A DNA stretch of 64,000 nt from Acidovorax sp. A79 (lineage in GTDB: Bacteria > Pseudomonadota > Gammaproteobacteria > Burkholderiales > Burkholderiaceae_C). The stretch lies in contig NZ_AP028672.1 in NCBI RefSeq assembly GCF_041154505.1, positions 4,256,501 to 4,320,500 of the forward strand, read 5' to 3'. Shown in pieces: positions 1 through 64,000 of this stretch. The notes beneath the pieces were generated by a model. It was given only the letters and a program-made list of their open reading frames with translations. It was not told the origin of the DNA and ran no database searches. The position numbers and the translations under genes are program-made. Every line of letters starts with the position of its first letter. Positions within the stretch are counted from its first letter, which is position 1.

Positions 1-1439
1 GCGAGCAGGAGTTGCAGGCGGGAGAGGTGCTCGCGCTGCAGATGCCCAACTGCCTGCACTACCCCATCGCGGTGTTCGGCGCGTGGAAGGCCGGGCTCAT
101 CGTGACCAACGCGAACCCGCTGTACACCGGGCGCGAGCTGCGCCTGCAGCTCGAAGACAGCGGTGCGAAGCTGCTGCTGGTGTGCGACCTGTTCCTGCCG
201 GTGGCACAGCCTGTGGCCGAGGGCCTGGGCCTGCCCGTGCTCACGGCCAGCCTGTGGGACTTCTTTGAGGAACCTGTGGCATCGGCCATCCGCGCCAAGA
301 TGGCCGGGCCTGCGGACTCCACCGCGGCGCCGCTGCCGCGCATGGCCGACGCGCTGGTGCGCGGGCAGGCGCTGGAGCCCGTCGAACACCGCAGCCACCC
401 CGTGGCGGTGTACCAGTACACGGGCGGCACCACCGGGCGCAGCAAGGGCGCAGTGATCACGCACGGCAACATCCTGGCCACCTTGCGCATCACGCGCGAT
501 TTCCTGGACGCCTACGATGGGCCGAAGCAGGGCGAGACCATGCTCACCGTGCTGCCCATGTACCACGTGTTCGCCTTCATGGTGAACTTCCTGGTGTTCT
601 TCGAGGTCGGTGCACGCAACGTGCTGGTGCCCAACCCGCGCCCCATGTCCAACCTGCAAAAGACCTTCGAGCAGTTCGAGGTGCAGTGGACTGCCGGCGT
701 GGACACGCTGTTCGCAGGCCTGCTGGCCGAGCCCTGGTTCCAGGCCAGGCCACCGAAGCTGCGCTACGCCTTCTCGGGTGGTACGGCCCTGCGTACGTCG
801 ACCGCGCAGGCCTGGCAGGCGGTGGTCTGCCCCATCCTGGAGGGCTACGGCATGACCGAGACATCGTGCATCGTCTCGTGCAACCCGCCCTCGGCTACGC
901 CGCGCCTGGGCACCGTGGGCGTGCCCATGCCGGGCTGCCGGGTGCGCATCGTCGATGACCAGGGGCGCGATCTGCCTCAGGGCGAGCGCGGCGAGTTGCT
1001 GGTGCAGGGCCCGCAGGTGGTGGCCGGCTACCTGCATGCGCAGGAAGATAGTGCCAGCGCGATCCGGGACGGCTGGCTGCACACGGGCGACATTGCGCAG
1101 CTGGAGGAGGGCGGTTTCATCCGCATCGTCGACCGCAAGAAGGACATGATTCTGGTGTCCGGCTTCAACGTCTACCCGAACGAGGTGGAAGACGTGCTCG
1201 CGGCCCACACCGACATCGCCGAGGCCGCCGTCATCGGTGTGCCGGATGCTGGCACCGGCGAGGCCGTGCGCGCCTTCGTGGTCGCGCGCAACCCGGCGCT
1301 CACGCCCGAGGACGTGCAGCGCCACTGCCGCACCCAGCTCACGGCCTACAAGGTGCCACGCCAGATCGTTTTCCGCGAGCAACTCCCCAAGTCGCCGGTG
1401 GGAAAGATCCTCAGGGCGTCGCTGCGCGAAGAGGCCTGA
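1..1439 (+). CDS. fadD: Long-chain fatty-acid--CoA ligase, 5' end outside window
   Basis: AMP-forming acyl-CoA synthetase that activates fatty acids with ATP and CoA for beta-oxidation or lipid synthesis. The frame is open to the window edge, so roughly the first 80 residues of a protein usually near 560 aa are missing. The TTG at 12 is only the first start-like codon and not a credible start. Visible family motifs in order are the P-loop-like YTGGTTGRSKGA, the GYGMTETS adenylate-binding motif, the LHTGDIA motif, DRKKDMILVSGFNVYPNEVE (the fatty-acyl-CoA synthetase signature) and the C-terminal catalytic lysine motif PKSPVGKILR. The exact chain-length preference cannot be read from the sequence. 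Confidence 0.9.
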   Translation, partial: EQELQAGEVLALQMPNCLHYPIAVFGAWKAGLIVTNANPLYTGRELRLQLEDSGAKLLLVCDLFLPVAQPVAEGLGLPVLTASLWDFFEEPVASAIRAKMAGPADSTAAPLPRMADALVRGQALEPVEHRSHPVAVYQYTGGTTGRSKGAVITHGNILATLRITRDFLDAYDGPKQGETMLTVLPMYHVFAFMVNFLVFFEVGARNVLVPNPRPMSNLQKTFEQFEVQWTAGVDTLFAGLLAEPWFQARPPKLRYAFSGGTALRTSTAQAWQAVVCPILEGYGMTETSCIVSCNPPSATPRLGTVGVPMPGCRVRIVDDQGRDLPQGERGELLVQGPQVVAGYLHAQEDSASAIRDGWLHTGDIAQLEEGGFIRIVDRKKDMILVSGFNVYPNEVEDVLAAHTDIAEAAVIGVPDAGTGEAVRAFVVARNPALTPEDVQRHCRTQLTAYKVPRQIVFREQLPKSPVGKILRASLREEA

Positions 1440-1744
1440 AAGTGGTCTGAGCAACGGCCTGGTCTGCAGCGGTGAGGCCAGGCCGTGCAGCTGCCGAACA
1501 GTCGATGGAATGATGTTGGTGGTGCCAAGAACGATCAAGCCCTTGCGAGCAGTGGGGCGGGCCGAAGCGGTGATCCCCGGGGGAATGCCTTGTCCCCGGT
1601 GTGATCTATTTCTCCGCACATGGATCACGTGGCAGCGCAGTAATGAACCACTGAATCCATATTCCTCATCACAATAGCTGTTGTCTATTGACAAAATATT
1701 ACAAATCTACTGACCATAACGCAGACGAACATTGGGGGACTGCG
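1440..1744. other. Intergenic region between fadD and chemotaxis receptor
   Basis: No gene is supported here. An inverted repeat GGCCTGG (1456-1462) / CCAGGCC (1478-1484) follows the fadD stop and may be a weak transcript end, but it lacks a T-run. The last 70 bases before the receptor are AT-rich and hold a TTGACA at 1688-1693. No well-spaced -10 box follows it, so the promoter cannot be placed. Confidence 0.4.
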
Positions 1745-3391
1745 ATGGGTTTTCAGAACATGACGATGCGGGCGAGGTTGGCACTGTCGTTTGGCTTGAT
1801 GGTGGTGCTTATCGTGGTCCTGTCCGCGTTCGCCATCAAGGACATGAGCAGCGCCAAGACGCAATTTCATGACTTCGTGACCGGTATCGACGCACGGGCA
1901 CATCTGGCCCAAGGAATACGGAGCGCCGTCGACGCGCGCGCCGTGGCCGCCCGGAACATGGTGCTGGCGACCAAGCCTGCAGAACGCGACGCGGAAAAGG
2001 CGGCTGTCGTCAAAGCCCACGAAGAGGTCCAAAAACGCCTGGCCCTGCTCAAACAGGCGGTAGAAGGCCCAGGCATTCCAGTCAACGTCAGGGCGCTGGT
2101 GGCCGAACTCGCAAAGATCGAGCAGTCATATGGGCCGGTGGCCCTGTCCATCATCGATTTGGCGATGGCCGACAAAAAGGACGAAGCCATTGCGAAAATC
2201 AATGACGAGTGCCGGCCGCTTCTCGCCGCCCTGATTGCCAAGACCGACGAGTACCAAAAGACAACCGATGAGCGCTCCAAACAGCTGGTGGATTCCTCCG
2301 AGGCCGATTTCGAATTCCAGCGCCGGCTCTTGATCGGCCTGGCATTGCTGGCCACCATGATGGCGGTGGCATGCGGGGTTGCCATCACCCGCGGAGTGCT
2401 GAGGGCCCTGGGTGCCGAGCCCGATGCACTGAGCAGTGCCGCCAGCAAGGTGGCGGGCGGCAACCTGTCCAGCATTGCGGGGGCGAGCGCAGCCCCCGGC
2501 GGCAGCGTGCTGGCATCGCTGAGTGCCATGCAGCAGAACCTGGCCAGCATCGTGAGCAAGGTACGGGGCGCCACCGACTCCATCTCCACCGGCACGAGCG
2601 AGATCGCCATGGGCAACGCAGACCTGAGCCAGCGCACCGAAGAGCAGGCCAGCGCTTTGCAGCAGACCGCCGCCACCATGGAAGAGTTCACCTCCACGAT
2701 CCGCAACAACGCCGAGAACGCCAAGATGGCCGATCAGCTGGCCATCAGCGCATCCGCCGTGGCCACACGGGGCGGCGAGGTGGTCTCCAAGGTCGTCACC
2801 ACCATGCGGGACATCAACGACAGCTCGCGCAAGATCTCGGACATCATCGGTGTGATCGATGGCATCGCCTTCCAGACCAATATCCTGGCGCTGAACGCTG
2901 CGGTAGAGGCAGCCCGCGCCGGCGAGCAGGGCCGAGGCTTTGCGGTGGTGGCCACCGAGGTGCGCAATCTCGCGCAGCGCAGCGCCAGCGCCGCCAAGGA
3001 GATCAAGGCGCTGATCAACGAAAGCGTGGAGAAGGTGTCCGTGGGCACGGGCCTGGTGGATCAAGCCGGGCAGACCATGGTCGAGGTTGTGGGCGCGATC
3101 AAGCGGGTGACGGACATCGTGGGCGAGATCAGCTCCGCCAGCTCCGAGCAGAGCACGGGCATTTCCCAGATCGGCCAGGCCGTCAACCAGATGGACCACG
3201 CCACGCAGCAGAACGCGGCACTGGTGGAGCAAAGCGCCGCCGCCGCCAAGAGCCTGGAGCTGCAGGCCCAGCAACTCACCGAAGCCGTGAGCACCTTCCA
3301 ACTGGAGGATTCGCCTGTAGTTACGCCGGACCGTCCTTGGGCACGCTCCGTTCCCTGCGCCGTTCCGCGCGCGCTTCTCGACCAAGCTTAG
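1745..3391 (+). CDS. Methyl-accepting chemotaxis protein
   Basis: Transmembrane chemoreceptor that signals to CheA/CheW. The chosen ATG has a GGGGGA-type ribosome site about nine bases upstream; an in-frame TTG at 1688 would only add 19 unlikely residues. The 548-aa product has an N-terminal membrane segment, a helical periplasmic region rich in Lys/Glu, a second membrane segment ([20 protein letters not shown]) and a long cytoplasmic coiled coil. The conserved hairpin tip is visible as [20 protein letters not shown]. The C-terminus shows no tethering pentapeptide for CheR/CheB. The ligand is unknown. It stands alone between unrelated genes, so it is a stand-alone receptor rather than part of a che operon. 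Confidence 0.93.
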
Positions 3392-3734
3392 GCGGCAGGA
3401 GGTGAGAGGTCGTTGTGACCGTTCAGCAAAGGCGCCTTGAGAGCCCGGGAGCCGCCACGCGCCCTGTCGCGAGGAATGGCCTCCTACTAAAACCTGGGCG
3501 CTTCATGTTGGCCCTCGCTGTGACGGCGCTTACTACATATCTGCGCTGAAGGATGACATGGGCATTCAATCGGACCGTCCGTAGCGTCCGCTCACCTCAA
3601 CGCTCAGCGTCGCCTCTACCCCATGCAGTCGGTCTGTTAGTTACTGGACGCGGCAAAGCTGGGTGCCGAATCTCGCATAGAACCATGCGTGTGGCATCAG
3701 CACGTCGATGATCGAGAGATCGTTGGAGCCTGCG

Positions 3735-3911
3735 CACCGCGCTGGCGCAAAGGTATTTGAGGTCCGACAAACTGAGTTTTGCCCCGAGCGCGATGGGCTC
3801 TTCGCTTGGTACAAGAGCTGCGCTGCTTGAAACGGCGATCGGTTCGGGACGGTCATCGACTATAGGACACAGATCGTCCGATATGGCGATGGCTACACCT
3901 CTGCTCAACTC
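3735..3911 (-). pseudogene. Possible LysR substrate-binding-domain remnant
   Basis: One minus-strand frame reads as a stretch resembling the middle of a LysR effector domain: LSRGVAIAISDDL, then RPEPIAVSSS, then ALVPSEEPIALGAKLSLSDL. This is comparable to the family pattern 'L..GelDlAI ... vvpsdHPLa....vsLaDL'. There is no helix-turn-helix half and the frame has no credible start or end. The CTGAA tandem repeat sits exactly at its upstream edge. I infer a decayed gene; the resemblance is by eye only. Confidence 0.3.
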
Positions 3912-3916
3912 GAACG

Positions 3917-3959
3917 CTGAACTGAACTGAACTGAACTGAACTGAACTGAACTGAACTG
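3917..3959. repeat. CTGAA pentanucleotide tandem repeat, 8.6 copies
   Basis: Eight perfect copies of CTGAA plus a partial CTG, 43 bases without interruption. On the minus strand the unit is TTCAG and open frames through it read as repeats of SVQFS. A five-base unit shifts the reading frame at each gain or loss of a copy, which is the arrangement of phase-variable contingency loci, but no intact gene is evident around it. Confidence 0.95.
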
Positions 3960-4523
3960 CCTTGGCCGATATTTCCCAGGGCTGCGCCTGTGTCGGGATC
4001 GCTGCAACCTAGATGTTGATCGTTCCAGCCATGGGCAGCGCCCTGGCACCTCGTAGACTGAAATTTCTCTGTACAAATATGGCCCAGGCACAAAGGGGAT
4101 TCAATTGGTCCTCTCGCAACATGGGGCGATGGCAGTCTGGAGGGCGAAACAAGCGAATGCGATTCCGGAGGCTTGCGAACCTGAACCAAACATTGTCTAC
4201 GGGAAACCAGAAGGGAACCGGACACAATCTAAAGTCCAGTGGCGTGGAATCCTCGCGAACCAATCCAGAGTGGCACAGGTATCTAAACCTCTCTGTCGTG
4301 TGCTGCCAAAGGGCTCAAACAAATCAATGATTTACGTAAGGATCGAGACGAATGCGCGGTGGCGTTCCGCAGTAACGCAAGGCTCTACAATCGCCGCAGA
4401 CCAAAACGCCCTGCGCATTTGCGACCGGGGCGCCTGCGATGTGGTGCCCCCTGACCCGGCCGCTCCGCACGCGATAGAACGGCACACGGTCTCGCATCCA
4501 AACCTGGAGGAGTAGTGAGCCCA

Positions 4524-4907
4524 ATGGCACCCTTGCAAGTAACAACAGCACTCATGGGCACGGGTTTAGCCGTGCTGATTCTCTATCTAATACGCCGCGA
4601 TCATCTTTACCTGATGCATGGCCTTAGCTGGGCCGTTGCAGCCGGGGTCGCGGCGGTGCTGGGAGCTTGGCCGGGCCTGATCGACCGCTTGGCCGGATGG
4701 GCCGGGTTTGGCTACCCGCCAGCGCTCTTGCTGCTTTTGGCCTGTGTGTTGCTGGTAGTCAAGGCCCTCCACGCCGACATGGTAAATACCCGCATTGAAC
4801 GGGACATGCGCCGCTTGAACCAGCGACTCGCGCTGCTGGAGGCAGATAACGAAATCCTTCGCAATAGGGCGGCGACCGCAAGCCCCGCTGACATCATCGA
4901 CCCATGA
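4524..4907 (+). CDS. DUF2304 family small membrane protein
   Basis: A 127-aa protein with three hydrophobic segments (near residues 6-24, 33-50 and 66-82) followed by a charged helical tail (RIERDMRRLNQRLALLEADNEILR). This is the pattern of DUF2304 proteins, which often sit beside glycosyltransferases; their function is unknown. GGAGG at 4506-4510 could serve either GTG at 4515 (very short spacing) or ATG at 4524 (long spacing), so the start is uncertain by three codons. Its stop overlaps the start of manC in an ATGA arrangement, making it the first gene of the polysaccharide operon. Confidence 0.75.
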   Translation: MAPLQVTTALMGTGLAVLILYLIRRDHLYLMHGLSWAVAAGVAAVLGAWPGLIDRLAGWAGFGYPPALLLLLACVLLVVKALHADMVNTRIERDMRRLNQRLALLEADNEILRNRAATASPADIIDP

Positions 4908-6358
4908 CTTCTTATCACCTGCTCCCCGTCATCCTCTGTGGCGGTTCGGGTACCCGCTTGTGGCCACTCTCCCGTGAAACCTATCCCAAGCAATTCCTGG
5001 CACTGGGTGGCGACGGAGTTTCCATGTTGCAAGACACAGCAACACGTCTGGACGGCCTGGACTCCTCCATCCCGATGAAGCCACCACTTGTGGTGTGCAA
5101 TAGCGCCCACCGCTTCTTGGCGGCCCAGCAATTGCAGGAAGCCGGTGTTGACGGCGCGCAGCTTGTGCTGGAGCCTGCCGGCCGCAACACAGCCCCTGCT
5201 TTGACCTTGGCCGCCTTCGCGGCCGATTCTCAGGCCATTTTGCTGGCCATGCCTGCAGATCACGTCGTCGCAAACGCAGGGAACCTGCACCAGGCCGTGA
5301 AAGAGGCTTGGCCGCTGGCACAGGACGGCGCGATGGTCACTTTTGGCATTGTGGCCGACCGCCCTGAAACTGGATACGGCTATATCCAGAAGGCACATCC
5401 CATCGTAGGTACTGGCGCGTTCTCCATCCAGAGCTTTGAAGAAAAACCCAGCCTTGAACTGGCTCATTCATACGTCGCCAGCGGCAACTACCTGTGGAAC
5501 AGTGGCTTGTTCATGGTGCGAGCCGACCAATGGCTCAAGGCCATGGCGGCGTTGCAGCCTGCGATGTTTCAAGCCTGTCGCTCCGCCATGGAGCACAGCA
5601 GCCGGGACATGGACTTCATTCGTCCGCACAGTGAAACCTTTGCTGCTTGCCCGGCCGACTCCATCGACTACGCGGTCATGGAACATCTGCCGGGTCAGGA
5701 AGAACTAGACATGCCGGCTCGCGTGGTGCCGCTCGACGCTGGTTGGTCCGACTTGGGCGCTTGGGATGCGCTCTGGGACGTTTTGCCACGCGATGCCAGT
5801 GGAAACGCCCACGCCGGCCAAACCCTTGCGATCGACACCCGCGACAGCCTGTTGTTTTCCGAAACCTGCCTGGTGGCCACCGTGGGCGTGGATAACCTGG
5901 TGGTGGTGGCAACCGCCGATGCCATTTTGGTGGCGGACAAGCGCAAAACCCAGGACGTGAAAAAAATCGTGGCAGAGCTGAAAACGCAAAAGCGGAGCCT
6001 GGCTTCGACTCACCGCAAGGTGCACCGCCCGTGGGGCTGGTACGACAGCATCGACAGTGGCGAACGTTTTCAAGTCAAGCGCATCGTGGTTCATCCTGGC
6101 GCACAGCTCAGCCTGCAAATGCACCACCATCGGGCCGAGCACTGGATTGTGGTGAAGGGAACGGCGCAGGTCACCAATGGCGACAGGACCTTCTTGCTCG
6201 GCGAGAACGAATCCACGTTCATTCCTCTAGGCCATGTCCATCGCTTGGCAAATCCAGGCAAAGTGCCATTGGAAATTATTGAAGTGCAATCTGGAAGTTA
6301 TCTGGCGGAAGATGACATTGTGCGGTTTGAAGACACCTATGGCCGGATTGCTGAATGA
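4904..6358 (+). CDS. manC: Mannose-1-phosphate guanylyltransferase / mannose-6-phosphate isomerase
   Basis: Bifunctional type II enzyme making GDP-mannose, the precursor for the gmd/fcl branch further downstream. At 484 aa it has the usual length. The N-terminal nucleotidyltransferase shows the pyrophosphorylase signature GGSGTRLWPLSR with the conserved PKQF that follows. The C-terminal phosphomannose isomerase cupin shows HRPWGWYDS, then QLSLQMHHHRAEHWIVV with the metal-binding histidines. The start overlaps the DUF2304 stop. Its presence with gmd and fcl indicates a glycan containing mannose- or fucose/rhamnose-type sugars. Confidence 0.95.
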   Translation: MTSYHLLPVILCGGSGTRLWPLSRETYPKQFLALGGDGVSMLQDTATRLDGLDSSIPMKPPLVVCNSAHRFLAAQQLQEAGVDGAQLVLEPAGRNTAPALTLAAFAADSQAILLAMPADHVVANAGNLHQAVKEAWPLAQDGAMVTFGIVADRPETGYGYIQKAHPIVGTGAFSIQSFEEKPSLELAHSYVASGNYLWNSGLFMVRADQWLKAMAALQPAMFQACRSAMEHSSRDMDFIRPHSETFAACPADSIDYAVMEHLPGQEELDMPARVVPLDAGWSDLGAWDALWDVLPRDASGNAHAGQTLAIDTRDSLLFSETCLVATVGVDNLVVVATADAILVADKRKTQDVKKIVAELKTQKRSLASTHRKVHRPWGWYDSIDSGERFQVKRIVVHPGAQLSLQMHHHRAEHWIVVKGTAQVTNGDRTFLLGENESTFIPLGHVHRLANPGKVPLEIIEVQSGSYLAEDDIVRFEDTYGRIAE

Positions 6359-6383
6359 TTGATAGACATCGCGAGATCAAAGC

Positions 6384-7154
6384 ATGAAGCACGTAGGCCT
6401 GATTGCTGAATTGGTACGGCGTGAATTCTCCGGGCGCTATCAAGGATCGCTGGGGGGGGTGTTGTGGGTCCTGATCCATCCGCTGTTTCTGCTGTCCATC
6501 TACACCTTGGTTTTTGGTGTAGTGCTGAAAACCCGTTGGGACGGAGGAGGAGGAACCTTCGGTTATGCACTGTATGTTTTTGCGGGGTTGATAGTATTCA
6601 ACGCATTTTCAGAGTGCTTGATAAAAGCGCCTGCGATGGTTGTGGGAAACCAGAATTTTGTGAAGAAGGTGGTTTTCCCTCTGGAAATTCTCCCCTTGGT
6701 GAGCGCTATCGTGGCACTGCTGCATGCGACCATTGGGATTGCTGTCTGGTTTCTGTGCTGCATGGTATTTTTTGGCATGCCAAAAATGACGGCACTCTTT
6801 TTTCCCATGATTTTTATTGCCATGCTCCCCCTGTTGCTGGGGATAGGTTGGATATTTTCCGCGCTGGGGGTAATGCTACGCGATACCGGGCAGATCGTTG
6901 GCATCATCAGTCATGTATTTTTGTTTGTTACCCCGATATTTTATTCTGCCGAAAGCATGCCTGAGCCATTGCGGTCGATTTTGATATGGAATCCACTCAC
7001 ACTGCTGGTGGGATGGATTCGTGATTTGCTTTTGATTGGGAATTTGCCTGGTGCTACCGGGATTTTTATTTATATGGCCTTCAGCATCGCTTTTGCATAC
7101 GGCTCGCTCTATTTTTTTAGGCGGGTCCGCCCCTTGTTTGCTGATTTGCTCTAG
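6384..7154 (+). CDS. wzm: Polysaccharide ABC exporter, permease subunit (Wzm/KpsM type)
   Basis: Inner-membrane channel subunit that moves undecaprenyl-linked polysaccharide to the periplasm together with the ATPase that follows three bases later. The 256-aa protein has an N-terminal VRREFSGRYQGSLGGVLW motif typical of ABC-2 polysaccharide exporters, about six hydrophobic segments and the late PIFYSAESMPE motif seen in this family. A run of eight G residues (6452-6459) lies in codons 23-26. Base composition is visibly more AT-rich than the flanking housekeeping genes. Confidence 0.9.
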   Translation: MKHVGLIAELVRREFSGRYQGSLGGVLWVLIHPLFLLSIYTLVFGVVLKTRWDGGGGTFGYALYVFAGLIVFNAFSECLIKAPAMVVGNQNFVKKVVFPLEILPLVSAIVALLHATIGIAVWFLCCMVFFGMPKMTALFFPMIFIAMLPLLLGIGWIFSALGVMLRDTGQIVGIISHVFLFVTPIFYSAESMPEPLRSILIWNPLTLLVGWIRDLLLIGNLPGATGIFIYMAFSIAFAYGSLYFFRRVRPLFADLL

Positions 7155-7157
7155 ATC

Positions 7158-8423
7158 ATGAATAACGCTGTCATCTCAGTCCGGGGCGTGAGCAAGTGCT
7201 ATCCAGTCTTCGATTCAGCCCGCTCCAGAGTGCTGCATACGCTGTGGCCAAAGTATGAACGGGGCGTCAGGGAGCATTGGGCTCTGCGCGACATTAATTT
7301 TGAAGTCCAAAAGGGAGAGTCCGTCGCCATCATCGGCCGAAATGGAGGGGGTAAAAGCACACTGCTTGAAATCCTGACAGGCACCCTGAAGCCGACGACG
7401 GGCTCGGTGAGCGTTCGTGGACGGGTTTCTGCCTTGCTGGAGCTGGGCAGTGGCTTCAATCCAGAGTATTCAGGTCGTGACAATGTGCTGCTGAATGGCC
7501 TGCTGCTTGGCTTGTCGCGCCAAGAGATCGTGGACCGATTTTCTGAAATCGAGGAATTCGCTGAAATCGGGGATGCCATCGACCGCCCGGTGAAAACATA
7601 TTCCAGCGGCATGATGATGCGCCTTGCCTTTTCCGTGCAGGTGCTGTGCGATCCCGACATTCTGATCGTCGACGAGGCCTTGAGTGTCGGGGACTTCTTC
7701 TTCCAGCAAAAATGCTTCAACCGCCTGCGGGAGATGCGCGACCGGGGGCTTACTCTTTTGTTCGTTTCCCATGACATGGGTACGGTTCGCGACCTGTGCC
7801 AAAGGGCCGTCTATCTGCGCAAGGGCGCGCAAATCTATGCTGGAGACGCGCAGGTGGCCATCCGGCGCTATTTTGCGGAAGGGGCGGACGTGCATGCTGC
7901 AATTTCCAGCGCCAAGTCTTTCAATTCAGACAGTGTATTTCCGCAACTGGCACAAGACATTGCTTGGTCACGGCCCGTGGCATCGGGAAAACCTCTCTTC
8001 GCTGTGCGCGTGCTGGATGCAAACGACTGCGATACGGTCGTGGCGCGTCTGGGCGATACGATCCGGATACGGGCCTATTTCCAGGGCGGCGGAGATATCG
8101 AGCGGCTGCGCGTGGCTCTCGTGCTCAAGAACCGCTACGACCAGATCATTAATGCCACGCATTCCAGAAGGCTGGGTTTCGATAACATTGTCTCGACGGA
8201 GCGTGACTGGTCTGCATTTGATTTCGAGATGGATTTACGCCTCGAAGCCGGATTGTATTCAATCCAAGTCAGGCTGGCTTCCGAATCCCAGGTCCCGAAC
8301 CAAGGTGTTGAGCTGGACTCGACGGGCTGGTTTGGCCCACTCGAGGTTCGCTGGGACTATGAGAACGAACCAGCGCCATTCCTGGGAATGTTTGGGTTGC
8401 CGGTGCGCGGGGCACTGGTCTGA
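7158..8423 (+). CDS. wzt: Polysaccharide ABC exporter, ATPase with C-terminal glycan-recognition domain (Wzt type)
   Basis: ATPase of the exporter. The N-terminal 250 residues carry Walker A GRNGGGKST (60-68; the usual Ala is Gly), signature YSSGMMMRL (148-156), Walker B ILIVDEAL (168-175) and the switch SHDM. Residues about 270-410 form an extra beta-rich domain, as in Wzt proteins that recognise a modification at the non-reducing end of the finished chain before export. In such systems chain length is set by a terminator enzyme, so the modifying enzymes encoded next door are candidate partners. That link is inference. Confidence 0.9.
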   Translation: MNNAVISVRGVSKCYPVFDSARSRVLHTLWPKYERGVREHWALRDINFEVQKGESVAIIGRNGGGKSTLLEILTGTLKPTTGSVSVRGRVSALLELGSGFNPEYSGRDNVLLNGLLLGLSRQEIVDRFSEIEEFAEIGDAIDRPVKTYSSGMMMRLAFSVQVLCDPDILIVDEALSVGDFFFQQKCFNRLREMRDRGLTLLFVSHDMGTVRDLCQRAVYLRKGAQIYAGDAQVAIRRYFAEGADVHAAISSAKSFNSDSVFPQLAQDIAWSRPVASGKPLFAVRVLDANDCDTVVARLGDTIRIRAYFQGGGDIERLRVALVLKNRYDQIINATHSRRLGFDNIVSTERDWSAFDFEMDLRLEAGLYSIQVRLASESQVPNQGVELDSTGWFGPLEVRWDYENEPAPFLGMFGLPVRGALV

Positions 8424-8455
8424 AAATAAATTTCAAATAGCGAAGAGAACTCTGC

Positions 8456-11086
8456 ATGAAAATACTCATCTGCGGCATGCCGCGCTCGATGACCACTTGG
8501 GCATTCAATGCCGTGCACGAGATATTGGCCGATCAGCATTTGAAAACGGTTTGGATAGATCCCAGCGACACAGCAGCCGAAGAACAGTTCGCCACCGCTG
8601 AGGAAAATATTCTCGCTAAATGCCATCACTACAGCGAAACGCTCGCTGATGCTGCCGATTGTATTATTTACTCTTACCGAGATATCCGCACGGCGGCGGT
8701 AAGCTATTTTCGCAAGTTTTCGTCCGACTGTGACCTTGGTCAACTGAATGCCTGGGTGCAGGCTGGTTCGGCCTGGATGAGGGTGGCCGATGCTGTCTTG
8801 CGCTACGAGCAGGTCGAGCGCAATCCTGAAAATGCCATGCAACAGCTAAGGCAATTGCTGGGCAAGAAATACGGCACCGAAGTGTTGTCCCTCGACAGTG
8901 ATGAGGTCTTGCTGTCCCGCATCGATGCCAGCTTCGTTCAGCGGCAGGCTGTCGAGAGCATTGACTACGACGCCCAGACCATGATCTTGCCAGCGCACCG
9001 GACCTTCCAGCCGGCGCCTGATGATTTGAACGCAGCAGAAAAGACTTTGTACCAGCGCATCGAGCGCGAATTCACGCCCTGGCTCGCCGAGCACTTCTAT
9101 ATGCAGCAGGAGGACCATGGACAAGCTCTTGACTATCGACTGGCCGCTCATGTGATGTCGCGGCTTGCCGGACCCGTTGTCATAGACGTTGGTGTGGAGC
9201 GCGGTTCCTTCATCGATCTTGCTTTGGGCGCCGGGGCCGAGCGTGTGATTGCCTTCGAGGCGCTTCCTCGGCATGTGGAGCACTTGCGTGAGCGCTTTGC
9301 CCGTGAGACCCGTGTCGAGGTGCGAGCCCAAGCGGCTTCCGAGCGGTCTGGCAAAGCCGTTTTCCACATTGCCATCGACCCTGAAGGTCGCGAGCTCGAC
9401 TATCACCACACCCTGGCGGACTTGGGCGACTCCACGACGGTTGTGCGCAGTGCGCGCGCCATCGAAGTGGAAACCGTTGCATTGGGTGGCCTTGTGGCCG
9501 ACAAGCAGCTACCGGGGGTGATTGATTTCCTGAAAGTTGACACTGATGGGCACGATCTTGCGGTGCTGCTCGGCTTGGGAGGGTTGCGTCCACGCTTCAT
9601 TCTGGCCGAGTACTGGGATACCTTGCCCGAGACCAGTGGCCGAAATCTATATACGCTTGCTGATCTGCACGCCTGGGCTACCGAACGCGGTTACGGCCAT
9701 TCAGTGGTAATCCGTCGCAATGGACGTTTTGAATCGCTGGAATGGGATGCCCCCTGGACGCAAGCCGGGGATTGGGGCAACGTGCTTTTTATTCGCGATG
9801 CCGCAGATCTGGCGATGGTGAGAGGTGCCGTTGGACGGCTGGCTCCCCAGGTTCAGGTACGCAACCAGACCTATCTTGCTACTCTCATCAAGGAATGCGA
9901 GGCCAAGGAAGCCGTGATACGGCGGCTTGACAACGAACTCAAGGCATTTCTAGGCCAGCGGCAAGCAGTCGAGGAGATTGAGTCGGAGGAACAAGCGTTG
10001 CTCAGGACCTTGGAGGGTCTGTCTGCGGCCTCCCAATCTGACCAAGAATCCACATCCCGCGAGGTATTGGCAGCGCAGCTTATTCGCAAGGAAATTGTGA
10101 TTCGAAAACAGGCCCGCGCGCTTGCCGCTTACCGTGTCGCATTTCCTCCCCTGTCGCCGTTCCTGCGCTCTATCGGTTTTGTCGGTCGCCATCTACGGGC
10201 GGCCCTGCGGCCCCGTCTAGGCCATCTCATCCAGCATCTGCCCCGGCAACTTGGATTACCCAAACCGTACGTCAGTAGTCTGCCGGCAGGGGATTTGCCG
10301 TCCATATCGATGGTCACGCCATCTTTTCAGCAGGCCCACTTCATTGGCCGGACGCTTGATAGCGTACTTGGCCAGAACTATCCCAAGCTCGAGTACTTCG
10401 TGCAGGATGGCGGCTCGACGGATGGCACTGCCGAGGTGCTTCGGTCCTATGGTGATCGCCTCACCGGCTGGGTGTCGAAAAGGGACGCGGGCCAGTCTCA
10501 GGCCATCAATCTTGGCTTTGCCTGTACCGGTGGCGACGTCATGGGGTGGCTCAATTCCGACGACTTGCTCATGCCGGGCGCCCTTCATCGCGTCGGAGAG
10601 TTTTTTGCTCAGCATCCTGAGGTGGATGTGGTCTATGGACATCGCATCCTGATTGATGAGGAAGACCGCGAAATCGGTCGCTGGGTGCTACCCGCTCACG
10701 ACGATAACGTGCTCTCCTGGGCCGACTTCATTCCGCAGGAAACACTGTTCTGGCGGCGCACGATCTGGGAAAAGAGCGGCGGTCAGATTGACGAGAGTTT
10801 TCGTTTCGCCATGGACTGGGATCTGCTGCTGCGTTTTCGCGGCGCCGGAGCGCGCATGGTGCGCTTGCCGAATTTCCTGGGTGCCTTTCGCATCCATGCA
10901 GCGCAGAAAACGTCTGCACAGATCAACGAAGTCGGCATGGAGGAGATGGCCCGGCTGCGCAAGCGTGCCTTGGGGCAGGACGTGACCTGGTCACAGACGC
11001 ACCGCGCCCTCCTGCCTTACCTGATAAAGCATGTTAATCATGACATCGCTTATCGGATGAAAAGGGTGTTGGGGGTAAAAAAATGA
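8456..11086 (+). CDS. Three-domain protein: sulfotransferase-like + FkbM methyltransferase + coiled coil + GT2 glycosyltransferase
   Basis: An 876-aa protein with an unusual fusion. Residues 1-215 look like a P-loop sulfotransferase: ICGMPRSMTTW (5-15) matches the 5'-phosphosulfate loop, and YSYRDIRTAAVSYFRKF (72-88) the 3'-phosphate-binding region. Residues about 235-450 are an FkbM-type SAM methyltransferase (VIDVGVERGSF, then FLKVDTDGHD). Residues about 470-555 are highly charged and helical, probably a coiled coil. Residues 617-830 are a GT2 domain (DGGSTDGT, LNSDD). No membrane segment is obvious. It follows wzt directly. A role in adding and capping the glycan is inference; the domain calls rest on motifs read by eye. 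Confidence 0.8.
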   Translation: MKILICGMPRSMTTWAFNAVHEILADQHLKTVWIDPSDTAAEEQFATAEENILAKCHHYSETLADAADCIIYSYRDIRTAAVSYFRKFSSDCDLGQLNAWVQAGSAWMRVADAVLRYEQVERNPENAMQQLRQLLGKKYGTEVLSLDSDEVLLSRIDASFVQRQAVESIDYDAQTMILPAHRTFQPAPDDLNAAEKTLYQRIEREFTPWLAEHFYMQQEDHGQALDYRLAAHVMSRLAGPVVIDVGVERGSFIDLALGAGAERVIAFEALPRHVEHLRERFARETRVEVRAQAASERSGKAVFHIAIDPEGRELDYHHTLADLGDSTTVVRSARAIEVETVALGGLVADKQLPGVIDFLKVDTDGHDLAVLLGLGGLRPRFILAEYWDTLPETSGRNLYTLADLHAWATERGYGHSVVIRRNGRFESLEWDAPWTQAGDWGNVLFIRDAADLAMVRGAVGRLAPQVQVRNQTYLATLIKECEAKEAVIRRLDNELKAFLGQRQAVEEIESEEQALLRTLEGLSAASQSDQESTSREVLAAQLIRKEIVIRKQARALAAYRVAFPPLSPFLRSIGFVGRHLRAALRPRLGHLIQHLPRQLGLPKPYVSSLPAGDLPSISMVTPSFQQAHFIGRTLDSVLGQNYPKLEYFVQDGGSTDGTAEVLRSYGDRLTGWVSKRDAGQSQAINLGFACTGGDVMGWLNSDDLLMPGALHRVGEFFAQHPEVDVVYGHRILIDEEDREIGRWVLPAHDDNVLSWADFIPQETLFWRRTIWEKSGGQIDESFRFAMDWDLLLRFRGAGARMVRLPNFLGAFRIHAAQKTSAQINEVGMEEMARLRKRALGQDVTWSQTHRALLPYLIKHVNHDIAYRMKRVLGVKK

Positions 11087-11109
11087 AAAATACCTTTTTG
11101 TAGGCGGAT

Positions 11110-13914
11110 ATGCCTTCTCAAAAAATATGCGCGATGGGGGGAGCAACCCGTATTTCTGTGATCATTCCGCTCGAGTATCATCGCGGGCTTGCGGTGGATT
11201 GCATACGGGGCTGGGTGTCGAGCCAAGATTATCCTCGAGAGCTATATCGGGTGCTTATTGGAGCTCCGGCCGACTTCGACCGTGGTGAGCTTCAGGAAGT
11301 CCGCACGCTTTTGGGAGGCGGAGACTTGCTTCTAGAACTTGATCAGGGCCATGATATGACCTTGATTGAAGACGTGGCTCGTCATGCTGACACCGATCTG
11401 TTGTTGTTCTCGGAGTCGCATTGCATTCCGGAACCGGACGCCTTGAGTTATCTGGTCGGCGTGGCTCAGGAGCGGTCCGATTGGGCTGCATTCAGTGCGC
11501 CAACCCATGGCCTTACCAGCAATCTGCTATCACGCATTGAGTGCGATATCTACAGCAAGGACATCCGTGGCAAGCTCCAGTCCCATGACTGGCTTCGGGT
11601 GCTGGATCAGTGCTTTGTGATCAGGCGAGAGGCCTACGATGCCGTAGGCGGGTTTCGTGGAGAGTTTGGGCATTTTGCGGAGTGGCTTTTTGCCGCAACC
11701 ATGAAGACCCAGGGCCTGAAACTGGGTGTTGCCGAACGTGCGGTGGTGAAGCATGGTTATATCGGGGAATATGACGACCTTGAAGCCTTCACTGTCGATT
11801 TTGCATATGGCCAGATTAAGTACCTGTACGAACATTCAGAGGAACCTGCTGCCACCCTCTTTCCATCGATTCCTGAACTGGACGCACTGCTTGAACAAAC
11901 GAAAGACGAGCATATCCGGCTGATGTCGTATCCGGCCAAGGACAAGGCGCAGATACTTTGGCTGGGGCTCCGGAAAATCCTTCACAGAGACCCCGTTGGC
12001 TCGCTTGGCCCGTATCTCGCATGGGCCTCCAAGTGCCGCGCCCTGTCGCACTCGGGCTCCAAGGAGCGCTTGGAGGATGCGGTCAAGGCTGCCTCTGAAG
12101 CGAAGGCGCAGCTGGATCAGGCAATAGCAAACGAAGACTCGATAGCCGCACATCATCTTTTTGTCGAATGGTTTTCCAGGCTGGTGCAAAAAGGACGGTA
12201 TTCATATCTCGCTGAGCGTCATGCGGTAATATCGAAGCACACTATTGTTCGGCCCAGCGATTTCGCCCGGTATGGCGAGTGGCGTGCAGCCGGAGGATTT
12301 TCACCTGCGCGAGTTTTCGGGACCCATGATGCCGAGGGCACTGAACAAGGAACGATACGCTGGACGCTTCCCTGCTTTCAAATCATCCTGCCACTACATG
12401 CGGGAGAAGGCCGGAGAGTAGTCCTTGAATGGAGCACTGCACGACCACTGAATCCGACAGAGCTAGTGCGGATTCGCTTGAATGGTAAAAATTTACCCCG
12501 CTCTGCAATCAGCGTACAGCCCACCCGTCTGTTGATCGATGTCGAGGTCGATGTTTCTGGGTGGCATGAAATAGCTGTCAGTGTTTATCCTTTTCAGGGC
12601 GCGAAGGATGGCCGACTTTTCGGTTTGCCGCTGAAATTGGTGAACTGGCTGTCGGTAGATCAGACCGTGACGCGCGAGCAGCCAGGTGATGTCTCGCGTT
12701 ATTTTTTGCATGTCACCAAATGCGGTGGCACTACTGCCGCTATTTTGACTGCAAATGGATACGCAGCGGATGAATGTTTTGCACCTTATTCTGGCGCATA
12801 TGAGCCGGCAGATTTTCTATTGCACCCCTGGTCTGCGCATCGTGTACCATTTTATTCCGGACATTTTGCATGGACGATAGCTGCAGCTTTTCCACCAGGC
12901 GACACACGTGTCGCAACGATGCTTCGACATCCGATAGATCGGTTACTGTCGATGTACCATTACTTTCAGCAGCGCAATCGTATTAATAGAGGGCCGAGTT
13001 TTGAAGAGTGGATTCGCGCAGAAATTCGCTTCCAAAATACGATGGTTCGGCATTTCATCGCGGACACCAGCGATGACGAACACACTGGCGCGGAGGCCGT
13101 TTCTGTGCGTGCCAAGGCCGCGTTGGCAGAGGCCTGCAAAAATCTGCGTCAATGCGTGGCCGTCGGATTGACGGAAGAGATGGAGGACAGCGTCAATCTG
13201 ATGGCTCATGAGCTGGGCTTCCTGCCCCCGGAGGCCACTGGGCGTTTTAATGCGACCGAGTCACGTGCCGATATTTCCAGCGTAGATCCTGCTTTTCTTG
13301 CACAACTTGAAGAATGGTTTGCACCGGATTTTGCACTTTATGCTGAGGCGCAGGCTATATTTAAAGAAAATCGGGCCGCGCTTCATGCTGAAATTCTCGG
13401 CAACCTACCAACGCCTAGTACATCACAAGTACGTATGGAGCTTCGTCAGCGATACATGAAGAAGCTCCGTGCCGAAGCTGATATTCAACGTGAAAGCAAG
13501 GAATACCGTTGGACCGCGATGGATGTTTTTCACGGCGAAAACCTCCATGCGAGAGAGCAGGACCATGAATATATCCTGCGCTGGACAGCGCCAGGGGTTG
13601 CCACCAAATTCTATCTTCCCATTCAGCGCTCGGGGGTCTGGAAGCTGGAATTGGAGCTGCATCCGGCTATGGACTCTGAAAAGATCGACAAATGCAAGCT
13701 CACTATGGATGGCACCTTGTTACCAAGCCTGACTCATCAGAAAACGGAAGGACGGCGAATCACCTTGGCGACGAGGGTCGTTTTTGACAAGGGTTTGAGA
13801 GATGCAGGCGATGTGCCGGAACTGGCCATCGAAGTGCCTGTGTCGCGTGGTAGGAATGAATTTCGTGAAATCGGGATACCACTGCTTGGAATTAGATTGA
13901 TCCCTGAAGTTTGA
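11110..13914 (+). CDS. Large protein: GT2-like domain, sulfotransferase-like domain and two beta-sandwich-like modules
   Basis: A 934-aa protein. Residues 14-230 resemble a GT2 glycosyltransferase (RISVIIPLEYHRG, later LLLFSESHCIPEPDAL and FVIRREAYDAVGGF), although the usual DxD is replaced by SESH. Residues about 530-760 resemble a Sulfotransfer_2-type enzyme, with FLHVTKCGGTT (532-542) as phosphosulfate loop and MLRHPIDRLLSMYHYF (604-619) as the 3'-phosphate motif. Two beta-rich stretches (about 400-516 and 805-932) look alike: both start with a short F-G/H-E/D motif and a '.IRWT/ILRWTAPG' strand and end in GLPLKL / GIPLLGIRL. ATG at 11110 is chosen; ATG at 11134 is an alternative. Confidence 0.7.
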   Translation: MPSQKICAMGGATRISVIIPLEYHRGLAVDCIRGWVSSQDYPRELYRVLIGAPADFDRGELQEVRTLLGGGDLLLELDQGHDMTLIEDVARHADTDLLLFSESHCIPEPDALSYLVGVAQERSDWAAFSAPTHGLTSNLLSRIECDIYSKDIRGKLQSHDWLRVLDQCFVIRREAYDAVGGFRGEFGHFAEWLFAATMKTQGLKLGVAERAVVKHGYIGEYDDLEAFTVDFAYGQIKYLYEHSEEPAATLFPSIPELDALLEQTKDEHIRLMSYPAKDKAQILWLGLRKILHRDPVGSLGPYLAWASKCRALSHSGSKERLEDAVKAASEAKAQLDQAIANEDSIAAHHLFVEWFSRLVQKGRYSYLAERHAVISKHTIVRPSDFARYGEWRAAGGFSPARVFGTHDAEGTEQGTIRWTLPCFQIILPLHAGEGRRVVLEWSTARPLNPTELVRIRLNGKNLPRSAISVQPTRLLIDVEVDVSGWHEIAVSVYPFQGAKDGRLFGLPLKLVNWLSVDQTVTREQPGDVSRYFLHVTKCGGTTAAILTANGYAADECFAPYSGAYEPADFLLHPWSAHRVPFYSGHFAWTIAAAFPPGDTRVATMLRHPIDRLLSMYHYFQQRNRINRGPSFEEWIRAEIRFQNTMVRHFIADTSDDEHTGAEAVSVRAKAALAEACKNLRQCVAVGLTEEMEDSVNLMAHELGFLPPEATGRFNATESRADISSVDPAFLAQLEEWFAPDFALYAEAQAIFKENRAALHAEILGNLPTPSTSQVRMELRQRYMKKLRAEADIQRESKEYRWTAMDVFHGENLHAREQDHEYILRWTAPGVATKFYLPIQRSGVWKLELELHPAMDSEKIDKCKLTMDGTLLPSLTHQKTEGRRITLATRVVFDKGLRDAGDVPELAIEVPVSRGRNEFREIGIPLLGIRLIPEV

Positions 13915-13951
13915 CGGTGTGTTGCTTTTAATTCTGATTGAATAGTATCCA

Positions 13952-15583
13952 ATGAATGTTTTGAATATAAACCGTCCGTCAATCGTTTCTATAAAATTTT
14001 TGATAATTTTATCTATTTTATATACGTGCTTTTCGGTTAACTTTTCCATTCAATATGGCCGTCTATCAACTGCCATAGGGTACGATGATATCGTTTATTT
14101 CAATGATGGCTTGACGCGACTACGCATATTCTATGAGAGAGGTATATCGGATTTCTTACTGGATCTGGGTAAGAATCCACCGCACTCACCGTTTTCTACA
14201 TTGCTTGCGGCAATTGGATTTGCGATTTTTGGGGTTCATGACTGGGCGCCCTATATTGCAAATACCGCTGTTGTCTTTGTCATGCTCCTGCTTGTAAGGC
14301 ATATTTCACGTAGCATGCGCTTCCCTGCACAGGTCGCCATTTTATTCTTTGCCTTGGCGCCATATTTTGTAATGGCCACTGTGCTGGAATTCCGCCCAGA
14401 CCTTCCGGCGGGACTTTTTGGGGCGATAGCTATTTTTATTGCTGTAACGAAGCCAATTACAGAGATGTCATTTCGTGATCGACTGTTTTTGGGGGGCTTG
14501 TTTGCATTGGCTTTACTGACCAAGCCAACCGCGTCTATTTTTGTTGTCGTGATGATGCTGGCGTCCTTGAGTTTTGCTGTATACCGCAGCAGTTACGCTG
14601 CATCTCACCGCACAACTGTCTTGTCTGCAATGTTTTTGGCGGTGCAATGCCTCTTGATATCGCTTGTTTTGGCTTTGCCATATTATTATGCGAATTGGGA
14701 TCATTTGACGCGATATGTGAGTGACGCTACTGGCAGCGATATTTGGGTCTATTCAAAAGACTGGGGCGTTAAGCTGTGGATGTACTTGACGGGAGTTTAT
14801 GGTAGTCGGTTGCTGGGGGGCTATCTGTATGTTTATGCTGTTGCAGTTGTCTTGTTTGGCGGTGTGCTGGTATTTTATGGAAAAAAGGATTCGGTAAAAG
14901 TTTTGGCTGGCTTGGTGGTCATGACTTTTTTGGCGTGGTTTGCACCAACTTATTTGGGAATGGGGAATCCATTTTTCGCCGCAACATTTTATTATCTATT
15001 TTTGTTTGCAGTGATTTATGGATTTGTAGAGGCTTTTGGCTTGATTGAGAAATCTATAAAGGCTCATCACTATGTCTATGCCTTTGGTGCAGCTGTGATA
15101 GCTTTTGTTCTATCGCTGAACTACGCGACGACGCAGGTATCTTTCCCCAGAGAGAAGCCATCGCATAGTGATGATTCCTTGAGAGTTTCGCAGGATATTT
15201 TTCAAGCGCTGGAAGATGATATTTCGCTGAAAAATCCCCGGCTGGTGACTGTATATTATACGGTCACCGGGTATGTTAATAATGACTTGTTTTCTTATTA
15301 CTTTAATAAAAAGAATAGAAAAATTGTATTGCAAGGGTTGTTTGCCATAGAATCAGATGAGCAAGAATGGGTGCGACTGCTTGAAATGTCTGACTATATT
15401 GTTGCCTGTGAGCCTGGTACGGGGGGGGTTGCCAATGAGAGCTTTCCCTCAGGGAAATTGCTTGATAAATCAATGGCGTTGGTTCGATCGAGGAATGACT
15501 TTGTGGAAATAAAATCCGTAAAAATGGCTACTGGAGCTAAATACTATTTGTTTAAGCGAATTGGTAAAGCTGGTGTGGTTTGA
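13952..15583 (+). CDS. Integral membrane GT-C glycosyltransferase (GT39/GtrC-like)
   Basis: A 543-aa polytopic protein with about ten to twelve hydrophobic segments. The first external loop after the initial membrane helix carries IGYDDIVYFNDG, the paired acidic residues expected in GT-C enzymes that use polyprenyl-phosphate sugars. A second loop has LEFRPDLPAG. It is followed by a DPM1/GtrB-like enzyme and a GtrA flippase, so it probably transfers the sugar delivered by those two. Codon use is strikingly AT-rich compared with the rest of the window, suggesting recent acquisition. A G8 run lies at 15421-15428. Confidence 0.75.
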   Translation: MNVLNINRPSIVSIKFLIILSILYTCFSVNFSIQYGRLSTAIGYDDIVYFNDGLTRLRIFYERGISDFLLDLGKNPPHSPFSTLLAAIGFAIFGVHDWAPYIANTAVVFVMLLLVRHISRSMRFPAQVAILFFALAPYFVMATVLEFRPDLPAGLFGAIAIFIAVTKPITEMSFRDRLFLGGLFALALLTKPTASIFVVVMMLASLSFAVYRSSYAASHRTTVLSAMFLAVQCLLISLVLALPYYYANWDHLTRYVSDATGSDIWVYSKDWGVKLWMYLTGVYGSRLLGGYLYVYAVAVVLFGGVLVFYGKKDSVKVLAGLVVMTFLAWFAPTYLGMGNPFFAATFYYLFLFAVIYGFVEAFGLIEKSIKAHHYVYAFGAAVIAFVLSLNYATTQVSFPREKPSHSDDSLRVSQDIFQALEDDISLKNPRLVTVYYTVTGYVNNDLFSYYFNKKNRKIVLQGLFAIESDEQEWVRLLEMSDYIVACEPGTGGVANESFPSGKLLDKSMALVRSRNDFVEIKSVKMATGAKYYLFKRIGKAGVV

Positions 15584-15668
15584 GGATTTTATCTGTGGAG
15601 CGCGGTCATTTCGTTCTCAAACTGAAAATTGTTTGAAGATATTTGCCTGCTTTAGTTATTGAGATATT

Positions 15669-16619
15669 ATGAAATCGCCTGATATTTCTTTATCCATTGT
15701 AGTTCCGGTCTACCAAAGCGAGCCTATTCTGCCTCTGCTGGCTGAGAAGGTGCAGCAGGAAATGAAGAAGTTGGAATTGCCGCTTGGGTTTGAGTTGATT
15801 TTAGTTAACGATGCAAGCCCTGATCGCAGCTGGAAGGTCATTCGTGATCTTGCGGCACGTTATTCTTTTGTGCGTGGGCTATCGTTGCGGCGTAATTTCG
15901 GACAGCACAATGCGATCATGGCAGGTCTTCATCAGGCCCGTGGAAAGATGGTGGTTGTGATGGACGATGATCTGCAGCATCCGCCAGATGCCATTGCACG
16001 TATGCTCGCTGCGCTTGAAGATGGTTATGACGTGTGTTACACGCGCTATAACAACCGTCAGCATGCAATCTGGAAGAAATTGGGAAGTGCCTTCAATGAC
16101 TGGGCTGCGCGCCATTTGTTAGGGAAGCCGCGAGGATTGTATTTATCTTCGTTCAAGGCTATCCGCGCTGATGTGGTGGCTGAGATTATTCGATATGACG
16201 GGCCATATGCCTATGTGGATGGATTGATCCTGGATGTCACTCGTAATATTCATGTCGTTGATATAAATCACCAAGCCCGCCACAGTGGGGAGGGGAATTA
16301 CAATCTTCGTCGCTCGGTGTCACTTTGGTTGAAAATGGCTACTAGCTTTTCCATTTTGCCCCTTCGAATCGCTTCTTACGCCGGCTTTTTGCTTTCTGGT
16401 GTCAGTCTGGTAATGATTTTTTATGTGATAGTGCAAAAATGGCTGTACCCGGAAATTCCAGCCGGTTGGTCGTCTTTGATTGCTACCATCCTGCTCATTG
16501 GAGGTGTCCAGACTTTGAGTATTGGCATGTTAGGTGAGTATTTAGGGCGCACATATCTGAAGCTGAATCATAAGCCGCAGTTTGTCATCGCATCGCGCAC
16601 GTGGGTGGAGTCTGCATGA
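15669..16619 (+). CDS. Polyprenyl-phosphate glycosyltransferase, GT2 (GtrB/ArnC/DPM1-like)
   Basis: A 316-aa enzyme expected to load a sugar from its nucleotide form onto undecaprenyl phosphate on the cytoplasmic face. The N-terminal GT2 domain has LSIVVPVYQSE, NDASPDRSW and the catalytic MDDDLQHPP (metal-binding DDD). Two C-terminal membrane helices (SFSILPLRIASYAGFLLSG and the segment near IATILLIGGVQTLSIGMLGEY) are typical of GtrB/ArnC. Its stop codon overlaps the start of the next gene (ATGA). Confidence 0.9.
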   Translation: MKSPDISLSIVVPVYQSEPILPLLAEKVQQEMKKLELPLGFELILVNDASPDRSWKVIRDLAARYSFVRGLSLRRNFGQHNAIMAGLHQARGKMVVVMDDDLQHPPDAIARMLAALEDGYDVCYTRYNNRQHAIWKKLGSAFNDWAARHLLGKPRGLYLSSFKAIRADVVAEIIRYDGPYAYVDGLILDVTRNIHVVDINHQARHSGEGNYNLRRSVSLWLKMATSFSILPLRIASYAGFLLSGVSLVMIFYVIVQKWLYPEIPAGWSSLIATILLIGGVQTLSIGMLGEYLGRTYLKLNHKPQFVIASRTWVESA

Positions 16620-17290
16620 GTAAACCTGAATTTGATCAATATGCAGCTAATTATGAGCGGATGCTGAAGGACGCGATGCCTTCGGGGCTCGGCGAAGCTG
16701 ATTATTTTGCACAATACAAGGTTAATCTATTGGCTCGGCTCCTGAAGGGACGGGCGCCACGCCGTGTGCTGGATTTTGGCTGTGGAGCAGGACGGAGCTT
16801 GCCATATTTGTTGCAGTCTTTCCCTGACGCTGAGTGCTGGGGCTACGATGTGTCGCCGGAATCTTTGAAATTCGCCGCGCAGCTGGTACCGAAGGCACGT
16901 CTTGGCAGTGACTGGGCGTTGATAGAGCAGCAGCAGTTCGATGTTATTTTTGCTGCCAATGTATTTCACCACATTAAGCCTGCTGATCGCATAGGCGCAC
17001 TTCAGCGTTGTCGCAGGATATTGGCTCCTGGGGGACAACTTTTTCTGTTTGAGCATAATCCTTTCAACCCGTTGACGCGGCGGGTATTCGAGCGGTGCCC
17101 ATTCGACGTCGATGCGGAAATGTTCAGTTTGAGTCGGGCGCGGGAAATGTCTCGTCAAGCTGGATTCTTGAACGAAACGCATGGCTACACCTTGTTTTTT
17201 CCCAAGCCCCTGGCTTGGCTCCGCGGACTTGAGCCTCTGTTGACGGGAGTGCCATTGGGGGCTCAATATTATGTCCAGATGGCTGCTTGA
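16616..17290 (+). CDS. Class I SAM-dependent methyltransferase
   Basis: A 224-aa cytoplasmic methyltransferase with motif I VLDFGCGAGRS, an acidic post-I residue (CWGYDVSPES) and FAANVFHHI as motif II-like strand. ATG at 16616 overlaps the upstream stop and is preferred to the in-frame GTG at 16601. It overlaps the following gtrA-like gene by 20 bases, so the three genes are translationally coupled. The substrate is unknown; position between a GtrB-like and a GtrA-like gene suggests modification of the sugar handled by that module. Confidence 0.85.
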   Translation: MSKPEFDQYAANYERMLKDAMPSGLGEADYFAQYKVNLLARLLKGRAPRRVLDFGCGAGRSLPYLLQSFPDAECWGYDVSPESLKFAAQLVPKARLGSDWALIEQQQFDVIFAANVFHHIKPADRIGALQRCRRILAPGGQLFLFEHNPFNPLTRRVFERCPFDVDAEMFSLSRAREMSRQAGFLNETHGYTLFFPKPLAWLRGLEPLLTGVPLGAQYYVQMAA

Positions 17291-17663
17291 AGCACGAGTA
17301 CTTGTGCGCTTTCTAGGCAGTGGGGCGGTCAATACCTTGCTGGGGTTTGGGATTATTTTTGCCTTGATGGCAGGAGGTATGGATCCGCTCTGGGCTAATA
17401 TTGCCGGCTATGCTGTCGGCTTTGTCATTGGTTTTCTGCTATCTCGGAATTTTGTATTCCGAAGTAATGGAAAATTCATCGGGCAGAGCTTACGTTATTT
17501 ATTGAGTTTTACAATATGTTTCGTTTTGAACTTGTTTGTGCTGCGTGCGGCGTTGCAGCATATGGCTGCCATTCCTGCCCAAGTGCTTGCTTCTGCAGCA
17601 TACACAGCCAGCATGTTTCTTTTGGCACGTTTGTGGATTTATCGTAGTCCTCATGAAGAATGA
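17271..17663 (+). CDS. GtrA family flippase-like membrane protein
   Basis: A 130-aa protein with four hydrophobic helices and the GtrA signature FLGSGAVNTLLGFG near the N-terminus plus FVIGFLLSRNFVF in the middle. GtrA proteins are thought to flip polyprenyl-phosphate-linked sugars to the periplasmic face. With the GtrB-like enzyme and the GT-C protein just upstream it completes a three-part GtrABC-like glycosylation module. Confidence 0.88.
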   Translation: MSRWLLEARVLVRFLGSGAVNTLLGFGIIFALMAGGMDPLWANIAGYAVGFVIGFLLSRNFVFRSNGKFIGQSLRYLLSFTICFVLNLFVLRAALQHMAAIPAQVLASAAYTASMFLLARLWIYRSPHEE

Positions 17664-17750
17664 TCGATTTGGTCTTTCATAAAATAATATTGCTATATGC
17701 TGGGCATTTAATGCTTGTGCTTGAACTAATTTGAAAATTATAGGGGCCAA

Positions 17751-18833
17751 ATGAAAGTTGCACTTATTACCGGCGTTACAGGCCAAGACGGAGCGTATCT
17801 TGCTGAACTGCTTCTTGAAAAGGGCTATGAAGTTCATGGCATCAAGAGGCGGTCATCGCTGCTCAATACGGATCGCATTGACCATCTCTACCAAGACCCT
17901 CATGTCCAGGGGCGGCGCTTTTTCCTGCACTATGGAGACATGACGGATTCATCCAGTCTGATTCGCATCATCCAGCAGGTCCAGCCTGACGAAATCTACA
18001 ATCTGGCGGCTCAGTCCCATGTTGCGGTTTCCTTTGAGGAGCCCGAGTACACGGCCAATTCGGATGCCTTGGGCCCGTTGCGCATGCTGGAGGCCATCCG
18101 CATTTTGGGGCTGGAGAGGAAAACACGTTTCTACCAAGCCAGCACTAGCGAACTTTATGGCTTGGTACAAGAGGTGCCGCAAAAGGAGAGCACGCCTTTT
18201 TATCCACGCAGTCCATATGCTGTTGCCAAGCTCTATGCCTACTGGATCACCGTCAATTATCGTGAGGCATATGGAGTCTATGCCTGTAATGGCATTCTTT
18301 TCAATCACGAGTCACCGGTGCGGGGCGAAACCTTCGTCACGCGAAAAATCACGCGGGCCATGGCGCGCATCAAGTTGGGGCTGCAGGATAGCCTTTACCT
18401 TGGCAATCTGGATGCCCGGCGTGACTGGGGCCACGCGCGCGACTATGTGGAGATGCAATGGCTGATGCTGCAGCAGGATCAGCCCGAAGATTTTGTCATT
18501 GCGACGGGGGTGCAATACAGCGTGCGTGATTTCGTGGATGCCGCTGCACAAGAACTGGGCATGACCATCCAGTGGAGCGGCCAAGGGGTTGAGGAGGTAG
18601 GTCGCGACGCACGGGGGCGAGTGATTGTGCGTGTCGATCCGCGCTACTTCCGCCCGACGGAGGTCGAGACGCTGTTGGGTGACGCCACACGCGCAAGGGA
18701 AAAGCTGGGCTGGGTGCCCAGGACTTCATTTGCCGACCTGGTTGCCGAGATGGTTCGCGAAGATCTCAAGAGTGCGGAGCGCGATGAATTGGTCAAGAAA
18801 CATGGCTTCTCAGCCTATGATTTCCATGAATAA
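17751..18833 (+). CDS. gmd: GDP-mannose 4,6-dehydratase
   Basis: Converts GDP-mannose to GDP-4-keto-6-deoxymannose using bound NADP. The 360-aa SDR protein shows the N-terminal Rossmann motif [17 protein letters not shown], the catalytic TSELYG serine/threonine-glutamate stretch and the YAVAK Tyr-x-x-x-Lys pair (PRSPYAVAK), then [16 protein letters not shown]. An AGGGG ribosome site lies just upstream of the ATG. The next gene starts within its last codons, so gmd and fcl act as a pair fed by manC. Confidence 0.97.
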
Positions 18834-19770
18834 CGCGGATACATCCCATCTGCGAATTTATATTGCCGGCCATCGGGGCATGGTGGGGTCGGCCATAATG
18901 CGCCGCCTGCGTTTAGGCGGGTATGGCGAGCCAATCACGCGTACCCACGCGGAATTGGACCTGACGCGGCAGGCGGAGGTCGAGGCCTTCTTTGCCCGGG
19001 AGCGGCCCGACTATGTATTTTTGGCGGCAGCCAAGGTGGGGGGTATCCAGGCCAACAATACCCAGCGGGGCGATTTCATTCTCCAGAATCTGGTCATGGA
19101 GAGCAATGTGATCGATGCAGCGCGGCGTAGCGGTGTGCCCAGGCTGATGTTTCTAGGGTCGAGCTGTATTTATCCCCGTGATTGTCCTCAGCCAATACGC
19201 GAGGAATACTTGCTGACTGGCCCGTTGGAGTCGACCAACGAGCCCTATGCCATCGCCAAGATCGCAGGCATCAAGTTGTGCGATGCGTTCAATCATCAGC
19301 ATGGGACACGTTATTTGTCGGTTATGCCGACCAACCTCTATGGCCCGAACGACAACTACGACCTGAACAACAGCCATGTGCTGCCAGCCCTGATTCGCAA
19401 GGCCCATGAAGCCAAAGAGCGGGGGGATGCGGAACTGGTTGTGTGGGGATCGGGGCGGCCCATGCGGGAGTTCCTCTACGTGGATGATTTGGCGGACGCG
19501 TGCGTGCGCCTCATGGAGTGGGGTGTCGGCGGCGGTATCTATAACATTGGAACCGGACAGGATGTGACCATTCGCGAGCTGGCGGCCACGGTGATGGAGG
19601 TTGTGGGGTTCAATGGCGAGATCGTGTTCGATGCCAGCAAGCCCGACGGCACGCCGCGCAAGTTGCTCGACGTCAGTCGCATGCGGGAGATGGGGTGGTC
19701 GGCCTCAGTCCCGCTGCGCGAGGGAATTGCACTTGCGTACACCGATTTCCTGAAGCGCTATGGGCCATGA
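18826..19770 (+). CDS. fcl: GDP-L-fucose synthase
   Basis: Epimerase/reductase turning GDP-4-keto-6-deoxymannose into GDP-fucose. It is 314 aa from ATG 18826, which overlaps the gmd stop; in-frame ATGs at 18802 and 18817 are alternatives. Visible are [14 protein letters not shown] (Rossmann), LGSSCIYP (catalytic Ser), and the [11 protein letters not shown]yr/Lys pair, followed by [15 protein letters not shown] typical of the family. Because fcl is present, GDP-fucose rather than GDP-rhamnose is the likelier product. Confidence 0.96.
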
Positions 19771-20519
19771 CCCAGCCCCTGGTTACCTTGGCTGTACCGT
19801 CGTTTCGCCAGGGCCGCTATCTGAATCAGGCTTTGTCTTCCATCTTTGCGCAGGATGTGCCTGTGGAAGTCTTTGTCATGGATGGAGGCTCGGACGACGA
19901 CACGCTGGCCGTATTGGACCGATGGAAGGACCGTCTAGCAGGCTGGCGCAGTCATCCCGATAGAGGGCAGTCCGAGGCTATCAATGAGGGTATAACAAAG
20001 GGCCGTGCGCCATATGTTTGCTGGCTCAACAGCGATGATTGGTTGTTGCCCCAGGGCCTTGCACGGCTGTTGGCTGCGTTGGAGCGCGCACCTGGTTCGG
20101 CCCTGGCCTATGGCAGCACTTGGGATTGGGTCGAGGCGACGGGTCGGCGCCGCCGGTCGCTGGTACTGCCGTTCAGTGAGTGGGCGATGGCGCGGGTGAA
20201 CGTCATTTCCCAGCCCGGCACGCTCATCCGGCGTAGTGCCTGGGAGGCGGTGGGTGGCGTGGACTCCGGTTTGCATATGGCGATGGACTACGACTTATGG
20301 TGGCGTCTTTACCGCCATTCGGGTGCGCCCGTGAGGGTGCCGGACATGGTTGCTGTCAACCGAGTGCATGCTCAGACCAAAACCAATACGCAGCGGAAGC
20401 GGCATTATCAGGAAGCGATGGCCGTGGTGCGGCAGCATCACGGCAAGGTTCCACTCAAATGGTGGCTGGCCTATCCCTACGCGGTGTGGTGGCGGGGCTG
20501 GCGTGGTTCGGCGAAGTAG
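19767..20519 (+). CDS. GT2 family glycosyltransferase
   Basis: A 250-aa cytoplasmic glycosyltransferase. The start overlaps the fcl stop in ATGA fashion. GT2 motifs are [26 protein letters not shown] and the metal-binding [11 protein letters not shown]. It resembles the GT2 domain at the end of the 876-aa protein (both have DRGQSEAIN / DAGQSQAIN and LNSDD), so the two are probably related members of one subfamily. It closes the plus-strand glycan operon. Confidence 0.9.
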
Positions 20520-20972
20520 TGAGGTTGTCAGCCGCAGTGCATTCGATTTGATTGCCGCCGCCACATCCCCCTTTGGGACGCGACCACCAATTTCTCCACT
20601 CATGGGTCGCAATCCTGATGCAGGTCGGGAGGGGCAAATCTTCGACAATTCGTCGGTCTGGGCTACCGGGGAGTGAGGAAAATAGCAACGGGCCCCCGTC
20701 TCTTGCGATCCTGTTCCAGAGGCCAACTGAGCGCGAGGCGGTTGGATGTGCGGCCCGCCAGTCCTGTGCATGCAGTTCTTTGCAGCAGATTGGGGCCGCG
20801 TTCAGTAGAGCGCTTGGTTTCGGCTTGGCCAATGTTTGCTAAATGCTGGTGTGCCGCTACGCTGCTCCAGCGCCCAAGCTTATCAATAGAAAACGACCTG
20901 TTCGCATTTTCCAACATCCTGGGTTTATCTGTAATACGATCAATATTAATATTTTTTGCTAATATTTGCATT
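20520..20972. other. Intergenic region before cysQ
   Basis: No gene recognised. The cysQ frame is open through much of this stretch (from 20673) but the extra 100 codons have no family counterpart. The last 40 bases (20933-20972) are very AT-rich (repeated AATATT) and probably hold the cysQ promoter; no precise boxes are assigned. Confidence 0.4.
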
Positions 20973-21767
20973 ATGCGTCAACAAGATATGATGGAGTTGG
21001 TGCCGGAATTGATTCGAACCGCCCATGCCGCTGCTGCGAGGATCATGGAGGTGTACGACAACGGCCCAGTGCTGACGCAATGGAAGGCGGATGAGAGTCC
21101 TGTCACTCAGGCTGATCTGGTGTCGCACAACAGTCTGGTGAACAGCCTGAGTGACTTGAAATTGGGCTGGCCGGTGGTGTCGGAAGAGGACGAATCGTCC
21201 CTGGCACAACGCAGGCCGGATCAATGTTTCTGGCTGCTGGATCCGCTGGACGGAACCAAGGAATTTCTTGGGCGCAATGGCGAGTTCACGGTAAATATCG
21301 CGCTCATCAAAGATGGCCGGCCAGTGCTGGGTGTGGTTGGCGCACCTGCGTTGGGGCGGCTGTATTGGGGCGGCCAAGCAATGGGGGCGTGGCGCATGGA
21401 CGCTAGAGGGGCTGCTGTGCCCATCCAGGTGGCACGGCTGCAAGTGGCCAAGCCGGTACGGGTAGTGGCGAGCAGAAGCCACATGGATGCCGCAACCCAA
21501 GCGTTCATTGGCCGGTTGGGGGACGCGAACGTGGTGCAGGCGGGGAGCTCGCTGAAGTTCTGCTTGCTTGCGGAAGGACTGGCTGATATTTACCCGCGGT
21601 TTGGTCCCACCTGCGAGTGGGATACGGCAGCTGCGCAGGCCGTATTGGAGGGGGCGGGTGGCGTCGTGGTGGACTTGGGCTGTGTGCCCCTGAGCTATGG
21701 CAAGCCGGAGGTGTTGAACCCCTTTTTCGTGGCGGCCTGCGCTATGGACGCAATCCCTCGCGATTGA
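20973..21767 (+). CDS. cysQ: 3'(2'),5'-bisphosphate nucleotidase CysQ
   Basis: Mg-dependent phosphatase that removes the 3' phosphate from PAP, the by-product of PAPS-dependent sulfotransfer and sulfate reduction. The 264-aa inositol-monophosphatase-fold protein shows SEEDES (first metal site) and WLLDPLDGTKEFL (second metal motif), then the late GPTCEWDTAAAQAVL motif. ATG 20973 is chosen; ATGs at 20988 and 20991 also fit. Its place next to a glycan cluster encoding two sulfotransferase-like domains suggests it supports sulfation, although a general sulfur-metabolism role is equally possible from the protein alone. Confidence 0.92.
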   Translation: MRQQDMMELVPELIRTAHAAAARIMEVYDNGPVLTQWKADESPVTQADLVSHNSLVNSLSDLKLGWPVVSEEDESSLAQRRPDQCFWLLDPLDGTKEFLGRNGEFTVNIALIKDGRPVLGVVGAPALGRLYWGGQAMGAWRMDARGAAVPIQVARLQVAKPVRVVASRSHMDAATQAFIGRLGDANVVQAGSSLKFCLLAEGLADIYPRFGPTCEWDTAAAQAVLEGAGGVVVDLGCVPLSYGKPEVLNPFFVAACAMDAIPRD

Positions 21768-22009
21768 CGAGCTGCGTACACCTGGCCGGTGCACCTGTGC
21801 CGCGGCTGTCTGTTGGGTTCTCAGCCACGGCCAATCTGGCGGGCGCGGACTGTCAGTCCTGTTTGCCGGCTTTTATGCCAGCCAGTCCGCTAGGGGGCTA
21901 AAAAAATTCTGATGCGCAGCATTCTGGTATCTCTGATTGCCACATTCTGGTGACCGCGGGAACAGGTGCTCGCATGGCCGCCAATGGCTGGGCGGTGCAA
22001 GGCGGCCGT

Positions 22010-23890
22010 TCAATGTCTCCGCCCTGTGGGAACCTCCCATTTCGCCAGGCACAGCAGCGTGGTTGCGGCCATGTACTTTGCTACGCTGAACCACGAATTG
22101 AAGATGCGCGACTTCCCTTCAATGCGCAGATTCATCGAAACCGGCACTTCCGAAATCGTGAGGCCTGCCCTGCGTATCAAAAGCAGGGCACCAAGATCTT
22201 GGTAGTCCAGCAGGGTGGCTTCGCGGGAAGCCAACACGCCCATGACCTCGCGGTTGTACAGCCGAAATCCAGAAGTCAAGTCGCGCAGGTCGAACCCTGC
22301 CAGTTGGCGAAACCACCGCCAGGCGATCTGGCGCAGTCGGCTGGCGCGCTCTGGGAATGCGCCTACGATCAAATCCGCTTGGCCGCGTGCCTGGAGCAGC
22401 GTCGGGATTTCCTGCACTTCGTGCTGGCCGTCTGCGTCCATGGTGATGACAGCCTGGTACCCGCCGCGCAGGGCGTGGCGAATGCCTGCCTGCATTCCGC
22501 CCCAGGCCCCCATGGGAAGTACCGGACTAAGGACTGTTGCTCCAGCCGCGCGCGCAATCGAAGCCGTATCGTCTGTGCTCTGATCGTTGATGACCAGCAC
22601 GTCGTTCCAGCCCGCGGCCTTCAGGTGTTGTAGCACCGCCCCAATGGCGGCGGCCTCGTTGCGGGCGGGAATGACGATCAGTACGTCCTTCTTGTGCGGT
22701 GATCCATGGCCCGTTTCTGGTGCGACCAATGCATATTGTGCGGAGACCTGCTGTTCGCAGGCGACGATGGAAAAGTACCGATCCAAGGCCTGCCGCCCCG
22801 CATGCCCCCACTTCGTGCGCAGTGCGGGGCTGTTTTTCAGTTGCTCTATGGCGGCCTGCCACCCCGGCACATCTTCTGGCGGAACCCGCAAGCCTGCGCC
22901 GGCCTTGGACACCACCCAGGGCATGCCGGAGCCTGGCAAATCCGACACGATGCAGGGTTTGGCGTGTTGCATGGCCTCCAGCAGCACCATGCCGAAGGCT
23001 TCGGTGCGTTCGCGCGAGGCAAGGCAAAACACATCGCAGCTTTGCAGTAGGACGTTTTTCTCTGCATCGTCCACATTGCCAAGCAGGCGCACGTTGGCGG
23101 ACCTGTCGGGCGGAGTATGGGCCTGGATCAGCATTTGCAATTTGCTTTGCAGTTCGCCCTCTCCTGCGATCAGGAGTTCCACGCCGCTCACGCCGGCTGT
23201 GGCCTGAATCAACGTTTCAAAGCCTTTGTAGTAGGTTAGCCGTCCGATGGACAGCAAGCGCAGGGTATTGTTGCCTCCATTCCACGGCGTTGGCGTAGGG
23301 GCGGGGCTGTTCAGCGGGGCAGCCCCGAGGCCCAGAGGAATGACGGCACATTTGCTTTGCCAATTCTGGAGGGGCTCGCTGGCTTCCAGATAGGGCGTTG
23401 ACGTGGCAATGATGCGTTCAGCACGCCTCAGCACTGCCTGTTCGAACGGCCGGTAGAGACGATAGGCTAGCGCTACGGCAATCCGGATCTGCGAAACCAC
23501 TACATCGGAATGCCAGTGCACCACCCAAGGCAGGGCGCGGGCCTCGGAAAGCGTCAGCGCCCAAAGGGCCGAGTTATTGGGCATGTGAAGATGCAATATC
23601 TCGGGTTGATGCCTGCCAATGGCATTCTTCAGTGCCGTGCGAAACCCCAGGGCCATGGGGGCATAGACCAGCTGGAACTGCACAGGCACTCGCACGAGCC
23701 AAGGTGGATCTCCAGGCTCAGGACTGCCGTGCACCACTGCGGCAGCATCGATGCCCGCGGCGCGCTGCGCCTTGATGAGGTCGGCCAGAAAAACTTCCAT
23801 GCCTCCTCGGTACGGAGGATAGAACTTGCCTACATGCAGGACACGCAAAGCCACGGCGTTGGGCCCGACGTTATTTCTTGCCTGCCGCAA
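22010..23890 (-). CDS. GT4-GT2 fusion glycosyltransferase
   Basis: A 626-aa fusion. Residues about 15-385 are a GT4 retaining glycosyltransferase (HVGKFYPPYRGGMEVFL, LSIGRLTYYKGF, and the donor-binding EAFGMVLLEAMQ). Residues about 402-600 are a DPM1-like GT2 domain (VLIVIPARNEAAAIGAVL, NDQSTDDT, metal motif TMDADGQH, and GFRLYNREV). A single weakly hydrophobic segment is near the C-terminus. Its ATG overlaps the stop of the upstream TPR membrane protein by 20 bases, so the two are coupled. A GT2 that makes polyprenyl-phosphate sugar beside a GT-C-like protein would be a donor/transferase pair; that is inference. Confidence 0.88.
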   Translation of the reverse strand: MRQARNNVGPNAVALRVLHVGKFYPPYRGGMEVFLADLIKAQRAAGIDAAAVVHGSPEPGDPPWLVRVPVQFQLVYAPMALGFRTALKNAIGRHQPEILHLHMPNNSALWALTLSEARALPWVVHWHSDVVVSQIRIAVALAYRLYRPFEQAVLRRAERIIATSTPYLEASEPLQNWQSKCAVIPLGLGAAPLNSPAPTPTPWNGGNNTLRLLSIGRLTYYKGFETLIQATAGVSGVELLIAGEGELQSKLQMLIQAHTPPDRSANVRLLGNVDDAEKNVLLQSCDVFCLASRERTEAFGMVLLEAMQHAKPCIVSDLPGSGMPWVVSKAGAGLRVPPEDVPGWQAAIEQLKNSPALRTKWGHAGRQALDRYFSIVACEQQVSAQYALVAPETGHGSPHKKDVLIVIPARNEAAAIGAVLQHLKAAGWNDVLVINDQSTDDTASIARAAGATVLSPVLPMGAWGGMQAGIRHALRGGYQAVITMDADGQHEVQEIPTLLQARGQADLIVGAFPERASRLRQIAWRWFRQLAGFDLRDLTSGFRLYNREVMGVLASREATLLDYQDLGALLLIRRAGLTISEVPVSMNLRIEGKSRIFNSWFSVAKYMAATTLLCLAKWEVPTGRRH

Positions 23891-25865
23891 TCACAGCGCG
23901 CATCTGAGCGTACTGCTGGTTGCGTGGATCCAGCGCCAGGGCTTGATCCAGGTCGTTCAGGCTGTCTGCCTCCTGGCCTGCACGGTGGTAGGCCATGGCA
24001 CGGCCATAGTAAAGGGGCGCGGTGGGCGCGCTGGCAATCAGGGGGTTAAACAACGCCAGGGCTGCCTTGGTGTCGCCCTTGCCCATATGCGCCAAACCCA
24101 GGCCAAGCAACAATTTCTGATCGTTGGGATGCTTTTGCAACAGTTCATTAAAGCCGCGAATGGCTTCGTCGAACAGTTGTGCTGCCATGGCCGTTTCCAG
24201 CCGGCGCAAGCGAAGTGTGGAGGCAGTGCTTTGCTGCCGTGGATCCCCCTCGGCTTTGCCCAGCGCGACGGTGAAGCTCTCGAACGCCGGGATGAATTGG
24301 CCTAAAGCGGCTTGCGACTCTGCGCGCTGATAGTACAAGGGCATGCCGGTATAGCCTTGGGCCTCGGCCACTGCGAACGCCTGGAGTGCTTCAGCGTGCC
24401 TTTGCTTGAGCTGCAGAATGGCACCAGCATTGAACCGTGCGCTGCCTCCTAGTTCGCCGCGATCCCCCAGGGCCAAGGCTGTGGAGATGCTGCGTTCTGC
24501 CGGCTCCACCATGCTTCGGCTCTGGTAGTACGCGCCCAGGTTCAGGAATGGACGGCTGCGTCCCACGGCGTTCGCGGGTGCCCGGAGATCGATTTTTTCT
24601 GCAGCATCTGTCCAGGCCGTCACCTCATCGCGCAACGACAGATTGCGCTCCAGCGCCAGCGCACCGAACAGCAAACCCAGCACGGCACCAAGCGCATAGA
24701 TTGCCCGGGGCCTGAAGCCCGTGAGTGCAATCGCCAGCAATCCGGCAAGTGCCACCCCCCAAAGATAGCTGCGGTACAGTACGAACGGATCCTGCACCCA
24801 GACGGTGATGAACTCCGTGGCAAACCACAACAGCGGAAAGAGGACAAGCAGCGCAGCAAGGCTGAGTGCGCCCGTGCGACGCAGGAGCAGCCAAGCCGCG
24901 CCGCAAAGCAGCGCCACGTAGCCAAAGGCTCCCACGACATGCCAGGATGATGTAAAACCCAGCGGAAAGGCCGGGCGCAGGTCGATGGACATCCATCCGA
25001 CATAAGGTACCACCCACAGCAGGCCATAAGCAAAGAAGAGTGCAGCTTGGTTGAAGATGCTCAGGGGAAACATCTGCTGCGAAATTCCCGGCCGCAGGGT
25101 CTCAAGCTGCTGGACAAAGGCGATGGACTGTGCGTCAAAAAGCTGGCCGACCAATTCCCCACGGAAATGCAGGAGCGCGGCGGTGGCCAAGGTCAGCAGC
25201 ACCAGTGCAGCGCCCGTCGCCATGGCGATGCTCTTCATGCTGGGGCGGCGAACATGGATATACAGTGCAATGGCCACGGCGACCGTCATGACCGCATGCT
25301 CTTTGGAGAGTAGGGCAAGCAGATAGCTCGCCAATGCGCCCGCATACCAGGTCGCGCGTTTCGTTTCCAGCGCACGCACAAACGCCCAGCACGCGAGCAC
25401 GGCAAACAGCGTTGCCATGAGGATCGACCGCTGTACCAGATATCCCACCGCGTAGACAGCCACCGGATTGAGCGCAAACAAAGCGATGCCCACCCGCAGC
25501 GCGGCGTCTTGTGATGCTGCGAAGTGCTCTTGGTCCGCGATGTCCTCCGGGAAGCGGGTGTGTGCCATCAGCGCCTTGAAAAGCGCGTACATGGCCGCCA
25601 CAACACCCAGATGAAGTGCTATGTTGACCAGCCGCTGCTTCCACCAGCCACCACCCAGCAGCTGGTCTACCCAGACGAAGCTGCCATACGACACCATGCG
25701 CTGTTGGATCTTCAGCAGATCGCCATAGGTGCCGAAGATGGATCCATCCGTGAGCCGCTGGTCGTCGAACAACAGTTCGTTGTGCAACCCCGGCACATAG
25801 ACGCCCAGCACGGCCACGAACAAAACCAGGGCGAAAAGGTAAGTTGCTTTGCCGTGTGCAGCCAT
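23871..25865 (-). CDS. Polytopic membrane protein with C-terminal TPR repeats, TMTC-like GT-C
   Basis: A 664-aa protein. The first 430 residues have about ten hydrophobic segments, and the first periplasmic loop carries LLFDDQRL followed by a GGGWWKQRLVNIALHL stretch. This is the layout of TMTC-type GT-C mannosyltransferases, with an acidic pair in the first loop. Residues about 450-660 are TPR-like helices (NAGAILQLKQRHAEALQAF, FNELLQKHPNDQKLLLGLG, LNDLDQALALDPRNQQY). ATG 25865 is chosen because it precedes the first membrane helix, though no good ribosome site is seen. The open frame runs 54 codons further upstream. It could glycosylate proteins or lipid-linked glycan. Confidence 0.75.
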   Translation of the reverse strand: MAAHGKATYLFALVLFVAVLGVYVPGLHNELLFDDQRLTDGSIFGTYGDLLKIQQRMVSYGSFVWVDQLLGGGWWKQRLVNIALHLGVVAAMYALFKALMAHTRFPEDIADQEHFAASQDAALRVGIALFALNPVAVYAVGYLVQRSILMATLFAVLACWAFVRALETKRATWYAGALASYLLALLSKEHAVMTVAVAIALYIHVRRPSMKSIAMATGAALVLLTLATAALLHFRGELVGQLFDAQSIAFVQQLETLRPGISQQMFPLSIFNQAALFFAYGLLWVVPYVGWMSIDLRPAFPLGFTSSWHVVGAFGYVALLCGAAWLLLRRTGALSLAALLVLFPLLWFATEFITVWVQDPFVLYRSYLWGVALAGLLAIALTGFRPRAIYALGAVLGLLFGALALERNLSLRDEVTAWTDAAEKIDLRAPANAVGRSRPFLNLGAYYQSRSMVEPAERSISTALALGDRGELGGSARFNAGAILQLKQRHAEALQAFAVAEAQGYTGMPLYYQRAESQAALGQFIPAFESFTVALGKAEGDPRQQSTASTLRLRRLETAMAAQLFDEAIRGFNELLQKHPNDQKLLLGLGLAHMGKGDTKAALALFNPLIASAPTAPLYYGRAMAYHRAGQEADSLNDLDQALALDPRNQQYAQMRAVIAAGKK

Positions 25866-26080
25866 GGAGGGGCGTGAGGGGAATTGGGCGATCAACCCAT
25901 GAGAAGCCGATGGAGCCCGGCCAGTGTAGCAGACCAAAAATAGGGGTTGGCCGAGAAAAAACGCACGTGAAGAGTCCTCTTGTAGGTGACATTTTCCGCC
26001 GGTACATTCGCTTTCCGGTGGGCCCATTTTGTTATATATATGTGGGGCTTCCCGGTTCCGGCATTCGGCGTTTGGTACCG

Positions 26081-27013
26081 CTATGCCAGCATCAACTCCA
26101 GGTTCTGAACCGCTCCTCCCGAAGCTCCTTTGCCCAGGTTGTCGAACACGGCGGTCAGGACCACCTGCCCGTGGCGCTCGTTGGTGAATACGCCCAGCCG
26201 CAACTGATTGGTGCCGTTGAGGGCTTGCGGGTCCAGGTGCTCGATGGCCCCGGCCTCCGCCAGGCTTGTCACTTCCACATGCGTAGCGCCCGCAAAGTGG
26301 TGTTCCAGGCAGGCGTGCAGGCGCTCGCCGGTGATGCTGGCGGGTAATTGCCGCATCAGCAGCGGAATGGTAAGTGCGATGCCTTGGCGAAAAGAGCCAT
26401 ACGCCGGCAGGAAGAATGGGCGTTGTGACAGGCCCGCATGGCGTTCGATTTCCGGCGTGTGCTTGTGCTCCAGCCTCAGGCCATAGAGCTTGAACGCGGG
26501 TGCACCACTCCCGCTCCCTGCAGCCGCGCCTTCATGCTCCTCCACGCGCGCCCGGCCGCCACCTGAATAGCCAGAGACTGCGTGGATGGTGATGGGGTGG
26601 TCCGCAGGCAGCAAGCCCGCCTGTACCAGAGGCCGCAGCAGGGCGACGGCACCGGTGGGATAGCAGCCGGGATTGCTCACGCGCCGGGCGCGGGCGATCC
26701 GCGCGGCCTGCTCTTTGTCCATTTCGGGAAATCCGTAGACCCAGCCGGGGGCGGTGCGGTGCGCGGAACTCGCATCGATCACGCGGACCGCGGGGTTGAC
26801 GACGGCGGCGGCCGCTTCCCGCGCCGGGGCATCCGGCAGGCAGAGGATCGCGACGTCGCAGCTGTTGATGGCCTCGGTCCGCCGGGCCGCCTCCTTGCGC
26901 TCGCCCTCGGGCAGCGTCAGCAGGCGCAGGTCTGTGCGATGGCGCAGGCGGTCGTGGATCTGCAGCCCGGTGGTGCCCTGGTCGCCATCGATGAAAACAA
27001 GGGGAGCGCTCAT
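26081..27013 (-). CDS. argC: N-acetyl-gamma-glutamyl-phosphate reductase, type 2
   Basis: NADPH-dependent third step of arginine biosynthesis. At 310 aa it matches the short (type 2) form. Visible are [13 protein letters not shown] (nucleotide-binding loop), the catalytic cysteine in [12 protein letters not shown] and AVSGYSGGG. The true ATG at 27013 is the first residue of the conserved domain; the frame is open upstream across the divergent LysR gene. It stands alone and is transcribed away from the LysR regulator, with 103 bases between the starts. Confidence 0.95.
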
Positions 27014-27069
27014 GGGGTGTTCCTGGTGTGTGAATGTGGGTACGGAATCTTCAACGGAGGCATAGAATT

Positions 27070-27086
27070 TGAAAAGTTGAATTTCA
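27070..27086. promoter_or_regulatory. Candidate LysR binding site between argC and lysR
   Basis: Inverted repeat TGAAA-N7-TTTCA in the 103-base divergent gap, about 30 bases before the LysR start. LysR regulators commonly bind interrupted dyads in such gaps and control their own gene and the neighbour. Assignment rests on symmetry and position only. Confidence 0.35.
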
Positions 27087-27116
27087 CAAACATCAGCATC
27101 AGTTTTACTGAACGTC

Positions 27117-28004
27117 ATGCGCGAACTCAATCTGGACCGCCTGCGCACGCTGGTCACCATTGCCGACCTCGGCTCGTTCGCCGGGGCCGCCCGCGTGTTG
27201 CACCTTGCCGCGCCCACGGTCAGCCTGCATGTCGCCGACCTGGAGGCGCAGATAGGCGCGCCCCTGCTCGTGCGCAAGCGTGGCGAAGTGAAACCCTCCG
27301 GCGTGGGCGAATCCCTGGTCGAGAGGGCGCGCCGCCTGCTGGCGGATGCCGAGGAGGCGCTGGACGTCGTGCAGCGGCAGGTCCAGGGCCTGTCGGGCCG
27401 CGTGCGGCTGGGTGCCTCCACCGGTGTCATTGCGCACCTGCTGCCCCGGGCGCTGGAGGTGGTCGGGCAGCATCACCCCGGCATTGACGTGCAGGTGGCG
27501 GTGCTCACTTCGCAGGAGACCATGGCGCGCCTGGCCAACGGCTCGCTGGATGTGGGCCTTGTCGCGCTCCCGCAGGGCGCCGTGCAAGGTGTCAAGGTGC
27601 TGCCGTGGCGGCGTGACCCGGTGATGGCGTTTGTTCCGGCCGCATGGCCCGCACGCCGGCGTGCGACGCCGCAGTGGCTGGCGAGCCAGCCGCTGATCCT
27701 CAACGACGTGGGCACCAGCCTGTCGCGCCTGGCCAGCGAGTGGCTCGCCCTGGCGGGCAGGCATCCCAAGGCGCGCATCCAGCTCAACTACAACGATGCC
27801 ATCAAGAGCCTGGTGGCGGCGGGTTATGGGGCCACCCTGTTGCCGCACGAGGCGTCCGCGGCCGTGCCACTGGACCCGCGCATCCGCATGCTGGCGCTGC
27901 GCCCCGCACTGTGGCGGCCACTGGGCATCGCGCACCGGGCGGGGGCGGTGGAGCGGGCGACCCAGCATGTGCTGGACGTGCTGTGGCAGCAGCGGCAGGC
28001 GTGA
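27117..28004 (+). CDS. LysR family transcriptional regulator
   Basis: A 295-aa regulator with an N-terminal winged helix-turn-helix ([38 protein letters not shown]) and a C-terminal periplasmic-binding-like effector domain ([29 protein letters not shown]). It is divergent from argC, which may or may not be its target; no effector can be deduced. Confidence 0.92.
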
Positions 28005-28191
28005 AGGCGCAACGAAGGCGTGTGGGCGGCCTGGGGAGCATTGGCGTCGCGGCGCGCCGGCAAGAACCCCTACCGAGAAGATCTGCCGGTGGCGCTCGCC
28101 TCTGCATGGCCTCGTGCTACGGATTGAGTAGCGGTTTGGGGGCCACGGGGGCGGTCTTCACGCTGCACGCCTTCGGGGCCCTGGCGGCGGG

Positions 28192-28905
28192 TCAGGTCAC
28201 GGCATCCGGCGCAAGCGCGCTCAGCACCATGCGCACGATCAACGCTTCGGCGTTTTCATAGTCGCGTTCGGTCAGTGACGGCTTGCCCAGCAACAAGGCG
28301 AATTGCGCTTCCTGTTCCGCATAGGCCTGCGTCACGGACCAGATGATGAACATCAGATGGGTGAAGTTCACCTTGGCGATGCGGCCTTCGCGCGCCCAGC
28401 GCTCGAAAGTGCGCACCTCGGTCTTGAGCAGCGGGCCGACGCGCTCGCGGATGGCCTTGCCATAGCGTGGTGCACCGGCAATCACCTCTTTGGTGAATAC
28501 CTTGGCTCCCTGGGGGTGCACGCGCGAGTATTGAAGCTTGGCACGGATGTAGCGGCGCAGGGCCTGCTGGGGATCTTCGCTGTGCGAAAGGTCCTCCATG
28601 CCGGCCAGCCACTGGGTGAGCACGTCGTCCAGCACACGCTGGTACAGCGCTTCCTTGCTGGGAAAGTAGTACAGGAGGTTGTGGCGGCTGATGCCGATGG
28701 CGGCCGCTATGTTCTCCAGCGAGGCGCCTTCGAAGCCGAATTGCGCGAAGTGGTTCTCGGCCTCCGCCAGGATGCCCTGCTCCTTGAGCAGGCGGGATGC
28801 CGTGGGCGCGCGGGTGGCGGCCGTGTCGTCGAGGGCGGGGGATCTCGGTGCCTTGGCCCGCGGGGGCGCGGCGGGATCTGGAGGGGACTGGCGGGCGTCT
28901 GTCAT
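28192..28905 (-). CDS. rutR: TetR family regulator, RutR-like, of pyrimidine catabolism
   Basis: A 237-aa repressor-type protein. After a Pro/Ala-rich N-terminal 40 residues comes the TetR helix-turn-helix (ILAEAENHFAQFGFEGASLENIAAAIGISRHNLLYYFPSKEAL), then a long helical ligand domain with the RutR-type C-terminus (MFIIWSVTQAYAEQEAQF). E. coli RutR responds to uracil and thymine. Here it is divergent from a full reductive pyrimidine degradation operon, which supports the same role. The ATG at 28905 begins the protein; the frame is open far upstream as an antisense artefact. Confidence 0.88.
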   Translation of the reverse strand: MTDARQSPPDPAAPPRAKAPRSPALDDTAATRAPTASRLLKEQGILAEAENHFAQFGFEGASLENIAAAIGISRHNLLYYFPSKEALYQRVLDDVLTQWLAGMEDLSHSEDPQQALRRYIRAKLQYSRVHPQGAKVFTKEVIAGAPRYGKAIRERVGPLLKTEVRTFERWAREGRIAKVNFTHLMFIIWSVTQAYAEQEAQFALLLGKPSLTERDYENAEALIVRMVLSALAPDAVT

Positions 28906-28974
28906 CGCACCATTGTGGAACAAGCGAGGCCTCGAAGACTGGCAATTGGCTGGCATGGCGCTTGCTCTAGGGAT

Positions 28975-28990
28975 TTTACCAATTGGTAAA
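28975..28990. promoter_or_regulatory. Perfect 16-bp palindrome, candidate RutR operator O1
   Basis: TTTACCAATTGGTAAA, a perfect palindrome. It differs from the known E. coli RutR consensus (TTGACCAnnTGGTCAA) only at the third base of each arm. Its position between rutR and the pathway operon fits an operator controlling both. Confidence 0.75.
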
Positions 28991-28992
28991 TT

Positions 28993-29008
28993 TTTACGGG
29001 TTGGTAAA
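28993..29008. promoter_or_regulatory. Second, imperfect operator copy O2
   Basis: TTTACGGGTTGGTAAA, matching the right arm of O1 exactly and the left arm in its outer five bases. Its centre lies 18 bp from that of O1, suggesting two dimers bound side by side. Confidence 0.6.
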
Positions 29009-29077
29009 TTGACCCACATCGCAGGGCACCGCGGCAAATAAAGCGGCGGGCACCTGCACCCCACAGCGAGGACCACG

Positions 29078-29236
29078 ATGAAACCTCCGAAGTTCGCGGG
29101 CGCAAGCACTCTGGCTTGCGCTGCGTTGGCTGGCACGCGGCATGCCCGCCACAGGTGCCACAAAGCCCCAGGGCGCGGGGCGGCCCGTGCCGCGCATGCC
29201 TGGATCTCCACCCCGAACCTTCCGGAGCAAGACTGA
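29078..29236 (+). CDS. Possible short upstream ORF of preT
   Basis: A 52-codon open frame with ATG at 29078, a GAGG ribosome site six bases upstream (29068-29071), and a TGA that overlaps the preT ATG as TGATG. The product (beginning MKPPKFAGASTLACAALAG) has a signal-peptide-like start but no recognisable domain. It may be a leader peptide coupling translation to preT, or a chance frame. Confidence 0.25.
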   Translation: MKPPKFAGASTLACAALAGTRHARHRCHKAPGRGAARAAHAWISTPNLPEQD

Positions 29237-30606
29237 TGGACACACCCGCAAGCCGTGCCTGCGGCATACATGCCGCGCGCCTGAACCTGGCCGACTACGC
29301 CCGCAACTTCAGCGACGCGCACCCGCCGCTCACCCGCCCGCAGGCGCTGATCGAAGCCGAACGCTGCTACTACTGCCACGACGCTCCGTGCGCCACGGCA
29401 TGCCCCACGGGCATCGACATCCCGTCCTTCATCCATCGCATCGCGCAGGACAACAACCGGGGCGCGGCCCGCGCCATCCTGCAGGCCAACCCCCTGGGCG
29501 GCATGTGCGCCCGCGTGTGCCCCACCGAGGTGCTGTGCGAGCAGGCCTGCGTGCGCAACACCAACGAGGACAAGCCGGTGGAGATCGGTTCGCTGCAGCG
29601 CTACGCGACCGATGCCTTCTTCGCCAACCCGGGCGCGCCCATGTTCCAGCGCGCCGCGCCCACGGGCCGGCGCGTGGCCGTGGTGGGGGCGGGGCCTGCG
29701 GGCCTGGCCTGTGCCCACGGGCTGGCGCTGCGCGGACATGACGTGGTGCTGTTCGAGTCGCGCCCCAAGCTGGGAGGGCTCAACGAATATGGCCTGGCCA
29801 GCTACAAGACCACCGATAACTTCGCGCAGAAGGAGGTGCAGTGGCTGCTGTCGGTGGGCGGCATCGAAGTGCGCACCGGCCAGCAACTGGGGCGCGACAT
29901 CACGCTCGATGGCCTGCTGGCCAGCCATGACGCCGTGTTCCTGGGCCTGGGCCTGCAGGGCGTGAATGCCCTGGGCATTGCCGAGCCTGCGGCGACAGGC
30001 CTGCGCAATGCGGTGGACTTCATCGCCGAGCTGCGCCAGAGCGGCGACCTGTCCACCCTGCCCGTGGGCCGCCGCGTGGTGGTGATCGGCGGCGGCATGA
30101 CGGCGGTGGACGCCGCCGTGCAGTCGCGCAAGCTGGGCGCCGAGGACGTGACCATCGTCTACCGCCGGGGCGCCGACGCGATGTCGGCATCGCCTGTGGA
30201 GCAGGAATGGGCACAGACCCACGGCGTGAAGATCCGCCACTGGGCCGCGCCCCAGGAGGTGCTGTGCGAAGGGGGCGCGGTGAAGGGCGTGCGCTTTGCG
30301 GCGACGGCGCTCGATGCCGCCGGCAAGCTGGTGAACACCGGCGAGACCTTCACGCTCGACGCCGACATGGTGCTCAAGGCCATTGGCCAGACCTATGTGT
30401 CCGAGCCCGCTGGCAAGGCGATTGCGCTGCAAGGCGGCCGCATCACCACCGACAGTGCGGGCCGCACCAGCCTGGCGCGTGTCTGGGCCGGGGGCGATTG
30501 CCGCGTGGGCGGGCGCGACCTGACCGTCGAGGCCGTGGAGCACGGCAAGGTGGCGGCCCTGTCCATCCATGAAGCGCTGGGCGTGCCCGTGGCGCTCGTG
30601 GCCTGA
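29236..30606 (+). CDS. preT: NAD-dependent dihydropyrimidine dehydrogenase subunit PreT
   Basis: Flavin/Fe-S subunit that takes electrons from NADH for reduction of uracil or thymine by PreA. The 456-aa protein begins with a cysteine-rich Fe-S domain (CYYCHDAPCATACPTGIDIP, then GGMCARVCPTEVLCEQAC), followed by the FAD-binding VAVVGAGPAGLACAHGLAL and a second Rossmann site VVVIGGGMTAVD. GGAG precedes ATG 29236 by about nine bases. An in-frame upstream extension to 29116 lacks family support. Confidence 0.95.
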   Translation: MDTPASRACGIHAARLNLADYARNFSDAHPPLTRPQALIEAERCYYCHDAPCATACPTGIDIPSFIHRIAQDNNRGAARAILQANPLGGMCARVCPTEVLCEQACVRNTNEDKPVEIGSLQRYATDAFFANPGAPMFQRAAPTGRRVAVVGAGPAGLACAHGLALRGHDVVLFESRPKLGGLNEYGLASYKTTDNFAQKEVQWLLSVGGIEVRTGQQLGRDITLDGLLASHDAVFLGLGLQGVNALGIAEPAATGLRNAVDFIAELRQSGDLSTLPVGRRVVVIGGGMTAVDAAVQSRKLGAEDVTIVYRRGADAMSASPVEQEWAQTHGVKIRHWAAPQEVLCEGGAVKGVRFAATALDAAGKLVNTGETFTLDADMVLKAIGQTYVSEPAGKAIALQGGRITTDSAGRTSLARVWAGGDCRVGGRDLTVEAVEHGKVAALSIHEALGVPVALVA

Positions 30607-30646
30607 CGCGTTCACCGCAACTCACTGCATTTCACGGGAGCACCCC

Positions 30647-31960
30647 ATGGCAGACATTCGCAGCAATTTTCTGGGCATCCAAAGCCCCAACCCCTTCTGG
30701 CTGGCCTCCGCACCGCCCACCGACAAAGAGATCAACGTCACCCGCGCCTTCGAAGCCGGTTGGGGCGGCGTGGTCTGGAAGACGCTGGGCGAAGACCCGG
30801 CCGTGGTCAACGTCAACGGCCCGCGCTACTCCACGCTGATGTCGCAAGACCGCCGCGTGATCGGCCTGAACAACATCGAGCTCATCACCGACCGGCCGCT
30901 GCACACCAACCTGGAAGAGATCAAGCGCGTCAAACGCAACTGGCCCGACCGCGCCATGATCGTCTCGCTCATGGTGCCTTGCGAGGAGCAGAGCTGGAAG
31001 AGCATTTTGCCGCTCGTCGAGGACACCGGCGCCGACGGCATCGAGCTCAACTTCGGCTGCCCGCACGGCATGAGCGAGCGCGGCATGGGCGCCGCCGTGG
31101 GCCAGGTGCCCGAGTACATCCAGATGGTCACGGCCTGGTGCAAGCACTACAGCCGCCTGCCCGTCATCGTGAAGCTCACCCCCAACATCACCGACGTGCG
31201 GCACCCGGCGCGCGCCGCCAAGGCGGGCGGGGCGGACGCGGTGTCGCTCATCAACACCATCAACTCCGTGATGGGCGTGGACCTGGACCGCATGGTGATG
31301 AGCCCCAGCACCGACGGCTGGGGCTCGCACGGGGGCTATTGCGGCCCGGCCGTCAAGCCCATCGCGCTGAACATGGTGGCAGAGATCGCGCGCGACGCGC
31401 AGACCGCCGGCCTGCCCATCAGCGGCATCGGCGGCATCACCACCTGGCGCGACGCGGCCGAATACATCGCCCTGGGCTGCGGCACGGTGCAGGTGTGCAC
31501 GGCGGCCATGGTCTACGGTTTCAAGATCGTGCAGGACATGTGCGATGGGCTGTCGAACTTCATGGATGAGCACGGCTACGCCACGCTCGACGACTTCAAG
31601 GGCCAGGCCGTGCCCACCGTCAAGGACTGGAAGAACCTCAACCTCAACCACATCGAGAAAGCCGTCATCAACCAGGATGCCTGCATCCAGTGCGGCCGCT
31701 GCCATGTGGTGTGCGAAGACACCTCGCACCAGGCCATCACGTTCACCAAGGACGGTGGCGTGCGCAAGTTCGAGATCAACGAGGCTGAATGCGTGGGCTG
31801 CAACCTGTGCGTGTCGATCTGCCCCGTGCCTGAGTGCATCACCATGCGCGCGCTGGAGCCCGGCGAGGTGGATGTGCGCACGGGCAAGACGGTCACCGGT
31901 GAATACGCCAACTGGACGACGCACCCCAACAACCCGCAGCGCGTGCCGGCGGCGGCATGA
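30647..31960 (+). CDS. preA: NAD-dependent dihydropyrimidine dehydrogenase subunit PreA
   Basis: Catalytic subunit that reduces uracil/thymine to the 5,6-dihydro forms. The 437-aa protein has a dihydroorotate-dehydrogenase-like FMN barrel (PNPFWLASAPPT, NFGCPHGMSERGMGA, GIGGITTWRDA) and a C-terminal pair of 4Fe-4S clusters (CIQCGRCHVVCED and CVGCNLCVSICPVPEC). GGGAG lies about seven bases before ATG 30647. It follows preT after 40 bases. Confidence 0.96.
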   Translation: MADIRSNFLGIQSPNPFWLASAPPTDKEINVTRAFEAGWGGVVWKTLGEDPAVVNVNGPRYSTLMSQDRRVIGLNNIELITDRPLHTNLEEIKRVKRNWPDRAMIVSLMVPCEEQSWKSILPLVEDTGADGIELNFGCPHGMSERGMGAAVGQVPEYIQMVTAWCKHYSRLPVIVKLTPNITDVRHPARAAKAGGADAVSLINTINSVMGVDLDRMVMSPSTDGWGSHGGYCGPAVKPIALNMVAEIARDAQTAGLPISGIGGITTWRDAAEYIALGCGTVQVCTAAMVYGFKIVQDMCDGLSNFMDEHGYATLDDFKGQAVPTVKDWKNLNLNHIEKAVINQDACIQCGRCHVVCEDTSHQAITFTKDGGVRKFEINEAECVGCNLCVSICPVPECITMRALEPGEVDVRTGKTVTGEYANWTTHPNNPQRVPAAA

Positions 31961-32139
31961 CGCTGGAGGCGCCCGATGTGGTGCGCGTTCGCAACGCGTG
32001 CTGCGCTGCATCTGGTGCGGTCCTTCCGTGATCTATAGCATCGCTCGCTTCCTTTGGCCCGCATCTGAATGCACCGGGGCGCCGGACCAGACAGCGGGTT
32101 GTGTGCAACCCCAATGAGGTCTTTGACAGGAGTACAGGC

Positions 32140-33600
32140 ATGACGAACAGTACCGGTGGCGCTGCCCATGTGGCGGGGCTGATGCCCGGCGCAGCATCCA
32201 ACACGCTGGCCAACGAAGATTTGCTCCCCACCACCGCCGCGCAGCGGCACTGGACCTGGAAGGACTTTGCCGCGCTCTGGGTGGGCATGGTGGTCTGCGT
32301 GCCCACCTACACCATGGCCAGCTCCATGCTGGACCAGGGCTTCTCCTGGCAAATGGCCGTGTGGCTGGTGTTCCTGGCCAACTGCATCGTGCTGGTGCCC
32401 ATGGTGCTCATCGGGCGCGTGGGCCCCAGGTACGGCGTGCCGTTTCCGGTGCTCGCCCGCGCATCGTTCGGCGTGAAGGGCGCCAACCTGCCCGCCGTGC
32501 TGCGCGGCCTGGTGGCCTGCGGCTGGTTCTCCATCAACTGCTACTTTGGTGCGCTGGCGCTGCATGGCTTCCTGAACATCGTGGGCATGAACCTCGCGGG
32601 GCCGGCCGATGGCCAGACCATCAGCACCTCGCAGTTCATGTGTTTCCTCGCCTTCTGGGCGGTGCACATCTGGTTCATCTGGCGAGGGCCGGAATCCATC
32701 CGCAAGCTGGAGGTGATCGCCGCGCCGCTGATGATCGCCGCCTCCATCCTGCTGGTGGTGGTGCTCATGGTGCGGGTGCCCTCGGGCCAGCTCTTCAACC
32801 TGCCCGCCAAGGTGGTGGAAGGCGGGCCCAAGACCTGGGCCGCGCTCACCGGGCTGGTGGGCTTCTGGGCCACGCTGGCGCTCAACATTCCGGACTTCAC
32901 GCGTTTCGCCAGATCGCAGAAGGACCAGGTCCTGGGCCAGGCCATCGGCCTGCCGATCCCCATGGCGCTGTTCTCGATGGTGGGCGTCATCGGCTTTTCC
33001 GCGTCGGCCATCCTGTACGGCAAGGCCCAGCTGTTCCCCGACGGCCTGTTGACCCAGATGGGCAGCGTGGCGGCCGGCCTGGGCCTGCTGGTGATCCTGC
33101 TGGCCAACCTGACCACCAACGTGGCCGCCAACCTGGTGTCGCCTTCCTATGATTTCAGCCAGTGCGCGCCTACCAGGATCAGCTTTCGCATGGGCGGCAT
33201 CATCGCCGCGCTGATCGGGCTCGTGTTCATGCCCTGGAAGATCCTGGCCACATCAGGCGGCTACCTCTTCACCTGGCTGGGCGGCTACGGCACGCTGCTG
33301 GGCGCGATCGCGGGCATCCTGCTGGTGGACTACTACCTGGTGCGCAAGAGCGAGCTGAAGGTGGACGACCTGTACCGCCGCGGCGGCGAGTACGAATACA
33401 GCAACGGCTGGAACCTGCATGCGCTCATGGCCTTCTTCCTGGGCGTGCTGCCGTGCCTGCCGGGCTATCTGGCGGTGTCGGGCGTGGTGGACAAGGCCGG
33501 CATGCCCGCCATCTGGCTCACCCTGTTCGATTCGGGCTGGTTCTTCAGCCTGGCCGTGGCCGGCACCTACTACTACCTGACCGCGAAGAAAAAGCAATGA
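32140..33600 (+). CDS. NCS1 family nucleobase permease
   Basis: Cation symporter expected to import uracil, thymine, hydantoin or allantoin. The 486-aa protein has about twelve hydrophobic helices, with the family motifs WKDFAALWVGMVVCVPTY near the first helix and LNIPDFTRFARSQKDQ in the central loop. AGGAG at 32128-32132 favours ATG 32140 over the GTG at 32101. The surrounding catabolic genes make a pyrimidine substrate likely. Confidence 0.9.
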   Translation: MTNSTGGAAHVAGLMPGAASNTLANEDLLPTTAAQRHWTWKDFAALWVGMVVCVPTYTMASSMLDQGFSWQMAVWLVFLANCIVLVPMVLIGRVGPRYGVPFPVLARASFGVKGANLPAVLRGLVACGWFSINCYFGALALHGFLNIVGMNLAGPADGQTISTSQFMCFLAFWAVHIWFIWRGPESIRKLEVIAAPLMIAASILLVVVLMVRVPSGQLFNLPAKVVEGGPKTWAALTGLVGFWATLALNIPDFTRFARSQKDQVLGQAIGLPIPMALFSMVGVIGFSASAILYGKAQLFPDGLLTQMGSVAAGLGLLVILLANLTTNVAANLVSPSYDFSQCAPTRISFRMGGIIAALIGLVFMPWKILATSGGYLFTWLGGYGTLLGAIAGILLVDYYLVRKSELKVDDLYRRGGEYEYSNGWNLHALMAFFLGVLPCLPGYLAVSGVVDKAGMPAIWLTLFDSGWFFSLAVAGTYYYLTAKKKQ

Positions 33601-33647
33601 CCTCCGGCCCTGCCTGGGCCTGGTGCCAGCGCAGGGCCTCTTTTTGA

Positions 33648-35123
<1,476 letters not shown>

Positions 35124-35161
35124 TGGACTCGCTGACCGATTCAATGCCTCTGGAGAACACC

Positions 35162-36418
35162 ATGGACACCAAAGTCAAACCCGATATCGAGAACCTGCGC
35201 ATCAACGGCCAGCGCCTGTGGGATTCGCTCATGGAGCTGGCGCAGATCGGCGCCACCCCCAAGGGCGGCGTGTGCCGCCTGGCCCTCACCGACCTGGACA
35301 AGCAGGGCCGCGACCTCGTCACCCGCTGGGCGCGCGAGGCGGGCATGACGGTGACCATCGACAAGATCGGCAACGGCTTCATGCGCCGCCCTGGGCGCAA
35401 CAACAGCCTGCCGCCCATCATGACCGGCAGCCACATCGACACCCAGCCCACGGGCGGGAAGTTCGACGGCAACTACGGCGTGCTGGCGGGCATCGAGGTG
35501 GTGCGCACGCTCAACGACCACGGCATCGAGACCGAGGCGCCCATCGAAGTCGCGTTCTGGACCAACGAGGAGGGCAGCCGCTTCGTGCCCGTGATGATGG
35601 GCTCGGGCGTGTTCGCCAAGGCCTTCACGCTGGAGCACGCCTACGCCGCCACCGACACCGAGGGCAAGACCGTGAAGGGCGAGCTGGAACGCATCGGCTA
35701 CGTGGGCGACCAGGAACCCGGCGACCACCCCATCGGCGCGTATTTCGAAACCCACATCGAGCAAGGCCCGGTGCTGGAAGACAACGACAAGACCATCGGC
35801 GTGGTCAGCGGCGTGCTGGGCATCCGCTGGTTCGACTGCACCGTGACCGGCATGGAAGCCCACGCCGGCCCCACGCCCATGGCGCTGCGCAAGGATGCGA
35901 TGCTGGCCGCCACGCGCATCATGCAGGACGTGGTGGCGGCAGCCCACCGCCACCCGCCGCACGGACGCGGCACCGTGGGCATGGTGCAGGTGTTCCCGAA
36001 CAGCCGCAACGTGATTCCCGGGCGGGTCAAGTTCAGCATCGACCTGCGCAACAGCACCGACGAACTCGTGGACCAGATGGCCGCCGAGGTGAAGGCCCTG
36101 GCCGGGCAGGTGGCCCAGGAACACGGCGTGCAGGTGCACATCGAGATGGTGTCCAGCTACCCGGCCCAGGCCTTCCACGAGAACTGCGTGGAGGCCGTGG
36201 GCCGCGCGGCCGCCAAGCTCGGTTACAGCCACATGCCCGCTGTCTCGGGCGCGGGGCACGATGCCGTGTACATGGCCAAGCTGGCGCCCAGCGGCATGAT
36301 CTTCATCCCGTGCAAGGACGGGATCAGCCACAACGAGATCGAGGATGCCCAGCCCGAGCACATCACGGCGGGGTGCAACGTGCTGCTGCATGCCATGCTC
36401 GAGCGGGCGGGGACTTGA
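35162..36418 (+). CDS. Zn-dependent beta-ureidopropionase / N-carbamoyl amino acid hydrolase (M20 family)
   Basis: Last step of reductive pyrimidine breakdown: hydrolysis of N-carbamoyl-beta-alanine to beta-alanine, CO2 and ammonia. At 418 aa from ATG 35162 (GGAG seven bases upstream) it fits the AmaB/PYD3 family. An in-frame ATG at 35123 overlaps the hydA stop and is the alternative. Metal ligands are visible in GSHIDTQPTGGKFDG, FWTNEEGSRF, ETHIEQGP and SGAGHDAVYM. The wider family also includes L-carbamoylases and allantoate hydrolases; context favours ureidopropionase. Confidence 0.9.
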   Translation: MDTKVKPDIENLRINGQRLWDSLMELAQIGATPKGGVCRLALTDLDKQGRDLVTRWAREAGMTVTIDKIGNGFMRRPGRNNSLPPIMTGSHIDTQPTGGKFDGNYGVLAGIEVVRTLNDHGIETEAPIEVAFWTNEEGSRFVPVMMGSGVFAKAFTLEHAYAATDTEGKTVKGELERIGYVGDQEPGDHPIGAYFETHIEQGPVLEDNDKTIGVVSGVLGIRWFDCTVTGMEAHAGPTPMALRKDAMLAATRIMQDVVAAAHRHPPHGRGTVGMVQVFPNSRNVIPGRVKFSIDLRNSTDELVDQMAAEVKALAGQVAQEHGVQVHIEMVSSYPAQAFHENCVEAVGRAAAKLGYSHMPAVSGAGHDAVYMAKLAPSGMIFIPCKDGISHNEIEDAQPEHITAGCNVLLHAMLERAGT

Positions 36419-36431
36419 TGCTATCTGAATG

Positions 36432-36470
36432 ATAGCTGCCAGCGCTTGATGGACAAGCGCTGGCAGCAGT
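36432..36470. repeat. Dispersed palindromic repeat, copy 1
   Basis: A 14-bp perfect inverted repeat with a 5-base loop (arms 36435-36448 and 36454-36467; core AGCGCTTG / CAAGCGCT) flanked by GATAGCTG. It lies between two convergent genes and could also end transcription. Confidence 0.85.
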
Positions 36471-36497
36471 TCTTGCCCGAAATGCGGCCGTGCGCGG

Positions 36498-37535
36498 TCA
36501 GTGCAGTTCCGTCAGCCCCAGGAAGTGGTCCAGCATGTGGAAGTGGTCTTCAAAGAACTCCTCTTCCAGGCCCGCCAGCTGGCCGATGGGCGTCCACTGC
36601 ACCAGCATCGCGTCGTCATCGGCCTGCACCACGGGAAACGGCGCGTCGCCCAGATCGAAGTAGTGCGCGTGCGTGAGCGTGCGCCCGCGCTGGCTGCGGT
36701 CGGGGTGGTCGAACACCGCCACCGACTGCAGGGCGGCGCGCATGGTGGCTTCGGGCAGGTGGCAGTGGGTTTCTTCCACCAGTTCGCGCAGGCACGACTG
36801 CCACACGGTTTCGCGCTGTTCGATGAAACCGCCGGGCACCGCCAGCTGGCCCTTGCCGGGGGCGTGGGCGCGGCGTATCAGCAGCACATGGTCGCGGCAG
36901 CGCAGCACGGCGTCCACCGTCACGAACACGGGCGGATAGGGCGCGGCCGCCCAGGCCTGGCGGTAGCCGCGCAGCATCCGCCACTCCTGCTGCAGCGCCA
37001 GGTAGTGCGGGGTCTGCGCGAACTGGACCAGCGTGGCCAGGGTGCTGGGGGGCATCTGGTTGGCCAGGGGGGCGAGGGCGGAGGGAACGGTGTCGGGGCT
37101 CGCACCAAACCAGGCGTCGCGGATGGCCGTGGCGTCGATGGGGCCCTGGCGCTCCACATGGATGAGCTCCCAGCCGGGGAACGCGCTCAGGTAGCCGCTG
37201 GTGGCGTCCTTGAAGTGGCCCACCAGCCCGGTGCGCGCATTCGGTGCGGTCAAACGCGCCACACCCTGGCGCACGGCCTGCACCCACACGGCCTCGTTGT
37301 AGTAGTCGCGCATGGGCAGCACCTGCACGCGGCTGCGGTCGGCCTCGGGCAGCGCCATCAGCAGCATGGCTTCGCGCTCCTGCCAGGTGAAGGGGTTCTT
37401 GGGCGAGCGCGCCTGCCAGGCCGAGCCCACCACCACGATGACCTGCTGCGCGCTGTCGAGCGCGCGCCGCAGCAGCGCGATGTGGCCGTTGTGCACGGGT
37501 TCAAAACGCCCGATGTAGATGGCGGTATCGAGCAT
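36498..37535 (-). CDS. Bifunctional NMN adenylyltransferase / Nudix hydrolase
   Basis: Joins NMN (or NaMN) and ATP to form NAD, and carries a C-terminal Nudix domain. The 345-aa protein starts with the nucleotidyltransferase motif YIGRFEPVHNGHI (HxGH) and has the late TAIRDAWF element. The Nudix box GGFIEQRETVWQSCLRELVEET is intact, so this half should hydrolyse a nucleotide such as ADP-ribose. The combination is known from cyanobacterial slr0787-type and Francisella enzymes. It is the last gene of the NAD operon on the minus strand; ATG 37535 begins the conserved domain. Confidence 0.93.
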   Translation of the reverse strand: MLDTAIYIGRFEPVHNGHIALLRRALDSAQQVIVVVGSAWQARSPKNPFTWQEREAMLLMALPEADRSRVQVLPMRDYYNEAVWVQAVRQGVARLTAPNARTGLVGHFKDATSGYLSAFPGWELIHVERQGPIDATAIRDAWFGASPDTVPSALAPLANQMPPSTLATLVQFAQTPHYLALQQEWRMLRGYRQAWAAAPYPPVFVTVDAVLRCRDHVLLIRRAHAPGKGQLAVPGGFIEQRETVWQSCLRELVEETHCHLPEATMRAALQSVAVFDHPDRSQRGRTLTHAHYFDLGDAPFPVVQADDDAMLVQWTPIGQLAGLEEEFFEDHFHMLDHFLGLTELH

Positions 37536-37570
37536 GTGTCTCCATTGCTGGGTTGTATTTTTGAGGTTTT

Positions 37571-37610
37571 TTGGCAGCTGGCGCTTGTCCATCAAGCGCC
37601 AGCAGCTATC
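37571..37610. repeat. Dispersed palindromic repeat, copy 2
   Basis: Inverted repeat with arms 37577-37587 and 37593-37603 and loop TCCAT, followed by AGCTATC. The loop is the reverse complement of that in copy 1, so the two copies are in opposite orientation. It lies between nadE and the adenylyltransferase gene. Confidence 0.85.
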
Positions 37611-37641
37611 TTTTTTGTAGTGATTTTATCTGATCGATGGT

Positions 37642-39354
37642 TCATGCATACCGTGCCGCAATCGGCATCTGCCGCCCGCTGCCAAAGGCCCGGGCCCGCA
37701 CGCGCACGATGGGGGGGGCCTGGCGGCGTTTGTATTCGTTGCGCGCCACCATCATGCGCACGCGCTGCACCAGCGCGCGGCCGGCTTCTTCCTGCTGCAG
37801 CTGGGCCACGAAGGCCTGCGCGGCCGCATGCTCGGCGCTCGACAGGCGGTCGCCCTCGATCAGCAGCTTGAGCACTTCGTCCAGCACCGGGTAGGGGGGC
37901 AGGCTGTCCACGTCGCGCTGGCCGGGCGCCAGCTCGGCGGACGGTTCCTTGTCGATGATGGCCTGCGGAATCAGCTCGCGCCCGGCGTGTTCGTTGACAT
38001 GGCGCGCAAGCGCGAACACCTCGGTCTTGTACAGGTCGCCGATCAGGCCCAGCCCGCCGTTGGTGTCGCCATACAGCGTGCAGTAGCCCACCGAGATTTC
38101 CGACTTGTTGCCGGTGGTGAGCAGCAGGTGGCCGAAGGCGTTGGAATACTCCATCAGCACCGTGCCACGGATGCGCGCCTGCAAATTTTCAAGCGGCAGG
38201 CCCGCCAGCGGCGGGCCAAAGCTGGCCTCGAACTGCCGCGCGTAGCCCGCCACCAGATCGGCGATCGGGTGCGTGAAGAGCTGCACGCCCAGGTTGCGGC
38301 ACAGCGCCACCGAGTCATCGACCGAGCCGCTGCTGGAATAGCGCGAGGGCATGGTGATGCCCACCACGTTCCCGGGTCCCAGCGCCTCGGCCGCCAGCGC
38401 GAGGGTGAGCGCGCTGTCGATGCCGCCCGAGCTGCCCACCACCACCTGCGTGAAGCCGCAGCGGCGCGCGTAGTCCTTGAGGCCCAGCATGATTTGCTGG
38501 CGGTAGAACTCCATCGTGGGGATGCCCTCGGCCGGCACGGGAGCTGGGGCCTGGCCGTCGCCCATGGAGAAGTGGCCGTTGTCGAACTGCAGGGAGCGCA
38601 CGTCCTCGACGAAACGTGGCGCCTCGAAGACGATGCCGGCCTCGGGCTCGGCGGCGAACGAGGCGCCGTCATACACCACCTGGTCGTGCCCGCCCACCTG
38701 GTTCACATACAGGATGGGCAGGCCGTGCCGGCGCGAGGAGCCGCCAAAGATCTGGTGGCGCTGTTCGCGCTTGCCGATGTGGCTGGGGCTGGCATTGATG
38801 CTCACCACCAGGTCGGGTGCCGCGTCGCGCATGCGCTCGAAGGGGTTCGTCGCGTAGTCGGCGCCGTGGTCGTTCCAGCCGTCCTCGCAGACCAGCAGGC
38901 CCACCTGGGCGTTGCCGATGCGCAGCACCTTGGCCACGTCGGGTCCCGGCTCGAAATGGCGGCGCTCGTCAAAGATGTTGTAGGTGGGCAGCAGCTGCTT
39001 GGCGTATTGCAGGCGCACGGTGCCGCCCTGCAGCACCAGCAGGCTGTTGTGCAGCCGCTTGCCGGGGCCGCGCGCGGGCGTGGGCGCACCCACCACCCAG
39101 TGCAGTTGCGGCAGCCCGGCGGAGGCCTGCTGCAACGCGGCCAGGCCGGCCTCGATGCGCTGCTGGAAGGCGCTTTCCTCCAGCATGTCGCCGGGGTAGT
39201 AGCCGCACAGCGACAGTTCGCTGAACACGATGAGGTCGGCCTGTTCGCGCGCCGCCTGCTGTGCGGCGGCCACCATGCGGGCCACGTTGCCCTCGATGTC
39301 GCCGACGGTGAAGTTGAGCTGGGCGATGGTGATGCGGAGCATGGTGTCATTCAT
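37642..39354 (-). CDS. nadE: Glutamine-hydrolysing NAD synthase
   Basis: Final step of NAD synthesis, amidating nicotinate adenine dinucleotide with glutamine-derived ammonia. The 570-aa protein has an N-terminal nitrilase-type glutaminase domain (Glu in VFSELSLCGYYP, Lys in YAKQLLPTYNIFDE, Cys in LLVCEDGW) and a C-terminal ATP-pyrophosphatase synthase domain with VVGSSGGIDSALTLALA. ATG at 39354 or 39342 both fit; the second places an AGGA at better distance. It is part of the nicotinate salvage operon. Confidence 0.96.
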   Translation of the reverse strand: MNDTMLRITIAQLNFTVGDIEGNVARMVAAAQQAAREQADLIVFSELSLCGYYPGDMLEESAFQQRIEAGLAALQQASAGLPQLHWVVGAPTPARGPGKRLHNSLLVLQGGTVRLQYAKQLLPTYNIFDERRHFEPGPDVAKVLRIGNAQVGLLVCEDGWNDHGADYATNPFERMRDAAPDLVVSINASPSHIGKREQRHQIFGGSSRRHGLPILYVNQVGGHDQVVYDGASFAAEPEAGIVFEAPRFVEDVRSLQFDNGHFSMGDGQAPAPVPAEGIPTMEFYRQQIMLGLKDYARRCGFTQVVVGSSGGIDSALTLALAAEALGPGNVVGITMPSRYSSSGSVDDSVALCRNLGVQLFTHPIADLVAGYARQFEASFGPPLAGLPLENLQARIRGTVLMEYSNAFGHLLLTTGNKSEISVGYCTLYGDTNGGLGLIGDLYKTEVFALARHVNEHAGRELIPQAIIDKEPSAELAPGQRDVDSLPPYPVLDEVLKLLIEGDRLSSAEHAAAQAFVAQLQQEEAGRALVQRVRMMVARNEYKRRQAPPIVRVRARAFGSGRQMPIAARYA

Positions 39355-39415
39355 CCTAAGGTTCGATTTCGTCGGCAGCCGCCGACACGGGCGCAGCCCA
39401 TGCCAGGGACGCCGA

Positions 39416-39483
39416 GCAAGGGCCGCCCCGCAGTGAGGGCGTCGTCTCCCCGGAGGAAGGCGCGAAGCGACTCAGGGGGGCTT
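39416..39483. repeat. GC-rich intergenic element of the Comamonadaceae type
   Basis: The gap between pncB and nadE contains the run GGGCCGCCCCGCAGTGAGGG, then CGTCGTCTCCCCGGAGGAAG and GCGCGAAGCGACTCAGGGGG. From memory, closely similar strings recur between genes in Acidovorax and relatives. No second copy is present in this window, so the repeat status rests on that recollection. Confidence 0.4.
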
Positions 39484-39484
39484 C

Positions 39485-40675
39485 TTATGCAATGCTGAAG
39501 ACCTGGCGCAGGTATGCCAAGTATGTTTCATCGTCGCACAGCGTCTTGCCGGGCGTGTCCGAGAGCTTGGCCACGGGCTGGCCGTTGGCGTGCGTGAGCT
39601 TCATCACGATGTTGAGGGGCCTGTGGTCTGCGCCCATGTCGTTGGTGAGGTTCGTGCCAATGCCAAACCCGAGCTGCGTGCGGTCGCCAAAGTGGCGGTA
39701 CAGCATGAGGGCGCGCTCCAGGTCGAGGCCATCGGAGAACACGAGCCGCTTGGTGTGCGCGTCGATGCGCAGCCTGGCATAGTGCGCCAGCGCCTTTTCG
39801 CCCCAGGCCACCGGGTCGCCCGAGTCGTGGCGCAGGCCGTCGAACAGCTTGGCGAAGTACAGGTCGAAGTCGGCCAGGAAGGCGTCCATGCCCACGGTGT
39901 CGGTCAGCGCGATGCCCAGGTCGCCCCGGTACTCCTGCACCCAGTCCTCCAGCGCGGCCTTTTGAAAGTCGCGCAGCCGCACGCCCAAAGCCTGGTAGCT
40001 TTGCAGGTATTCGTGCGCCATGGTGCCGATGGGCACCAGGTTCAAATCGCGCGCCAGCAGCACGTTGCTGGTGCCCTTGAACCACTGGGGTGTCTGCTCT
40101 GCAAATGTCTTGACCACCTCGCGCTGCCAGTCGCCGCTGTAGCGGCGGCGCAGGCCGAAGTCGAACAGCTCGAAGGGGTGGCGCAAGGTGGCTTGCCGGG
40201 CCAGGTCCTGCAACCGCTGTACCTTGGCGGCCAGGCGCTCGCGCCCGCTGGCCAGCGCTGCTGCCGCGTCGAAGCGGCGAAAGTACAGTTGGTTCACGAT
40301 GGCCAACACGAAGATCTCGAAGCCCATCACGTGCACCTGGGGGCCGCGGGCCACGATGGTCAGCGCGTCGCCCTCGGCCCGCGCCTCGATGAAGTTGCGC
40401 TGGAACTGGAAGAGGCGCAGGAAGTCGACGAAGTCGCTCTTGATGAAGCGCAGGCCGCCCAGGTAGTCGAGCTCGCCCTTGGTAAAGCGCAGCGAGCACA
40501 GGTGGTCCAGCTCGGCGTTCACCTGCGGCAGCAGCTCGGCCAGCGGGTACAGGGGCTGGTTGCGGCACACGAAGCGGTATTCGCTTTGTGTTTGCGGATG
40601 GCGGTGCAGCAGGGCCTGCCACATGGTGAACTTGTACAGGTCGGTGTCGAGCAGGCTGGTGATGATGCGGGTCAT
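39485..40675 (-). CDS. pncB: Nicotinate phosphoribosyltransferase
   Basis: Converts nicotinate and PRPP to NaMN in the Preiss-Handler salvage route. The 396-aa protein shows [20 protein letters not shown] at the N-terminus, [25 protein letters not shown] in the middle (with the conserved His) and [11 protein letters not shown] / [11 protein letters not shown] near the C-terminus. It lies directly downstream of the nicotinamidase-like gene, which would supply its substrate. Confidence 0.96.
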
Positions 40676-40692
40676 GATGATGCTCCTGTTTT

Positions 40693-40724
40693 TATAGCTT
40701 TTTGCGCTTGTTCCGCAAGCGCTA
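40693..40724. repeat. Dispersed palindromic repeat, copy 3
   Basis: ATAGCT (40694-40699) followed by arms GCGCTTG (40704-40710) and CAAGCGC (40716-40722) around loop TTCCG. It overlaps the stop codon of the cysteine hydrolase gene upstream of pncB. Confidence 0.75.
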
Positions 40725-41579
40725 GAGGCCGATTTCCGTGCTGGTGGCCAGCTGTACGCCCTGCGCGCGCATGGCGTCGAGGAAGGCCTGGTGCTGCGCC
40801 TCGAAGCCGCCCACGGGGCTCATGCAGTCGGTCAGCAGCACGATGTGGCCGGGCCGGGCGCCCGCCGCCTGCAGGCGGGGCAGGTGCTGCACGATGTGTT
40901 CGGTGGTGGCGCGCACGCAGTGGCTGCTGGCCTCGCCGGCGATGAGGAGCAGGTCGGCGGTGTCGAGCGCCGCGAGCAGGCGGGTGTTGAGGGCGGTGTC
41001 CGGGTCGGTGGCATCGACCACCTCGGCCTGGATGGCGCTGTAGTGCTCGGTCCAGGGGTTGGTGCCCTTGAACACGTGGTGCACCGCGCGCTGTTGCTGC
41101 AGCTGCCAGTCGCCGCAGGCGGCCAGCACGTCCGCATGCACGCCGTGGCCCCAGCTGCCGATCTCGCAGTGCACCGGCCAGACCATGAGCGTGTAGCGGC
41201 CCTGGGCTTCCAGCGCATCCAGGTAGGCCAGCGTGCGGGGCAGTGCGGCGGCGCTGCGGGGGGTGAAGGCGCCGCTGCGCACCTGGGCCGCCGTGATGGG
41301 CGTGAAGGGCGCGACGGCCGACCCGTTGGCCTGCTGCCAGAAGCCGGGGTGGGCGATGTCGAAGCGCTGGTGCGAATCGAGCGTCACCGTGATGGCGTCG
41401 AGCCGCCCCGCCTGCGCGCGGATGAAGGCGGCCGCGCGCCGCAGGTCGGCGTGGGCGCCAGCCACGGGCAGGCTGGGCATCGTGCGGGTGCCGTCCGGCT
41501 GGCGGGGTTGCCAATCGGCCGGCAGGTCGCAGAAGTCGTTTTGCGGGTCGATCACCAGCAGCTGGATATTGCGGGCCAT
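40722..41579 (-). CDS. Nicotinamidase-like cysteine hydrolase (isochorismatase family)
   Basis: Likely deamidates nicotinamide to nicotinate, the entry to the salvage pathway whose next gene is pncB. The 285-aa protein has the family triad: D11 in [11 protein letters not shown]171 in VFKGTN and nucleophile C221 in [11 protein letters not shown]. Metal-site residues are D68 and H70 (TLDSH) and H77. It is longer than the usual 210-aa PncA because of insertions around residues 100-165. First gene of the operon, divergent from the NrtR-like regulator. Confidence 0.85.
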
Positions 41580-41614
41580 GGGCTTCTCCTTCGGTATGGG
41601 AACAGTGTAGGTTT

Positions 41615-41638
41615 GTTAGGTTAATAATGCAACTAACC
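41615..41638. promoter_or_regulatory. Candidate NrtR operator
   Basis: Interrupted dyad in the divergent gap: GTTAG (41615-41619) with CTAAC (41633-41637), and in an overlapping register GGTTA (41619-41623) with TAACC (41634-41638). It lies about 40 bases upstream of the nicotinamidase-like start. No certain NrtR consensus was matched; the call rests on position and symmetry. Confidence 0.45.
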
Positions 41639-41736
41639 AATGTGAAACCTCATGTTTCCGCTGTGCGCCAGCGGCCAGCACGCAAGCGCTTGGGGTTTGC
41701 GCCGCCCGGTGGTAGCCTCGTTCGTATATCTCTGCA

Positions 41737-42438
41737 ATGAACCATGTGCCTTCCCCCATGAACGACGACAGCGCCTGTGCCGTGATCTGCACCGTGGATG
41801 TGGTGCTGCTGACCCTGGAAGAGGGGGTGCTGAAGGTGGCCCTGGTGCGCCGGGAGCACGCGCCGTTCGCCCAGGCGCTGGCGCTTCCGGGCGGTTACAT
41901 CCACGCCCAGGACGATGTGGACGCCCAGGCCGCCGCCGCCCGCGTGCTGCGTGCCAAGGCGGGCCTGGAGAGTCCCTATCTGGAGCAGCTGGCCACCTTC
42001 TCGGGCGCGGTGCGGGACCCGCGGGGCTGGTCCCTGGCGGTGGCGTATTGTGCGCTGGTCCCGCCCGGGACGCTGGCCCAGGCGGAGGGCCGTGTGCACC
42101 TGGTGGCCGTGGACGGCGGCCTGCCGCCGTTGCCGTTCGACCACCGCCAGATCGTCGACGCCGCCGTGTTGCGCGTGCGCAGCAAGAGCCAGTATTCGTC
42201 CATGCCCGTGCACCTGTGCGCCGAGCCCTTCACGCTGCCGCAGCTGCAGGCGGTCTACGAAGCCGTGCTGGGCGAGGCGATCAACAAGGTGAGCTTTCGC
42301 CGCAAGATGGACGAGCTCGCGATGCTGGAGGCACTGCCCGGTGCCCTGCAGACCGGCGGCGCCCACCGGCCCGCGCAGCTGTACCGGGTGCGTCCCGCCT
42401 ACCGGCGCAGCCTGTCGCTGAGCGCACGGGGGCTGTAG
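41737..42438 (+). CDS. nrtR: NrtR-type Nudix-related transcriptional regulator of NAD metabolism
   Basis: A 233-aa protein with an N-terminal Nudix fold and a C-terminal winged helix (FTLPQLQAVYEAVLGEAINKVSFRRKMDEL). The Nudix box is degenerate: GGYIHAQDDVDAQAAAARVLRAKAG has lost the REuxEE acidic residues needed for catalysis. This is known for NrtR, which binds ADP-ribose instead of cleaving it and represses NAD genes. It is divergent from the four-gene NAD operon, which strongly supports the assignment. ATG 41758 is a possible alternative start. Confidence 0.92.
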   Translation: MNHVPSPMNDDSACAVICTVDVVLLTLEEGVLKVALVRREHAPFAQALALPGGYIHAQDDVDAQAAAARVLRAKAGLESPYLEQLATFSGAVRDPRGWSLAVAYCALVPPGTLAQAEGRVHLVAVDGGLPPLPFDHRQIVDAAVLRVRSKSQYSSMPVHLCAEPFTLPQLQAVYEAVLGEAINKVSFRRKMDELAMLEALPGALQTGGAHRPAQLYRVRPAYRRSLSLSARGL

Positions 42439-42464
42439 CGCCCTGGCGGCGGCGGCGGCGCGCA

Positions 42465-42484
42465 CGAACGAACGAACGAACGAA
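42465..42484. repeat. CGAA tetranucleotide repeat, five copies
   Basis: Five perfect CGAA units in the gap after nrtR. It is short, intergenic and without evident effect on a reading frame. Confidence 0.8.
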
Positions 42485-42629
42485 AAAGTTGGACCGCGCC
42501 GGGGAAATCTGGCACAAACGCAAACTTTGTGTCCCACGAAGGGTGGGTGCGCGCCGGCGGGCCGGGAGGGCCGCCGCCGCACCGCCAACAACAACAAGCC
42601 GGCCCGACGCTGGCGCCTGAGGGTCATCC

Positions 42630-43874
42630 ATGTCTTTGCGGCTGAAATTCAATCTGGTGCTGGCGGGTGTGCTGCTGCTGGCGGTGGTGGGGGCGGGGCT
42701 GTACGTGCACCGCTTCCTGCAGCAGTCGGCGATCGAGGAGGTGCAGCACAACTCGCAGATCATGATGCATGCGGCCATGGCGATCCGCGACTACACCACC
42801 GAGCTCGTCAAGCCGCATCTGGACGTGACGCTGGCGGAAAAATTCCTCCCCCAGACGGTGCCAGCCTATGCCGCCACGGAGACCCTGCGTCGCCTGCAGA
42901 GCCGCTTTCCCGGGTATGAGTACAAGGAGGCGGTGCTCAATCCCACCAATCTGCGCGACCGCGCCACGGAATGGGAGGAGCGCATCATCGGCGACTTCCG
43001 CGAAGGCCGCGCGGACCTCAAGAAGGAGGTCTCCGGCGAGGTGGGCGAGGGCATGCACCGCGCCCTGTACGTGGCCCGCCCCATCACCATCAAGCAGGCC
43101 CAGTGCATGGCCTGCCACAGCACACCGGCCGTGGCGCCCCCCACCATGCTCAAGGTGTATGGCGACAAGAACGGCTTTGGCTGGGGCATGAACGAAACGG
43201 TGGGCATCCAGGTGGTGAAGGTGCCGATGTACTTCCCGCTGGAGAAGGCGCGCCAGACCTTCTATACCGTGATGGGCGCGCTGGTGGGCAGCTTCGTGCT
43301 GCTGTTCGTGGTGCTGAACCTGTCGCTGTCCTCGCTGGTGATCGAGCCCATGGCGCGCCTGAACCGCAAGCTCGAGGACCTGGCCACCAAGGACTTCCTG
43401 ACCGACCTGGTCAACCGCCGCCGCTTCTTCGAACGGCTGGAGACCGAGATGGCCGACACCCGCATCAAGAAGAGCCACCTGTCGGTGGTGATGTTCGACA
43501 TCGACTTCTTCAAGCGCATCAACGACACCTTCGGGCACGATTCGGGCGACGTGGTGCTCAAGAGCACGGCACTGCGCGTGCGCGAACTGCTGCGCTCGTC
43601 CGACTGCGCGGCGCGTTTCGGCGGGGAGGAGTTCATCATCCTGCTCAAGGAAACCCCGGTGGACGCCGCCATGGCCATGGCCGAGGCCGTGCGTGCCCGC
43701 ATCGCCGGCGCGCCCTTCGATTCGGTGGGCCATGTGAGCGCGAGTTTTGGCGTGGCGACCTGGGACCACCACGAAGACGCCCATGCCCTCATCAAGCGCG
43801 CGGACACCGCCCTGTATGTGGCCAAGTCCCGGGGCCGCAACTGCGTGGTGCAGGCCGAGGAAGCGGTGGCCTGA
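42630..43874 (+). CDS. Diguanylate cyclase with heme-binding periplasmic sensor (DUF3365/Tll0287-like)
   Basis: Membrane enzyme making cyclic-di-GMP. A first membrane helix (8-28) leads to a periplasmic domain with a c-type heme motif CMACH (159-163), as in Tll0287-like sensors, then a second helix (about 212-235) and a GGDEF domain with GGEEF (331-335). The product-inhibition site RxxD is present (RSSD, 322-325, five residues before GGEEF). At 414 aa all parts look intact. It probably senses redox, gas or heme state; this is inferred from the family. No PDE domain is present. Confidence 0.9.
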   Translation: MSLRLKFNLVLAGVLLLAVVGAGLYVHRFLQQSAIEEVQHNSQIMMHAAMAIRDYTTELVKPHLDVTLAEKFLPQTVPAYAATETLRRLQSRFPGYEYKEAVLNPTNLRDRATEWEERIIGDFREGRADLKKEVSGEVGEGMHRALYVARPITIKQAQCMACHSTPAVAPPTMLKVYGDKNGFGWGMNETVGIQVVKVPMYFPLEKARQTFYTVMGALVGSFVLLFVVLNLSLSSLVIEPMARLNRKLEDLATKDFLTDLVNRRRFFERLETEMADTRIKKSHLSVVMFDIDFFKRINDTFGHDSGDVVLKSTALRVRELLRSSDCAARFGGEEFIILLKETPVDAAMAMAEAVRARIAGAPFDSVGHVSASFGVATWDHHEDAHALIKRADTALYVAKSRGRNCVVQAEEAVA

Positions 43875-43958
43875 GGCGCTGATCACGTTCCCCCGCGGGG
43901 GCGCGACACGCAATTCACGCACTGTCTTCACATGGGGTGAGAAGGGTGCCGTCGCCGC

Positions 43959-44411
43959 TCAGGCAGTCGTCGTCTTTGCTTCTTCGTAGGTCGCCAGGTA
44001 TTCCTTGGCCAGCTGCATCTTCTGCTTTTCGGTCAGCAGCTTGCCGGCCATCTGGAAGAATTTGTGTTCCTCTTCTTCCAGGTGGTGCTCGACCTTCTCG
44101 GCCAGTTTTTTGGCCAGCGGCAGCCAGGCGGGCGTTGCGGGGTCGGCATCCTCCAGCGATTCCACCAGTTCATCGAGCTGGTGGTGTTCGGAGATCGCGT
44201 GGCGGGATAGATCAACGCCCGCATCGTGCGCCATCAGCGGAATGTAGAAATGCCGCTCCTCGGCCAGCTCGTGCGCCAGCAGTTCTGTCTTGAGCTGCTC
44301 GAACAGGTCGTGCCGCTCGGGCGTGTCGCCGCTGGTATCGACCAGCTGCTTGCACAGCGCGCGCTGCCGTTCGTGGCTTTCGCGCAGCGCTTCAAAGATG
44401 TTGAGGGCCAT
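43959..44411 (-). CDS. Hemerythrin domain protein
   Basis: A 150-aa four-helix protein with the non-heme diiron ligand pattern of hemerythrin-like proteins: H in LRESHERQ, HELAEERHFYIPLM in the second helix, SEHHQLDEL in the third and VEHHLEEEEHKFF in the fourth. Such proteins bind oxygen or NO or act in iron/oxidative stress. ATG 44411 starts MALNIFEAL; an upstream in-frame start at 44456 is less likely. The next gene upstream on this strand, a DUF1328 membrane protein, is a common stress-related neighbour. Confidence 0.88.
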   Translation of the reverse strand: MALNIFEALRESHERQRALCKQLVDTSGDTPERHDLFEQLKTELLAHELAEERHFYIPLMAHDAGVDLSRHAISEHHQLDELVESLEDADPATPAWLPLAKKLAEKVEHHLEEEEHKFFQMAGKLLTEKQKMQLAKEYLATYEEAKTTTA

Positions 44412-44470
44412 GGGATTCCTGATTTCTTTTCTTGTGCGTGGATCGTGGGGGTGCAACCAAGCCGTGGCGG

Positions 44471-44656
44471 CTACTTCAGCGCCTTGCGCGCGGCGCCCAC
44501 GCCCACGGCGGCGAGGACCACGAACACCACGGCGATGATCAGGAAGATCACGAACAGCACTTTGGCAATGCCAGCGGCGCCGGCAGCCACACCGGTGAAG
44601 CCCAGCGCACCTGCAACCAGGGAAATCAGGGCAAAAATGATGGCGTACTTCAGCAT
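44471..44656 (-). CDS. DUF1328 small membrane protein (YtjA family)
   Basis: A 61-aa protein with two hydrophobic helices ([20 protein letters not shown] and [20 protein letters not shown]) separated by a [11 protein letters not shown] loop, the full-length pattern of DUF1328/YtjA. AAGGAGCGAC is upstream of the ATG. Function unknown; members are often stress-induced. Confidence 0.88.
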
Positions 44657-44807
44657 GATGGTCGCTCCTTGCGGGGGTTGAAGAGCAGCCCGGGGCTGCG
44701 TGAGGGTGTGCAGGAACGATACCGGTGGGGCGGGGGCGCGGCCGTCAGCCCGGGCGGGTTGCCGCTGTAGGAGAGGGCCCCTGGGCGCGGCTGCCAGACG
44801 CAGCGCG

Positions 44808-44840
44808 AAAAAAAGCCGCAACGCCTGGGCGTTGCGGCTT
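44808..44840 (-). terminator. Rho-independent terminator of metK
   Basis: A 13-bp perfect stem (44813-44825 with 44828-44840) that on the minus strand is followed by a run of T residues (complement of the seven A residues 44808-44814). It begins 43 bases after the metK stop codon. Confidence 0.9.
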
Positions 44841-44883
44841 GGGGCCGGGGAGGGCTTACGGCGCGTGATTCGCGCGGCGGGTT

Positions 44884-46065
44884 TTACAGCCCTGCTGCTG
44901 CGCGCAGTGCCGCCGCCTTGTCCGTCTTTTCCCAGCTGAATTCGGGCTCTTCGCGGCCGAAGTGGCCGTAGGCCGCCGTCTTTTCGTAGATCGGGCGCAG
45001 CAGGTCCAGCATCTGGATGATGCCCTTGGGTCGCAGGTCGAACTGCTCCTTCACCAGCGCGGCAATGCGCTCGTCGGAGATCACGCCCGTGCCTTCGGTG
45101 TAGACCGTGATGTTCATCGGCTCGGCCACGCCGATGGCGTAGGCCACCTGGATCTGGCACTGGCGCGCCAGGCCGGCGGCCACGATGTTCTTGGCCACGT
45201 AGCGGGCGGCGTAGGCGGCCGAGCGGTCCACCTTCGTGGGGTCCTTGCCGCTGAAGGCGCCGCCGCCATGGGGGCAGGCGCCGCCGTAGGTGTCCACGAT
45301 GATCTTGCGGCCTGTGAGGCCGCAGTCGCCCTGCGGGCCGCCGATGACGAAGCGGCCCGTGGGGTTGATCAGGTAGCGGGTGTCCTGCAGCCATTCCTTG
45401 GGCAGCACGGGCTTGATGATCTCTTCGATGATGGCTTCGGTGAACGAGGCCTTCATCTTGGTTTGCGTTTCGCTCTGGTCGGGGTGGTGCTGGGTGGAGA
45501 GCACCACGGTGTCGATGCTGTGGGGCTTGCCGTCCACATAGCGCATCGTCACTTGCGACTTGGCGTCGGGACGCAGGAAGGGCAGGCGGCCGTCCTTGCG
45601 CAGCTGGGCCTGGCGCTCCACCAGGCGGTGCGCGTAGTAGATGGGCGCGGGCATCAGCTCGGGCGTCTCGTCGCAGGCGTAGCCGAACATCAGGCCCTGG
45701 TCGCCGGCGCCGGTGTTCAGGTGGTCGTCGGACGCATGGTCCACGCCCTGGGCGATGTCGTTGGACTGCTTGTCATAGGCCACGAGCACGGCGCAGCCCT
45801 TGTAGTCGATGCCGTAGTCGGTGTTGTCGTAGCCGATGCGCTTGATGGTGTCGCGCGCCACCTGGATGTAGTCCACGTGGGCGTTGGTGGTGATCTCGCC
45901 GGCCAGCACCACGAGGCCGGTGTTGGTCAGCGTTTCGGCGGCGACACGCGAGCGGGGGTCCTGCTTGAAGATCGCATCGAGAATCGCGTCCGAGATCTGG
46001 TCGGCCACCTTGTCGGGGTGGCCTTCGGAGACGGATTCCGAGGTAAAGAGAAAGTCGTTCGCCAT
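44884..46065 (-). CDS. metK: S-adenosylmethionine synthetase
   Basis: Makes SAM from methionine and ATP. The 393-aa protein is full length with [20 protein letters not shown] at the N-terminus, the signature [16 protein letters not shown] and the phosphate-binding [21 protein letters not shown] (46075-46079) is nine bases before the ATG. Its leader carries a candidate SAM-II riboswitch, so the enzyme is probably repressed by its own product. It ends in a strong terminator and is transcribed alone, divergent from the acyltransferase pair. Confidence 0.98.
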
Positions 46066-46114
46066 TTGAATAAACTCCTGTGTTCCGGCATTTGGGGCGT
46101 TGCCCTCACCCCGA

Positions 46115-46119
46115 AGGAG
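46115..46119 (-). promoter_or_regulatory. Anti-Shine-Dalgarno element in metK leader
   Basis: CTCCT on the minus strand, fully complementary to the metK ribosome site AGGAG at 46075-46079, 35 bases away. It lies between the riboswitch and the ribosome site and could form the switching part of the leader. Inference from complementarity only. Confidence 0.4.
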
Positions 46120-46130
46120 CTTTGGCGAAC

Positions 46131-46190
46131 GCTTTAGCAGATTTATTTAACGTCGCCCTGCAAGTTGCTCATTTAACTCAGCGACCCATC
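46131..46190 (-). ncRNA. Candidate SAM-II riboswitch in the metK leader
   Basis: Read on the minus strand, the leader has P1 arms GTCGC (46185-46181) and GCGAC (46156-46152), a loop beginning TGAGTTAAAT and containing CTTGCAGG, then GTTAAATAAAT and GCTAAA (46138-46133). These are, in order, the conserved blocks of SAM-II (metA-type) riboswitches: TGATTTaA, TTGCA, TTAAA and GCTAAA. GCAG in the loop can pair with CTGC before TAAA to form the pseudoknot. Position upstream of metK fits exactly. The ribosome site is about 50 bases further downstream than in the classic alphaproteobacterial cases. Confidence 0.8.
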
Positions 46191-46197
46191 CATTTTA

Positions 46198-47052
46198 ATG
46201 CCAGTCGTCTTCCGATTCTTTTCCGTATTTCCGCTGTGGTTGCTGCACATCATGGGCGCGGCCATGGGCTGGGTGGCGTTCGCCGCCTCGCCCACCTACC
46301 GGCGCCGCTTCCTGGCCAATGTGGCGCTGGCGGGTTATCCGTTCGGGACCGTGCGCGCGGCCGTGGCCCATGCGGGGCGGATGGTGACCGAGCTGCCCCG
46401 CCTGTGGCTGGGCGCGCCCATGCCCTGCCGGCTGGAGGGAGAGGCCTGCGTCGAGGCGGCCTACGCGGCCGGGCGCGGCATCGTGTACCTCACGCCCCAC
46501 CAGGGGTGCTTCGAGCTGTCGGCGCAGGCCGCGGCCCGGCGCTGGAGCGCCGAGCGCGGGCCCATCACCGTGCTGTACCGTCCCGCGCGCCAGGCCTGGC
46601 TGGCCAAGGTGATGGAAACCGCGCGCAACCGGCCCGGCATGCTCGCCGTGCCCACCACGCTCGCGGGGGTGCGCCAGATGATCAAGGCCCTGCGCCGGGG
46701 CGAGGCCGTGGGCCTGCTGCCCGACCAGGTGCCGCCCGAAGGGCAGGGCCACTGGGCGCCTTTCTTTGGCCGGGACGCCTACACCATGACCCTGGCCGTG
46801 CGCCTGGCCCAGCAGACGGGCGCGGCCGTGGTGCTGGCGCGCTGCGAGCGCCTGCCCTGGGGCCGGGGTTTCGTCACCCACTTCGAGCCGCTGGCACAGC
46901 CGCTGTCCGACCAGATCGACGTCGCCGTCCTGCAGATCAACCAGGCCATGGAACACCTCATCCGCCAATGCCCCGAACAGTACCTGTGGGGCTACGCCCG
47001 CTACAAGCAGCCGCGCGCTGAGTCCGCCGCGGCGCCCGAGGTGGCCGCATGA
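46198..47052 (+). CDS. LpxL/HtrB-type lipid A acyltransferase, first copy
   Basis: Inner-membrane acyltransferase adding a secondary acyl chain to lipid A or a related lipid. The 284-aa protein has an N-terminal hydrophobic segment (FFSVFPLWLLHIMGAAMGW), the HX4(D/E) catalytic motif in TPHQGCFEL and the conserved GLLPDQVPPEG. Its stop overlaps the start of a second copy. The ATG lies only eight bases from the metK riboswitch, so the metK promoter must overlap this gene's 5' end. Confidence 0.88.
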   Translation: MPVVFRFFSVFPLWLLHIMGAAMGWVAFAASPTYRRRFLANVALAGYPFGTVRAAVAHAGRMVTELPRLWLGAPMPCRLEGEACVEAAYAAGRGIVYLTPHQGCFELSAQAAARRWSAERGPITVLYRPARQAWLAKVMETARNRPGMLAVPTTLAGVRQMIKALRRGEAVGLLPDQVPPEGQGHWAPFFGRDAYTMTLAVRLAQQTGAAVVLARCERLPWGRGFVTHFEPLAQPLSDQIDVAVLQINQAMEHLIRQCPEQYLWGYARYKQPRAESAAAPEVAA

Positions 47053-47915
47053 CGGGCCGCCTGGGGGTCTGGTTCATGCGCGTGCTGGCGCGCCTGCCGC
47101 TGCCGGTGCTGCGCGGCATGGGCTGGCTGATCGGCCGCATCCTGTTCGTGCTGGCCGGGCCGCGCCGGCGTGTGGCGCTACGCAATCTGGCGCTGTGTTA
47201 TCCCGATGCCAGCGAGCAGCAGCGCCGTGCCTGGGCGCAGGAAACCTTCGTGGTGTTCTGCCAGTCGTGGCTGGACCGCAGCTGGCTGTGGTTCGCGCCC
47301 CGGGATGTGGTGCTCGAGCGCGTGAAGCTGCGGGGAGCGCTCAACGAGCTGGAGGGCGACACGCCCACCATCATCTTCGCGCCGCATTTCTACGGCATGG
47401 ATGCGGGCGGCTCGGCGCTCACGCTGCACACGTCGCGCGCGTTCACGTCGATCTTCTCCACCCACCCGGACCCGGCCGTGGATGCCTGGTTCCGCGAGGG
47501 GCGCCAGCGCTTTGGCGACGTGCGCATGCTCAACCGCAACGACGGGGTCAAGCCCATCATCGCCAATCTGCGCAAGGGTGGCCTGCTGTACCTGTTGCCC
47601 GACATGGACTTCGGCCGCAACGACTCGCTGTTCGTGCCGTTCTACGGCATGCAGGCCGCCACCGTGCCGTCGCTGTCGCGCTTTGCGCGGCTGGGGCGGG
47701 CCAAGGTGATCGCGATGGTCACGCGCCTCACGCCCACGGGCTATGTGGCCGAGATCTCGCCTGCCTGGCCCGGCTACCCCACCGACGACGTGCAGGCGGA
47801 CACCGCCCTCATGAACGCCAATCTGCAGCGCTACATCGATGTGTCGCCCGGCCAGTACTACTGGGTGCACAAGCGCTTCAAGACGCGGCCCGAGGGCGAA
47901 GGCTCGGTGTACTGA
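47049..47915 (+). CDS. LpxL/HtrB-type lipid A acyltransferase, second copy
   Basis: A 288-aa paralogue of the preceding gene, translationally coupled through ATGA. Catalytic HX4D is in FAPHFYGMDAGG; YLLPDMDFGRNDSLFVPF replaces the usual substrate-site motif. The two copies probably add different secondary acyl chains. The sequence alone does not say which is LpxL and which LpxM/LpxP-like. Confidence 0.9.
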   Translation: MTGRLGVWFMRVLARLPLPVLRGMGWLIGRILFVLAGPRRRVALRNLALCYPDASEQQRRAWAQETFVVFCQSWLDRSWLWFAPRDVVLERVKLRGALNELEGDTPTIIFAPHFYGMDAGGSALTLHTSRAFTSIFSTHPDPAVDAWFREGRQRFGDVRMLNRNDGVKPIIANLRKGGLLYLLPDMDFGRNDSLFVPFYGMQAATVPSLSRFARLGRAKVIAMVTRLTPTGYVAEISPAWPGYPTDDVQADTALMNANLQRYIDVSPGQYYWVHKRFKTRPEGEGSVY

Positions 47916-48002
47916 ATGAAGCCAGGCGCAGCCGGCTCCTGCTGGCTGGCCGCTCGCGGGCGCGGACAGGCGAGGCACCCGTTGTCACTGGGTTCAAACA
48001 GG

Positions 48003-48037
48003 CTGCAGCGCTTACGCTTCAAGCGCTGACAGCTATC
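48003..48037. repeat. Dispersed palindromic repeat, copy 4
   Basis: Arms CAGCGCTT (48006-48013) and AAGCGCTG (48021-48028) around a seven-base loop, followed by AGCTATC. It overlaps the stop codon of the alpha/beta hydrolase on the minus strand and separates it from the convergent acyltransferase. Confidence 0.75.
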
Positions 48038-48941
48038 ATTTTTGCTGCAAAAAGTGCCGCAGCTCCATCGCCACGCGCTCGGGGTGTTCGTGCACGACCC
48101 AGTGAGAGGCCTGCTCCACGCGGTGCAGCTGCAGTTGGGGAATCCAGCCCGGCAGGCCGTCGAGCAGCCCGGGCAGCAGGGCCGGGTCGTCCATCGCCCA
48201 GAGCACCAGGGTCGGCACGGCCACGGTGAGCATGCTGTCCGGCAGGGTGATCGCCTGCACGCTGTCGTCGCCCTCGCGGGGTGGGCGCAGGGGGCTGGCG
48301 CGGTAGTAGTTGCAGGCACCGGTCAGGCCCTGCTGCCACAGGGCGCGGTACTGGGCGCGCACGCTCTCGGTGAGCCAGGCGGGGACGCGGCCGTCCGGTG
48401 CGTCGAAAAAGCCGAACAGGCGGCGAAAGTCGTTCTCGGCCAGCAGCGCCTCGGCGTCCGGGCGGCAGAGAAAGTGCATGTACTGGCTGGCGGCCTGCTG
48501 CGCGGGGCTGTGCTGCAGCTCGCGCAGGAACGTGCCCGGGTGGGGCGAATTGATGATGGCCAGGCGCTTCATCAGCCCCGGCTGCTGGTTGGCCAGGTTC
48601 CAGGCCACGGCCCCGCCCCAGTCGTGCGCCACCAGGCATTCGAGCGGGCCGCCCGGGGACTCGGCCGCGATCAGGGCCGCGAGGTCCTGCACCAGGTGTT
48701 TGGCGCGGTAGGCCTCGGCCTCGGCCGGGCTGCTGGAGGGCCCGAAGCCGCGCAGGTAGGGTGCGATGCAGCGGTAGCCGCCGTTTTCGGGCCGAGCGAA
48801 GTGCAGCAGCAGTTCGTCCCAGATGAAGGCGCCTTCCGGGAAACCGTGCAGCAGCAGCAGCACCGGACGGCCGGCCACGCCGGTCACGCGGCAGTGCAGG
48901 GTGATGCCGTGGGGCAGGGTGACGGAGCGGGTCTGGATCAT
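48036..48941 (-). CDS. Alpha/beta hydrolase, epoxide hydrolase/dehalogenase type
   Basis: A 301-aa hydrolase. The oxyanion motif LLHGFPEGAFIWDEL is followed by the nucleophile elbow VAHDWGGAVAW with aspartate (D107), which places it with epoxide hydrolases and haloalkane/fluoroacetate dehalogenases rather than esterases. The catalytic His is in QASHWVVHEHPE. The substrate is unknown. Confidence 0.85.
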   Translation of the reverse strand: MIQTRSVTLPHGITLHCRVTGVAGRPVLLLLHGFPEGAFIWDELLLHFARPENGGYRCIAPYLRGFGPSSSPAEAEAYRAKHLVQDLAALIAAESPGGPLECLVAHDWGGAVAWNLANQQPGLMKRLAIINSPHPGTFLRELQHSPAQQAASQYMHFLCRPDAEALLAENDFRRLFGFFDAPDGRVPAWLTESVRAQYRALWQQGLTGACNYYRASPLRPPREGDDSVQAITLPDSMLTVAVPTLVLWAMDDPALLPGLLDGLPGWIPQLQLHRVEQASHWVVHEHPERVAMELRHFLQQK

Positions 48942-48950
48942 GATGCTATG

Positions 48951-48986
48951 AATTGAATAGCTAGCAGCGCATGACAGACAAGCGCC
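48951..48986. repeat. Dispersed palindromic repeat, degenerate copy 5
   Basis: AATAGCT followed by GCGCATG / CAAGCGC around loop ACAGA, matching the other copies with one arm substitution. Located in the gap between engB and the hydrolase gene. Confidence 0.6.
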
Positions 48987-48990
48987 GTGC

Positions 48991-49734
48991 CTAATTTTGC
49001 TGAGAATCCTCAGGGGCTTCCGGTGCGGCGGTGCCGTCGGGCGCTGCTGCAGGGGCGGCCGGCTGTACCGGGTGTGCCCATTGCCACAGCAGCTGCGCCA
49101 CCTCGTCCACGCCTTGTTTCTTGAGGGCCGAGAACATCTTCACCTCTCCACCGCCCGCGTTCAGTCGCGTAATCGACAGCACCTTGGCCTGCTCGGCGCG
49201 GGTGAGCTTGTCGGCCTTGGTCAGCACGATGAGGAACTTGAGGCCCTCTTCGACGCGCGGACGCACCACTTCGAGCAGGGCCTCGTCCAGCTCGGTCAGG
49301 CCCAGGCGCGGGTCGCACAGCAGCACGATGCCCGTGAGCCCGGGGCGGCTGACCAGGTAGTTCACCATCACCTGCTGCCAGCGCACCTTGTCCGAGCGCG
49401 ACACGGCAGCGTAGCCGTAACCGGGCAGGTCGGCCAGCACCGCATCCATCACGCCCTGCTTGCCCAGGGAAAACAGGTTGATGTGCTGGGTGCGCCCGGG
49501 TTTCTTGGACGCGAACGCGAGCTGCTTTTGCTGGGTGAGCGTGTTGATGCAGGTGGATTTGCCCGCATTGGAGCGGCCCACGAAGGCGATTTCGGGCACG
49601 TCGATGGGCGGCAGGTGGTGCAGCTGCGCGGCCGTGGTCAGGAACTTGGCCGTGTGCATCCAGCCCATGGCGGTCTTGGCGTCAGGTGCGGGCGGAAGGG
49701 AGCCAGCAACTGGCGCGGTAGGAGATGTCGTCAT
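48991..49734 (-). CDS. engB: Ribosome biogenesis GTPase EngB/YihA
   Basis: Essential GTPase for large-subunit assembly. The 247-aa protein has G1 GRSNAGKST, G2 region PGRTQHINLF, G3 DLPGYGYA and G4 TKAD. The C-terminus is a 25-residue Pro/Ala-rich tail that is probably disordered. It is divergent from cytochrome c4 with a 72-base gap, a common order in Burkholderiales. Confidence 0.96.
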   Translation of the reverse strand: MTTSPTAPVAGSLPPAPDAKTAMGWMHTAKFLTTAAQLHHLPPIDVPEIAFVGRSNAGKSTCINTLTQQKQLAFASKKPGRTQHINLFSLGKQGVMDAVLADLPGYGYAAVSRSDKVRWQQVMVNYLVSRPGLTGIVLLCDPRLGLTELDEALLEVVRPRVEEGLKFLIVLTKADKLTRAEQAKVLSITRLNAGGGEVKMFSALKKQGVDEVAQLLWQWAHPVQPAAPAAAPDGTAAPEAPEDSQQN

Positions 49735-49806
49735 GGGGAATTGGGATGCGAGGGAGCCTCATTGTAGAATCGCGAGGTTTTGCGCACATAAACACAGACC
49801 CTCGAT

Positions 49807-50436
49807 ATGAAGTTGCTCGCCTCCTTGCTGACGGCTGCCGCACTGGCAGCACCTGTTATTTCGGCCTTTGCGGCGGGCGATGCCCCCAAAGCGGCCAAGC
49901 CGGATCTCGTCAAGGGCGAGGCCAGCTACACCGCGGTGTGCGCCGCCTGCCACGGCGCCGATGGCAACTCGGCCATCGCGGCCAACCCCAAGCTGTCGCA
50001 GCAGCACCCCGAATACCTGGTCAAGCAGCTGCAGGAATTCAAGTCCGGCAAGCGCAACAACGCCGTCATGAAGGGTTTCGCCAGTGCCCTGTCGGATGAC
50101 GACATGCGGAACATCGCGTACTGGGTGACCGCCAAGCCCGCGAAGGCCGGCTTCGCGAAGGACAAGGACCTCGTCGCCCTGGGCGAGCGCATCTACCGTG
50201 GCGGCATCGCCGACCGCCAGATCGCTGCCTGCGCGGGCTGCCACAGCCCCAACGGTGCCGGCATCCCCGCGCAGTACCCCCGCCTGTCGGGCCAGCACGC
50301 TGACTACACCGTGGCACAGCTCAACACCTTCCGCGACGGCTCGCGCGCCAACAGCATCCAGATGACGCAAGTGGCGGCCAAGCTCAACGACAAGGAAATC
50401 AAGGCCGTGGCCGACTACATCGCCGGCCTGCGCTGA
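49807..50436 (+). CDS. Cytochrome c4, diheme
   Basis: Periplasmic electron carrier to terminal oxidases. The 209-aa precursor has a signal peptide (MKLLASLLTAAALAAPVISAFA) and two similar halves, each with one heme site: CAACH and CAGCH. Later Met-containing stretches (NNAVMKGFA, NSIQMTQVA) supply the axial ligands. It sits before the ResB/CcsA pair required to attach heme. Confidence 0.95.
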   Translation: MKLLASLLTAAALAAPVISAFAAGDAPKAAKPDLVKGEASYTAVCAACHGADGNSAIAANPKLSQQHPEYLVKQLQEFKSGKRNNAVMKGFASALSDDDMRNIAYWVTAKPAKAGFAKDKDLVALGERIYRGGIADRQIAACAGCHSPNGAGIPAQYPRLSGQHADYTVAQLNTFRDGSRANSIQMTQVAAKLNDKEIKAVADYIAGLR

Positions 50437-50461
50437 GCGATTTGATTTTCGTCAATCTTGT

Positions 50462-50549
50462 GGCCCGAAAGACCGGGCCGCACGGAACCTACCGCCAATA
50501 ACAATCCCAAAACGGGCGGGCCCATCGCACAGATGGTCCCGCCCTTTTT
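50462..50549 (+). terminator. Terminator after cytochrome c4
   Basis: A hairpin GGCCCG/CGGGCC (50462-50479) is followed by a stronger one: GGGCGGG (50514-50520) pairs with CCCGCCC (50538-50544), extended by CCATC/GATGG with one mismatch, then TTTTT. It should separate cytochrome c4 transcripts from the resB operon. Confidence 0.85.
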
Positions 50550-50584
50550 CTTTCTTTCGCGCCCCGAAGCCCACGTTTCCATCC

Positions 50585-52741
50585 ATGTCCGACAACACCC
50601 AAGGCCTTCGCATCCAGTCTGGTTCCCAGGCCTTGCGCGCAGGGATCGAACTGCTGTCCTCGATGCGGTTCGCCATCTCGCTGCTGACGGTGATCTGCAT
50701 CGCCTCCGTGATCGGCACGGTGCTCAAGCAGCATGAGCCGGCGGTCAACTATGTCAACCAGTTCGGGCCGTTCTGGGCCGAGCTGTTCGGCGCCATCCAG
50801 CTCAACGCGGTCTACAGCGCCTGGTGGTTCCTCCTCATCCTGGCGTTCCTGGTGGTCAGCACCTCGCTGTGCATTGCCCGCAACACGCCCAAGATCCTCA
50901 TCGACCTGAAGGTCTACAAGGAAAACATCCGGGAGCAAAGCCTCAAGGCCTTCCACCACAAGGCCGAGGCAGGGCTGAGCGGGTCCGCCGAGGCCGAGGC
51001 GCGCCGCATCGGCACCATGCTGGCGGGCGGCGGCTGGAAAGTGCGCCTGCAGCAGCGCGACACGGCCACCGGCCCCGGTACCGGCTGGATGGTGGCCGCC
51101 AAGGCGGGGGCTGCCAACAAGCTGGGCTACATCGCGGCGCACAGCGCCATCGTGCTGGTGTGCGTGGGTGGCCTGCTGGACGGTGACCTCATCGTGCGCG
51201 CCCAGATGCTGCTGGGCGGCAAGACCCCGTACCAGGGCGGAGGGCTGATCGCCGATGTGAAGCCCGAGCACCGCCTGTCGGAGCGCAACCCGACCTTCCG
51301 CGGCAACCTGCTCGTGGCGGAGGGCACGCAGTCGAGCACGGCGATCCTGAACCAGTCCGACGGCGTGCTGCTGCAGGACCTGCCGTTCGCCATCGAACTC
51401 AAGAAATTCATCGTCGAGCACTACTCCACCGGCATGCCCAAGCTGTTTGCCAGCGAGATCGTCATCCATGACAAGGCCACGGGCGAGAAGACCCCGGCGC
51501 GCGTGGAGGTGAACCACCCGGCCAGCTACCGCGGCATCGAGATCTACCAGTCGAGCTTCGACGACGGTGGTTCGCACCTGAAGCTGCGGGCCGTGCCCAT
51601 GGTGGCAGGCGCCAAGGCCTTTGATGTCGAGGGCGTGGTGGGCAATTCCACCCAGCTGACCAACAACGGCGGCGGCACTGGCAGCGAGACGCTGACGCTG
51701 GAATTCACGGCGCTGCGCACCATCAATGTCGAGAACTTCGGCGGGGCAGGCCCGGGCGGCACCGGTGTCGATGTGCGCAAGGTGGACCTGCGCGAGTCGG
51801 TGGAGTCCCGCTTGGGCGCGGCCAACAAGACCGTGACCAAGAAGGAGCTGCGCAACGTGGGCCCCAGCGTGAGCTACAAGCTGCGCGACGCGGCGGGCCA
51901 GGCCCGCGAGTTCCACAACTACATGCTGCCCGTGGACACGGGGGACGGCGTGCCGGTGTTCCTGCTGGGGGTGCGCGAGAGCCCGGCGGAACCGTTCCGA
52001 TACCTTCGCGTGCCGGCCGATGACAAGGGCGGCATGGACGGCTTCATGCGCCTGAAGGCCGCTCTGGCCGACCCGGCGGCGCGCGAACAGGCGGTGCGCC
52101 GCTATGTGGCGCAGGCCATCGATGCCTCGCGCACGGATCTGGCCGAGCAGCTGCAGCAGTCCGCATCGCGGGCGCTGGCCCTGTTCGCCGGACGCGGCAT
52201 GGTGGACGGCAAGCCCACCGGTGGCCTGCAGGCGGTCTCGGACTTCATGGAGGCGAATGTGCCGGAGGCCGAGCGCGCGCGCGCCGGCGAAGTGCTGGTG
52301 CGCATTCTCAATGGCACGCTGTTTGAGGTGGCCCAGCTGTCGCGCCAGAACGCGGGCCTGCCGCGCCTGCCGCAGGATGAACAGACACGGGGCTTCATGA
52401 CCCAGGCCGTGCTGTCGCTCAGCGACGCGCAGATCTACCCCGCGCCACTGGCGTTCGAGCTCAAGGACTTCACCCAGGTGCAGGCCAGCGTGTTCCAGGT
52501 GGCCCGAGCCCCTGGCAAGAACATTGTCTATCTGGGTTGCGCCTTGCTGATCCTCGGTGTTTTTGCCATGCTGTACGTGCGCGAGCGCCGCGTCTGGGTC
52601 TGGGTGGCGCCGCAGGGCGGCGGCAGCCACGCCACCATGGCGCTGTCCACGAACCGCAAGACCATGGACGGGGACCAGGAGTTTGTACAGCTCGCACAGA
52701 AACTGATCGGGGCCGGCAAGGCCCCGGAAGGCACCGCATGA
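50585..52741 (+). CDS. resB: Cytochrome c biogenesis protein ResB
   Basis: Membrane part of the System II heme-delivery and ligation machinery. The 718-aa protein has N-terminal membrane helices (FAISLLTVICIASVIGTVL, WWFLLILAFLVVSTSLCI), a third near residue 180, a large periplasmic domain and a last helix (IVYLGCALLILGVFAMLYV). Its stop overlaps the ccsA start, as expected for a two-gene complex. Confidence 0.95.
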   Translation: MSDNTQGLRIQSGSQALRAGIELLSSMRFAISLLTVICIASVIGTVLKQHEPAVNYVNQFGPFWAELFGAIQLNAVYSAWWFLLILAFLVVSTSLCIARNTPKILIDLKVYKENIREQSLKAFHHKAEAGLSGSAEAEARRIGTMLAGGGWKVRLQQRDTATGPGTGWMVAAKAGAANKLGYIAAHSAIVLVCVGGLLDGDLIVRAQMLLGGKTPYQGGGLIADVKPEHRLSERNPTFRGNLLVAEGTQSSTAILNQSDGVLLQDLPFAIELKKFIVEHYSTGMPKLFASEIVIHDKATGEKTPARVEVNHPASYRGIEIYQSSFDDGGSHLKLRAVPMVAGAKAFDVEGVVGNSTQLTNNGGGTGSETLTLEFTALRTINVENFGGAGPGGTGVDVRKVDLRESVESRLGAANKTVTKKELRNVGPSVSYKLRDAAGQAREFHNYMLPVDTGDGVPVFLLGVRESPAEPFRYLRVPADDKGGMDGFMRLKAALADPAAREQAVRRYVAQAIDASRTDLAEQLQQSASRALALFAGRGMVDGKPTGGLQAVSDFMEANVPEAERARAGEVLVRILNGTLFEVAQLSRQNAGLPRLPQDEQTRGFMTQAVLSLSDAQIYPAPLAFELKDFTQVQASVFQVARAPGKNIVYLGCALLILGVFAMLYVRERRVWVWVAPQGGGSHATMALSTNRKTMDGDQEFVQLAQKLIGAGKAPEGTA

Positions 52742-54084
52742 ACACCGCCACCGGCAACACGAATACCGCGATCACCCTGAATGAGGGGTTCTTCGCCCGC
52801 CGCAACTGGTTCGACTGGCTGTTCGCGGCCATCGTGGCGGTGGGCGGCCTCTATGCGCTGCAGCGCTACGGCAGCTACATGGATGTGTACGAAAAAGGCA
52901 TCCTGCTGGGTGCCATTCCCTGCACCATCTGGCTGGGCTGGTTCTGGCGGCCGCTGCGCGTGCTGATGCTGGTGGTGACGGCGGTGGCGCTTTTTGCCAT
53001 CGGCCTGTACCAGCAGGACGGCGCGGGCAGCCTGGCGCGCGCGGACACGGTGTTCGGCCTCAAGTACTTCCTGTCGAGCCAGTCCGCCATCCTCTGGATG
53101 AGCATGCTGTTCTTCATCAGCACCGCGTTCTACTGGATCGGCATGTTCTCGCGCGGCGAGGGCAGGACCATGGGCATGCTCGGCTCGCGCATCGCCTGGG
53201 TGGCCGTGGCCATGGCGCTCATCGGCACGCTGGTGCGCTGGTACGAGAGCTACCTCATCGGCCCGGACATCGGCCACATCCCGGTGAGCAACCTGTATGA
53301 AGTGTTCGTGCTGTTCTGCTGGATGACGGCGGCGTTCTACCTGTACTACGAGCAGCAGTACGACACCCGCGCCCTGGGCGGCTTTGTGATGCTGGTGGTG
53401 AGCGCGGCGGTCGGTTTTCTGCTCTGGTACACCGTGGTGCGCGAGGCGCATGAGATCCAGCCCCTGGTGCCCGCGCTCAAGAGCTGGTGGATGAAGCTGC
53501 ACGTGCCCGCCAACTTCATCGGATACGGCACGTTCGCGCTGGCTGCCATGGTGGCGTTCGCCTACCTCATCAAGCAGCAGGCCACCGAAACCCGCTGGTA
53601 CAAGCTGGCCCCCCTGTGGCTGCTGGGCGTGGTCCTGTGCTTCGAGCCCATCGTGTTCCGCCAGGGCGCCACCGAGAACGGCGGCAGCTACTGGATGGTG
53701 TACTTCGGCATCTCGGCATTCATCGTGGCGGGCATCCTCTTCGGCCGCAAGCGCATCGCGGCGCGCCTGCCGTCGTTCGAGATCCTGGACGACGTGATGT
53801 ACAAGTCCATCGCCGTGGGCTTTGCGTTCTTCACCATCGCCACCGTGCTGGGGGCGCTGTGGGCGGCCGAGGCCTGGGGCGGCTACTGGAGCTGGGACCC
53901 GAAAGAGACCTGGGCGCTGATCGTCTGGCTCAATTACGCGGCCTGGCTGCACATGCGTCTCATGAAGGGCCTGCGGGGTACCGTCTCGGCCTGGTGGGCG
54001 CTGGTCGGCCTGGCGGTGACCACGTTCGCGTTCCTGGGCGTGAACATGTTCCTGAGCGGGCTGCACAGCTACGGCACGCTGTAG
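52738..54084 (+). CDS. ccsB: Cytochrome c biogenesis protein CcsA/CcsB (ResC)
   Basis: Partner of ResB, exporting and presenting heme for attachment to apocytochromes. The 448-aa polytopic protein carries the WWD heme-handling motif as [19 protein letters not shown] and conserved histidines in helices ([19 protein letters not shown]). ATG 52738 overlaps the resB stop and gives the expected length; the frame is open for another 67 codons upstream inside resB. Confidence 0.95.
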
Positions 54085-54236
54085 GCCCGCGGCTGCCCGC
54101 ACGCCCCTGCCCGGCAGGCAGGCGGCGCCTGCAACTATTGTGTCTTCGGTGTAACCTGAACGGCCCAGGGAACGAACTAGCAGTTGTTCCGCTCTATCGC
54201 AGAGTCCGTTTCAACCGAGAACCACCGGAGACACCC

Positions 54237-55241
54237 ATGCTGATTCCATCCCGCGAACCGGGTTTCAACCACCCGCATTCCTCCGAGATCACGCCCCGCT
54301 CGGTGTACGAGGAGCGGCGCAGGATGCTCCGGCTGATGGCCGGCGGGGCGGCGGGCGCGGCACTGGCCGCCTGGGCCGGGCGCGAGGCGCTGGCACAGCA
54401 GGGAACTGTCGCGCGTCCTGGCAAGCTGGTGGCGCTGGCCAGTGCGAAGTCCACCGTACCAGGCGCCATCTCGATGGAAAAGCTCACCGACTACAAGGAC
54501 GCGAGCACCTACAACAACTTCTATGAGTTCGGCACCGACAAGGCCGACCCCGCCCGCAACGCTCACACCCTGAAGACCACGCCATGGACCGTGGAAGTCG
54601 AAGGGCTGGTGAAGAAGCCTGGCAAGTACGGCATGGAAGACCTGCTCAAGCTCAGTGCCCAGGAAGAGCGCATCTACCGGCTGCGCTGCGTGGAGGGCTG
54701 GTCGATGGTGATTCCATGGGTGGGCTATTCGCTGTCCGAACTGATCAAGCGGGTGGAGCCGCAAGGCAGCGCCAAGTATGTGGAATTCGTGACGCTGGCC
54801 GACAAGGCCACCATGCCGTTTGTCGGCTCGCGCGTGCTTGACTGGCCCTATGTGGAGGGCCTGCGCCTGGACGAGGCCATGCACCCGCTGACGCTGCTGG
54901 CGTTCGGCATGTACGGCGAAGTGCTGCCCAACCAGAATGGCGCGCCGGTGCGCCTGGTGGTGCCCTGGAAATATGGATTCAAGAGTGCCAAGAGCATCGT
55001 CAAGATCCGTTTTGTCGAGAAGGAGCCAGGCACGGCGTGGAACAAGGCGGCCAAGCAGGAGTACGGCTTCTACTCCAACGTGAACCCCGAGGTGGACCAC
55101 CCCCGATGGAGCCAGGCCACCGAACGGCGCATTGGCGAAGACGGCCTCTTTGCCAAGAAGCGCAAGACGCTGATGTTCAACGGCTACGAAGCCCAGGTGG
55201 GGCAGCTGTACGCGGGCATGGACCTCAAGAAGTTCTACTGA
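54237..55241 (+). CDS. msrP: Protein-methionine-sulfoxide reductase catalytic subunit MsrP
   Basis: Periplasmic molybdopterin enzyme that repairs oxidised methionines. The 334-aa precursor has a twin-arginine signal ([21 protein letters not shown]) and the sulfite-oxidase fold with the molybdenum-binding cysteine in [19 protein letters not shown] precedes ATG 54237. The membrane partner MsrQ follows. Confidence 0.95.
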
Positions 55242-55306
55242 CCGCCGCGTCCGCCCGGCTTCGCCGTCACGTCCGGTGGCGAAAGCCCGGCCCGGCCCTT
55301 GCCCCC

Positions 55307-55957
55307 ATGCGAAAACTGCTGCTCCATCCTGCCGCCAAGCCCGGGGTGTTCGTGCTGTGCCTGCTTCCGCTGGCCTGGCTGGTGTATGCCGCGGCCGCCA
55401 ACGAACTGGGGGCCAACCCTGCCGAAGCCCTGATCCGCGCCACGGGCGACTGGACGCTGCGCGCGTTGTGCCTGGTGCTGGCGGTGACACCGCTGCGCGT
55501 GCTCGCCTCCACGCCCCAGCTCGCGCGCTTTCGGCGCATGCTGGGGCTGTTCGTGTTCTTCTATGGGTTGCTGCACCTGCTGAGCTACGCCTGGTTCGAC
55601 ATGGGCTTTGATGTGGCCGACATCGTGCGCGACATCGTCAAGCGGCCCTTCATCCTGGTGGGGTCCCTGGCGCTGCTGGTGCTCACGCTGCTCGCCGCCA
55701 CGTCGTTCAACCGCGCCATCAAGGCGCTGGGTGCAAGGCGCTGGCAGGCCCTGCACCGCAGCGTATACGCGGTGGCGGGGCTGGCCATCCTGCATTTTTT
55801 CTGGATGCGCGCGGGCAAGAACGATTTTGGCGAGGTGGCGGTCTACGCGGTGGTGCTCGCGGCCCTGCTCGGCTGGCGGCTGTGGCACCGGCTGCGCAAG
55901 CGGCAGGCGGCGCAGGGGGCGGCGGCTCCCCGCCGGACGGCCGCTGGGGCCCGGTAA
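55307..55957 (+). CDS. msrQ: Heme-binding membrane subunit MsrQ
   Basis: Inner-membrane cytochrome b-type protein passing quinol electrons to MsrP. The 216-aa protein has about six helices with heme-ligand histidines in FYGLLHLLSYAWFD and WQALHRSVYAVAGLAILHFFW. ATG 55307 begins MRKLLLHPAAKP, the usual N-terminus. Confidence 0.93.
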   Translation: MRKLLLHPAAKPGVFVLCLLPLAWLVYAAAANELGANPAEALIRATGDWTLRALCLVLAVTPLRVLASTPQLARFRRMLGLFVFFYGLLHLLSYAWFDMGFDVADIVRDIVKRPFILVGSLALLVLTLLAATSFNRAIKALGARRWQALHRSVYAVAGLAILHFFWMRAGKNDFGEVAVYAVVLAALLGWRLWHRLRKRQAAQGAAAPRRTAAGAR

Positions 55958-55982
55958 CGCAATGCGGATGGGATGCTAGGTC

Positions 55983-56027
55983 GATTGCTATAAAATATAT
56001 AGCTATCTACGCTGACCAGTAAAGCGC
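55983..56027. repeat. Degenerate dispersed repeat, copy 6
   Basis: ATAGCT followed by a decayed palindrome ending in AAAGCGCC, resembling the other copies in flank and position (between two convergent genes) but with weak symmetry. Confidence 0.4.
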
Positions 56028-56067
56028 CAGGCCCTGTTTTTATTGAAGATCGAGCAAACGGCCCGTG

Positions 56068-56886
56068 CTACCGCCCCAGCCCGGGCCGCAGCTGCCGGGT
56101 CACCGGATCGATGTAGCTGGTGGGCAATTGGTAGGCCCGATCGTCGAACAGGTCGATGCCGCACATCAGGTTCTCGATCCAGTCCATGAAGTCGCTGATG
56201 GCCTGCTTGCCGATGATCGGCGCGCCGTGCTGCGGAACGAGCATGGAAATATCGAGCTGCCGCGCCATGCGCACCCACAGCCGCAGGATCTTGTTGGAGA
56301 CCATGTAGCGGCGGTGAAACCCTTCCATGCGCGGGATGTGTGCCTTGAGGTCGGTCACCGGCACGCGTGCCTCGGCACCGGACATCATGGACACCCCCAG
56401 ATCGCCCGTGAACAGGATGCGGCTGACCGGGTCGTAGAAATGGAAATTGCCTTCGGAATGCATGAAATGCGCAGGCAGCAGCACCAGTTCATGGCGGCCC
56501 AGCGGCAGGTGGCCGCCGCTGTCGGGCACCCCGATGACCCGGTTCTCCGTCTTGCCGACCTTGGTGAAGTGCGGGGCGAAACGCTCCCACACGCGCGAGA
56601 TCACCAGGTCTGCCTTGGTGCTGGTCATCCACCGGTCCAGCGAGGCAATGATGTCCGGGTCCGCGTGCGAGGCGATCAGGTACGACAGCTTGTGTGGCGG
56701 GAAATGCTTGGTCATTCCCATGAACAGCTCGTTGAAAGCGAGGTTGCCGCCGGGATCGATGATGGCGCCCGTGTCGTCGTCCACGATCAGGAACTGGTTG
56801 GCCTGCACGGCCTGGCCGTCTTCCTCGATGAGGTCGGTGAACATCAGACAAGCGTGATTCTTGTCGCGGTAGAGTTCCAGGGCCAT
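56068..56886 (-). CDS. MBL-fold diiron oxygen-binding (FprA/ODP-like) protein
   Basis: A 272-aa metallo-beta-lactamase-fold protein of the flavodiiron (ODP) branch but without a flavodoxin domain. Putative ligands are in ASHADPDIIASLD, PAHFMHSEGNFHFYDP, FTGDLGVSM and VPQHGAPI. The first motif is HxDxD rather than the HxExD of canonical flavodiiron proteins. It could reduce oxygen or NO or act in signalling; no redox partner is encoded nearby. ATG 56886 is preferred because AGGA lies at proper distance; ATG 56892 is possible. Confidence 0.8.
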   Translation of the reverse strand: MALELYRDKNHACLMFTDLIEEDGQAVQANQFLIVDDDTGAIIDPGGNLAFNELFMGMTKHFPPHKLSYLIASHADPDIIASLDRWMTSTKADLVISRVWERFAPHFTKVGKTENRVIGVPDSGGHLPLGRHELVLLPAHFMHSEGNFHFYDPVSRILFTGDLGVSMMSGAEARVPVTDLKAHIPRMEGFHRRYMVSNKILRLWVRMARQLDISMLVPQHGAPIIGKQAISDFMDWIENLMCGIDLFDDRAYQLPTSYIDPVTRQLRPGLGR

Positions 56887-57020
56887 GGCCATCCTGCAGT
56901 GCGATAAAGCACGGACTGTACGATTGACCCTTCGAGGTGTCCTTGATGGAAATCAAGCACCTCGGCATTGGTGGTGGCAGCCAGGTGGGCCGCAGGCCCC
57001 TGCCGGCGATTCGCCGCGGC

Positions 57021-57230
57021 TTAACGCGGCTGCGACGCGGCCGCCGCCGGTGCCTGGGCGGGCGTGGTCGTGCCGACGCTGGGTGTCAGGGTCTGCGGAA
57101 GGGTTGCGCGCTGTGCAGCCGCGGGGCTGCTGGGAAGATACAGGGGGCCTCGCTGGCCGCAGCCGGCAAGGGCCGCCGTACTGGCGGCAAGGACAAGCGT
57201 CCTGACTAGAATTTGGGAAGCTATCAACAT
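57021..57230 (-). CDS. lptM: LptM-like small lipoprotein
   Basis: A 69-aa lipoprotein: signal sequence, lipobox LAGC, then the hallmark [10 protein letters not shown] and a Pro/Ala-rich tail. LptM (YifL) stabilises the LptD/E lipopolysaccharide translocon in E. coli. It is divergent from cyaY with 12 bases between the starts, as is common, but the usually following lysA gene is not present here. Confidence 0.88.
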
Positions 57231-57242
57231 GCGCAAATTGTA

Positions 57243-57572
57243 ATGACCGACCTTGAATTCCTGGACCACGCCGAAAAACTGCTTCTGGCCGTCGAGCGCA
57301 GTTGTGATCGTATCAACGACGCGACCGAGGCCGATGTGGACGCCCAGCGCTCGGGGGGCATGGTGACGCTGACCTTCCCCAACCGCAGCCAGATCGTGAT
57401 CAATCTCCAAAAGCCGCTGCACGAGGTCTGGATGGCGGCGCGCTCCGGTGGCTACCACTACCGTTTCGATGGCCAGGCATGGCAAGACACCAAGGGCGCG
57501 GGAGAGTTCTTTGACTGCCTGAGCCGGGACGCAGCCCGGCAAGCGGGCCTGCCGCTGCAGTTCTCGGCCTAG
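57243..57572 (+). CDS. cyaY: Iron donor protein CyaY (frataxin)
   Basis: Small acidic protein that regulates iron supply in Fe-S cluster assembly. The 109-aa frataxin fold shows an acidic first helix ([20 protein letters not shown]), [19 protein letters not shown] and [21 protein letters not shown] 57243 gives the typical length. Confidence 0.95.
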
Positions 57573-57583
57573 GGAAACCGCCT

Positions 57584-57616
57584 CAGCCTGGCTCAAGCTT
57601 GCTGCCCCCCAGGCTG
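57584..57616. terminator. Inverted repeat between convergent cyaY and mrcA
   Basis: CAGCCTGG (57584-57591) and CCAGGCTG (57609-57616) form an 8-bp stem between two converging genes. There is no T-run, so termination is only suggested. Confidence 0.35.
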
Positions 57617-57639
57617 GGCCTCTGATAGTCCCGGCCGTG

Positions 57640-60033
57640 TCAGTTGCGGAACAGGTCCAGGATGCGGTTTCGCTCCTCCGCCGGGGGCGGTGCGTGCGGG
57701 GCCACCGCCGGTGACGCAGAGCGGTCATCAATGCCCACACTGGAGATGCCGCTGTGGCGGGCGTACTCCTCGTAGAACCACTCCCCGCCGACGTTGACGA
57801 CGCCAGCCGGCATCGTGGGTTCCATGACAGGCACACCCTTGAGCGCGCGTTCCATGAAATTGATCCATACCGGCAGGCTGAGTCCGCCCCCGGTTTCGCG
57901 GCTTCCGAGGTTGCGGGGCGTGTCGTAACCAATCCAGGTCACGGCGGCGATGGTGGGCTGGTAGCCGGCGAACCAGGCGTCGACCGAATCATTGGTGGTG
58001 CCAGTCTTTCCGTAAAGGTCCGGGCGTTTGAGCGTGGATTGCGCGCGCGCGGCGGTGCCGGACCGTGTCACCTCCTGAAGGAGGCTGTTCATGATGAAGG
58101 CGTTGCGGGCGTCGATGGCGCGGGGCTGCTCGCTGGTCACCGGTGGCGTTGTTTCCGAGATCACGCGGCCCTTGTGGTCCGTGACCTTGGCGATCAGCCA
58201 GGGATTCACACGGTATCCGCCATTGGCGAACACGGAATAGGCGGTCGCCATCTGCAGCGGCGTGACCGAACCCGCGCCCAGGGCCATCGTGAGGTAGGCC
58301 GGGTGCTTTTCCGCATCGAAGCCAAAACGCGACACCCATTCCTGGGCCGTCTTGGGGCCCACGGCCTGCAGGATCCGGATCGAGATCATGTTCTTGGACT
58401 TGGCCAGGCCGGTGCGCATGCTCATGGGCCCGTCGTACTTTCCGTCGTAGTTCTTGGGCTCCCACGGCTGGCCACCCGTGACGCCGGCGTCAAAGAACAG
58501 CGGGGCGTCATTGATGACCGTAGCGGGCGTGAACCCCTTCTCCAGCGCTGCGGAATAAATGAAGGGCTTGAAGCTCGACCCCGGCTGGCGCCACGCCTGG
58601 GCCGCGTGATTGAACTTGTTCTTGTCAAAGTCAAACCCACCCACCAGGGCCCGGATGGCCCCGCTGCGCGGGTCCAGGGCCACGAACGCGCCCTCGACTT
58701 CAGGCAGTTGTGTGATCTCCCAGGCGTTCTTGGGGGTCTTCACGACCCGGATCACCGCACCTCGGCGAATCTTGATGTTCGGCGGTGCCTTGTCGCTGAG
58801 GCCCGACTGCGCGGGCTTCAGGCCGTCGCCGGTGATCTCGAGGTTGTCGCCATTGGCCCGGGCCGCAATGATCTTGCGGGGAGAGGCTTCCAGAACGACG
58901 GCGGAGAGGACATCCCCGTTGTCCGGGTGATTGGCCAATGCGTCGTCAATGGCATCCTCGACCTCCTGGGCTGCGGCGGGCAAGGCCACGAACTTCTCCG
59001 GCCCCCGGTACTGCTGTCGCCGCTCGTAGTCCATGATGCCCCGGCGCAGCGACCCATAGGCAGCTTCCTGCTCTGCCGCGTTGAGGGTCGTGTAGACATT
59101 CAATCCCCGTGTGTAGGCCTCGTTGCCATACTGCGTGAAGATCAGCTGGCGCGCCATCTCGGCGACGTACTCCGCATGGATCCGGGTGTTGTCCGGTCCT
59201 GACCGGATTTTGAGTTCTTCCTTCTTGGCGTCCGTGGCCTGCTGGGCTGTGATGAATCCGTTCTCCTCCATGCGCTCGATGATGTACAGCTGCCTGGAGC
59301 GCGCCCGTTTCGGATTGCTGATCGGGTTGTACGCGGAGGGCGCCTTGGGCAGGCCGGCCAGCATGGCAGCCTCCGCCACCGACACGGATTTCAATGGCTT
59401 GCCAAAATACGCCTCCGAGGCCGCCGCAAATCCATAAGCGCGATTGCCGAGATAAATCTGATTCATGTAAATTTCAAGAATCTGATCCTTGCTCAGTAAA
59501 TGCTCTAGCTTGAATGTCAGTAAGATTTCGTAAATTTTGCGTGTAAATGTTTTCTCTGAAGAGAGGTAAACATTGCGTGCAACCTGCATCGTGATAGTGG
59601 ATGCCCCCTGGCTTTTCACGCGGCCCAGATTGGCGAGGCCAGCGCGAACCACGCCCTTGTAATCAACGCCGCCGTGTTGAAAGAAGCGGGCATCCTCAAT
59701 GGCCAATACTGCGTCCTTCATGACCTTGGGGATTTCTCCAATGGGGGTGAGATTGCGGCGCTCTTCCCCAAATTCGCCGAGCAAAGCACCTTCCGCTGAA
59801 TAGACGCGCAGGGGAAGCTTGGGCCGATAGTCGGCGAGATCGGAAATGTCCGGCAGGTTCGGGTAGGCGACGGCCAGGGCCACGGCGATGGTCAGCGCCA
59901 GCCCGAAAGCGGCTGCAGTTGCCAAGCCTGCGATCCAGAGGATTGCACGCAGGAACCAACGAAGCCAGGTGGGACGGTGGGGAGCGGGGGAGGAGTCCGG
60001 CTTGTCGGTGGACTTCGATGGAGAGGGCGGCAT
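57640..60033 (-). CDS. mrcA: Penicillin-binding protein 1A
   Basis: Bifunctional peptidoglycan synthase anchored in the inner membrane. The 797-aa protein has one N-terminal helix (ILWIAGLATAAAFGLALTIAV), a GT51 transglycosylase domain (IEDARFFQHGGVD with the catalytic Glu, GASTITMQVARN) and a transpeptidase domain with the SxxK serine in GSSFKPF, SKN in LAKSKNMIS and KTGTTN. ATG 60033 is used; the frame is open a further 51 codons upstream without support. It is divergent from pilM, an arrangement conserved in many beta- and gammaproteobacteria. Confidence 0.96.
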   Translation of the reverse strand: MPPSPSKSTDKPDSSPAPHRPTWLRWFLRAILWIAGLATAAAFGLALTIAVALAVAYPNLPDISDLADYRPKLPLRVYSAEGALLGEFGEERRNLTPIGEIPKVMKDAVLAIEDARFFQHGGVDYKGVVRAGLANLGRVKSQGASTITMQVARNVYLSSEKTFTRKIYEILLTFKLEHLLSKDQILEIYMNQIYLGNRAYGFAAASEAYFGKPLKSVSVAEAAMLAGLPKAPSAYNPISNPKRARSRQLYIIERMEENGFITAQQATDAKKEELKIRSGPDNTRIHAEYVAEMARQLIFTQYGNEAYTRGLNVYTTLNAAEQEAAYGSLRRGIMDYERRQQYRGPEKFVALPAAAQEVEDAIDDALANHPDNGDVLSAVVLEASPRKIIAARANGDNLEITGDGLKPAQSGLSDKAPPNIKIRRGAVIRVVKTPKNAWEITQLPEVEGAFVALDPRSGAIRALVGGFDFDKNKFNHAAQAWRQPGSSFKPFIYSAALEKGFTPATVINDAPLFFDAGVTGGQPWEPKNYDGKYDGPMSMRTGLAKSKNMISIRILQAVGPKTAQEWVSRFGFDAEKHPAYLTMALGAGSVTPLQMATAYSVFANGGYRVNPWLIAKVTDHKGRVISETTPPVTSEQPRAIDARNAFIMNSLLQEVTRSGTAARAQSTLKRPDLYGKTGTTNDSVDAWFAGYQPTIAAVTWIGYDTPRNLGSRETGGGLSLPVWINFMERALKGVPVMEPTMPAGVVNVGGEWFYEEYARHSGISSVGIDDRSASPAVAPHAPPPAEERNRILDLFRN

Positions 60034-60302
60034 ATCGCTCCGGATGGGTAGGAACCCCCCATTATAAAAATGTCTGCTCCTGAGCACGGAAAATCGCAGC
60101 GCCGTGCGATGAGCAGGTCGCCAAAAGGCGCGCCACCCTCCCCAAACGGTCTTGCAAAGCGCGAAAAATTCGTCTGCTTTTGGCAACGCTCCGCAAGTGT
60201 TACGCGGGGAAAAATCTTTGCTGGAGAACTATCTTACTGATAGCATTCATGTGAAGTGTTAAGTTTTGTTGCCTCATTTTGGCAAGTTACAGGGGACCAA
60301 TC

Positions 60303-61382
60303 TTGAGCTCAATGGGGTCTTTGTTCAGTCGCCAGTCTGCGCCGCTGCTGGGAATCGACATCAGTTCTTCCAGCGTCAAACTGGTCGAGCTGGGGCGTGA
60401 TAAGGCGGGCAGTCTGGTGCTGGAGCGCTGTGCGATCGAGCCGCTGGAGCGCGGGTGGATCACCGATGGCAACATCGAGAAGTTCGATGAGGTCGCTGAT
60501 GCCCTGCGCCGACTGGTCAAGAAAAGCGGCACGCGCACGAAGAACGTCGCCTTGGCGCTGCCGCCGTCGGCTGTCATCACCAAGAAGATCACGCTGCCAG
60601 GCGGGATGACAGAGCAGGAACTCGAAGTTCAGGTCGAGTCCGAGGCCAATCAATACATTCCCTTCTCACTCGACGAAGTGAGTCTGGACTTCTGCGTCAT
60701 CGGGCCCAGCAAGAACGCTCCTGGCGATGTGGACGTCCTCATTGCCGCGTCGCGCCGCGAGAAGGTACAGGACCGGCAAGGTCTGGCGGAGGCAGCCGGG
60801 CTCAAGCCGGTGGTGGTGGACATTGAATCCCATGCGTCCCGTCTGGCCGCAGGCCGCCTTATTGAAGCGTTGCCGAAGAAGGGGGTGGATGCCATGGTCG
60901 CGCTTTTTGAAGTGGGAGCCCTGACCACGAGCATGCAGGTCATTCGCAACGAGGAAGTACTTTACGACCGCGACCAGGCATTCGGTGGCGCGCAACTTAC
61001 CCAACTGATTGTTCGCCAGTACGGGTTCTCCATCGAAGAGGCCGAAAGCAAGAAGCGAAATGGTGACCTTCCTGAAGATTATCAATCTGCCGTCCTTCGA
61101 CCTTTTGTAGACAGCATGGCACAAGAAATTGGCCGGGCATTGCAGTTCTTCTTCACGAGTACACCCCACAACCGCGTTGATCACATCATGTTGGCCGGAG
61201 GATCTGCTCCATTGCCAGGCCTGACAGAAGCAGTGACCCAGCAGACCGGATTCGCGTGCAGCGCCGTCAATCCATTTGACGGCATGGAAATTGGAAGTTC
61301 CGTTCGTTTGAAAAAAATGGTGCGTGAAGCACCGTCGTATCTGACCTCATGCGGTCTGGCCATGCGGAGGTTCCTGCAGTGA
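60303..61382 (+). CDS. pilM: Type IV pilus assembly protein PilM
   Basis: Actin-like cytoplasmic protein of the pilus alignment complex, binding the N-terminus of PilN. The 359-aa protein shows LLGIDISSSSVKLVEL and the late MLAGGSAPLPGL nucleotide motif. The TTG at 60303 has AGGGGA about seven bases upstream and is preferred; ATG 60312 is too far from that site. The stop overlaps the GTG start of pilN. Confidence 0.95.
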   Translation: MSSMGSLFSRQSAPLLGIDISSSSVKLVELGRDKAGSLVLERCAIEPLERGWITDGNIEKFDEVADALRRLVKKSGTRTKNVALALPPSAVITKKITLPGGMTEQELEVQVESEANQYIPFSLDEVSLDFCVIGPSKNAPGDVDVLIAASRREKVQDRQGLAEAAGLKPVVVDIESHASRLAAGRLIEALPKKGVDAMVALFEVGALTTSMQVIRNEEVLYDRDQAFGGAQLTQLIVRQYGFSIEEAESKKRNGDLPEDYQSAVLRPFVDSMAQEIGRALQFFFTSTPHNRVDHIMLAGGSAPLPGLTEAVTQQTGFACSAVNPFDGMEIGSSVRLKKMVREAPSYLTSCGLAMRRFLQ

Positions 61383-61987
61383 TATTGATCAACTTACTTC
61401 CTCACCGGGAAGCTGCGCGCAAACGTCGAAAAGAGGCCTTTCAGGCCACGATGTTTGCATCGTTTCTCATCGGCTTGGCTATTGCGGGTGCGATTTACTG
61501 GTGGTTTCAGATGATGATCACAGCTCAGCAGGAGCGAAATACATTCTTGCAGAGCGAAATTAAAATTCTTGAAGGGCAGATCAAGGAAATCGCGACGATT
61601 GAAGATGAGATTGCTGCTCTGCGGGCAAGACAAAAAGCTGTGGAAGATCTTCAATCTGACCGCAATCTGCCCGTTCATTTGCTCAATGAGCTTGTGCGCC
61701 AGATACCGGAGGGTGCGTATGTGACCAGCATCAAGCAAACTGAGCAGGTCATTGCCATGCAAGGTGTCGCTCAATCCAATGAGCGTGTTTCTGAAATGCT
61801 CCGAAACCTCACGGATAACACTCCTTGGTTGTCGAAGCCGGAATTGGTAGAGATTGTGGCAAGTAACGTTGCGCTTTCCTCCAAGGATCAGCGCCGGGTC
61901 TCATCCTTCAATCTGCGCTTCCGGCTGATGCGCACCGGGGAAGCACAAAAAGTAAAAGACGCTGCCAGCGCCGCGATTGGGAAATAA
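61379..61987 (+). CDS. pilN: Type IV pilus assembly protein PilN
   Basis: Bitopic inner-membrane protein linking PilM and PilO. It starts with GTG overlapping the pilM stop (GTGA), giving the expected N-terminus ILINLLPHREAARKRRK, where INLLP is the PilM-binding motif. A membrane helix (about 26-45) is followed by a coiled coil and a periplasmic ferredoxin-like fold; 202 aa. Confidence 0.95.
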   Translation: MILINLLPHREAARKRRKEAFQATMFASFLIGLAIAGAIYWWFQMMITAQQERNTFLQSEIKILEGQIKEIATIEDEIAALRARQKAVEDLQSDRNLPVHLLNELVRQIPEGAYVTSIKQTEQVIAMQGVAQSNERVSEMLRNLTDNTPWLSKPELVEIVASNVALSSKDQRRVSSFNLRFRLMRTGEAQKVKDAASAAIGK

Positions 61988-61989
61988 AC

Positions 61990-62667
61990 ATGGCAAAAAA
62001 ATCAAAGGCAAATATTGATTTCGTTGCTCTGCAGGACGGTCTTTCTAGGCAATTTCGAAACCTGGACCCTAAAGATCCTTCGTTGTGGCCGGTAGTCCCT
62101 AAGGTGCTACTTTGCTTCTTTATTGCAGCGGCTGTAGCAACTATCTTATGGTTCGTAAAAATCAATGAGTATGAGGTGGAGCTCACTGCTGAAGTGGCGA
62201 AGGAGCAAGTTCTTCGTCAGGACTATCAATCTAAATTGATTAAGGCGGTGAGCTTGGAGGCGTTGAAGCGACAGAGAGAGCAGGTTCAGCAATACGTGAT
62301 TCAGCTTGAAAAACAGTTGCCGAGTAAGGCTGAGATGGCGGCGCTCTTGTCCGATATCAATCAGGCGGGGCTCGGTCGGAGCTTGCAGTTCGACCTGTTT
62401 CGACCGGGGCAAGTGGTCGCAAGGGAGTATTACGCCGAGTTGCCAATCCAGGTGCGTGTCACGGGGAAGTACCATGATATGGGAGCGTTCGCATCAGATA
62501 TCGCTCATCTTTCTCGAATTGTCACTCTGAATAATATATCAATAACTCCTGTTGCAAAGGATGGTAACGGAGTCCTGACAATGGAAGCGACGGCGCGTAC
62601 TTTCAGGTATCTTGATCCAGAAGAAATTCAGGCTCAGAAGCAGGCGATAAAGGCTAATAAAAAATGA
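61990..62667 (+). CDS. pilO: Type IV pilus assembly protein PilO
   Basis: Bitopic partner of PilN. The 225-aa protein has a short cytoplasmic part, a helix (VPKVLLCFFIAAAVATILWF), a coiled coil and a periplasmic fold (LPSKAEMAALLSDINQAGLG, then YHDMGAFASDIAHLSRIVTL). It starts two bases after the pilN stop and overlaps pilP by ATGA. Confidence 0.95.
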   Translation: MAKKSKANIDFVALQDGLSRQFRNLDPKDPSLWPVVPKVLLCFFIAAAVATILWFVKINEYEVELTAEVAKEQVLRQDYQSKLIKAVSLEALKRQREQVQQYVIQLEKQLPSKAEMAALLSDINQAGLGRSLQFDLFRPGQVVAREYYAELPIQVRVTGKYHDMGAFASDIAHLSRIVTLNNISITPVAKDGNGVLTMEATARTFRYLDPEEIQAQKQAIKANKK

Positions 62668-63206
62668 CGTCTTATAAACTGACTGGGTTGGTTTTCGTCT
62701 CTTTATTATTGGGCGGCTGTGGAACATCGGGCGACGAAGAGTTGCGCCAATGGATGTCTGAATTGCGCGCGACAACCAAGCCTCGCGTTACTCCGTTGAC
62801 CGAACCGAAGCAATTCATTCCTCAGGCCTATTCGATGGATTCGGGCGTGGAGCCTTTTAACGCGGTGAAATTGACGCAGGCGCTACGCCGAGAGTCTACG
62901 CAATCTACCTCAAACGCCGCTCTCATCGCGCCAGAGATGGCTAGACGAAAAGAGCCGCTCGAGGCTTATCCGTTGGATGTCATGGCCATGGTTGGTAGCC
63001 TGGATAAGAAAGGAATGCCTACCGCACTTTTAAAGGTTGACAAGTTACTTTATCAGGTGCGGGTCGGAAACTATGTCGGACAAAATTACGGGAAAATAAC
63101 AAAAATAACCGAAAATTCAATTCAACTGCGAGAGATCGTGCAAGACGCTACAGGTGACTGGATTGAGCGCGCAGTTTCACTGGATCTGCAAGAGGGCAAA
63201 AAATGA
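62664..63206 (+). CDS. pilP: Type IV pilus lipoprotein PilP
   Basis: Inner-membrane lipoprotein that joins PilN/PilO to the PilQ secretin. The 180-aa precursor has a lipobox in SLLLGGCGTSG, a flexible region and a C-terminal beta domain (MAMVGSLDKKGMPTALLKVD, VRVGNYVGQNYGKITKI). Its stop overlaps the pilQ start. Confidence 0.95.
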   Translation: MTSYKLTGLVFVSLLLGGCGTSGDEELRQWMSELRATTKPRVTPLTEPKQFIPQAYSMDSGVEPFNAVKLTQALRRESTQSTSNAALIAPEMARRKEPLEAYPLDVMAMVGSLDKKGMPTALLKVDKLLYQVRVGNYVGQNYGKITKITENSIQLREIVQDATGDWIERAVSLDLQEGKK

Positions 63207-64000
63207 AATACTCGAAAGCTTACATAGTAAAAATTTGTCGAATTGCGATTGGGTTCTCAATCGCTATTCTGGCTCCTCTTGAGGTTCTTGCAGATACTGT
63301 TATCCGTTCTGTGACGGGGAGCGTGCAGAACGGTGTGGATGTGATACGTATTGATTTTTTGGAGCCTCTTAAGGAAATCCCAACAGGCTTTTCAATTCAA
63401 ACGCCGCCGCGCATTGCCTTGGATTTTCCTGGTGCATCGAATGCAATCGGAAAAAACAGTATCGAAGTCGGCCAGGGGAATGTAAAATCTGTAAATATAG
63501 TTCAAGCTGGTGATAGATCTCGGGTCGTTCTTAATTTGAAGCAATCGACATCCTATCAAGCTGAAATCCAAGGAAGCTCGTTGTTGATTTCTTTGGTAAC
63601 AGCTGCTTCAACGTATTCTTCATCTCAGCCTGCTCAGGCGCTAACGTTTTCAGATTCTTCAAATAATGATGTTCAGGCATTAAAAGACGTGGATTTCAGG
63701 CGAGGAAGCGATGGTTCCGGACGGGTCATCGTGATGCTTCCATCCAGTCAGGTTGGGGTTGATATACGCCAACAGGGCAAGGGCTTAGTCGTAGATTTTC
63801 TGAAATCTTCGTTGCCCGAAGGTCTGCGCCGTCGATTAGATGTGGGGGATTTTGGTACACTTGTGCAGGCCATTACAACCGTACAGCAAGGTGAAAGAGT
63901 GCGGATGACGATCGATCCCGTCGGCGATTGGGAGCACAGTGCATATCAAAGTGATAGCCAGTTTGTAGTTGAAATTCGTCAAAAGAAAGTGGATTTGAAC
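63203..64000 (+). CDS. pilQ: Type IV pilus secretin PilQ, 3' end outside window
   Basis: Outer-membrane secretin through which the pilus exits. The 266 visible codons include a signal peptide (KICRIAIGFSIAILAPLEVLA) and two AMIN-type domains that bind peptidoglycan, the first with PPRIALDFPGASN and the second starting around DVDFRRGSDGSGRVIV. The frame is open to the window end. ATG 63203 overlaps the pilP stop. Confidence 0.95.
   Translation, partial: MKYSKAYIVKICRIAIGFSIAILAPLEVLADTVIRSVTGSVQNGVDVIRIDFLEPLKEIPTGFSIQTPPRIALDFPGASNAIGKNSIEVGQGNVKSVNIVQAGDRSRVVLNLKQSTSYQAEIQGSSLLISLVTAASTYSSSQPAQALTFSDSSNNDVQALKDVDFRRGSDGSGRVIVMLPSSQVGVDIRQQGKGLVVDFLKSSLPEGLRRRLDVGDFGTLVQAITTVQQGERVRMTIDPVGDWEHSAYQSDSQFVVEIRQKKVDLN

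What the first reader, a model, noticed from the sequence alone, without database searches (positions are those of the whole stretch)
8456..11086. One polypeptide with sulfotransferase-like, FkbM methyltransferase, coiled-coil and GT2 parts, next to a Wzt with a recognition domain
In ABC-exported O-antigens such as E. coli O9a, the terminator WbdD joins a capping methyltransferase/kinase to a coiled-coil ruler, and the Wzt C-terminal domain recognises the cap. Here a methyltransferase, a possible sulfotransferase and a charged helical region are fused to a glycosyltransferase beside such a Wzt. This could be a new kind of chain-length terminator that caps with methyl and/or sulfate.
Basis: inference. 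Interest (0 to 1): 0.75.

Follow-up and report, generated by a model that had tools for sequence, protein, structure and literature searches.

The report
Sulfo/methyl-capping O-antigen chain terminator (predicted)
One bacterial protein appears to carry, on a helical spacer rod, two cap-adding enzymes (a sulfate-adder and a methyl-adder) at one end and a sugar-adder at the other, which looks like a ruler that stops a surface sugar chain at a set length and marks it for export; sulfate as the stop mark would be new, but nothing has been tested at the bench.

Summary
ORF 8456-11086 (876 aa) has an N-terminal PAPS-sulfotransferase fold (residues 1-217), an FkbM methyltransferase (225-445), a helical region (about 452-570) and a GT2 (611-840), directly after wzm and a C-terminally extended wzt. 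Among relatives the linker varies from 116 to 300 residues and its hydrophobicity repeats at 3.50 residues, the mark of a coiled coil. The same coil+GT2 body also carries other cap-type enzymes; coil calls are common with cap-type modules (46 of 103) and rare with a second glycosyltransferase (2 of 48). The Wzt C-domain is sequence-related in 5 of 5 fused loci and in 0 of 6 other C-extended Wzts read. At the same chromosomal site, a same-species genome has an unrelated cluster in which wzm, wzt, a stand-alone sulfotransferase and an FkbM protein follow in the same order. The layout matches the experimentally characterised K. pneumoniae O7 terminator (methyltransferase/kinase - coil - two GT2). 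I conclude it is most likely a chain-length terminator capping with sulfate plus methyl: a new variant of a known kind. Sulfation, methylation and termination are untested; tailoring of every repeat unit is the main rival.

The parts
8456..11086 (+). ST - FkbM MT - coil - GT2 fusion protein, 876 aa (the finding)
8456..9106 (+). Residues 1-217: PAPS-sulfotransferase fold
   Evidence: Pfam Sulfotransfer_1 5.8e-4
8474..8500 (+). Residues 7-15 GMPRSMTTW, 5'-phosphosulfate-binding-loop-like (the usual Gly of the loop is Met here)
   Evidence: GMPRSMTTW in 47 of the 50 relatives that match the pattern, of 69; motif name recalled
8618..8632 (+). Residues 55-59 KCHHY, counterpart of the Lys-x-His motif of SULTs
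   Evidence: K55 and H57 invariant in 14 of 14 and 37 of 37 rows; one relative, P0045, lacks the Lys; SULT motif recalled
8669..8704 (+). Residues 72-83 YSYRDIRTAAVS, 3'-phosphate-binding-loop-like
   Evidence: motif name recalled
9128..9790 (+). Residues 225-445: FkbM-type SAM methyltransferase domain
   Evidence: PF05050 1.9e-10, TIGR01444 1.9e-19
9809..10165 (+). Residues 452-570: helices 452-526 and 533-570, variable-length heptad coiled coil; best window about 487-522
10133..10285 (+). Residues 560-610: conserved basic post-coil segment (LRPRLGxLxQHxPR), possibly membrane-proximal
   Evidence: function inferred
10286..10975 (+). Residues 611-840: GT2 glycosyltransferase; best Foldseek matches of the full model are WrtF fucosyltransferase chains
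7158..8423 (+). wzt, ABC ATPase with C-terminal extension
7893..8423 (+). Wzt C-terminal carbohydrate-binding-type domain (residues 246-421)
   Evidence: Wzt_C 1.1e-6; related in 5 of 5 fused loci
6384..7154 (+). wzm, ABC transporter permease
   Evidence: PF01061 2.9e-18
4904..6358 (+). manC, mannose-1-P guanylyltransferase / mannose-6-P isomerase (GDP-mannose)
   Evidence: TIGR01479 2.4e-197
11110..13914 (+). Second candidate: GT2-like N-part and weak Sulfotransfer_2 C-part (934 aa); not present between this gene and the PMT_2 gene in A. facilis and G003
17751..18833 (+). gmd, GDP-mannose 4,6-dehydratase
   Evidence: TIGR01472 above cut-off
18625..19770 (+). fcl, GDP-L-fucose synthase (domain from residue 76 of this longest frame, so the true start lies inside)
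   Evidence: NF047922 3.9e-144, 479.7 bits, cut-off 500
19695..20519 (+). Stand-alone GT2, 37% identical to the fused GT2
20673..21767 (+). cysQ, 3'(2'),5'-bisphosphate nucleotidase, which clears PAP, the by-product of sulfotransferases
   Evidence: TIGR01331 above cut-off

Best explanation
A fused chain terminator for an ABC-transporter (Wzm/Wzt) exported O-polysaccharide. The C-terminal GT2 extends the lipid-linked chain at the membrane, alone or with the other GT2 of the cluster. A heptad coiled coil holds the N-terminal sulfotransferase and FkbM methyltransferase away from it, so that only chains long enough to reach them get sulfate and a methyl group at the non-reducing end, which stops growth. 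The C-terminal domain of Wzt binds that chain end and admits the finished chain to Wzm. Shown here: domains, folds, conserved active-site motifs, coil periodicity, variable coil length, purifying selection on all modules, related Wzt C-domains in all fused loci that could be read. Inferred: that the enzymes are active, that they act on the chain end, that the coil acts as a ruler, that Wzt reads the cap, and that the sugar is a GDP-mannose/GDP-fucose product.
For: Sulfotransferase fold and conserved PAPS-site motifs. Coil: period-3.50 power 2.59 against 1.03 +- 0.08 in shuffles, 35 non-redundant linkers of 44, methyltransferase control 0.98; linker 116-300 aa in the 40 of 69 relatives with both anchors; window protein scores 6.74, a threshold of 6 being reached by 0 of 158 control GT2 domains. 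Coil goes with cap-type N-modules (46 of 103) and not with glycosyltransferase N-modules (2 of 48), Fisher 1.4e-7; the 7 proteins left out have 0 coil calls, and counting all 7 as cap-type gives 46 of 110, 4.3e-7. Relatives also occur as cap modules plus coil without GT2 (12 of 69 by motif, some perhaps cut by contig ends), the WbdD layout. Wzt C-domain related in 5 of 5 fused loci and 0 of 6 other C-extended Wzts. In the same-species genome G085, at the same site (97% DNA identity to window 1-4371), wzm, wzt, a stand-alone sulfotransferase and a stand-alone FkbM protein follow in the same order. Sulfate supply: cysQ in the cluster; cysNC, cysD and cysQ beside the G003 cluster. pN/pS 0.12-0.17 for the sulfotransferase part. 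Same layout as the tested O7 ORF6.
Against: No assay, mutant or polysaccharide structure. The Gly of the usual phosphosulfate loop is Met in nearly all members. Three of the five related C-domains belong to close relatives (fused proteins 83% identical), so there are about three independent cases; G356 and G675 carry other cap modules; and the G085 Wzt beside the unfused sulfotransferase and FkbM has a C-domain with no detectable similarity, so the C-domain follows the fused body rather than the sulfo/methyl chemistry. G675's ATPase part is also closer to the window's (60%) than those of the six others (46-54%). G356's fusion gives no coil call (best 4.3, inside its GT2). The coil of the window protein is short and modelled at modest confidence; its own heptad signal is p = 0.021, or p = 0.10 by an earlier statistic. 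APS kinase is in 27 of 110 family genomes, so its presence in the own genome is weak evidence. The N-domain's non-fused relative in G780 lies by an ATPase with no C-domain, and stand-alone GT2 relatives in G743 and G790 show no Wzm/Wzt.
Confidence: 0.63

Rival explanations
1. Repeat-unit tailoring enzyme: the sulfotransferase and methyltransferase decorate sugars along the chain as the GT2 adds them; the coil is only an oligomerisation spacer and something else sets chain length.
For: Fusions of a sugar transferase with tailoring enzymes are plausible; the cluster has a second weak sulfotransferase (11110-13914) and a further methyltransferase (16601-17290), so sulfate or methyl could be spread along the chain. 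In G085 both activities are separate small genes, as tailoring enzymes often are. Many coil+GT2 proteins carry only a small methyltransferase-like module.
Against: Does not predict strong length variation of the coil, its near absence when the N-module is a glycosyltransferase, or related Wzt C-domains in the fused loci.
Confidence: 0.22
2. Methyl-only terminator: the sulfotransferase-like domain has lost catalysis and serves to bind substrate, while FkbM alone caps.
For: Gly to Met in the phosphosulfate loop; Pfam score below cut-off; 5 of 69 relatives have FkbM and GT2 without the sulfotransferase motif, at least one of them (P0042) apparently cut at its N-terminus.
Against: Lys/His and the 3'-phosphate loop are conserved; purifying selection; 8 of 69 relatives keep the sulfotransferase motif without the FkbM motif; cysNC, cysD and cysQ beside the cluster in G003.
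Confidence: 0.1
3. Adaptor or primer enzyme working at the reducing end, with no role in chain length.
For: A single GT2 domain could add one sugar only; a separate GT2 (19695-20519) could be the polymerase.
Against: An adaptor needs neither a coil of variable length nor cap-type enzymes, and no link to the Wzt C-domain is expected.
Confidence: 0.05

Closest known systems
K. pneumoniae O7 ORF6 (PMC11231755; outline, passages and Discussion part 1 of 2 read)
   Same: N-terminal terminating enzymes including a methyltransferase, coiled coil, C-terminal GT2 polymerase module(s), ABC-exported O-polysaccharide
   Different: O7 has methyltransferase + kinase (methyl-phosphate cap), a CBM and two GT2 modules; here sulfotransferase + FkbM and one GT2. 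The search term 'sulf' occurs 0 times in that paper's text
WbdD of E. coli O9a / O8 (PMC3482155; passages read)
   Same: Cap enzyme(s) at the end of a coil; capped chains recognised by the Wzt-linked carbohydrate-binding module; family members without GT2 share this layout
   Different: O9a WbdD is methyltransferase then kinase, with a separate polymerase WbdA; no sulfotransferase
WbbB of K. pneumoniae O12 (as described in PMC11231755; its own paper not held)
   Same: Terminator and polymerase in one polypeptide
   Different: Cap is a beta-Kdo residue added by an N-terminal GT
Aeromonas salmonicida A450 wbsalmo ORF19 (PMC4483657; passages read)
   Same: A sulfotransferase-domain protein (216 aa) listed right after Wzt (438 aa) in an ABC O-antigen cluster that also has a WbbB; compare the stand-alone sulfotransferases after wzt in G085 and G356
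   Different: Stand-alone; [quoted passage not shown]
Teg12/StaL and SULT sulfotransferases
   Same: Fold and, as recalled, PAPS-site motifs
   Different: They act on glycopeptide antibiotics or small molecules; the chains matched are single-domain
WsaE of Geobacillus stearothermophilus S-layer glycan (recalled; only a search listing seen)
   Same: Methyltransferase fused to glycosyltransferases in an ABC-exported glycan pathway (recalled)
   Different: No sulfotransferase (recalled)

Membership tests
Coiled-coil O-polysaccharide chain terminators (WbdD / WbbB / O7-ORF6 class) | Cap-type catalytic module(s) at one end of the coil | tested here: met
   Sulfotransferase fold and FkbM, N-terminal to the coil
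Coiled-coil O-polysaccharide chain terminators (WbdD / WbbB / O7-ORF6 class) | Extended coiled coil separating termination from polymerisation | tested here: met
   Heptad period 3.50 at family level; window protein above threshold; helices 452-526 and 533-570 at modest pLDDT. Oligomeric state not tested; my coil score was not calibrated on a known terminator
Coiled-coil O-polysaccharide chain terminators (WbdD / WbbB / O7-ORF6 class) | Encoded with Wzm and a Wzt bearing a C-terminal cap-recognition domain | tested here: met
   Window, A. facilis, G003, G356, G675. That the domain binds the cap was not tested
Coiled-coil O-polysaccharide chain terminators (WbdD / WbbB / O7-ORF6 class) | Cap at the non-reducing end stops polymerisation and is needed for export | not testable with these tools
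   Needs mutants and glycan analysis
WbdD of O9a proper | Kinase domain directly after the methyltransferase | tested here: not met
   No kinase family among Pfam and NCBIfam hits up to E 0.1; the order is sulfotransferase, FkbM, coil, GT2
PAPS-dependent sulfotransferases (Sulfotransfer_1 clan) | Sulfotransferase fold | tested here: met
PAPS-dependent sulfotransferases (Sulfotransfer_1 clan) | Phosphosulfate loop, catalytic Lys/His, 3'-phosphate loop | tested here: inconclusive
   All three present and conserved, but the loop Gly is Met; motifs recalled; Pfam score 19.8 below its cut-off of 22
PAPS-dependent sulfotransferases (Sulfotransfer_1 clan) | PAPS-dependent sulfate transfer | not testable with these tools
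   Needs an assay
FkbM methyltransferases | Curated family score | tested here: met
   TIGR01444 70.6 bits, cut-off 37.7; PF05050 41.6 bits, cut-off 22.7
GT2 glycosyltransferases | Curated family score | tested here: met
   PF00535 76.8 bits, cut-off 23.3

The most novel reading that the evidence does not exclude
A plug-in termination chassis: one coil+GT2 body accepts interchangeable end-cap enzymes (sulfotransferase, several methyltransferases, carbamoyltransferase, perhaps a kinase), and a matching lineage of Wzt C-domains travels with it. Sulfate at the chain end would then be a new stop-and-export signal for bacterial surface polysaccharides.
Probability: 0.42. Interest if true: 0.82.

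Novelty: new variant of a known kind. Interest (0 to 1): 0.68.

Why it matters
The characterised terminators that I read about cap with methyl, methyl-phosphate or Kdo. A sulfate cap would extend the chemistry of the stop-and-export signal. Sulfated chain ends would also change surface charge and antigenicity (inference).

Tried and rejected
Considered and rejected: (1) chance assembly of weak domain hits: rejected by conservation in relatives and by structure. (2) N-domain as a P-loop kinase: nucleotide kinases appear only at Foldseek rank 36 and below, MeaB at 33-35. (3) A decayed sulfotransferase: pN/pS 0.12-0.17 argues against. (4) Broad occurrence: the N-domain profile found 2 of 250 family, 1 of 399 order, 3 of 398 phylum and 1 of 369 class genomes, the own genome included each time, at E 1e-10 (family) or 1e-8; residues 1-448 found no plasmid match at E 1e-10.

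Led nowhere or weak: an early heptad statistic gave p = 0.10 for the window protein. Spacing of KE motifs was a multiple of 7 in 21 of 62, suggestive only. PDB sequence search of the P0085 N-part found nothing, so its kinase-like look is by eye. APS kinase presence is not discriminating. The 50 rows shown for the full model were all glycosyltransferases or synthases matched by the GT2 part. G369's contig starts inside the gene; G656, a third G085 Wzt and a second G003 Wzt were not read; G344 showed no Wzm/Wzt in 16 kb. The G780 ATPase without C-domain is not among the 'six other Wzts'. In the Fisher test 7 proteins (P0070, P0166, P0140, P0161, P0085, P0117, P0167) were left out; they have no coil call. 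Rows are related to each other, so its p-value is only indicative. The 101 new proteins come from the 120 listed of 2218 matches. The heptad score and its threshold are my own, and no known terminator was run as a positive control.

Novelty searches: sulfotransferase + O-antigen + chain termination gave 1 paper, with Wzt 4, with coiled-coil, glycosyltransferase, lipopolysaccharide and ABC transporter 4, terminating + O-antigen + methyltransferase + Wzt + sulfate 1. I read passages of two of these (PMC4483657, PMC13171606), and only the listings of the others; neither the passages nor the listings describe such a fusion. Only open-licence papers are held.

Full report
Check of the observation. 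ORF 8456-11086 (+) encodes 876 aa. Pfam finds GT2 at 618-742 and FkbM at 244-375 above their cut-offs, and Sulfotransfer_1 at 3-144 at E 5.8e-4, below its cut-off. NCBIfam confirms FkbM. Upstream lie DUF2304, manC, wzm and wzt; downstream lie a GT2/weak-sulfotransferase protein, a PMT_2 membrane protein, a GT2 of the dolichyl-phosphate-mannose-synthase type (named from sequence), a methyltransferase, GtrA, gmd, fcl, a GT2 and cysQ.

The helical region is a variable coiled coil. AlphaFold2 gives helices 452-526 and 533-570 with modest confidence. In the 40 of 69 relatives with both anchors the linker is 116-300 aa, median 186. Over 35 non-redundant linkers of 44, hydrophobicity has its peak at 3.50 residues (power 2.59; shuffles 1.03 +- 0.08, largest 1.24), while a methyltransferase control has 0.98. 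The window protein alone gives p = 0.021 in that test, p = 0.10 in an earlier one, and 6.74 against a threshold of 6 that 0 of 158 control GT2 domains reach.

Swapped modules. Searching with residues 565-876 gave 2218 matches at E up to 1e-40, of which 120 were listed. Grouping the N-terminal regions of the 158 proteins in hand that have the GT2 gave a sulfotransferase/FkbM group of 59, a tandem-glycosyltransferase group of 44, a 'VETGTF' methyltransferase-like group of 41 (Methyltransf_24 only at 0.035-0.059 in the two scanned), carbamoyltransferase 3, and small groups. Coil calls: 28 of 59, 16 of 41 and 2 of 3 for cap-type modules, against 1 of 44, 0 of 2 and 1 of 2 where the N-module is a glycosyltransferase; pooled 46 of 103 against 2 of 48, Fisher 1.4e-7. 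The 7 proteins left out have no coil call; counting all as cap-type gives 46 of 110 and 4.3e-7. By simple motifs among the first 69: all three modules 44, sulfotransferase and FkbM without GT2 12, sulfotransferase and GT2 without FkbM 8, FkbM and GT2 without sulfotransferase 5; some of these may be cut fragments.

Context of fused relatives. The order wzm-wzt-this gene is kept in A. facilis and G003. In the more distant G356 a carbamoyltransferase-GT2 fusion (943 aa, linker without a coil call) follows a stand-alone sulfotransferase (309 aa), which follows a contig-cut Wzt whose C-domain is 44% identical over 154 aa. In G675 an epimerase of the GDP-fucose-synthase type (named from sequence), wzm and wzt (C-domain 34% over 178 aa) are followed by a hexapeptide transferase, a carbamoyltransferase and a VETGTF-coil-GT2 fusion (coil score 7.69). 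So the C-domain is related in 5 of 5 fused loci that could be read. In 6 other C-extended Wzts read (two of G085, the second of the own genome, G187, G413, G285) no C-domain match below E 0.01 was found, the nearest being 0.047, although their ATPase parts are 46-54% identical; 4 of 4 of these that were scanned have a Wzt_C domain.

An unfused counterpart at the same site. Window 1-4371 is 97% identical to DNA left of a cluster in the same-species genome G085 (L054). There manC, wzm, wzt (Wzt_C 1.1e-26), a stand-alone sulfotransferase (231 aa, Sulfotransfer_1 2.5e-7, above cut-off), an FkbM protein (427 aa, 1.1e-22, with a coil-like stretch scoring 5.5, below my threshold), a double GT4 protein and gmd follow (manC by sequence). 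The sulfotransferase and FkbM show only short local BLAST matches to the fused protein (best E 0.001). So two largely unrelated clusters at one site pair a sulfotransferase with FkbM, in that order, directly after a C-extended wzt. The C-domain of that Wzt is not detectably similar to the window's, so the C-domain follows the fused body, not the presumed cap chemistry; different underlying sugars could explain this, but it is a point against reading the C-domain as a plain sulfo/methyl sensor.

Against a general link. The non-fused N-domain relative of G780 lies by an ATPase of 239 aa without C-domain; that of G867 (515 aa) lies in a capsule-type cluster with Wza/KpsD-like, ABC-2 permease and Wzz/KpsE-like genes. 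Stand-alone GT2 relatives in G743 and G790 show no Wzm/Wzt in the stretches read, and G344 none in 16 kb. These lack the fusion.

Sulfate supply. cysQ lies in the window's cluster. In G003 a fused cysNC, cysD and cysQ, all above NCBIfam cut-offs, lie beside the cluster. The own genome has an APS kinase elsewhere, but so have 27 of 110 family genomes.

Mechanism and place among known systems. In K. pneumoniae O7, ORF6 carries methyltransferase and kinase, a coil, then two GT2 polymerase modules; [quoted passage not shown]). The protein here has the same plan with sulfotransferase plus FkbM as the distal enzymes. I therefore commit to a sulfo/methyl-capping terminator fused to a polymerase module (0.63). 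The donor may be GDP-fucose: gmd and fcl are in the cluster and the best Foldseek matches of the full model are WrtF fucosyltransferase chains; this is inference. The order of sulfation and methylation, and whether both act on one sugar, are open.

Limits. The C-domain link rests on about three independent lineages. Coil oligomerisation could not be modelled. No dedicated Wzx/Wzy search was run. Activity, chain-end specificity and ruler action are inferences from layout and relatives.

Noticed in passing
L054 (G085 C11:395000-411000) against window 1-4371 and on: Same-species genome with an unrelated O-antigen cluster at the same site: manC, wzm, wzt, stand-alone sulfotransferase, FkbM, double GT4, second FkbM, gmd.
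   Followed up: partly
window 11110-13914 (+): A second fusion of a GT2-like part with a weak Sulfotransfer_2 match; in A. facilis and G003 the PMT_2 gene follows the finding's gene directly, so this gene is missing there.
   Followed up: partly
window 13952-17663 (+): PMT_2 membrane protein, DPM-synthase-like GT2 and GtrA: looks like a three-component periplasmic side-branch glycosylation set acting after export, with a methyltransferase gene (16601-17290) between.
   Followed up: no
window 3919-3956: Pentanucleotide tandem repeat (GAACT)n, five overlapping exact matches of an 18-base unit pattern, about 0.56 kb upstream of the DUF2304 gene that heads the cluster; possible slippage site.
   Followed up: no
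L014 14870-16001 / L011, L046, L049 (G003): The wzt of G003 is split into two frames between ATPase and C-domain; could be a sequencing error or a real break.
   Followed up: partly
L036 7801-8958 (G413): Next to Wzt, a 385-aa protein with a repetitive coil-like N-part (score 5.1, below threshold) and a methyltransferase C-part, near a stand-alone GT2 related to this one: perhaps a split terminator with reversed order.
   Followed up: partly
P0085 (metagenomic protein): N-part looks kinase-like by eye (HVDPVYWN...IDLND) on the same GT2 body; no PDB sequence match.
   Followed up: partly
L017 8560-13581 and L018 4424-6171 (G867): Two long coil-rich proteins with near-identical internal repeats in a capsule-type ABC cluster that also holds three genes with Sulfotransfer_1 matches.
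   Followed up: partly
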